A stretch of 33,776 nt of DNA from a virus. The first letter of the stretch is position 1; every line of letters begins with the position of its first letter. The notes under the pieces are model-generated. The model did not search any database and was not told where the DNA came from. It saw only the letters and a program-made list of their open reading frames with translations. A program made the position numbers and the translations under genes. Location: positions 1-33,776 of the IMG/VR virus record IMGVR_UViG_3300009160_000094; one strand, 5' to 3'. Shown piece after piece: positions 1 through 33,776 of the stretch.

Positions 1-632
1 ACTGTTGTGCCTCCAGCAACATTTCTATTGCTGGAAGTATTATCTGTTTGTATAAAATCGCACATTCTGTATGTGCTAAGACTTTGTATGGCTAATGTTT
101 GATTATTAGGAAAACTAGGAGGATTTGGCGGGACTAATTTACCTAAAATATAGTTCAATTGGGCTATTCCATTAGTCACTGTGCTTTGGTCTGTCATTCT
201 AACAGCCCTACTAACCAGTCTGCCAAGGCTTGGAGTTCCAACATTGACTCCCATAGCACTATTAAACTTGACTAATCCGCCGCTATTTGTGGCTAAATTT
301 AAATCATCACCAGAGGCTTTGGTAAAAATTGTGTTTTCTGTTATCGTAACCCCATCAGTACTAAAAACAGGTGCTTCTATTTCAGTTGTGGCTATGAGGT
401 TTTCAGAACCATTAGTGTCATCAATTAGTAATGTGTCAGACCAGTACCTTGTACCGTCTTTATCAGTTAATAAAAATCGTTTAGAATTGGCAGAGTCTGT
501 TGTGGAAGGTATACCTAAATCAGGTTCCGCTTCACTAAGCTTTAAAAATTCGTATCTTTCTTCACTGACCTTGTTTGGGCGGATCTTTTTAACTCTACCA
601 CTAAAGAGTTCCACCCTACCTTGCTTACCCAT
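1..632 (-). CDS. Fibre-like virion protein, 3' end cut by window start
   Basis: An open frame starts with ATG at 632 and runs without a stop through position 1, giving at least 210 residues with the C-terminus outside the window. A ribosome binding site (TAGGAG) sits a few bases upstream of the ATG. The N-terminus (RVELFSGRVKK, then ERYEFLKLSEAEPDL) closely matches that of the neighbouring 321-aa protein at 776-1741, so the two share an N-terminal module. The next stretch (FLLTDKDGTRYWSD, then a glycine- and threonine-rich part) resembles beta-structured phage fibre or appendage proteins. It is probably a structural protein of the tail or fibre apparatus; the exact role is unknown. A terminator-like hairpin and a second hairpin lie between it and the upstream gene, so it may be transcribed separately. 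Confidence 0.75.
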   Translation of the reverse strand, partial: MGKQGRVELFSGRVKKIRPNKVSEERYEFLKLSEAEPDLGIPSTTDSANSKRFLLTDKDGTRYWSDTLLIDDTNGSENLIATTEIEAPVFSTDGVTITENTIFTKASGDDLNLATNSGGLVKFNSAMGVNVGTPSLGRLVSRAVRMTDQSTVTNGIAQLNYILGKLVPPNPPSFPNNQTLAIQSLSTYRMCDFIQTDNTSSNRNVAGGTT

Positions 633-668
633 TCAGAACTCCTACATGACTAATCTTCAGATACATAC

Positions 669-697
669 AAAAAGGGGCCTTTGAAAAGACCCTCTTT
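669..697 (-). terminator. Probable rho-independent terminator
   Basis: On the minus strand an imperfect GC-containing stem (AAAGAGGG pairing with CCCCTTT through a G-U pair, plus an inner CTT/AAG stem) is followed by five T residues. It lies downstream of the 321-aa fibre gene and upstream of the next fibre gene. The stem is not perfect, so termination may be partial. Confidence 0.55.
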
Positions 698-704
698 GTT
701 AACA

Positions 705-726
705 ATAATAGACAGCCCTCTATTAT
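705..726. other. Perfect 8-bp inverted repeat
   Basis: ATAATAGA (705-712) and TCTATTAT (719-726) are exact reverse complements around a 6-base loop. The hairpin lies between two fibre genes just ahead of the terminator-like structure. It has no T-tract of its own; it could be an mRNA processing or stability element. Confidence 0.5.
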
Positions 727-759
727 GGTTCATATTTTCTTAAAGAAATCTTTACAGAT

Positions 760-767
760 TATTTACT
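760..767 (-). promoter_or_regulatory. Possible T4-type late promoter element
   Basis: The minus strand reads AGTAAATA, two mismatches from the T4 late element TATAAATA, right after the stop of the 321-aa gene. If real, transcription would begin near 754 and pass two hairpins before the next ATG at 632. This is a weak call because of the mismatches and the terminator-like hairpin downstream. Confidence 0.3.
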
Positions 768-775
768 TTTTTATA

Positions 776-1741
776 TTAAAATGATCCGCAATCTATTACA
801 TTAGAAAAATAAGGGTTTCCTCCAAGATCAGCTTGTAGAACACTACCATTAGCATAAGCAGCATTGGTAACACCTACTGGATCTGATCCATTTCCATAAA
901 CAACACCCTTAGATGTTAGTTCTGGACGACCAGTGCCGCCATAACTTACGTCAATAACATCAGCATTCCAAGTACCTTCAGTGATTGCTGAAAGAATTTG
1001 AACTGTTCCATTGGCTCCTGCAAACAATTGCAAATTAACATTGTCTGGGGAATATACTCTATTAACAATCAAATCTTGCAATTGCAATGCAGCACCCAAT
1101 GTACCACTTACATCACCAACGAATTTCTTACCAATTTGTTGACCTCTTGGAATAAACACAAAACGTTGTGTTTCGTTTTGGAATCCAAAAAAGCCTAATT
1201 TAGCGCCTTGTCCAGCTTCAGCAGCTTCAGCAGCCGCATCCCACCAACGGAAAGCCACACCAGCATCATAATCTACTAGTTGAGAAGTTGCCTCTTCATC
1301 ACCACCAACTGTAAGAATTGGGTCATCAATTGTTACAGACTCAGTGTTAACCTGTACGGTTGTGCCATTTACAAATAAATTTGAATTAATAATCAAATTG
1401 TCATCTGCATCAAACGCAACTTTTTCAGTCCAACTTCTGTTACCTTCTTGATCTGAAAGAAAGATAGCTCTTAATGTTGAATCAGTTGGTGTGATATCAT
1501 TGTCAAGTTGGTCTGTATAAGTTACCGAAGCAAGATTAACCTGAGTTGCTGGGTTTCTTTGTACTTCAACATTGAGCTCGTTGACACTTTGCCAAGGCAC
1601 ATATAAGTTAGGTTCTGCTTCACTTAGTCTAAGATAATCATACCTTTCTTCACCTGTGCCAAGACCTACTGTATTGACATGTTTTGCTGGGACTTTTTTA
1701 ACTCGTCCGCTAAATAATTCTACTCTTTTTTGGGCTGCCAT
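776..1741 (-). CDS. Fibre-like virion protein (321 aa)
   Basis: The N-terminus (RVELFSGRVKK, then ERYDYLRLSEAEPNL) is shared with the truncated protein at 1-632. Near residues 90-155 is a segment common in T4-like marine phage fibre proteins: SDQEGNRSWTEKVAFDADD, then NLFVNGTTVQVNTESVTIDD, which matches the NVTGVANYVNVTDMQVEDN region of the 360-aa protein at 23004-24086. The rest is glycine- and asparagine-rich and likely beta-structured. The last residues, VIDCGSF, match the IDCGEY end of the 578-aa fibre at 20221-21957. It starts at ATG 1741 with AAGGA upstream. It is probably a tail-fibre or appendage component; ligand and partner are unknown. Confidence 0.75.
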   Translation of the reverse strand: MAAQKRVELFSGRVKKVPAKHVNTVGLGTGEERYDYLRLSEAEPNLYVPWQSVNELNVEVQRNPATQVNLASVTYTDQLDNDITPTDSTLRAIFLSDQEGNRSWTEKVAFDADDNLIINSNLFVNGTTVQVNTESVTIDDPILTVGGDEEATSQLVDYDAGVAFRWWDAAAEAAEAGQGAKLGFFGFQNETQRFVFIPRGQQIGKKFVGDVSGTLGAALQLQDLIVNRVYSPDNVNLQLFAGANGTVQILSAITEGTWNADVIDVSYGGTGRPELTSKGVVYGNGSDPVGVTNAAYANGSVLQADLGGNPYFSNVIDCGSF

Positions 1742-1785
1742 TATTATTATTCCTTATATAAAGCCGTCGTATTGATTAGGCTTGA

Positions 1786-2124
1786 TTAATCGTTAGCTGA
1801 TTCTAGAATACTTAATGTAATTCTTAAAGAATTATTCCCGCTACCTTGAACTCTCAAGGTATCGCCTGATTCTAGAACCAACTTGCCTGCTACAACACTT
1901 ACGGCATCGCTATGAGGTATGTCAAATGAACTAACTAATTCATTTGAAACAACTCCTCTTACATGCCATGCTGTAATTGCTGCTGAACCACTACTAGTAA
2001 TATTAGCTACCTGTGTTCCTAGCACGATACCTGTAACCCCCGCAGGGGTTGTGTAGATATTGGTCGGGGTAGTAGTTACCGTTGCTGTTACAGTTTTAAA
2101 TGCGTTTAAAGGTACGTTTGCCAT
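1786..2124 (-). CDS. Small beta-rich virion protein (112 aa)
   Basis: A 112-residue protein with no cysteine and alternating polar and hydrophobic residues typical of a small beta sandwich. Its C-terminal half (KLVLESGDTLRVQ, then SLRITLSILE) aligns with the 105-aa protein at 22677-22994 (KIILDSGDSVQAK, then SISATLSYVR), so they look like diverged paralogues. An AAGGAAA ribosome binding site precedes ATG 2124. It sits 31 bases after the giant repeat protein and before the 321-aa fibre protein, with no promoter of its own visible, so it is probably co-transcribed with the giant gene. It could be a fibre cap, adaptor or head-decoration-like protein; the function is not known. Confidence 0.65.
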   Translation of the reverse strand: MANVPLNAFKTVTATVTTTPTNIYTTPAGVTGIVLGTQVANITSSGSAAITAWHVRGVVSNELVSSFDIPHSDAVSVVAGKLVLESGDTLRVQGSGNNSLRITLSILESAND

Positions 2125-2155
2125 TTTAATATTTCCTTATTTTAACCTTTGAAAA

Positions 2156-5100
2156 TTACTCATTCAATGCTAGGATGTATGGTGTAATAACACCTAGCAA
2201 GCTCTTGTTAAATGCTCTACCAACAATCGAACCTGAGTCACGTTTAATTGTTAGTTCTGGACCAATCTTGAAGTCACCCTTCTGATCTGTACTAGTGAAG
2301 TTGATGAATCCACCGCGTTCACTAACAATCTCATTAGCCTCAATCGGTACTCCACCATTATATGGTAACGCACTATCAACGTCAATACCAGTTCCTACCC
2401 ACTCTAGTGTGTGACCAGTTGTTGTAATCTGGCTAACTTGGTGGAAAGTTGCATATGTATTATCATCAACACTTGACTTAAATGTAGCATCTAGTGTCAC
2501 TACACTGACATAACCGTTTGAAACGATATCAGTAAATGCATCGAACAATGATCCAACTGTGGTTACTTCACTATCTGTAGCAGCCACATTGTCTGTGTTC
2601 TGATCTACATAGATCTGCAACGGAGTTACATAATCATTCTTAACAATCTTTCTTGCCAATGTGTCTAGATAATTGAATCCAGCCGCAGTAGCATCTTTGC
2701 TGTCTGCTGGGATCTGCAATCTACCACCACTGAAATACTGCTCTGCTGCATACTTGGTTCTACTATTTCCACCGTAGATCAAGTCATAAGCCACAGCATC
2801 CAATGTTAAGCCAATGTCACGCTTACATGTATCTTGTAAGTATCCAAATCCTGAATACTCTTCATTAACATAAGTGATTGTGTCAGCTTGAATTGCTTCA
2901 AGATTATCTTGAATTAAATCGCGTAACAATACATACTTGGCTTCAGCATTGTCCAAACTTGGGGCAACTAGGGCAGGAGCACCAGCAAGACCTTTTTGTA
3001 ATGTTGTTACAATACCATGAACCAATGTTGCAGTTCTTGTTGCATTATCGTTAGTAGCTGCTGTATGAGTCTTGTCTTGAGTCTGACTGTTACCACTTAA
3101 CGGTGCAACAGTAGTATTCTTAACAATGTCATCAATGATACTTTCTAGATACTGCATACTTAGGATTGTTGGTCCTTTTGTTCCAAACGGAATGACTAGA
3201 CCACCTTTGTATGTGTACTGGATGCCAGCATCTCTAGTTTGAGTATTGCCACCGTAATACATGTCATAAGCCAATGCTTCAACAATATAACCAATATCGC
3301 GTCCGCACTTTTCTGGATTGTACACGAACCATTGTCCATCAAATGCATCTTTGACTGCCTTGTTTACACTGCCACTTGTAGTATTATTTGCAACAAGAGT
3401 AGCTCTAACTGCTTCTATTGCTGTATAATCAGCATCACCAGTATTGATAGTTGGTAAAACTCTTAAACTATTAGCAGTTGTATTAGCAGCACCTAAATTA
3501 GCTGAATCAATAATATTAGTTATACCATCAATTAGGTCAGTAACATCATCTTGAACTGTGCTACTACTTGCTCCACCAAATGTTCCTTTTGTAACAGAAA
3601 TTTGTTTTGGAGTAAATGCATTAAATGTTGTCTCACTTAAGATTAAAGCTCTAATCATATCCCTTAGATAAGCATATGCACCTAGTGTAGCAGTTGCTTC
3701 ACTTTGACCAGGTTCACCTAGTCCTAATGTTAATGTAGTGCCTTCCCAATATGCAAGACCAGCTTCTACAGTTTGACTGTTACCGCCATAGATCAAGTCA
3801 TAACGTAATGCTTCAAGGATATATGCAACATCACGCTCACATGCAATCTTGTCATAATCCAATTCTGGATAATTGATTGCAATCCAAGCACGAACTTCTG
3901 CTTTGATGAAAGCTGTATTATTAGCATTAGCAATAGTTTCAACAGCATTATCGTATGCAGCAGTACCATTTGTATCAAATGTTAATGCTGGAACAGCTAT
4001 TACACCACGATCTATGATGTCAATGATAGTATCCATCAATGAACGTACAGTAGTTGCCCCAGTTAATGACAAGTCAGTTAATGCTTTCTTCAAGAAGTAC
4101 AATGCACCAATAGTAGCTGCTTTTTGTTCGCCTGTTACTGTCTTACTATAACTTCTTAAATATGCCTGACCAGCTTTAACTGACTGGAAGTTAGATCCAA
4201 GTAATAAGTCATATTCAATTGCGTCTAGAATAATACCAACATCACGAGCACACTTAGTTGTGTCATAAACACCTCTTACAAACTCTCTGCTATTGATATA
4301 ATCAAGTACTTTATTTACACTAGCTTCTTTAGCTGCAAGTAATGTAGCTTTAGCAGAAGTAATAGTTGGGTTAGTACTTGTTACTGTTGGCTCAATAATT
4401 GTTGTTAATGCTGGAGTTGTTCCATCACCACCAACATAATTGATAATAATATCAATTAAAGCATTAGCCGCGGTAGTTTGTCCTGTAACATAACTAGCAA
4501 TTGTAGTCTTAAGTTGAGCGTAAGCAGCTAAAGTAGCTCCTTTCTCGCCAGTACCATTGCCCAATTGCGCTTGAGTACCTGCAAAATAACTACGAGCAGC
4601 AATAACAGTTGCTCTGTTTCCGCCATATGTTAAGTCATGTGTTAGTGCGTCAACAATATAACCAACATCGCGTAAACATGTAGCTTGTCTACCAGCTAAT
4701 GTTGCCCAACTAAATCCATTAGCTGTATAAGTGGACAAGTAAGTTCCAATAGCAGTTTTAATAGTTTCTTTATTAGTCTGCAATGTATTACTAGTTACTG
4801 CACCTGTAAGACCAGTTGACGGGAAACTTAATGTTGGAGCATTGCCACCGTCATTAATAATGTCAATGATAATACCTAGCTTAGATCTAATTCTGCTTAC
4901 AACAGTGCTACTAGTACTAACTAGGTTAGCTAATACACTCTTAGCATGAGTTAGAGCAGCTAAGATTGCAAACTTCTGCGGAGCAGCAACTGCACCTTGA
5001 GCATCAACTCTTGTGTAAGCAAGACCAGCTGTAACGCTTTGGGCATTACTGTCAGTGAAAGTGTCATAAATTACTGCGTCTAAGATGTATCCTAGGTCGC

Positions 5101-8100
5101 GTTCGCACTTGACAACATCATATAAGAAGTAAGCTCTTTCATTGATATACTTGGTGGTCTTTTTAGATATTGTAGACACAGCATTAACTATGTTATTTCT
5201 AGCAATTTCTAGGTCATTATCTGCACCAAGCAATTGTGGATACTGTACTGTTGGAAGAGCACTTAATCCGTTTGAAATTACATTTTTAATAATGTCAATT
5301 AATGTACCAACTTTTGTATCGTTAGTAACGTTAGTTAATTCTTGCTCAATAGTATTTCCACTAACCTCATCTCGAATTAAAGTTTTCAAGTATTCATAAG
5401 CAGCTAGAGTAGCAGTTTTCTCAGCAGTAACAACACCTAATGTTAACTCATTACTATTTCCTACATAGTAAGCACGAGCAGCAATAGTAGTTGCCCAGTT
5501 GCCACCATATGTTAAGTCATATGTAATTGCGTCAACAATATAACCAACGTCGCGTGTACATAAAGCTTTCTTAGGAGCACTTAATGCATTCCAGAACACA
5601 TTACTGTCATATCCGCCAGTTGGGTTGGCGAACCAATCTGTAATGTCACTTTGGATTGTACCTCTAACAAGACGAGTTAATTGTCCTTGAGCATTATATG
5701 CTGTAACATTACTTGGAGTGAAGTCCATTTCATCTATAGCAACACTTGCTGCAATATCACCATTGATAATACCAATGATTAGATCCATGCTAGCTTTAAC
5801 ACTATCAACAGCATCGATATTGTTGGCCACAATTGAAGCTAACAATTGCTTGACATACTTCAAGCTTTGAATTGTCATATGCTGCTCTTTACTGCCATCC
5901 AATACATTTTCAGCCGTATTACCTAAGTAGCGTAATCCAGCTATAGTACTTTGATAGTTACTACCTGTTACCATGTCATATGCGACAGCAGTTACAATGT
6001 AACCAACATCACGAGCACACTTTTCTTCATTATATCCAACAGTGTCATCCTGTTCTTTGAATGGATTGTACTCAGTGTTGATCTTAGCAAGTACTTGGTC
6101 AACAATGAAGTCCTTGTTGGCTAATAAAGTCTTTTTAACTTCGTCAGCATTATCTGATACTGGTGTACCACCCCAAGTAATAGCTGGTATGCTACCATCT
6201 GGACCCTTATCTAGGATCTGTAGGATAACATTCATGCCAGCTGCAATTCTTTCTTGAGCAATCTTATTAGTTGTTAGGGCTAATAATTCATTCTTTAACA
6301 AGTTAAATGCTGCTGTTGTAGCTAATTTTTGGGTAGTACCAAACACGCCATTACTTGCAATTAAACGAGCATAACTGCGTCCAGCAATTGTTGTACGGAA
6401 ATTGCTGTCAAACAACATGTCCCAACTAATCGCGTCAGTTACATAACCAACATCGCGAGCACACTTGACTGCGTCGTATGTCAATGCTGGGAAGTTAGTG
6501 GTTACATATGAAGTAACAGCAGTCTTAATTACTGCAATTTGATCTCTAAATGTAGCACTTACTTCTTTTAGATTTACATCTGCCCATGAAGCATCTGCGT
6601 AAACTTCTGTAACACTTGCATCATCATCAATCAAACTGTTGACGTTAGCAATCAATGCAGCAATTGTATCAGCTACACTTGCTGGGAAGTCTGAAATATC
6701 TGCAATCTTATCGCCTAATTCAGTGAATGCTGCCTTAGTAGCATTAACGTGATCAGTATGAGGAGAAGAACCAAGTACAGCTCCTTCATAATATGCACGA
6801 CCAGCAACAACTGTTTCCATATTGCCACCATAGGTCAAGTCATACTTGATTGCATCTAATACATAACCAATATCGCGTAAGCATGTATCTTTATTATAGC
6901 CAGAGAAACTATGTGAAATACCATCTAGATATGTACCCATCTGCGATAATAAAATATCTCTATTAGCATCAAGTAGGCTAATACCACTAGCAACTACTGC
7001 GTCATAACTATTTCTAGTTACTTCACCTAGCTCCAATGTGTCTAATAGAGTACGCATTGCACTTGTTACTCTGCGACCAGCTTCCTTGTTACCAGTTACA
7101 ATGGCTAACAACTTGCCTCTTAAGAATTCAAATGCTGCCATTGTGGCTGCCTTTTGCTCCTTAGTTGTGAAGTTACCACTTGTAACTTGACTACGTGAGT
7201 AGCTGCGACCAGCAACATAACTTCTAAACTCATTGTCAAACATCATATCATAACGTACTGCGTCAACAACATAACCAACATCGCGAGCGCATGTGTCTAC
7301 ATTATAATCCAATGCTGGGAATGTTGCAGTAACATAATCAGTTACTTGTTGCTGTAAGCTTGCTACTGTATCACCCATTGTTGTTGCAAATGATACAAAG
7401 TTACTGTTAACCCAACTTGTGTTAGGTAGTCTTGCAGCAGCATTATCACCTGTGCTAGTATTAATATATGTTACTAACTCATCAAACAATACTTTAGCAG
7501 CAGCAGCACCAGCAGCACTACCTGCAAGTCCAGTTGTGGATTGTGCTGGAATACTTCCGCCTGTATAAGGACCAGCAGCTAAGTTTTGAGCAATGTCTTC
7601 AATAATGCTACCAACAAAATTAAATGTATCAATAGTGTTAGTAATATGAGTTGAATCAGCTTCAGCTAATACTAGTCCATTGTAGTATGCACGTCCAGCT
7701 TCTACAGTTGCTAAGTTGCCACCGTATGTTAAGTCATAACGTACTGCATCTAAGAAGTAGTCAACATCGCGTAAGCATGTTGCTAAACTAAATCCTGTTG
7801 GATTAATACCTTCGTCGTCAATATACTCAGCAACTTGACCTTTGATGTAATCTCTGTTAGCTTCAATACGATCTCTAGCAGCTAGACGACCAATATCAAA
7901 ACTGTTTACAGTGCCACCATATGGAATTGATAGTGCTAATGCGCCGCTTCCAGCAAATGTTCTAACACGACCAGCTCCATTGTCTAGGATGTCAATGACT
8001 ACGTCCATACTTGCACCAACTCTTGCTAGAGCTGTTGCGTCAGATTTGACAATATCTTCTAGTGCAATCTTAACAATTCTAAAGCCTGCAACTGATGCAT

Positions 8101-11100
8101 CCTTCTGACCTAAACTTGTAAAGTCACCTTCAGTAACTTGTCTACGTAAGTAGCTGCGACCAGCAACGTTACTTCTAAAGTTACTGTTAAACATCATGTC
8201 CCAACGTACCGCGTCAATGACTAAACCAATGTCTCTTTGACATGTTGCAACGTCATAATCTAATGCTGGATAGTTAGCACTGATATAATCAGTTGTTGTC
8301 TTAGCCACAGTTGCTTTAGCAGCATTTAGCGCATCACTGAACACATATAACTTACTTGGGACCCACTTAATGTCAGCTGGAATTTCAACTGGATCTTGCG
8401 GAGCTGTGTCAATGTAGTTCATTACTAGTGTAACTAACGGAGCGACAAAATTAGTACTTACTGGTTCAGTAGAAGCTGGAGCAGTTTTATCTTGTGTAGT
8501 ACTATTTCCACTGGATCTAGTTACATCAATATTTTGAACTACTAGCTTGATAACGTCTCTTAAATGTCTGTAAGCATCTAATGTAGCAAGTTTTTCATTC
8601 TTACCTTCTAGAACTGTACCATTGTAATAAGCACGACCAGCAACTGATGTTTCCATATTGCCGCCATAGGTCAAGTCATAAACAATTGCATCTAAGATAA
8701 ATCCTAAATCTTCTCTACACTTAGTTTCGTCTGTTGCACCAACACCAGTAGTAAATGTAAATTCTGGGTAAGCATTAGTGTTGAAGTTGCCTCTGTTAGC
8801 TGTCTTCTCTTGAATAATGTAAGCAATTACTTCATTAATTAAGAAAGTTCTGTTAGCAACAATTCTAGCTTTGGCATTGGCAATAGCTGCAACGTGTGAA
8901 TTATCTGTGCCACCTGTTGGGGTTGGCAATGCACTTATCGCAGGAGGATCATCACCGCTAACGATATCTATAATAGTATCCATTAGACTTGTTAATCTAG
9001 CTTTGGCAGCTACTTCAATTGTACCAGCAGCACGAACATCAATTATATCAAATAATTTTGTTTTTAATGTGTTTAATGCAACTAATTCAGCAGTATTTTG
9101 ATCACCACCATCATAAACTTCTGATGCTACAAGACGCGTATAACTACGACCAGCTACAACACTACGGAAATTAGTATTAAATAACATGTCATAACGTACT
9201 GCATCAATGACTAACCCAATATCGCGAGCACACTTGGCTGAGTCAAACACTAAACTTGGATCACCAACACTTACTGCATCAACGATGTCAGTAATAATTG
9301 TGTCCTTGTCTGTTAGGAACTCACCATCTAATGTTAGGTAATCTGAATCTACCCAATCAATATATGGTGTAGTTGTTACTGGACTACTGTTGTAAGCAGC
9401 ATCAACTAAGTTTCTTACACCTAAAACCAATGCCTCAGCTTCTCTTGCAATGTCGGCTGGGATGCTAGCAGCTACTAGAAGATCAAGAACCTTTCTAGCC
9501 ATGAAAGTGTAAGCTTCTAATGTGGATTTAATTTCGTTGCCAATTAGTAAACTTTCGTTAGCTGCACCTGCATAGTATGCACGACCAGCAACCATTGTTT
9601 CCATGTTGCCACCGTAGGTCAAGTCATAGCACATTGCTTCTAAGATGTAACCAATGTCTTTTTCACATGAAGCCTTTCTATTAGTTCCAGCAGTAGTTGG
9701 GGTGGTATTTGTATTGTTTGAACTATCCCATGTACCATAATCAAATCCATCAAACGCTGGATTCTTACGACCAGCAAGTTCAGCAACAATAAATGCACTT
9801 ACTGCATTCTTAATAGCAGTTACGTTAGTGCTGTTCTTGAGATAATCAACTGCGTCAAAATATCCAATAGTACGGAAATCTCTTCCAGTTGCTCTTGGTA
9901 GTGCGTAAACACTGCCACCAGCTAGTGCAGTAACAAAAGTTGGCACTGTGCTTTCAGCAATAATACTCTTGATCAATTCAAAACTATCAGTAATGCTAGC
10001 GATTGCTGTTGCATCAGTTGTTAGTTCTAACACACGACTTAGTGCATAATCAATACCACCTAATGTTTCTCTTAGTTGATCGCTGATTACCAAGCTGCTG
10101 GTTGCTCTGCGATAAGCTGTACCTGCTTTGATACTGTTGTAGTTTGTACCTAATAGTAGGTCATTCAATGCAGCATCAATGATTAGGCCAACGTCGCGAG
10201 CACAACGGCTTTGATCATAAGTCTTGTAGTTAGCTGTGATATAAGCAGTAACTTCTTCTTTCAAGAACTCCTTGTTAGCAATCAAACTCTTAGCAGCGTT
10301 GATACTGTTTGGATTGAGAGCAGCACCTAGTGGTGGAACATTTACCACTGCTGGGGCTACTTCAACACCCTTGTCAACGATGTCATATAGAATGTCAAAT
10401 CTATTTTCGATTTCACTGATAATATATGGATTTGTTACTAGTGGAGGTGTTTGACTTACTGCAACGCACTTTTCTTTAATAAAGTTAATTGCTTCTAACT
10501 GTGGCCCTAACTGGTAACTTGTAACTACACCAGCTGCTTTCTGTAAGTATACACTGCCTGCTGTGATAGTTTGGAAGTTGCTGTTTAGAACTAGGTCATA
10601 CATGACACAGTCAATGATTAAGCCAACGTCGCGAGCACACTTTTCTGTGTTATATTGTAAAATATAGCTGTCAAGATAATCAGCAATACGAGCCTGTAAA
10701 CTCTTCTTCTGTTCTTGCAAGCTTAATCTTACATAAGCCAATGTTTCATCACCAGCTAAGAACTCTGGCTCAATTGGCTCTGGAAGCTGTTTCACACCGC
10801 CTTTAACAACATTAATAACAATGTCAGTTAGTCCAGCTAGTTTAGCAGCAACTTGTTCGCTAGCACCAATACCACGAACTTGTGGCACTGCTAGTTGGAA
10901 TGACTCAACTGGTGTATTACGGGATACTTCAAATAAAACTGTACCTAAGTAATTGTAAGCTCTTTCTGTAGCTGTTACTTCATCTGCACCAAGTACAGCA
11001 CCTTCATAATAAGCTGTGCCTGCATTAACAGTTTCAGTGTTACCACCATATGTTAGATCGTAGTAAATGGCATCTAGGATGCTATCTAAATCTTCCAAAC

Positions 11101-14100
11101 ACTGAGTGCGATTGTACGCAAACACTGTAAATCCGCTAGTATCACGTCTGTTTTGCTCATCAATCCAAGCAATTACTTCTGCTTTAATAAACTCACGGTT
11201 ATTCTCAATAGCAGTTCTAGCAGCCAATGTATTTCTATCATAAGCATTTAGAGGTGTGTTTAGAGAATTAGCACCTGTTGGAGTTGGAATTGAATATGGC
11301 TTAGCTGGAACATCTTTAACTAAAATATATGTTAATCCAGTTGGTGTGCCAGCAGTGGTTGTAATTGCACTGCCGCCCTTTGTAGCTGACAATGTAAAGT
11401 TAGTAGGGCCACTAGTAGAAATAACGTAGTATGTATTTCCAGTAGCATACCCAGTAATGGAGCCACCGCCACCATATGTACCTGTAATAACAACTTTTGC
11501 TCCTACTTCCACATATGCCTCTGATGCACAGGAGAATTGGCCACCAGTGCCAGTAATAGCAACTGTTCTTAAAGGAACACCAACATTAGTAATGAACAAG
11601 TCCATTAAGGTATTAATTCTAGCTAAAGTTGTTGTGTCACCACCATTACCACTACCAGCAGTGCCATTAGTATTAATAGCAGTCTTGCTTGTTGATTTTG
11701 CTCTATTATTAAGTGTTATTAACTCAGCCTTTAGTTGCTTGAAAGCTGCTATTGTAGCTTGTCTCTGAACACCAGTCACAGCATTTGTCACATTGCGACT
11801 GTAAGCTTGAGCAGCAATAATTGTCTTAAAGTTTGTATCAAAAGCAATGTCAAAACGTAGTGCATCCAACAATAAAGCAGTGTCGCGAGCACACTTATCT
11901 GTGTCAAAATAGCTAACTCTTAATGTACCTGCTCCTGGAGTGATTGTTGCGGCAGTTAGCTCTGCATTTGTTGTACGATCACTTCTCTCACTTACTGTGA
12001 AAGTATTGGATGTTGGGATTGTTTTTACATAATATGTAGTACCAAACTTAATGCTGCCAACATCTGCACCTGCTGTAAATTGAATTGCTTGTCCAACAGT
12101 GAATGTATGATCATTTGTTACAGTAATTGTAGCAACACCGCCGCCACCTACAGCAATTCCAGTTACTGTGTTACCATTGTTAGTGATAGCATATTCTGTA
12201 ACAATCTGTGGGAAACTCTTAGGTCTTCTAACTGTGTCAACTACTGAAGCAACTAAATTAGGTGTTTTATATTTGCCCAATAATTCTGCAAAATCAGACA
12301 AGTTAGTACCTGCCCATGCTGTATCTGGATACACAGTGCTTGGATTAGCAGCAATAGTACTGATATAATCTCTAACTGTCCATGCTAGATTTCTACTAGC
12401 TTGAGCAGCACTTACACCAGCTTGTGGACCAAATACTTGTGGAACCTTAACTTGAAGCTTACTTACATCCTCATTCTTAGCAATCTTTGCTACTAGAGAC
12501 TGTAAGTATGTATAAGCAGTTACGGTAATTGCTAACTGTCCACTTGGGAGTGAATCGTTATCAAGTCCGGCACCAGCATAATATGCTAACGCAGCAACAC
12601 TAGTTTCCATTGTGCCACCGTAAGTCATATCATAACGTAGTGCGTCAATGATATAATCAACGTCGCGTAAACATACTGCATTATTATAATCTAAAGATGG
12701 GGACTCAACAGTGATTTTCTTGGTCAATTCTGCTTTGATAAACGCTCTGTTAGCATCAATTAAGTTTCTTGCATATCCATAACTTGGTAGATAATCTGTA
12801 TTATAGCCAGTTGGGCTTGGTAGTTTAACTTCTGGAAGTTGATCTAATCCACCTTTTAGTACTGCCAATACAATATCCATACACTCAGCTACACGAGATC
12901 TAGCTGTTTCACTAGTTGTTGTGTATGTTAATAGTGTAGTTCTTAGTAACTCAAATGAGCCAATTGTAGCATCTTTTTGTAGTCCTACTACTAGAGCAGC
13001 CTGTGCGCGATAATAGCTACGAGCAGCAACAATTGTTCTAAAGTTACTACCAAACATCATATCATAACGTACTGCGTCAACAACTAAACCAATGTCGCGT
13101 TCGCATGAAATAACATTATAATCAAATATTGTTAGACCACTAACGCTAGCGTTTGTTGTTAAGTTAACAGCAGAACCACCTTTCTCAGTACTTACTTGGA
13201 AGCCATTAGTTGTAAGATAAGTTCCACCTAATACATAATAAACAGTATCAGCAGTTAGGCCTGTACCTGTTGTAGTACCTTTAAGTACTATAATTTGATC
13301 TTCAACTAAACCATGTCTATTAGCAGTAATTATATCATTAGTTGTGTTGGTTGCGGTTACCTGTGTTTGAGCACTGTAATTTGCAGCAATATAATCTGTA
13401 ACAGCAGTCTTAATATCAGTTTTTTCAGCTTCAATAGCATCACTGATAGTTACTAACTCACTGTCAAGAACATTAACCCAATCTGTGCTAGCTGCAACTG
13501 GAGTTGGATTTGTTCCACCTAGTGCTGTTAAAATAACACCAATTAGATCATTAGCTTTAGTGCCAGCTGCACTTGAACCTTTACTGCTTGATGTTGTGCT
13601 TTGTTTAACTGTATTATTAGCGATGATTTCTAAAATCTTAGCTTTGGTAAAATCAATTGCTGCTAGTGTGGCTTCTTTTTGGTTATTAGTTGTAAAGCCA
13701 CCTTCTGTAACTTGAGTTCTAGCATAACTACGACCAGCTACAGTACTTCTAAAGTTTGTACCAAACATTAAGTCATAACGTACAGCATCAATAATTAGGC
13801 CAATATCTCTTCGGCATGTATTTACTACGTAATTGCCTACTAAGTCTGGATAATTAGCATTAATAAAATCTGTAACTTGTTTTTGGATACCAACCCCTAA
13901 ACTTACACCGTTAAGTGTATTAGAAGAATTTGCATTATTAACAGCATCTAGAATATCACTGATTTCTACAAGACCGCTATCAACCCATGCTGTTCCAGCT
14001 GGAACTTCAGTATCATCATTATCACCATCATCAAGATTGACAAAAGTAATAATAGTATCAATTAAATCACCAGCAGCATTAGCAGCACCTGAACTTCCTG

Positions 14101-17100
14101 CTTGAGCATTAGTACCTGAACTAAAGACTTGAGCAACATTATTACCAGTTGTTGCTGTAACCTCATTATTTTGAGCAACATCAACAATGGCTGCTTTTAG
14201 TCGAGTATAAGCAGCAATAGTTGCAGCAATTTCGTCATCTCTATTTCCAGTTGGATCATCACTAAACACAAGACCATCATAGTATGCACGTCCAGCAACA
14301 ATAGTTTCCATATTGCCACCGTAAGTCATGTCATAATATACAGCATCTAGGATATAATCAACATCACGTTTACATGTTTCCTGATTGTAAACTGGCGGAC
14401 TATTAGCTTCAATGTAAGCGATAACTTCAGCTTTTAAGAATTCTCTGTTAGCTGCAATTAAGTTTCTTGCATTTAGATATGCATCAACACTGGCATTGCC
14501 AGCACCACTTGTTGGAAGTGGTAAAGCAAATGGACGCTTTGGAGCAACTGCTTCTCCATTATCTAAAATACTCTTAATTAAGTCCATGTTAGCAGTTGCT
14601 CTTTCTGTAGCTAAGAACTTCTTGCTACTTGGGGTAACTGCTTTTAATCGAACTACATCTTGTAGTACTTCGCTTAGTCTTTCATAAGCAGCTACAGTTT
14701 GAATAACCTGCTTAGGAATAACTGACTTAGGAGTAATTGCACCATCAAAATAACTTTGTGCTGCTGATAATGTATCAAGGTTACCGCCATATAATACGTC
14801 ATAGCACATTGCGTCAATTAAGAAACCAACGTCACGAGCGCATTTGGCTCTGTTATAGGCATAACGACTGTCAACAAAATCAGTTATTGCATCACCAAGA
14901 TCAGTTTTGTTATTAGTTAAACTTAGATTCAATGTAACTAATGCGTTAGCAACCCAATTTGTTGTAGGAAGAACTGTTGCGTCAGGTCCTGAATCAGGAT
15001 TAATATCGCCTGCAATAATATCAGAAATACGATTAGCCAACAATGCTACTCTAGCGCTAACAGTAGCATCAGCAATTAAAGTATCTAACTCTGTAGCCAA
15101 TTGTCCATAAGCAGCAATAGTAATATCCAAGTCATTTGATACTAGTACTGAAGCCCCTGTAACACCACTCTTATAAGCCTTAGCAGCGATATCAACTTGA
15201 GTTGTTCCGCCGTATGTTAAATCATAACAAATTGCATCAATGATGAATCTTAAATCTCTTTGGCAATTAGCTCTTTGAGCAGGGCCATATGTGAAACCAG
15301 GATAGCCACTGCCCTGCTGTTGAATAACCCAAGAATTAATTGTTTTAACAAGAGTTTCTTTACTAGTTTGAATTGTGTCTCTTGCTGCTAAGAATGTAGA
15401 AATACCAGCTGTTCCAGTTGTACCAGTTGTTGGAGGAGTCCATTTAACTGTTGGAGCAGCAGTTAGGCCGTTTTCTAAAATAGCTAAAATAGCATCCATA
15501 CTAGCAGTTACTCTAGTTGTGGCTGTTTCGTTGGTCTTGACTAAATCTAATAACTTGGTCTTTAAGAATTCAAATGAAGCCATTGTGGCAACTTTCTGAT
15601 CTTTTGTTACTACACTAGCTTGAGCACGATAATAACTACGACCTGCAACAATACTGTTGAAGTTAGTATCAAACATCATGTCATAACGTACTGCGTCAAC
15701 TACAAGACCTACGTCACGAGCACATACATCTCTGTCATATCCAAAAATTACATAGTTTGTATCAATGTAATCAGTGATTTCTTTCTTCAATGATACTGTG
15801 GCTGTTTGTAATTTCTTAAACTCAGCTACTAATTTTGCATCAACCCATGCTAGATCTGGAGTAGATGTTAAGTTTTCAATATCAAGTGCGCCGTTATCAG
15901 CACTAGAATTATCAATATAGCTAAGAATTAATTGGATTAAATCAGACATATCGCTGGATGCTGCGGCACTGCCGTCACTGCCAGTTGGACTTCTAAACTG
16001 AACTGTACTATTACCAGTTGTTCTAGTTACTGGTGTATCAACTGCCACATCCGAAATAACTGATTTCAAATGTGTATAAGCAGCAATAGTAGCAGCAACT
16101 TCATCATCATTTTGTCCAGTTGGATCTAGCTGTTTAATTGCACCAACAAAATAGCTGAATGCTGCTGTTTGAGTTTCCAATGTACCACCATAAGTAGTAT
16201 CATAATATACAGCATCTAAAATTAAGTTTAGATCACGTTCACACTTGGCTTGATCGTAACCAACTGGTACATCATTTTGATCAATGTAAGCCAAGATTTC
16301 ACTGATAATAAATCCTCTATTCTTTTCAACTAGATCTCTAGCTCTCTTATAGCCAACATCACGACCTGTTTCTGGGAAAGGAATAATGAATTTTGGCACA
16401 TTCATTCCATCGCTTTCTACGATGTCAATGATGATATCCATATTTCTATTTGTGCTGTTAACTGCTAAACTGTTTTGTTTTAGTAATTCAGCAACTAGTT
16501 TCTTAAGTTGTTTGAATCCACCAACAGTTGCTAATTTTTGACCACTTGCAACTTTAGCAGCATTGACTCTCATGTAACTACGACCAGCAGTGATACTACG
16601 GAAGTTACTGCCAAACATTAAGTCATATCCTAATGCTTCAATAATAATACCAACGTCACGAGCACACTTTTCTCTATCATATGACAATACAGTAAAGTTA
16701 CTATCAATATAATCAACAACTTCTTCTTTGATAAAAGCAATATTATCTCTTAGAATTTTAACAGCAGTGTCTCTGTCAATATCATCATCACTGTTTCTTT
16801 TTGGAATTGGATATTCCAATGAAGGAGCTGCAGGATTGTCAACGGTGCCATCTTTAAGAATATCAATTAAAATATCAAATCTTGTACTAATTGCTTTCTT
16901 AGCTGCTGGAGTAACAACACGCTCTAATGTTAATACTTTAGCAGCTTCTAATGCAGCAATAGTTTGAACCTTCTGTGGTCCAATTACGTCACTAGCGTAA
17001 GCACGGAAATAACTGATAGCAGCATTAATTGTCTTATAGTTGCTATCAAAGATCATGTCACTTAGAATAGCATCTAAAATTAAGCCAACGTCTCTGTAGC

Positions 17101-20100
17101 ACTTTGGCTTATTAAAGCTGAAGTTATCAAAGAAGTTATTAGCCATGAACTTGATAGTTTCTGTTGTAATATCTTCTTTAGCAGCTAGGATTGCATCTCT
17201 TACAGCCTTAACAGCAGTTGGCTGATAAGTTGTTATTGGATACCCAGTTGTTGTTGTTCCTAGTGATAATGGAGTAGCTGTACTTACACGAGCAAATGTG
17301 TTATCACCATCACTGATTTCATACCAGTTGATGTTAATATAAGCTTGTAATTCAGCTTGAATAAATTGCTTGTTAGCAACTAGCAAGTCAAATGCCTTTT
17401 GTTTATTAGGATCTGTACTTGCTGTTAGTCCAATAGCTTGTTTAGTTCTTTGAATGGAATCCTCACTGTTGTTAGGACCTTCACGTAGAATTTCAACAAT
17501 CACATCAATTAAATTATTAATTGCATATGACTCGGCAATTGTAGCAGGTGGTAGACTGGTTCTCTGCTCAACATCACCTTGCCATGGATTTGGTCTTGGT
17601 GTACAAGTAATAACATCAGCTAATAGCTCTTTTAAGTAGAGGTAAGCATTGATTGTTTGATTAATCTGTCTTGGACTTACTGTCTTTAGCACGTTGGATT
17701 CATCGTTAAATCCATAGTAGTAAATACCTGCTTGAACAGCTTGACGATTACCACCGTGTACTAAGTCAAAACATACACTATCAACAATGTAACCAATGTC
17801 ACGAGCACACTTTACTCTGTCATAGTTAAATGCAGGATATGATCTTGTTAGATAAGCAATGACTTCAGCTTTTAAGAAGTTCTTGTTAGCTTGTAATAGT
17901 TTGTAGCCATTATCTAAATCTGTGTCAGTTGATCTAGCACCATTTGACTGAATAAAATCACTAGTTCCAACGATTTCTGAATCAATCTGTTTTAGGAATA
18001 TCTTGAATAAATTACCTAAGTTATTAACTTGAGTTTGAGTTGTTGCAGTACCGTTAAGATTTTGACTACCTGAATATCCTTCAATAGGATCATTAATTAC
18101 AACACGTTGACTGTACAACTGGGCAATACCATATGCATCTGTTGTAGCAACACGCTCATAATTAGCAATTTGTCTTGAACCATTAGCATAGCTATAATAT
18201 CTCTTAGCTGCATCTATTGTTTCACTATTACCGCCGTAGGTCAAGTCAAAGCACATTGCATCAAGAACATATCCTACATCTCTTTTACATATATTTTCAT
18301 CATAATTTCCAATTAAATCTGGATAATTTTCATTAACTTTAGCAATAACAATTTGTTTAACAAGTGTCTTATTAGCTTGTAAGTTTATAACTAAATTCTT
18401 AACAGTTACATCTGTATCTTGATAATCAGGATATTGTGGGGCTGTTGTTACTGCGCCAGCGTCAATTGAGCTAGTAATTAACTCAAAATTTCCTGTGACA
18501 CTGTCTACTGCATCAGTATTTTCAGTTATTAAAGCAATTACTTTATCACGAGCAAATTTAACAGCTTCAATTGTTTCTGTTTTTGTACCTGAAGGAATTA
18601 CTAATCCACTGGCGCTTATATATGATCTAGCAGCCTTGATACTTAAATAATTACCGCCAAAAATCATATCGTTAATTACAGCATCAATGATAATGCCAAC
18701 ATCTCTAAAACACTTGGATTCAGAATACTGAAGAGTTGGATAAGTTGATCTAATAAAAGCAATAGTTTGATCTTGAATTTCTTGCTTTTTGCTTAATACT
18801 TGTTCTCTTAAACGTTTAAGTTCTGGTTCAGCCAAGTCATAATCTGGAAGAATAATTGTTTTTGGACTTAATGGCCCGTTCTCTACGATTCCACTGACAA
18901 TGGCAAACCCGTCACGTACTAATCTTTGTGCTGTTACAGAACCGCCATCAGTTGCACCAGCAGCAACTTTGCCTACTTGATTTTCAGTATTACCTGATGT
19001 TTTAGTAACTGCTACGTCACGAGTAATTAAACCAGCAACATATTTGGCATGATCTAATGCTGCGACTGTTTCTGGACCTTGATCACCAATTGTGATTTCG
19101 CCTTTGGCCCAATAACGTAGGCCAGCAAATGTACTTTGTGTAGTACCTTCGTATAATAAATCTTGAGCTAAACTATCAACAATTAGACCATTGTCTCTAT
19201 TACATGTAACTTGATTATAGTTGGCAAATAATACGCCGTCACCAATGTTTGGACGCTTGGCTAAATTCTTAAATACAATTTGACGTCCTGCTGACTTCTT
19301 AACAACACCACGATATAAAATTTCACTAGCACCACGACTTACTAGACCGTAGTTACCAAATGAGCTGTTACTTAGGTTGATCGAGCAAAATCCACCGTTT
19401 TCACATAAGAATGAAATATCGCAGCAAATTGTAAAGATGGAAACTAACTGTGTGTTTCCTCTGTTCAACATGTGAATACCAATACCACCTTGGTTGTACT
19501 GTGTAAACGCATCAGCAACCATTGAACGTAGGCCAGTAGTTACAGCACCGTCAACACGCATACCTGTACCAGTTGTTGTGATACTGGTTACCGCTTGAGT
19601 ATAAGGGGAAGTTACAATTTCACCAGCACTACCGTCTGGTGGGAAACAGACCGCAGCTGAAGGAGCAATGTGTCCTTTGAAATTCATACAGAAAATATAC
19701 GCACCGTTGTAAACCCAGAAAATATCTTGTGTTGGGTTTTTTGGACGAACTGTGGTGTTACGCAAGTTGTCGCCAACAACTGATACACGAGCAGGAACTC
19801 TTAGTGGGTTATCTTCAATATACTCCCCACTCTTTAAAAATATGGTCGTGCCAGGTGTCGCAACACTCAGAGCCTTTTTTAGGCTTGCAAAACTCTCCCC
19901 CAATGTTTTACCGCTATTGCTGTCATCGCCGCTTTTACTAACATAAAGTACGTTAGGTACTGATGTTGCGCCGATTTCAACAATCTTTTGTATAGCTGAA
20001 AACCCTGCAGGTTGTTTAATTTCTTGTTTAGTAAATAGTTTACCGTCAGCACTGTTAATTGCTAACTCACCTAATTCTAATGCCTCTAGTGATGGTACTT

Positions 20101-20143
20101 TTCCTGGTATATCACTGCGTTTAAATCTAATATTAGTGCTCAT
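2156..20143 (-). CDS. Giant 5,995-aa repeat protein, fibre-type ends
   Basis: One uninterrupted frame of 17,988 bp. Residues 1-40 (IRFKRSDIPGKVP, then LELGELAINSADGKLF) match the N-terminal domain of many phage fibre proteins. Residues about 66-310 (VLYVSKSGDDSNSGKT, then GTTIFLKSGEYIE) look like a right-handed beta-helix of the pectin-lyase type. From Cys314 to Cys5773 there are 34 copies of a mostly helical unit with signature C-x-[RKE]-D-x10-D, then A-[AG]-x-x-Y; the median Cys-to-Cys spacing is about 153 residues. Three beta-type domains are inserted in mid-array. The last ~110 residues, ending GRAFNKSLLGVITPYILALNE minus its final residue, resemble the C-terminus of T4-like marine phage fibre proteins. 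It starts at ATG 20143 with AAAGGGAAA upstream. It is probably a very long virion fibre or adhesin; an enzymatic role is not indicated. Confidence 0.85.
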   Translation of the reverse strand: MSTNIRFKRSDIPGKVPSLEALELGELAINSADGKLFTKQEIKQPAGFSAIQKIVEIGATSVPNVLYVSKSGDDSNSGKTLGESFASLKKALSVATPGTTIFLKSGEYIEDNPLRVPARVSVVGDNLRNTTVRPKNPTQDIFWVYNGAYIFCMNFKGHIAPSAAVCFPPDGSAGEIVTSPYTQAVTSITTTGTGMRVDGAVTTGLRSMVADAFTQYNQGGIGIHMLNRGNTQLVSIFTICCDISFLCENGGFCSINLSNSSFGNYGLVSRGASEILYRGVVKKSAGRQIVFKNLAKRPNIGDGVLFANYNQVTCNRDNGLIVDSLAQDLLYEGTTQSTFAGLRYWAKGEITIGDQGPETVAALDHAKYVAGLITRDVAVTKTSGNTENQVGKVAAGATDGGSVTAQRLVRDGFAIVSGIVENGPLSPKTIILPDYDLAEPELKRLREQVLSKKQEIQDQTIAFIRSTYPTLQYSESKCFRDVGIIIDAVINDMIFGGNYLSIKAARSYISASGLVIPSGTKTETIEAVKFARDKVIALITENTDAVDSVTGNFELITSSIDAGAVTTAPQYPDYQDTDVTVKNLVINLQANKTLVKQIVIAKVNENYPDLIGNYDENICKRDVGYVLDAMCFDLTYGGNSETIDAAKRYYSYANGSRQIANYERVATTDAYGIAQLYSQRVVINDPIEGYSGSQNLNGTATTQTQVNNLGNLFKIFLKQIDSEIVGTSDFIQSNGARSTDTDLDNGYKLLQANKNFLKAEVIAYLTRSYPAFNYDRVKCARDIGYIVDSVCFDLVHGGNRQAVQAGIYYYGFNDESNVLKTVSPRQINQTINAYLYLKELLADVITCTPRPNPWQGDVEQRTSLPPATIAESYAINNLIDVIVEILREGPNNSEDSIQRTKQAIGLTASTDPNKQKAFDLLVANKQFIQAELQAYININWYEISDGDNTFARVSTATPLSLGTTTTGYPITTYQPTAVKAVRDAILAAKEDITTETIKFMANNFFDNFSFNKPKCYRDVGLILDAILSDMIFDSNYKTINAAISYFRAYASDVIGPQKVQTIAALEAAKVLTLERVVTPAAKKAISTRFDILIDILKDGTVDNPAAPSLEYPIPKRNSDDDIDRDTAVKILRDNIAFIKEEVVDYIDSNFTVLSYDREKCARDVGIIIEALGYDLMFGSNFRSITAGRSYMRVNAAKVASGQKLATVGGFKQLKKLVAELLKQNSLAVNSTNRNMDIIIDIVESDGMNVPKFIIPFPETGRDVGYKRARDLVEKNRGFIISEILAYIDQNDVPVGYDQAKCERDLNLILDAVYYDTTYGGTLETQTAAFSYFVGAIKQLDPTGQNDDEVAATIAAYTHLKSVISDVAVDTPVTRTTGNSTVQFRSPTGSDGSAAASSDMSDLIQLILSYIDNSSADNGALDIENLTSTPDLAWVDAKLVAEFKKLQTATVSLKKEITDYIDTNYVIFGYDRDVCARDVGLVVDAVRYDMMFDTNFNSIVAGRSYYRAQASVVTKDQKVATMASFEFLKTKLLDLVKTNETATTRVTASMDAILAILENGLTAAPTVKWTPPTTGTTGTAGISTFLAARDTIQTSKETLVKTINSWVIQQQGSGYPGFTYGPAQRANCQRDLRFIIDAICYDLTYGGTTQVDIAAKAYKSGVTGASVLVSNDLDITIAAYGQLATELDTLIADATVSARVALLANRISDIIAGDINPDSGPDATVLPTTNWVANALVTLNLSLTNNKTDLGDAITDFVDSRYAYNRAKCARDVGFLIDAMCYDVLYGGNLDTLSAAQSYFDGAITPKSVIPKQVIQTVAAYERLSEVLQDVVRLKAVTPSSKKFLATERATANMDLIKSILDNGEAVAPKRPFALPLPTSGAGNASVDAYLNARNLIAANREFLKAEVIAYIEANSPPVYNQETCKRDVDYILDAVYYDMTYGGNMETIVAGRAYYDGLVFSDDPTGNRDDEIAATIAAYTRLKAAIVDVAQNNEVTATTGNNVAQVFSSGTNAQAGSSGAANAAGDLIDTIITFVNLDDGDNDDTEVPAGTAWVDSGLVEISDILDAVNNANSSNTLNGVSLGVGIQKQVTDFINANYPDLVGNYVVNTCRRDIGLIIDAVRYDLMFGTNFRSTVAGRSYARTQVTEGGFTTNNQKEATLAAIDFTKAKILEIIANNTVKQSTTSSSKGSSAAGTKANDLIGVILTALGGTNPTPVAASTDWVNVLDSELVTISDAIEAEKTDIKTAVTDYIAANYSAQTQVTATNTTNDIITANRHGLVEDQIIVLKGTTTGTGLTADTVYYVLGGTYLTTNGFQVSTEKGGSAVNLTTNASVSGLTIFDYNVISCERDIGLVVDAVRYDMMFGSNFRTIVAARSYYRAQAALVVGLQKDATIGSFELLRTTLLTYTTTSETARSRVAECMDIVLAVLKGGLDQLPEVKLPSPTGYNTDYLPSYGYARNLIDANRAFIKAELTKKITVESPSLDYNNAVCLRDVDYIIDALRYDMTYGGTMETSVAALAYYAGAGLDNDSLPSGQLAITVTAYTYLQSLVAKIAKNEDVSKLQVKVPQVFGPQAGVSAAQASRNLAWTVRDYISTIAANPSTVYPDTAWAGTNLSDFAELLGKYKTPNLVASVVDTVRRPKSFPQIVTEYAITNNGNTVTGIAVGGGGVATITVTNDHTFTVGQAIQFTAGADVGSIKFGTTYYVKTIPTSNTFTVSERSDRTTNAELTAATITPGAGTLRVSYFDTDKCARDTALLLDALRFDIAFDTNFKTIIAAQAYSRNVTNAVTGVQRQATIAAFKQLKAELITLNNRAKSTSKTAINTNGTAGSGNGGDTTTLARINTLMDLFITNVGVPLRTVAITGTGGQFSCASEAYVEVGAKVVITGTYGGGGSITGYATGNTYYVISTSGPTNFTLSATKGGSAITTTAGTPTGLTYILVKDVPAKPYSIPTPTGANSLNTPLNAYDRNTLAARTAIENNREFIKAEVIAWIDEQNRRDTSGFTVFAYNRTQCLEDLDSILDAIYYDLTYGGNTETVNAGTAYYEGAVLGADEVTATERAYNYLGTVLFEVSRNTPVESFQLAVPQVRGIGASEQVAAKLAGLTDIVINVVKGGVKQLPEPIEPEFLAGDETLAYVRLSLQEQKKSLQARIADYLDSYILQYNTEKCARDVGLIIDCVMYDLVLNSNFQTITAGSVYLQKAAGVVTSYQLGPQLEAINFIKEKCVAVSQTPPLVTNPYIISEIENRFDILYDIVDKGVEVAPAVVNVPPLGAALNPNSINAAKSLIANKEFLKEEVTAYITANYKTYDQSRCARDVGLIIDAALNDLLLGTNYNSIKAGTAYRRATSSLVISDQLRETLGGIDYALSRVLELTTDATAIASITDSFELIKSIIAESTVPTFVTALAGGSVYALPRATGRDFRTIGYFDAVDYLKNSTNVTAIKNAVSAFIVAELAGRKNPAFDGFDYGTWDSSNNTNTTPTTAGTNRKASCEKDIGYILEAMCYDLTYGGNMETMVAGRAYYAGAANESLLIGNEIKSTLEAYTFMARKVLDLLVAASIPADIAREAEALVLGVRNLVDAAYNSSPVTTTPYIDWVDSDYLTLDGEFLTDKDTIITDIVDAVSVGDPSLVFDSAKCARDIGLVIDAVRYDMLFNTNFRSVVAGRSYTRLVASEVYDGGDQNTAELVALNTLKTKLFDIIDVRAAGTIEVAAKARLTSLMDTIIDIVSGDDPPAISALPTPTGGTDNSHVAAIANAKARIVANRTFLINEVIAYIIQEKTANRGNFNTNAYPEFTFTTGVGATDETKCREDLGFILDAIVYDLTYGGNMETSVAGRAYYNGTVLEGKNEKLATLDAYRHLRDVIKLVVQNIDVTRSSGNSTTQDKTAPASTEPVSTNFVAPLVTLVMNYIDTAPQDPVEIPADIKWVPSKLYVFSDALNAAKATVAKTTTDYISANYPALDYDVATCQRDIGLVIDAVRWDMMFNSNFRSNVAGRSYLRRQVTEGDFTSLGQKDASVAGFRIVKIALEDIVKSDATALARVGASMDVVIDILDNGAGRVRTFAGSGALALSIPYGGTVNSFDIGRLAARDRIEANRDYIKGQVAEYIDDEGINPTGFSLATCLRDVDYFLDAVRYDLTYGGNLATVEAGRAYYNGLVLAEADSTHITNTIDTFNFVGSIIEDIAQNLAAGPYTGGSIPAQSTTGLAGSAAGAAAAKVLFDELVTYINTSTGDNAAARLPNTSWVNSNFVSFATTMGDTVASLQQQVTDYVTATFPALDYNVDTCARDVGYVVDAVRYDMMFDNEFRSYVAGRSYSRSQVTSGNFTTKEQKAATMAAFEFLRGKLLAIVTGNKEAGRRVTSAMRTLLDTLELGEVTRNSYDAVVASGISLLDANRDILLSQMGTYLDGISHSFSGYNKDTCLRDIGYVLDAIKYDLTYGGNMETVVAGRAYYEGAVLGSSPHTDHVNATKAAFTELGDKIADISDFPASVADTIAALIANVNSLIDDDASVTEVYADASWADVNLKEVSATFRDQIAVIKTAVTSYVTTNFPALTYDAVKCARDVGYVTDAISWDMLFDSNFRTTIAGRSYARLIASNGVFGTTQKLATTAAFNLLKNELLALTTNKIAQERIAAGMNVILQILDKGPDGSIPAITWGGTPVSDNADEVKKTLLANKDFIVDQVLAKINTEYNPFKEQDDTVGYNEEKCARDVGYIVTAVAYDMVTGSNYQSTIAGLRYLGNTAENVLDGSKEQHMTIQSLKYVKQLLASIVANNIDAVDSVKASMDLIIGIINGDIAASVAIDEMDFTPSNVTAYNAQGQLTRLVRGTIQSDITDWFANPTGGYDSNVFWNALSAPKKALCTRDVGYIVDAITYDLTYGGNWATTIAARAYYVGNSNELTLGVVTAEKTATLAAYEYLKTLIRDEVSGNTIEQELTNVTNDTKVGTLIDIIKNVISNGLSALPTVQYPQLLGADNDLEIARNNIVNAVSTISKKTTKYINERAYFLYDVVKCERDLGYILDAVIYDTFTDSNAQSVTAGLAYTRVDAQGAVAAPQKFAILAALTHAKSVLANLVSTSSTVVSRIRSKLGIIIDIINDGGNAPTLSFPSTGLTGAVTSNTLQTNKETIKTAIGTYLSTYTANGFSWATLAGRQATCLRDVGYIVDALTHDLTYGGNRATVIAARSYFAGTQAQLGNGTGEKGATLAAYAQLKTTIASYVTGQTTAANALIDIIINYVGGDGTTPALTTIIEPTVTSTNPTITSAKATLLAAKEASVNKVLDYINSREFVRGVYDTTKCARDVGIILDAIEYDLLLGSNFQSVKAGQAYLRSYSKTVTGEQKAATIGALYFLKKALTDLSLTGATTVRSLMDTIIDIIDRGVIAVPALTFDTNGTAAYDNAVETIANANNTAFIKAEVRAWIAINYPELDYDKIACERDVAYILEALRYDLIYGGNSQTVEAGLAYWEGTTLTLGLGEPGQSEATATLGAYAYLRDMIRALILSETTFNAFTPKQISVTKGTFGGASSSTVQDDVTDLIDGITNIIDSANLGAANTTANSLRVLPTINTGDADYTAIEAVRATLVANNTTSGSVNKAVKDAFDGQWFVYNPEKCGRDIGYIVEALAYDMYYGGNTQTRDAGIQYTYKGGLVIPFGTKGPTILSMQYLESIIDDIVKNTTVAPLSGNSQTQDKTHTAATNDNATRTATLVHGIVTTLQKGLAGAPALVAPSLDNAEAKYVLLRDLIQDNLEAIQADTITYVNEEYSGFGYLQDTCKRDIGLTLDAVAYDLIYGGNSRTKYAAEQYFSGGRLQIPADSKDATAAGFNYLDTLARKIVKNDYVTPLQIYVDQNTDNVAATDSEVTTVGSLFDAFTDIVSNGYVSVVTLDATFKSSVDDNTYATFHQVSQITTTGHTLEWVGTGIDVDSALPYNGGVPIEANEIVSERGGFINFTSTDQKGDFKIGPELTIKRDSGSIVGRAFNKSLLGVITPYILALNE
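11310..11575 (-). other. Inserted beta-type domain 3 in giant protein
   Basis: Between repeat signatures 15 and 16 the protein carries an extra segment rich in G, T, V and S with the phrase GNTYYVISTSGPTNFTLSA followed by KGGSA. This pattern (x-TYYV, then FTLS, then GG) is common in phage fibre and tail proteins. It explains the long 264-residue signature spacing here. Confidence 0.6.
11910..12200 (-). other. Inserted beta-type domain 2 in giant protein
   Basis: Between signatures 14 and 15 a segment with VTNDHTFTVGQAIQFTAG, then GTTYYVKTIPTSNTFTVSE, has the same plan as the other two inserts. The signature spacing is 260 residues here. Confidence 0.6.
13125..13375 (-). other. Inserted beta-type domain 1 in giant protein
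   Basis: Between signatures 12 and 13 a segment with ITANRHGLVEDQIIVLKGT, then ADTVYYVLGG, then FQVSTEKGGSAV matches the plan of the other two inserts. The signature spacing is 237 residues here. Confidence 0.6.
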
Positions 20144-20189
20144 CTAATTTCCCTTTTGAATTTAATGAATAAGTTTCACGTAACTTTTT

Positions 20190-20197
20190 TATTTACC
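20190..20197 (-). promoter_or_regulatory. Probable late promoter for the giant gene
   Basis: The minus strand reads TTTTGGTAAATAAAAAAG, nearly the same as TTTTGATAAATAAAAATG upstream of the 578-aa fibre. The core GGTAAATA differs from TATAAATA at two positions. The predicted start near 20184 leaves a leader of about 41 bases that includes the AAAGGGAAA ribosome binding site before ATG 20143. Confidence 0.5.
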
Positions 20198-20220
20198 AAA
20201 AAAGCTAAAATTACTGCTTA

Positions 20221-21957
20221 TTAGTACTCCCCACAATCAATTATTGTATCAACAAGTTTACCTGCTTTAAGCTCGCCTTCTACAGATAAACCTCTATTCA
20301 TTTGAGTATTTCCCTCAACTACCAACTCTTTCTGTACTGATGTTGAACCTTGAACTGTCAATGATTCACTTAGATCAGTATTTCCTGTTACATATAGACT
20401 GTTATTAACGTCTACAATTCCCTCCACAGTCAATTTACTATTAACTGTGGTATCACCTTCTACGGTTAATTCTTTTTGTACATTTGTAACACCATCAACT
20501 GTTAAGTTGTTATTAACATTGGTGTCACCTTGATCACTACCAATTTGAATATCTGTGGCTTCGCCAGCAAAATTAACCTTAGTAGTTGTGTCATTTAATA
20601 GATTAAATTCTTCTGTTGATGCCTTTAAATCACCGCCGTCAATATACACATCAGCTGTGACATTTAAATTATTATTAACATTAGTAAATCCTTCACTGCT
20701 ACCAATACTAACTGTATTAGCTTCGCCTGCAAAATTTACTGTTTTGGCTGTGGTATTGGCCAAATTAAATTCGTCTGTACTAACTGTTAAGTCACCACCA
20801 TCAATCTGCACATCACCAATAACATCCAAATTATTATTAATATTGGTAGTGCCTTCACTGCTACCAATATTAATATTATCTGCACCACCTGCAAAATTTA
20901 CTGTTTTTGTAATAGCAGTATTCAATAGATTAAATTCTTCTGTGGTAGCATCTAAGTCACCACCATCAATGGTCACATCACCTGTGACATCTAAATTATT
21001 CTTAATATTTGTATAACCAGTATCAGCACCAATATTGATAGTATCTGCACCACCTGCAAAGTTTACTGTTTTTGTAACGGTAGTGTTCAATAGATTAAAT
21101 TCTTCTGTGGTAGCATCTAAGTCACCACCATCAATGGTCACATCGCCAACAACATCCAAATTATTATTAATATTGGTAGTGCCTTCACTGCTACCAATAT
21201 TGATTGTTTCAGCATCGCCTGCAAAGTTTACTATTGTTGCTGTATCATTAACTAAATTTACTTCAGCAGTCAAAGTATCTATATTAAATGTCTGTATTCC
21301 TATATCACCCAACGTGATATTTCCAATCACTTGCAATGTGTCAGTGATCTTTGTCGGGCTTGCTATTTCAACAATACCATTTGCTGATAATCTTATATCC
21401 CCAGTTAGATTATAGATAGTATATTCTTCAAGAAGAAGATCACCAACATATACTTGTTGTTGAAAAGTAGAACGCCATCTCTTTTCAGCTGTTCCTAAAT
21501 CATATTCGTCTGTGATATTAGGAATTATGTCACTGTTAATATCAGCACCAAATACCACATTGTCAGTATTTTCGTCTCCCAATGTCAAATCACCATCTGC
21601 TGTGATAGCGCCTGTGGCATGTAAATTGCCATTTATTAAAACATCGTTATTAAATCTAATGTCATCATTAATAGTAGCGGCTTCAAAAATTAAAGCGCCT
21701 GCTGTACTATTAATAACATTATTTTCAATATGGATATCACCAACTTCAAAAGTAGTACCTAAAATGTTAGTACTTCTTGTTGTTCCATTTACGTCTAGTG
21801 TATAGGCTGGATTTGCAGTCTTAATTCCAACCTTATGGTTGTCTCCGTCAGCGTCGCTGACCAGCAGATAAATTAAGTCATTCTCAAAGCGTAAATTTGT
21901 TCCATCACGGAGCAAATTGTCCTTTAAGAGCTGTCCCGAAATACGACCAACGGCCAT
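20221..21957 (-). CDS. Beta-repeat tail fibre-like protein (578 aa)
   Basis: The N-terminal ~110 residues (VGIKTANPAYTLDVNGTTR) have the fibre pattern seen in many T4-like appendage proteins, and DEYDLGTAEKRWRSTF near residue 165 is another common fibre motif. Then come five ~54-residue units of the form VNFAG, INIGSSEGTTNINNNLDV, TIDGGDL, EFNLLN, followed by six full and one partial 12-residue units of the form L-x-V-x-G-x-T-x-V. The protein ends IDCGEY, like the IDCGSF end of the 321-aa protein. It starts at ATG 21957 with an AGGGGAG ribosome binding site. It is probably an elongated trimeric fibre or spike; receptor unknown. Confidence 0.75.
   Translation of the reverse strand: MAVGRISGQLLKDNLLRDGTNLRFENDLIYLLVSDADGDNHKVGIKTANPAYTLDVNGTTRSTNILGTTFEVGDIHIENNVINSTAGALIFEAATINDDIRFNNDVLINGNLHATGAITADGDLTLGDENTDNVVFGADINSDIIPNITDEYDLGTAEKRWRSTFQQQVYVGDLLLEEYTIYNLTGDIRLSANGIVEIASPTKITDTLQVIGNITLGDIGIQTFNIDTLTAEVNLVNDTATIVNFAGDAETINIGSSEGTTNINNNLDVVGDVTIDGGDLDATTEEFNLLNTTVTKTVNFAGGADTINIGADTGYTNIKNNLDVTGDVTIDGGDLDATTEEFNLLNTAITKTVNFAGGADNINIGSSEGTTNINNNLDVIGDVQIDGGDLTVSTDEFNLANTTAKTVNFAGEANTVSIGSSEGFTNVNNNLNVTADVYIDGGDLKASTEEFNLLNDTTTKVNFAGEATDIQIGSDQGDTNVNNNLTVDGVTNVQKELTVEGDTTVNSKLTVEGIVDVNNSLYVTGNTDLSESLTVQGSTSVQKELVVEGNTQMNRGLSVEGELKAGKLVDTIIDCGEY
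20261..20509 (-). repeat. 12-residue fibre repeats (six full, one partial)
   Basis: Consecutive units LTVDGVTNVQKE, LTVEGDTTVNSK, LTVEGIVDVNNS, LYVTGNTDLSES, LTVQGSTSVQKE, LVVEGNTQMNRG and a partial LSVEGELKAGK. The regular L-V-G pattern fits a repetitive beta shaft just before the C-terminal tag of the 578-aa protein. Confidence 0.8.
20516..21250 (-). repeat. Five ~54-residue tandem fibre repeats
   Basis: Five copies of the VNFAG...EFNLLN unit, with VNFAG codons near 20565, 20730, 20890, 21055 and 21220, spaced 162-165 bases. The middle copies are nearly identical in DNA, for example the segment coding TIDGGDLDATTEEFNLLN, which points to recent duplication or gene conversion. Confidence 0.85.
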
Positions 21958-21973
21958 ACTGCTCCCCTATACC

Positions 21974-21986
21974 CCGTGTTTCACGG
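21974..21986. other. Leader hairpin of the 578-aa fibre gene
   Basis: CCGTG and CACGG are exact reverse complements around a 3-base loop, about 10 bases upstream of the ribosome binding site. A second stem (TCAGA, 5-base loop, TCTGA) lies at 22047-22061 near the predicted 5' end. Both would be in the ~110-base leader and could affect mRNA stability or translation. Confidence 0.45.
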
Positions 21987-22072
21987 TTAACCAAATTTAC
22001 ATCTCTCACGAGTTCTTTGCTGGTTTACCACAGTATAATAGATCAATCAGACCAATTCTGACTGCTCATTTT

Positions 22073-22080
22073 TATTTATC
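22073..22080 (-). promoter_or_regulatory. T4-type late promoter of the 578-aa fibre
   Basis: The minus strand reads TTGATAAATAA right after the stop of the 193-aa gene. GATAAATA matches the T4 late element TATAAATA except at the first base. The predicted start is near 22067, leaving ~110 bases to ATG 21957. The same 11 bases occur upstream of the 135-aa gene. Confidence 0.65.
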
Positions 22081-22095
22081 AAAAGACAAAAAAAC

Positions 22096-22677
22096 TTAGT
22101 CAAACCCATGTAAAACTGTGACATTTTTACCCATAGGGGGTGGGCTACTGAATCTTAAATATAATCCTGCAGGATATACTTTGCCTGGTTGCCCTACAAA
22201 ATCTGTACTTTGAACCGTGTCATAATTAGCATACGCTATCTGCGGCACATTTTCCACATAGACTAATATATTTTTAGGGCCCACTGGTTCCTGATCATTT
22301 TGACCAATTAAGGGACCAAAATATACTTCTGTGCCATCAACATAGGTAATACCAATCAACTCAGTTTCAGGTGGCGGAGTAAACACTTGTTGTACAATGG
22401 CTGCTGGAGTTTTAGTTTTTAGTGCATACCAAATGCCTTCTTGTAAAACTTCTAAGGCACGAATACTGGTATTATATCTTAACAATCCACTATTATTATA
22501 TGGTATATTAGGTCTTTGATTTAGTGCAGTGCCTGGTGGTTCCTTAGGATCACCTGTGCCAATTGGCAATGCCAAACTAACTGTAGACTCCATAATAATT
22601 TGCTGATCTACTCTATAAGTAACAGATAGATCTTTTGCTTTTTTATTATTAATCTTATAAGTTTTTAAAAATTTCAT
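22096..22677 (-). CDS. Virion-associated protein (193 aa), unknown role
   Basis: Residues ~50-80 contain PNIPYNNSGLLRYNTSIRA followed by LEVLQEGIWYALK. This is the PxxPxxGxLRYNTxxxxxExxxxGxW type of motif found in many phage fibre and tail-associated proteins. The middle has PPPETELIG, then EVYFGPLIGQND; the C-terminus ends in VTVLHGFD. The start at ATG 22677 overlaps the preceding TAA stop by one base (TAATG), which suggests translational coupling to the 105-aa gene; an internal Met at residue 29 is a less likely start. It is probably a minor structural protein of the fibre module. Confidence 0.65.
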   Translation of the reverse strand: MKFLKTYKINNKKAKDLSVTYRVDQQIIMESTVSLALPIGTGDPKEPPGTALNQRPNIPYNNSGLLRYNTSIRALEVLQEGIWYALKTKTPAAIVQQVFTPPPETELIGITYVDGTEVYFGPLIGQNDQEPVGPKNILVYVENVPQIAYANYDTVQSTDFVGQPGKVYPAGLYLRFSSPPPMGKNVTVLHGFD

Positions 22678-22994
22678 TACGCAACCCTGACATAACTCAA
22701 CGTAGCACTAATACTACCGGCTGGGTCTGCCTTAGCTTGAACAGAATCTCCCGAATCTAAAATGATTTTTTCAGTGTCAAAAGTAAAAGTGTCACCTGGA
22801 TTTATTAATAAATTATGAATTATTTTATTATCATTTCTAAAAGTGCCACCATCAGGCACAAGATGTACCTGTAAAATACTATCACTGCTAGTAGTATTAC
22901 AAAAAAACATGCTAGTTATGGCATATTGTTGTCCAGTTACTACTTGGATTATAGGACTAGCAGAGTCACTAAGTAATGTACTTCTTAAAGTCAT
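22677..22994 (-). CDS. Small beta-rich virion protein (105 aa)
   Basis: A 105-residue protein with predicted beta strands throughout and one cysteine. Its C-terminal half (KIILDSGDSVQAK, then SISATLSYVRVA) resembles the 112-aa protein at 1786-2124 on the far side of the giant gene. The ribosome binding site AAGGA overlaps the TAA stop of the upstream 360-aa gene, and its own TAA overlaps the next ATG, so three genes are tightly coupled. Probably a small adaptor or cap protein of a tail or fibre structure; no known family is recognised with confidence. Confidence 0.65.
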   Translation of the reverse strand: MTLRSTLLSDSASPIIQVVTGQQYAITSMFFCNTTSSDSILQVHLVPDGGTFRNDNKIIHNLLINPGDTFTFDTEKIILDSGDSVQAKADPAGSISATLSYVRVA

Positions 22995-23003
22995 TTTTAT
23001 TCC

Positions 23004-24086
23004 TTAAAATATTAATCCGTAAACTAAGGCCTTGGTAGCACTGATCAATTCACCTGCAGATCCTTGATTAATATAATATATGCCAGTGCCACCAGTCTTC
23101 TGTTCTCTTCTTGTATATATCAAACTTTTTCCTACAAGATATATTGGATCTAATTCTTCAGGCGGAGTATCTTTTATGGTTATTTTTGATTCAAGATTAA
23201 TTATGCCATCAGATGGGCTTATAGTAAATGGCGAACTCAATCTTGAATTAGTATTTTCTGTAGTGATGCTTGTGCCAGATATTCTAATTTTAGATGTACT
23301 TGGTGATAATACATCACCAACTAATATACCATCATTGTCCACAATAAATTTAACTCTTTTAAATGTAGACTGCGGATCTGAAACTGATATTTGAACTTCA
23401 GTTCTTGCATCTGAAGCCTGTGTATCATAAGTTTGTATTCCAGTATTAGTTTTAATAAACGATCCGCCAACGTTTTTATACCTATACATTTTTTCAATAA
23501 GAGCATTACCTGCTTCAGCAGCAACATAATTTGTTAAAAATGCTAAGTTTGGAATATCATTACCTTCACTTATCCTATCTTGATAGGGATTACTTGTAGG
23601 ATCTATCCTAACTGATAACACCCCGCTATCACCTAAATCAAATATTAAACTACTAAAATTTCTGGTGGCACTGCCAGTAGTTATATTATTAATTTGTAAG
23701 CCAACAAGATCATTATTACTATTTTTTAGTACAAAACTACCATCAACTCTAGTACCTAGCACTGGATTGTAATGACTTATTTCCTCATCAAAAAACATTT
23801 GAGCTGCATATTTGTCTGGGTTAACACCCCTTTGAATCATTATGCCAGCTTGCCCATCATTTAAAGTTCTAGAAATTCCATTAGTGCCCTTATCACCTCT
23901 GTTTAATTCAATGATGTTATCTTCAACTTGCATGTCAGTGACGTTGACATAGTTGGCAACGCCAGTGACATTTAAGCTTCCAATGATAGTGACCTGCCCT
24001 GTTTCACCAGTGTCAAGTTTAATTTCACTGCCATTTTTGGCAATGATTTTATAGCCACCTTCTTGAATTCTTAGAACTTTTGACAT
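23004..24086 (-). CDS. Fibre-like virion protein (360 aa)
   Basis: The first ~75 residues (GGYKIIAKNGSEIKLDTG, then GSLNVTGVANYVNVTDMQVE, then DNIIELNRGDKG) form an N-terminal fibre module common in T4-like marine phages; the 321-aa protein has a related segment. Residues 80-125 (AGIMIQRG, then AAQMFFDEE, then GSFVLKNSNNDLVGLQIN) continue the same pattern. The C-terminal third is beta-rich. It starts one base after the stop of the 135-aa gene. It is probably a tail or baseplate-associated appendage protein; the exact T4 counterpart, if any, is not clear. Confidence 0.7.
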   Translation of the reverse strand: MSKVLRIQEGGYKIIAKNGSEIKLDTGETGQVTIIGSLNVTGVANYVNVTDMQVEDNIIELNRGDKGTNGISRTLNDGQAGIMIQRGVNPDKYAAQMFFDEEISHYNPVLGTRVDGSFVLKNSNNDLVGLQINNITTGSATRNFSSLIFDLGDSGVLSVRIDPTSNPYQDRISEGNDIPNLAFLTNYVAAEAGNALIEKMYRYKNVGGSFIKTNTGIQTYDTQASDARTEVQISVSDPQSTFKRVKFIVDNDGILVGDVLSPSTSKIRISGTSITTENTNSRLSSPFTISPSDGIINLESKITIKDTPPEELDPIYLVGKSLIYTRREQKTGGTGIYYINQGSAGELISATKALVYGLIF

Positions 24087-24087
24087 A

Positions 24088-24495
24088 TTAGGTCGTTGGG
24101 GTTAATACAATAAAATCACCTGTACTATCTTGGTAGTTACTTAGATACCATGTATATGTGTTCCCACTAAAATCAGTGGCCAATCTCTTGGTCAATTTGG
24201 CAATGGCAATTGATCCTGCTGAGGGTGTGTATCCTGGTGTAGGTGTTTTTGCTGTATCTGTAGAACCGGTGATTAAAATATCACCATCACTGACCACACT
24301 TGCAGCTAATACACCAGTTTGAAATGTTGTGCCATCTCTTGAAACAACATAAGTTTTTGCACCACGTTGTTTAACAATCCAATAACCATTATTAGATATA
24401 CCGTTAAACCTGCCTGCTACTCTAATACCTGCATCACCTGTGAATGTGCCAATTACCTTGACACCGTTAATATCTTTACTTAGTGGACGTCCCAT
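24088..24495 (-). CDS. Small structural protein, MGRPL N-terminus (135 aa)
   Basis: The protein begins MGRPLSKDINGVKVIGTF. Short proteins starting MGRPL are frequent among T4-like marine phage structural genes (recollection, not a search). The body is beta-rich with GYWIVKQRGAKTYVVSRDG and ends in FIVLTPTT. A clear AAAAGGAG ribosome binding site precedes ATG 24495, and a T4-type late promoter with a structured ~60-base leader lies upstream. It is the first gene of the fibre module, followed at one base by the 360-aa gene. No enzyme motif is seen. Confidence 0.65.
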   Translation of the reverse strand: MGRPLSKDINGVKVIGTFTGDAGIRVAGRFNGISNNGYWIVKQRGAKTYVVSRDGTTFQTGVLAASVVSDGDILITGSTDTAKTPTPGYTPSAGSIAIAKLTKRLATDFSGNTYTWYLSNYQDSTGDFIVLTPTT

Positions 24496-24519
24496 TTTTT
24501 TCTCCTTTTAATGGCGTTC

Positions 24520-24542
24520 TAGGCCTACGGGGCGGGAACCCC
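24520..24542. other. GC-rich structured leader
   Basis: The leader of the 135-aa gene contains the palindrome TAGGCCTA (24520-24527) followed by GGGG, six bases, CCCC (24529-24542). It is conspicuously GC-rich against AT-rich surroundings. There is no T-tract after it on the minus strand, so it is not a typical terminator. Confidence 0.45.
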
Positions 24543-24550
24543 ATAATTAT

Positions 24551-24580
24551 CTAGACAAATTATTTATCAATACTGTCTAG
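24551..24580. other. Inverted repeat flanking a late promoter
   Basis: CTAGACA (24551-24557) and TGTCTAG (24574-24580) are exact reverse complements 16 bases apart. The spacer holds the late promoter octamer. It could be a regulatory site or chance. Confidence 0.4.
24561..24568 (-). promoter_or_regulatory. T4-type late promoter of the fibre module
   Basis: The minus strand reads TTGATAAATAA, identical over 11 bases to the element at 22073-22080. It overlaps the TGA stop of the glycosyltransferase gene. The predicted start near 24555 gives a ~60-base leader before ATG 24495. Confidence 0.65.
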
Positions 24581-25247
24581 TTAGATGCTTGCCGTCTGTA
24601 TGATATATTGTGGGAGGATGACCCATTGGGCCGTACATAGCACCGCGAATTGGGCTGGCTGTTAAAAATTCTTCCAAACCATAAGCGCCGCTAAATCTTA
24701 CATAATGTGTATGACGTGCTGCCTCATCTCGCCAGCGTTTTCTATTAATAATATGAGGATTGTTGCTGACACAATCGGTTGTGCAAAAATCAAAAACTTT
24801 TCCTTTAACTTCTACCACATTCAAATCCATGCCTCTAGATGCTATTATGTCATCTTGATTGCCTTCTTCTTTTCTATTGAATCTTAAATGTAAAATGTCG
24901 TCTTTACGCATACCATCTACAATTTGTGGCAAAGTATGTTTGATATTTTTAGCAAGAAAATCCCAGTCATGCTCTAACATAAACAAAAATTCAGCATTAC
25001 TAGTATTAACAGCCATATGATATCCATGACTCATTCCACCAACTTCATGATTAACAATGGGGAATATTTTTTTTAAATTATTAATATATTCTTCTGATGC
25101 TTCTACATTGGGATTACGATCACACCAAACTGTGGTTTTTACCTTATATTTGAAAGTATCTATAAAGGACTTATAGGTATTTTCAATATGAGTAGTTGAT
25201 GGTGCATGTACTGTGGAATTAGTAAAAATATGTAGTTCAATTATCAT
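24567..25247 (-). CDS. GT-A-like glycosyltransferase (226 aa)
   Basis: The N-terminus (MIIELHIFTNS) and the order of strands fit a small GT-A (family 2-like) glycosyltransferase. EHDWDF at residues 92-97 sits where a metal- and nucleotide-sugar-binding DxD-type motif is expected, after SNAEFLFML. The protein also has FDFCTTDCVSNNPHIINRKR and, near the C-terminus, SGAYGLEEFLT. It would transfer a sugar from a nucleotide donor to an unknown acceptor, perhaps a virion protein or host surface glycan (inference). It has a late-promoter octamer placed so close to the ATG that a leaderless mRNA is predicted, and no ribosome binding site. It lies between the capsid and fibre genes. Confidence 0.65.
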   Translation of the reverse strand: MIIELHIFTNSTVHAPSTTHIENTYKSFIDTFKYKVKTTVWCDRNPNVEASEEYINNLKKIFPIVNHEVGGMSHGYHMAVNTSNAEFLFMLEHDWDFLAKNIKHTLPQIVDGMRKDDILHLRFNRKEEGNQDDIIASRGMDLNVVEVKGKVFDFCTTDCVSNNPHIINRKRWRDEAARHTHYVRFSGAYGLEEFLTASPIRGAMYGPMGHPPTIYHTDGKHLTRQY

Positions 25248-25252
25248 GCACT

Positions 25253-25260
25253 TATTTATT
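25253..25260 (-). promoter_or_regulatory. Late promoter, predicted leaderless start
   Basis: The minus strand reads AATAAATA, then AGTGC, then ATG. If transcription starts six bases after the octamer, as in T4 late promoters, the first mRNA base is the A of the start codon. No ribosome binding site is present. Confidence 0.6.
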
Positions 25261-25267
25261 CAGTCAT

Positions 25268-25297
25268 AAAAAAGGCACTACGAATAGTGCCTTTTAA
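25268..25297 (-). terminator. Strong rho-independent terminator after gp23
   Basis: On the minus strand an 11-bp perfect stem (AAAAGGCACTA / TAGTGCCTTTT) with a TTCG loop is followed by a T-run. This is a classic UUCG-loop terminator, 25 bases after the capsid gene stop. The plus strand also has Ts after the stem, so it could work in both directions. Confidence 0.9.
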
Positions 25298-25321
25298 AAG
25301 TCGCTCATTGACTAATACAGA

Positions 25322-26500
25322 TTAGCTGAACTTAACGTTACCGCTATTAATACCTACTTTGCCTAGGTAGTCTGCTGCATTACCAAGAGAACTTGCTGTG
25401 TTGGAAAGTTCAACATATCCGTAACGTGTCATAAAGCTTACGACTGGTTCGAATGTTGTTGGATCTAGTACAACACCACTGCTCATCAATGGAATGTATG
25501 GGCAATAGAATGCTGCTGCATCACTTTCACTTGTACCTTTGTATCCAATAAGGATATCAGCGGTATCTTGAGCATATGTGTTAACATAAATCTTCATTGC
25601 GCCGTTTAGTGTACCAACAAACTTGGTGTTTGTTGGAGCTTCGAATGTACCTTCAGTGGTACGTGCAAAAGCTGATGTTGTTGCGCTTTGTAGAATTGTT
25701 AGTGTAAATGGACTTACAACTGCCCAGTTACCAGCGCCACGACGTGTACGCTGTGCAATGATGTTTGCAACACGATTGATTTGAACTGCTAGAGCAGCAT
25801 GTTCGTCACCAACGAATGTGGCTGTACCACTGACCTGTGCTTGGTTATATGTCAACGCTGCTGTACCTGCCAAGCTGTTTAGGCTTGCTAGGATCTCTTG
25901 GTCAATCTCAGCAGTAATTTCTTGTGCTAGAGCTGCCATGATTTCAGCTTCGATATCAATACCTTGCTGTGCTTGTGCGTCTTGAGCTGCCTCAAATGTC
26001 CAACGAGCTGATAGCTTACGTGTCTTAGCTTCAACTGTTTGCTTGAGGATTTGAATGCTCATACGCTTTCCAGCTACGCCTTCAAGAGCTGCTGTACTTG
26101 CAGCCTTACCAGTGTTAGCACCGGAATACTGCTCAGCAATCTTGAATGGGCTTAGTGCCTCTTCACCTGCTGTTACACCAACAACGTCGCCATTGGCATT
26201 GACGCTGTCGCTATAACGAACACGTAGAGTATGGATTTGACCAACTGGTCCAGTCATTGGTTGTACGCCTAGTAACTCGTTAGCAATAACGGTTGGCATA
26301 ACACGACGGATTACTGGAAGAATCACGCGGTTTAAAGTTGCTACGTTGCCGGCAGAGGTACCACCAGCTGTTGCGCTCTCTGCCAAATACTTACGTGTAT
26401 TTTCTAAAGTAACACCCATCACTGATTTCTTTGTACCTTGAAGACCTTCTAGTAGGGCCTCTTTGGTCTCCTGCCAACGACTTGTTAGTAGTTGTGACAT
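25322..26500 (-). CDS. 23: Major capsid protein gp23
   Basis: This is the shell subunit of the head, with the HK97-type fold. Recognisable gp23 blocks in order: NRVILPVIRRVMPTVIANEL, then QPMTGPVGQIHTLRVRYSD, then WTFEAAQDAQAQQGIDIEAE with ITAEIDQEIL, then INRVANIIAQRTRRGAGNW, then VGTLNGAMKIYVNTYA, and FYCPYIPLMSSGVVLDPTTF with MTRYG. At 392 residues it is much shorter than T4 gp23 (521). The N-terminal ~41 residues look like the propeptide; L39-A40-E41 followed by SATAGG fits the gp21 rule (hydrophobic-x-E). A good AAGGAG ribosome binding site precedes ATG 26500. It follows gp22 by 16 bases and is closed by a strong terminator. Confidence 0.95.
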   Translation of the reverse strand: MSQLLTSRWQETKEALLEGLQGTKKSVMGVTLENTRKYLAESATAGGTSAGNVATLNRVILPVIRRVMPTVIANELLGVQPMTGPVGQIHTLRVRYSDSVNANGDVVGVTAGEEALSPFKIAEQYSGANTGKAASTAALEGVAGKRMSIQILKQTVEAKTRKLSARWTFEAAQDAQAQQGIDIEAEIMAALAQEITAEIDQEILASLNSLAGTAALTYNQAQVSGTATFVGDEHAALAVQINRVANIIAQRTRRGAGNWAVVSPFTLTILQSATTSAFARTTEGTFEAPTNTKFVGTLNGAMKIYVNTYAQDTADILIGYKGTSESDAAAFYCPYIPLMSSGVVLDPTTFEPVVSFMTRYGYVELSNTASSLGNAADYLGKVGINSGNVKFS

Positions 26501-26516
26501 TATATAATCTCCTTAA

Positions 26517-27614
26517 TTATAGTCCAGCCAGGCGACGGATATCAACGATGTTACTATCGGGCTCGCTGCTGATTGTTGTTGTTTCTTTGGTAAACTTGTT
26601 ACCGGTAATTTCTTTTGCCTCTACAAGTGCCTGTCTTTTCTTTGGAGCACCGCCACCGTCGATAACGGTTGGCAAATACTTGTTAAAACTTTCATTCAAT
26701 CTCTGAGTTTGAACAGTTTCCAAAAGCTCGCTCATAATTCCCTTTTGTTCTGAGTTCAATGGAGCCAATAGCTCACTCATGATTGCCTTTCTTTGAATAT
26801 TTTCTCTTAGTACACGAATTTCTGTCTGTTTGCTTTCAATGACCTTTTGAGCCTTTGATAGTACAGTATGTGCTTCAGCGATCTCATAGTCCTTTTTATT
26901 AACGACTTTGAGTAATTTACTTGTTTCTGATTTCTCATTCAAGTAACTAGCTTGATATTCATTACTAAACGCTTCAAATATTCTACGTCCAAAATCTGCC
27001 CTTCTTGCTGATTCAATGTCTTCTTTTAGCTGCACTAATTCTTTATTCAAGTTATTAGTAACTAACCCTTCAACCATTACAGCAGCACGTTTGACAAACT
27101 GTTTCTTCATCTGACCTAATGCAGCACGACCTTCCTTGATCAACTTGACCTTGGTAGCTGCTAGATCTTTCTTATCTGCATAAAATTCCGCAATTTCATT
27201 AGCAAGTGCTTCTACTACAAATTCTTCTAATTTAAAGAACTTACTGGCCATAGCTTTTTGGTCTTCATGCAATTCTTTGACTTCGCCAGCTAAACTTCTA
27301 AGAACGAATTCTTTTAATTTTTTACTGTCTTGTTTCATCTTAACTGCATACTTGGCCTTAGCTTCAATAAGTTGGGCACGATCTTCAGCAAACTCAGCAA
27401 TTTCAGGAGCCAACTGATCACCGATCATACGATCGATTGCTTCGATCATGACTTGACGGTCATGGTCATAGCGTTGACTAAATTCTTCTCTAAGTTGTTG
27501 AGTCACTTGTTCACGGTTCTCGGCAATGCGAGCCTCCCATGCTTCCTCAATTTGTACTCTTACACTCTCACTAACCACATTGTTTTCAAATAAGCCTTTC
27601 AATACGTCCAACAT
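26517..27614 (-). CDS. 22: Prohead scaffold protein gp22
   Basis: A 365-residue, almost wholly helical, charged protein with long coiled-coil stretches (for example IAENREQVTQQLREEFSQRY and LIEAKAKYAVKMKQDSKKLK). This is typical of the main internal scaffold of T4-like heads, which is cut up by the gp21 protease and leaves the head. T4 gp22 is 269 residues, so this is a longer version. The end (ETTTISSEPDSNIVDIRRLAGL minus its first residues) is a conserved-looking tail likely contacting the shell. The ATG at 27614 has AAAAGGAG upstream. Its place between gp21 and gp23 matches T4. Confidence 0.9.
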   Translation of the reverse strand: MLDVLKGLFENNVVSESVRVQIEEAWEARIAENREQVTQQLREEFSQRYDHDRQVMIEAIDRMIGDQLAPEIAEFAEDRAQLIEAKAKYAVKMKQDSKKLKEFVLRSLAGEVKELHEDQKAMASKFFKLEEFVVEALANEIAEFYADKKDLAATKVKLIKEGRAALGQMKKQFVKRAAVMVEGLVTNNLNKELVQLKEDIESARRADFGRRIFEAFSNEYQASYLNEKSETSKLLKVVNKKDYEIAEAHTVLSKAQKVIESKQTEIRVLRENIQRKAIMSELLAPLNSEQKGIMSELLETVQTQRLNESFNKYLPTVIDGGGAPKKRQALVEAKEITGNKFTKETTTISSEPDSNIVDIRRLAGL

Positions 27615-27626
27615 GTGATTCTCCTT

Positions 27627-28253
27627 TTATTGGAGTTTGCTTATTATTTTTAATAAGCTCTCTTTGATGTATTTTTGTGCTTTTGGATCACCCTTGACCT
27701 CTTTCGCTATGCGTAAAGCATTATGGCCACCTCTAGCGTTCATGATATGTTCATAAATTGGTGTGGGATATGCTCCAGGAGCACTAGGTTGAGCCACCAC
27801 ATCTACTGTGATAATCTCAAAATCGCTGACTTTGCCAGTTCCATCACCGCTGACATTGCCAGAACCTCTGCTTGATACTCCCAACTTGACTCCACTTTCC
27901 AACATAGTACGCACTAGTTGGCCCATGGGTGTTGGCAATATCTTGAATTTTCCATAACCATTTGGACCGTCCATCCACATTTCAGTAATCATGTGTGACA
28001 CACGGTCCAAATTGATCTTTAAGTCATCTGGATGATCTACTTCGCCCAAAACGCTATATCCGCCTGTAATTTGATCATTCAAAGTTTTGACAGCTCTTTC
28101 AATTTCATCTACAGGATATACTCTCTGGTTGGCATTTTTGATGCCGCCTTGAATGCAGATACCCTTCATGTAAAGGTTTTTGCCGTCTTGGCCGTCAGAT
28201 TCGACCACCATACGGGCTTGGTCGAAACTGAGATTTTCACGTAAGTAGTTCAT
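27627..28253 (-). CDS. 21: Prohead core protease gp21
   Basis: A serine protease of the T4 gp21 family (peptidase S77) that matures the prohead by cutting scaffold, capsid and core proteins. His74 lies in GEVDHPDD and Ser127/Ser128 in KLGVSSRGSG, the expected catalytic pair; Asp151 in FEIITVDVVAQPSAPGA is a conserved acidic residue. The N-terminus has GICIQGGIKNANQRVYP, a hallmark of the family. At 208 residues it is close to T4 gp21 (212). The gene starts 8 bases after the acidic core gene with only a weak ribosome binding site (AAAGATAG), so coupling to the upstream gene is likely. Confidence 0.93.
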   Translation of the reverse strand: MNYLRENLSFDQARMVVESDGQDGKNLYMKGICIQGGIKNANQRVYPVDEIERAVKTLNDQITGGYSVLGEVDHPDDLKINLDRVSHMITEMWMDGPNGYGKFKILPTPMGQLVRTMLESGVKLGVSSRGSGNVSGDGTGKVSDFEIITVDVVAQPSAPGAYPTPIYEHIMNARGGHNALRIAKEVKGDPKAQKYIKESLLKIISKLQ

Positions 28254-28261
28254 CTATCTTT

Positions 28262-29215
28262 TTACTTTGCTCTTCCTGGAGCGCCATTGATTGGACTGTC
28301 AGCACTTCTGTCACCATTGTCACCTGTGCTCTTCTTCTCAGCCCCGTGTCCTGGCTCTTTCTTCTTAAATGCTGTTTTACCAGCTTTTCCACCTGGAACA
28401 TTAATATTTCCGCCATCTTGTAGCTGTGGCTTACCACCTTTGAATACTCCAGTGCCTTTCAATTGTCCTTGATTAGCAAATGTTGGAGTTTCTGTACCGC
28501 CTTGATTTAAATTCTTAGCTGTACCGCCCATGTCATTCTTACCAGCTACGATTGACTTGGTGTTTACACCGTCGTCGCCCATTTTACCAAAGCTAGTATA
28601 GTCTTTGCCACCGCCAACTTTTTCTACATATTCACGAATAAAGTCTTCGTCAGTCTTTTCATCATCTTCGTCTTCGTCATCTTCATCACGCTTCTCGAAG
28701 TACATGCTTTCTTCTTCGCCTTCTTCCTCTTCTTCTTCACCACCAAAGTCGTCGCCGCCCATGTCGTCGCCGCCTTCCTCGCCTTCTTCACCGCCCATTA
28801 GGCTTTCAAACTCATCCTTAAGGGCCTCTAATTCTGCTTCTAGGTCGTCTAAACGATCACCTAGTTCTTCTTCACCGCCCATGCCCATTTCGTCATCGCC
28901 GCCAAACTCATCATCGCCCATGTCGCCCATGTCATCGCCGCCCATGTCATCATCAGATTCAACATCACCTAACATGTCGTCAGCTTCGTCACCGCCCATG
29001 GCTTCCTCTGGACTCATGCCTACGTCCATATCTTCTTCAGGCTCCATTTCCATGCTTTCTTCTGTTTCTTCTTCTTCAAAATCATCGGCTAATAGGTTCT
29101 CATAAATCTCACGGGATTTAGCTACTACGATGTCATGAAATAATTCTCGTGCTTTGGCCTCATTGTCATTGATAAGGTGCTCAAGCATCTGCTCGAATTT
29201 TGAACGATCTGTCAT
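28262..29215 (-). CDS. Acidic prohead core-like protein (317 aa)
   Basis: The N-terminal ~45 residues (FEQMLEHLINDNEAKARELF, then DIVVAKSREIYENLL) form a helix conserved in the protein upstream of gp21 in T4-like marine phages. Residues ~46-195 are extremely rich in D, E, G and M, including repeated MGGDD blocks and runs of E. The last ~120 residues are Gly- and Lys-rich. Position between gp20 and gp21 is that of T4 genes 67 and 68, the prohead core proteins, but the protein is far longer than gp67 (80 aa), so it is called only core-like. A TATAGGAG ribosome binding site precedes ATG 29215, with a late-promoter-like element upstream. Confidence 0.75.
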   Translation of the reverse strand: MTDRSKFEQMLEHLINDNEAKARELFHDIVVAKSREIYENLLADDFEEEETEESMEMEPEEDMDVGMSPEEAMGGDEADDMLGDVESDDDMGGDDMGDMGDDEFGGDDEMGMGGEEELGDRLDDLEAELEALKDEFESLMGGEEGEEGGDDMGGDDFGGEEEEEEGEEESMYFEKRDEDDEDEDDEKTDEDFIREYVEKVGGGKDYTSFGKMGDDGVNTKSIVAGKNDMGGTAKNLNQGGTETPTFANQGQLKGTGVFKGGKPQLQDGGNINVPGGKAGKTAFKKKEPGHGAEKKSTGDNGDRSADSPINGAPGRAK

Positions 29216-29248
29216 TTTGTTCTCCTATAGGTAATGAGCTGTCAAGTA

Positions 29249-29256
29249 TATTTACA
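29249..29256 (-). promoter_or_regulatory. Possible late promoter of the core/gp21/22/23 unit
   Basis: The minus strand reads TGTAAATA, two bases from TATAAATA. The predicted start near 29243 leaves a 28-base leader with a good ribosome binding site. The element overlaps an inverted repeat (TTTACA, six bases, TGTAAA, 29251-29268). Confidence 0.45.
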
Positions 29257-29291
29257 TATAACTGTAAAAATTGGTTGATAATGATGTGATT

Positions 29292-29879
29292 TTAACGTAT
29301 TTTTTCCCAGCTGGACATTATGTCCCTAAAATCATTAAAAAATAGTCGTTTATAATTATCATAACGCCAAGGTGGATCAAAAAAAGTCTCCACATTGACT
29401 CTATAATATTTTACTGTGCTGTTGTCTTTTATTATTTTTTCAGTTTGTCTAAGCCAATTACCATGGTAGGTAGCTGGGTCTGAACTCTTTTTATAATTGT
29501 TTGTGTTGGCATAGACATTATTGATTTTGCCTTTGAGACCTTCATAATCAAAACCAAAAATATAGACCTCATCAGGTCTATGACTAGTAGCTAGATTTAA
29601 TGCTGTTGGGCCACTGCTCCAACCTAAATTAGGTTCAAAGTAATTAAATTTTTCGTAATTTTTGTAATTAGGGATATAATTAGTCCATACTTGATTAGTC
29701 AATTGATACTTACTTTCATTTATTTCATTGACCATCTTACTGTCCACAGCCACAAGATAATCTGGACTAAAATCTCTGTAAACTGCATTACAGGCGTAGA
29801 TTAGTCCATATGGCTTAACTTCATCAAATCCCATGTTAAGTCGTGTTCGACCATTGCCAAACACGAAACTTCTTTTCAT
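29292..29879 (-). CDS. DUF115/sialyltransferase-like protein (195 aa)
   Basis: The N-terminus (FVFGNGRTR, residues 7-13 region) is a glycine-rich loop, followed by YACN (28-31) and PDYLVAVD (39-46). Then come SGPTALNLA (89-97) and EVYIFGFDY (104-112). This order is that of DUF115 and sialyltransferase-like proteins that bind nucleotide sugars. The C-terminal part has YHGNWLRQTEKI and FFDPPWRY. The start ATG overlaps the stop of the upstream methyltransferase (ATGA), so the pair is translated together. It may glycosylate a virion protein or a host surface sugar (inference). It is nested inside the head operon, an unusual place for a sugar enzyme in T4. Confidence 0.6.
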   Translation of the reverse strand: MKRSFVFGNGRTRLNMGFDEVKPYGLIYACNAVYRDFSPDYLVAVDSKMVNEINESKYQLTNQVWTNYIPNYKNYEKFNYFEPNLGWSSGPTALNLATSHRPDEVYIFGFDYEGLKGKINNVYANTNNYKKSSDPATYHGNWLRQTEKIIKDNSTVKYYRVNVETFFDPPWRYDNYKRLFFNDFRDIMSSWEKIR

Positions 29880-30478
29880 AGAGGCTTACGTCTGCACATC
29901 CAAACAACAGACTGGAATTCATCTTGCATATAAGGCTCACACTTATTTCTATCCAATGCTTCCTTTACGTCTGCAAAAGTGATTTCACACCATAACCATT
30001 CATTAGGAGTAATGTATTTTTCAAAGTACTCCTTACTCTCACTATAATCATGTGCCATGATAAAATCGCCTGGCTTGAGCAGGTCTGCTAGCAAATTGAC
30101 TTCGTTGATTTTGTTACCGCCATCACACATCAATACAGTAGTACCTAGACTTTGAATAGCATTTTTAATTTCTTCGTAATTACTGGCTCTAATACTACCG
30201 TAATCATCACTGAACAAATTACAACAACGTACATTAATTCCAGAGTCTCTTAATTGCTGATATTGTCCTAAATTAATTATATCATAAGTGGTATAACTAA
30301 ATTGGTAATTTAATTTTTTTAAAACATCATTATATAGAGCCATAGCTGCGCCGCCATGACCAGTACCAATTTCCACAATATTTACTGGCTTTACTTGAGA
30401 GAAAAATTTTTCAAAAACAGAAAGAAAATTCCTGTGCTGCTGGCCAATCATGCCATATAAACTGAGATTCCAATCCAT
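29876..30478 (-). CDS. SAM-dependent methyltransferase / CmcI-like (200 aa)
   Basis: NIVEIGTGHGGAAMAL (residues 33-48) is the glycine-rich motif I of class I methyltransferases; YDI (65-67) fits the acidic end of strand 2, LMCDGGNK (116-123) is the motif IV region, and PGDFIMAHDY (136-145) follows. The DGGNK and HDY blocks resemble cephalosporin hydroxylase-like (CmcI) and Methyltransf_24 proteins, which often act on sugars or small molecules. An AAAGGA ribosome binding site precedes ATG 30478. It overlaps the DUF115-like gene by four bases, so the two probably modify the same substrate. The substrate is unknown. Confidence 0.7.
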   Translation of the reverse strand: MDWNLSLYGMIGQQHRNFLSVFEKFFSQVKPVNIVEIGTGHGGAAMALYNDVLKKLNYQFSYTTYDIINLGQYQQLRDSGINVRCCNLFSDDYGSIRASNYEEIKNAIQSLGTTVLMCDGGNKINEVNLLADLLKPGDFIMAHDYSESKEYFEKYITPNEWLWCEITFADVKEALDRNKCEPYMQDEFQSVVWMCRRKPL

Positions 30479-30504
30479 AACTAATCCTTTAATAAGTTAA
30501 TAAT

Positions 30505-30747
30505 TTAAGCTGCTGGGGCAGCAGGTTCGGCCCCATACATACTTTGAACAAATGTAAGTTCTTCTTCCATTTCTAAAATATGCGCTTCCGAGCCTTTCCT
30601 TAAATCATTTATCTGTTTTAAAGTGAGTCTAGTTTTTCTTGTGTCACTACGTAAAAGTTCTTCAACATCTCGTGCTGAATCAAACCTAAAGTCGTTGCCA
30701 ACTTTTTGTGTTTCAGGATTGAGGTAGAATAACTCTCTTAGGATCAT
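30505..30747 (-). CDS. Portal-adjacent conserved protein (80 aa)
   Basis: A helical 80-residue protein: MILRELFYLNPETQKVGND, then SDTRKTRLTLKQINDLRKGS, then EELTFVQSMYG and an Ala/Pro tail. The block DTRKTRLTLKQIN recurs in small proteins next to gp20 in T4-like marine phages (recollection, not a search). The length equals T4 gp67 (80 aa) but the protein is not acidic, so homology is not claimed. There is no ribosome binding site; a late promoter octamer sits exactly five bases before the ATG, predicting a leaderless mRNA. It may assist portal or prohead assembly. Confidence 0.7.
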   Translation of the reverse strand: MILRELFYLNPETQKVGNDFRFDSARDVEELLRSDTRKTRLTLKQINDLRKGSEAHILEMEEELTFVQSMYGAEPAAPAA

Positions 30748-30752
30748 ATATC

Positions 30753-30760
30753 TATTTATT
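30753..30760 (-). promoter_or_regulatory. Late promoter, predicted leaderless start
   Basis: The minus strand reads AATAAATA, then GATAT, then ATG. The arrangement is identical in spacing to that before the glycosyltransferase at 25247. The octamer overlaps the TAA stop of the portal gene. Confidence 0.6.
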
Positions 30761-32492
30761 AAACTGGAGGGGGTGCTCCGCCTGCACCTGCTGTCATACC
30801 CATGCCAGTGTCAACTCCTGGAGGCATACCGCCAGCAGCTTGAGCCATATCCTCTGGGGCGCTAGTATCACTGTTTAATTCCAAATCACTGTCGATGCCA
30901 GCAGCACTGACACCTGCACTGCGCAATTCACCACTGGCATCTGTACCAGTAATGTTACTCATGCCCTTTTCCTGCTTCCATAAGTTTTCGTTTTCTGCCA
31001 TCTCTTCTTCACTGAGTCCTAAGAATCTCTTCAAGGCAAACCTCTTACTGATATAAGGAATAGCCTGTATGGTATTAAATGTGTTAATTCTCTGTCCATC
31101 AACTTCAGATTGTCGATAAGCAGCAAAGTTCTGAGGTGGTTGAAAACGTATCTCAAATAAACTAGTATCAATATTGATACCTTTACTGTGCAAATAACGT
31201 TTGAATTCCTGATCAAACACACCAGTTAATAAGGTCTGCAAACGTATGCAATAGTTATTAAAACGTAATTCTTGAATATAAGCAGTACCCACTCTACCAT
31301 CATTATACTGTGCTTGACTATCATCTGCTCCTGTAGGCAAATAACTGGATGGTATTCTTAATGCTCTAAATAACTTGTTGGTAAAGTATTTGAGATCGTC
31401 AATCTCGCCTAAGTTTGTACCACCTGCTAATGTTTCAACTTTGCTGCCTCTGCCGCCTTCAGTCTGTGGGAAGAAATAATCTTCACTGATACTTAATGGA
31501 TTATAAGCACTGTCAATAACATTCATACCACCGCCACTTTGACTGGGAATACGACGCTGATGTATTTCATTTTTAACACGTTCCACAAAGGCCATGGCCA
31601 TATGGCTAGGCATATTACCCACATCAATATAAAATATTCTACGCTCTGGCGCACGTTGTATACGATAGATTAAGATGGCATCTTCTAATAGTTCTTTTTG
31701 TTTATATACTTTGAACACTTGTTCTAATAAACTATTTCCAAATGGATAGTTGTTATCTAAACCTTCACTCAAACTTAAATGTACCACATGGGCAGCATCA
31801 ATAGACATTTCATTTTCACCAATATGAAATCTATCTCCATACTGTGTTGGGTACGCACCAGTTGACCCTCTAGTTAGTCCACCACCTGCAATATAATTAC
31901 TACCTCTATTATTAGTTTGCTGAGGACTGGTTTGAATCTGTGTGGCTACTAGATTTTGAAAATTAGGTGCTAGGTCACGCACTACGTACTGCTCAGGCTT
32001 TTTGCCTTCACTCTCATTCACAATGACTTTGACTAATTTACTAGGATCTACATAAAACCATTTTTGTGTTTCTGGATCTCTAATAAAAAACGCATCGCCA
32101 TACTTGAAAGTATTACGAACTATGCGAAAAAACCTTGTGTCAAATTGTTGTACTTTAAACCATTGTTGTACATATTCTCTTAGTACTCGTATCTCTGAAT
32201 TAGTAGCTTTATCTTTAAAACTGAGATGAAAGGTTGTGTTGTTTTCTTTATTTTTCTGTGTGCAAAATTCTGCTAGAATATCTAGTGCAGCATTAACTTC
32301 TGGATCCATGTCCATAGTATCATACTGCATGTAACGTTCTATTCTATTGGGACTGCCTACATAAATGTCTGGCAAGTAGCTACTGTAATTGCTACGAGCA
32401 GGACCTGCTTTGTTACCGTTGCCCATGGGACTGCTAGTACCAGAAAGATTATTGGTACTGGGTGCTGGGGTAAAATATCTACGCCAACTCAT
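30759..32492 (-). CDS. 20: Portal vertex protein gp20
   Basis: The dodecameric portal through which DNA is packaged. Conserved blocks: YSSYLPDIYVGSPNRIERY (36-54), DPEVNAALDILAEFC (63-77), VRNTFKYGDAFFIRDPET (125-142), the family hallmark RAPERRIFYIDVGN (280-293), then LPTGADDSQAQYNDGRVGTA. T4 gp20 is 524 residues; this one is 577, with an extra Gly/Pro/Met-rich tail. The ATG at 32492 (MSWRRYF) overlaps the TGA stop of the upstream gene by one base (TGATG), which makes it a better start than the TTG one codon earlier. The N-terminal ~35 residues are low complexity. Confidence 0.95.
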   Translation of the reverse strand: MSWRRYFTPAPSTNNLSGTSSPMGNGNKAGPARSNYSSYLPDIYVGSPNRIERYMQYDTMDMDPEVNAALDILAEFCTQKNKENNTTFHLSFKDKATNSEIRVLREYVQQWFKVQQFDTRFFRIVRNTFKYGDAFFIRDPETQKWFYVDPSKLVKVIVNESEGKKPEQYVVRDLAPNFQNLVATQIQTSPQQTNNRGSNYIAGGGLTRGSTGAYPTQYGDRFHIGENEMSIDAAHVVHLSLSEGLDNNYPFGNSLLEQVFKVYKQKELLEDAILIYRIQRAPERRIFYIDVGNMPSHMAMAFVERVKNEIHQRRIPSQSGGGMNVIDSAYNPLSISEDYFFPQTEGGRGSKVETLAGGTNLGEIDDLKYFTNKLFRALRIPSSYLPTGADDSQAQYNDGRVGTAYIQELRFNNYCIRLQTLLTGVFDQEFKRYLHSKGINIDTSLFEIRFQPPQNFAAYRQSEVDGQRINTFNTIQAIPYISKRFALKRFLGLSEEEMAENENLWKQEKGMSNITGTDASGELRSAGVSAAGIDSDLELNSDTSAPEDMAQAAGGMPPGVDTGMGMTAGAGGAPPPV

Positions 32493-33776
32493 CAATGTGC
32501 TCCTATTACGTTTCCGCTAGCTGCCGATGCAACTCCCTTAGTAGCTTTAATTTGATCTCTCAGCAATGAACCATTTGAATTATTTACTGCAATTAGTTTT
32601 TCCATAGCAGTATTTAATTTTTCTAAGGTTTTTACCACGTCGTCTAGGCTTTTTGTTTCGCTCTTCTCACCTGATTTGTCTTTTTTATCTGCTTCTGCTT
32701 TTGTTTTAGCTTCTGCTGCTTTTTTAGACTCTTCAGCTTGTCTGTTAAATTTGGCATTTTCTCTAGCATCATCTGGATTTTCTACTTTAGGTAAAGCTTT
32801 CTCATCTTTTTTAGGCGGAGCTAAAATTGGCATGCCATTTGGTCCAATTTTAGTCACACTGCCAAATGATATTTTAGATCTGTCCAATGTATCAGCAGGT
32901 TCAGCAGCAGCTTGTTCACTGTACTTGGGTCCAGTGTCCATATTGGCCAAAATGTCCCCGCCATTGGCCTCATTTATTTTGTCTAGATTTGCTTGTTCTG
33001 CTTGTTGATTCTCTAGTTCTTTATTTTGTGCATCTTGGTCAGCAATGGCTTGCATTTCCTCATCAGTAGGGCCAGGTATGAGACTTTTTATATCATCCAT
33101 GACATCTTCTGTACTATCAGCAAAATCATCACCTGAATTTTTTATTCCACGAGCCAAATCTCCCATTGACTCATCAACTACTTCTGCCAAATTCTGATTG
33201 GCCTCATCTAATTGCCGAGCATAATATTCATACTGTTCGCCTATGTCTTCTTCACTGGCCCCCATTAACAAATCATTTAATTTTTGTTGTGCTTCTTTTT
33301 GTCTTTCTATGGCCTTGTCTATGTTATCCTGTGCTTCGGCGGCTTTCATTTCTGCATCAGTGGCACCCTTACTTGGTACTACACTGTCAATATCCTCACC
33401 AATTTTATCTTTGTCAACATGAGTGAATTTAGCCTGTGCTGCTGTATCAATTTGTGCTGCTTCAAGTTCCTCCTCATTATTAATGGCGTCCAACTCCATT
33501 TTGTCTCGAGCTGCCTTTTCTGCTGCAAGATCAGCCTCTGATTTACTTGGTACTACACTGTCAATATCCTCACCAATTTTATCTTTGTCAACGTAACTGA
33601 ATTTAGCCTGTGCGGCAACATCCGCTTGTGCTGCTTCAAGTTCCTCATCATTATTAATGGCGTCCAACTCCATTTTATCCCGTGCTTGCTGCTCGGCGCT
33701 CTTAAGCTCATTTTCATTTGATTCTTTTTTAACTTTACCTAAGGCCTCATCTAGTTTGGCTTGCTCTTCTAAATTA
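32492..33776 (-). CDS. Charged helical protein upstream of gp20, 5' end cut
   Basis: The frame stays open to the window edge, so the start lies beyond 33776; 427 residues are visible. It is rich in E, K, A, D and Q, with predicted long helices (KAIERQKEAQQKLNDLLMG; AEESKKAAEAKTKAEADKK). Two adjacent 58-residue units (DKMELDAINN, AAQAKF, DKDKIGEDIDSVVPSK) are near-identical. The C-terminal helix (LDDVVKTLEKLNTAMEKLIA, then SLLRDQIKATKG) may be a coiled coil. In T4 the gene before 20 is tail tube gene 19; this is not gp19. It ends in TGATG with gp20, so it is translated with the portal. It could be an internal head, core or tail-assembly protein; the function is unknown. Confidence 0.7.
   Translation of the reverse strand, partial: NLEEQAKLDEALGKVKKESNENELKSAEQQARDKMELDAINNDEELEAAQADVAAQAKFSYVDKDKIGEDIDSVVPSKSEADLAAEKAARDKMELDAINNEEELEAAQIDTAAQAKFTHVDKDKIGEDIDSVVPSKGATDAEMKAAEAQDNIDKAIERQKEAQQKLNDLLMGASEEDIGEQYEYYARQLDEANQNLAEVVDESMGDLARGIKNSGDDFADSTEDVMDDIKSLIPGPTDEEMQAIADQDAQNKELENQQAEQANLDKINEANGGDILANMDTGPKYSEQAAAEPADTLDRSKISFGSVTKIGPNGMPILAPPKKDEKALPKVENPDDARENAKFNRQAEESKKAAEAKTKAEADKKDKSGEKSETKSLDDVVKTLEKLNTAMEKLIAVNNSNGSLLRDQIKATKGVASAASGNVIGAH
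33371..33684 (-). repeat. 174-bp tandem duplication
   Basis: Segments 33371-33510 and 33545-33684 are nearly identical in DNA at a 174-base offset (58 codons), with a few point differences such as SYVDKDK versus THVDKDK. The reading frame is kept, so the duplication is recent and tolerated. Confidence 0.85.

Follow-up and report, generated by a model that had tools for sequence, protein, structure and literature searches.

The question raised by this locus is what kind of structure a phage builds with a fibre-module protein of 5,995 residues, most of it a repeat, and what that repeat is. The gene lies in a window of 33,776 bp, the whole stretch of DNA analysed, which is an entire linear virus record and a genome fragment. 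A sequence-only reading had described a single intact 18-kb gene, and this is what we found, the frame starting with ATG and having no internal stops. We give a probability of about 0.6 to the reading that it encodes a biliprotein tail fibre, composed of an anchor, a beta-helix, a shaft of 34 phycobiliprotein-type units and a C-terminal domain, and loaded with bilin (Table 1).

Table 1. Features of the window that bear on the giant fibre-type gene and its surroundings.
Feature	Position	Strand	Basis or remark
Fibre-type gene, cut by window end, downstream	3..632	-	
Fibre/structural gene downstream, 321 aa	776..1741	-	
Partner gene, 112 aa, phrog_1276	1786..2124	-	follows giant fibre gene
Giant fibre-type gene, 5,995 aa, one intact frame	2156..20143	-	equal length in independent contig G001, 1 aa differs
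C-terminal domain, residues 5879-5995 (...TPYILALNE) and stop	2156..2509	-	conserved end domain of fibre family
34 phycobiliprotein-like units, residues 307-5878	2510..19225	-	own-repeat profile and CXRD motif
Unit 31 (type A)	3986..4354	-	Phycobilisome PF00502, 23.2 bits vs curated cut-off 22.2, profile positions 49-153 of 155
Right-handed beta-helix domain, about residues 64-306	19226..19954	-	Pfam DUF1565; AF2 model of compact orthologue L035
N-terminal anchor, residues 1-60, shared with cyanophage fibres	19964..20143	-	phrog_17885 / long-tail-fibre PHROGs
Fibre/structural gene upstream, 578 aa, 55-aa beta-type tandem repeats	20221..21957	-	
Major capsid protein	25322..26500	-	89% identical to that of 400-kb relative; nearest jumbo T4-like phages
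Portal protein	30759..32495	-	

An assembly artefact joining several genes could be ruled out, because independent contigs preserve the frame, the number of units (34, and once 36) and the order of the unit types A and B, with arrays just 51-63% identical to that of the window. Intact frames of 6,204-6,904 aa are present in G002, G003, G006, G007, G009 and G011, and G004 has the frame length and unit pattern of G003. The earlier claim that the protein is among the largest of phages has to be tempered, since longer proteins of this kind exist, among relatives with up to 6,904 aa and in cyanophage ACG-2014d as a structural protein of about 6,820 aa with 4 units (KJ019127.1 45306-65759, L374). 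Orthologues that share the end domains but are shorter carry 2, 4, 6, 8, 10 or 22 units, and PSSM2_293 of P-SSM2, from the same fibre family, has 617 aa and none. The counts are even throughout (2, 4, 6, 8, 10, 22, 34, 36), and we do not rely on strict evenness, since unit 1 of the giant proteins was inserted separately and the 22 units of G012 depend on the threshold (21 at a stricter one). This first unit (type B, 18857-19237) is inserted at the end of the beta-helix and is missing from the compact orthologues. A second fibre-type frame of G007 has 4,122 aa and five units (L160, G007:350000-369000).

The two ends of the protein place it in a fibre family, as the fibre-type N- and C-terminal domains of the sequence-only reading had implied; matches to phrog_17885, that of the C-terminal domain of 117 residues among them, and homology to PSSM2_293 bear this out. 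The beta-helix that had been predicted is supported by a Pfam DUF1565 match at residues 71-127 (E 2.6e-5) and by the AF2 model of the compact orthologue, which is beta-rich in this region. The model of the C-terminal domain was poor (pLDDT <50), a PDB search with the N-terminus as a single sequence returned no matches, and T4_baseplate and other Pfam families gave weak matches to the giant protein, under the cut-off.

A profile made from the protein's own repeats returned exactly 34 units, each scoring 47.9-144 bits, the same number as counted before. Sequence, profile and structure comparisons each name phycobiliproteins independently, and on this agreement we identify the fold. AF2 modelling of four consecutive units (22-25, ABAB; 6644..8338, minus strand) gave an all-alpha structure with five to six helices per domain (pLDDT 74.9, pTM 0.58), corroborating the helical character already proposed for the unit. 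Foldseek matched this model in the PDB to phycocyanin, allophycocyanin, the ApcE bilin domain and smURFP with probabilities of 0.95-1.00 and TM up to 0.65, the E value of about 0.4 (0.38) for this four-unit, multi-domain query being not significant alone. For a compact orthologue with only two units, the AF2 model matched phycoerythrin (7f86; E 2.3e-4, probability 1.00, TM 0.60) and many other phycobiliproteins, with TM 0.60-0.72 across matches. A comparison of the repeat profile with known domains, a check that the sequence-only reading had proposed, also led to phycobiliproteins: against all PDB chains the unit profile found chiefly phycocyanin alpha chains (best E 0.0044), the same alignment placing the CxRD of the unit on phycocyanin Cys84-x-Arg86-Asp87, and hhalign against a CpcA profile of 35 sequences gave a score of 40 and E 1.6e-6 (4e-7 for the window units alone), these E values being those of single comparisons. 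Null controls in hhalign scored at most 15.7 for 20 column-shuffled profiles, 8 for a reversed one and 10-11 for heme oxygenase and reductase. Scanned unit by unit with Pfam, 6 of the 34 gave Phycobilisome (best E 5.6e-5) and no other family appeared in more than one unit; the Phycobilisome cut-off was passed in 5 of 26 phages. Unit 31 as a single sequence found no match in the PDB. The strongest Phycobilisome match seen, above the cut-off, is a stretch of the 4,122-aa frame of G007 (E 7.3e-8). The unit very probably has the fold of a phycobiliprotein or bilin-binding globin domain, judging from these sequence and model comparisons. What we rank as the important part of the analysis, namely the unit's fold, its CXRD motif and the connection to bilin genes, was absent from the sequence-only reading.

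The array itself is kept on a fixed plan. Its order in the window, BABBAABABBBAABABAABABABABAABABABBB, is found together with 34 units in six of seven giant lineages, the window counted among them, and the 36 units of the G002 lineage correspond to the common order with exactly one additional AB pair. A fast-shuffling array was ruled out by the position-specific orthology of many units and by this same order in six lineages. The dN/dS of the array is 0.31-0.34 between the window and the giant orthologues and 0.24-0.27 between the other giant lineages; in the giant orthologues, identity to the window is 89-94% for the N-terminal region and 82-98% for the C-terminal domain. The shaft diverges under purifying selection on its fixed plan and both ends are strongly conserved, an unusual pattern for fibres that bind their receptor by the tip; the array surface may contact varying partners, or assembly may fix both ends. 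Two long linkers (13157-13588 and 11969-12361, residues 2186-2329 and 2595-2725) contain inserts that differ among relatives and look beta-rich by eye.

Which phage carries such a protein could be read from the genes further upstream of the fibre genes, which include those for the major capsid protein, protease and portal. Jumbo T4-like phages of proteobacteria have capsid proteins with 67-72% identity to that of the window, the nearest being Sinorhizobium Phosso, Vibrio 2.275.O and CBB/GAP32, and a cyanophage origin of the window is unsupported, the capsid being closest to these jumbo phages. The window is moreover collinear with G007 (399,796 bp), with portal 85% and protease 91% identical, so G007 can stand in for the remaining genome. 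The T4-like phage of the sequence-only reading is refined by these two comparisons to a jumbo T4-like one. The phrog_1276 partner lies downstream of this fibre gene in the 400-kb relative too, and in five of five cyanophages used for comparison. As to the remaining neighbours, the flanking fibre genes at 20221-21957 and 776-1741 end alike (IDCGEY and VIDCGSF), the 55-aa repeat of the former is a 165-bp tandem repeat, and between portal and protease there are a methyltransferase-like gene (RMNT_CmcI, E 1e-5; 29876-30478) and a weak sialyltransferase-family match (29292-29879).

Do the units carry a bilin? Their sequences suggest that they probably bind one. We consider it most likely that a heme oxygenase of the phage would break down host heme to biliverdin, which a PcyA/PcyX-like reductase, also of the phage, would reduce, and that the reduced bilin would attach to the conserved Cys of the CXRD of each unit, either by self-loading, as in the BBAGs, or in cyanophages via the CpeT lyase, the outcome being a pigmented fibre loaded with bilin. 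Alternatively, the fold could have been recruited purely as a stackable shaft module, with CXRD serving the folding of a bilin-free domain and the bilin genes serving host physiology or iron release, which we consider rather unlikely. Such uses would agree with the ideas, host light reactions and iron supply among them, offered in a 2024 study that left the purpose of phage hemO/pcyX to speculation (PMC11480375). What argues against a purely structural module is the motif: C-x-x-D is present in all 34 units of the window and the exact CXRD in 31 (the other three have CLED, CEKD and CRED), and across 330 divergent phage-fibre units this triad, which contacts the ligand in phycobiliproteins, falls within the six best-conserved columns (C 98.2%, D 98.8%, R 87.9%). 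In the literature, CXRD is described for phycobiliproteins and for BBAG-1/-3 globins, and BBAGs load bilin without a lyase (PMC10151467).

The distribution of the bilin genes bears on both readings. The window fragment (33,776 bp) has no bilin genes. Each of the five contigs that have units and exceed 300 kb (G007, G014, G015, G016 and G020) encodes a heme oxygenase and a bilin reductase close to each other, as direct neighbours in four of them and with two desaturase-like genes between them in G014 (L198:9403-10925); in these five they share the genome with the fibre, yet are not adjacent to its gene. The reductase is a ferredoxin-dependent bilin reductase whose closest NCBIfam model is PcyA, under the equivalog cut-off, and genes named by eye from sequence as Hsp20-like and ClpS-like stand beside the pair in four of the five. 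Further contigs picked by fibre or units have the reductase in G043 (251 kb) and G044 (208 kb), and no reductase was found in G017 (270 kb), which has units, nor in G023 (219 kb). When contigs were picked by reductase similarity alone, units were present in nine of nine of at least 128 kb, two shorter ones having none, and six related isolates (Phosso, Vibrio 2.275.O, CBB, GAP32, Atu_ph07 and PA5oct) have neither units nor reductase; this co-occurrence (9/9 versus 0/6) gives p = 2e-4, uncorrected for shared ancestry. Among contigs picked by capsid, mostly short fragments, five of 114-210 kb have units and none the reductase, a survey that is uninformative on the reductase because these contigs are fragments.

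In cyanophages the comparison was made with the CpeT bilin lyase. Of 21 genomes, 11 encode CpeT, and their unit counts are 2-13, against 0-4 in the other 10 (Mann-Whitney p = 1.6e-4, uncorrected for shared ancestry); where the CpeT match is full-length, its gene is found within a few kb of a giant fibre ORF with units in nine of nine (S-PM2, S-RIM32, S-RSM4, S-H9-1, ACG-2014i, S-WAM2, ACG-2014h, S-CAM3 and Sf-CH11). Since the cyanobacterial T-type lyases are known for Cys153 and not Cys84 (PMC10452541), an action of CpeT at CXRD is something that we infer. A bilin-free module would be compatible with the exceptions, namely units without reductase or CpeT (3-4 units in ACG-2014d, DSL-LC03 and S-B43, and those of G017), reductase yet no units (P-SSM2 and S-PRM1), and CpeT, which was looked for in the jumbo phages and not found. 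Against it, units are accompanied by bilin genes or by a bilin lyase in each of two distinct groups of phages, and in all nine cyanophages named above CpeT is close to the fibre gene.

Could the protein act inside the cell instead, as a biliprotein or a heme/bilin sink during infection and no virion fibre? Soluble biliproteins do have the fold of the unit, but the fibre-family ends, the head and tail gene surroundings, the conserved 112-aa partner and a virion-tagged relative make this very unlikely. That relative is gp026 of S-SCSM1, which has two units and belongs to the fibre family, and whose record bears the tag 'virion protein'; the S-SCSM1 paper reports 45 proteins by mass spectrometry from CsCl-purified virions (PMC9602691), from which the tag was presumably derived. 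By its sequence relationships and its gene neighbourhood the giant protein is likely to be present in the virion as a fibre, and in this respect our results support the earlier proposal of a fibre-module virion protein of great length, its helical repeat set between fibre-type ends. The sequence-only reading, taken as that of an alpha-helical fibre or adhesin with an unknown fold and no particular ligand, was correct on helicity and fibre ends and is now highly improbable, the unknown fold being contradicted by the sequence, profile and structure comparisons.

As to what a bilin-loaded fibre would use its bilin for, we tentatively put maturation or stability of the domain first and photoprotection second, these two together being the most likely; some other role comes slightly after, and light-dependent adsorption, which is possible, last. 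Bilin genes occur also in phages thought to infect non-photosynthetic bacteria, for reasons that are an open question (PMC11480375), and a candidate acceptor encoded in the same phage genomes makes the purpose of these genes testable. If true, a pigment-carrying virion fibre would answer why phages make bilins. We see about even chances that phages make bilins to load their own virion, with pigmented and possibly light-responsive fibres of tens of phycobiliprotein-type domains as a new class of structure. The sequences of the family are already public; in the open-access literature searched, we found no description of phycobiliprotein-type domains in phage fibres, nor of a biliprotein-domain virion fibre as a kind of object.

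The earlier statement that no characterised system has this architecture needs qualifying, given that the unit fold is recognisable, the ends belong to a known cyanophage fibre family and short arrays exist in many sequenced cyanophages. With phycobiliproteins (PF00502: phycocyanin, phycoerythrin, allophycocyanin, the ApcE bilin domain and smURFP) the units share the globin-like all-alpha fold and the position of CXRD; they differ in being 34 covalently joined copies in a phage fibre, at about 15-20% identity, with a putative bilin and no alpha/beta subunit partner identified. The BBAGs, likened here by description, are non-photosynthetic phycobiliprotein paralogues with CXRD in BBAG-1/-3 and with heme oxygenase and a PcyA-like reductase alongside (PMC10151467), but they are self-loading cellular globins of bacterial gene clusters, whereas the phage units form tandem arrays in a fibre gene. 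The PSSM2_293 fibre family (T4-GC 288, phrog_17885) shares the N-terminal region (43% over 1-285) and the C-terminal domain (39% over 115 aa), and PSSM2_293, like the giant gene, precedes a 112-aa phrog_1276 partner; the difference lies in the shaft, with 0 units against 34. Finally, the hemO-pcyX/pcyA cassettes of phages in aquatic metagenomes (PMC11480375) likewise place a heme oxygenase gene next to one for a PcyA/PcyX-like reductase, and the same kind of genome is seen here to encode candidate bilin acceptors as well.
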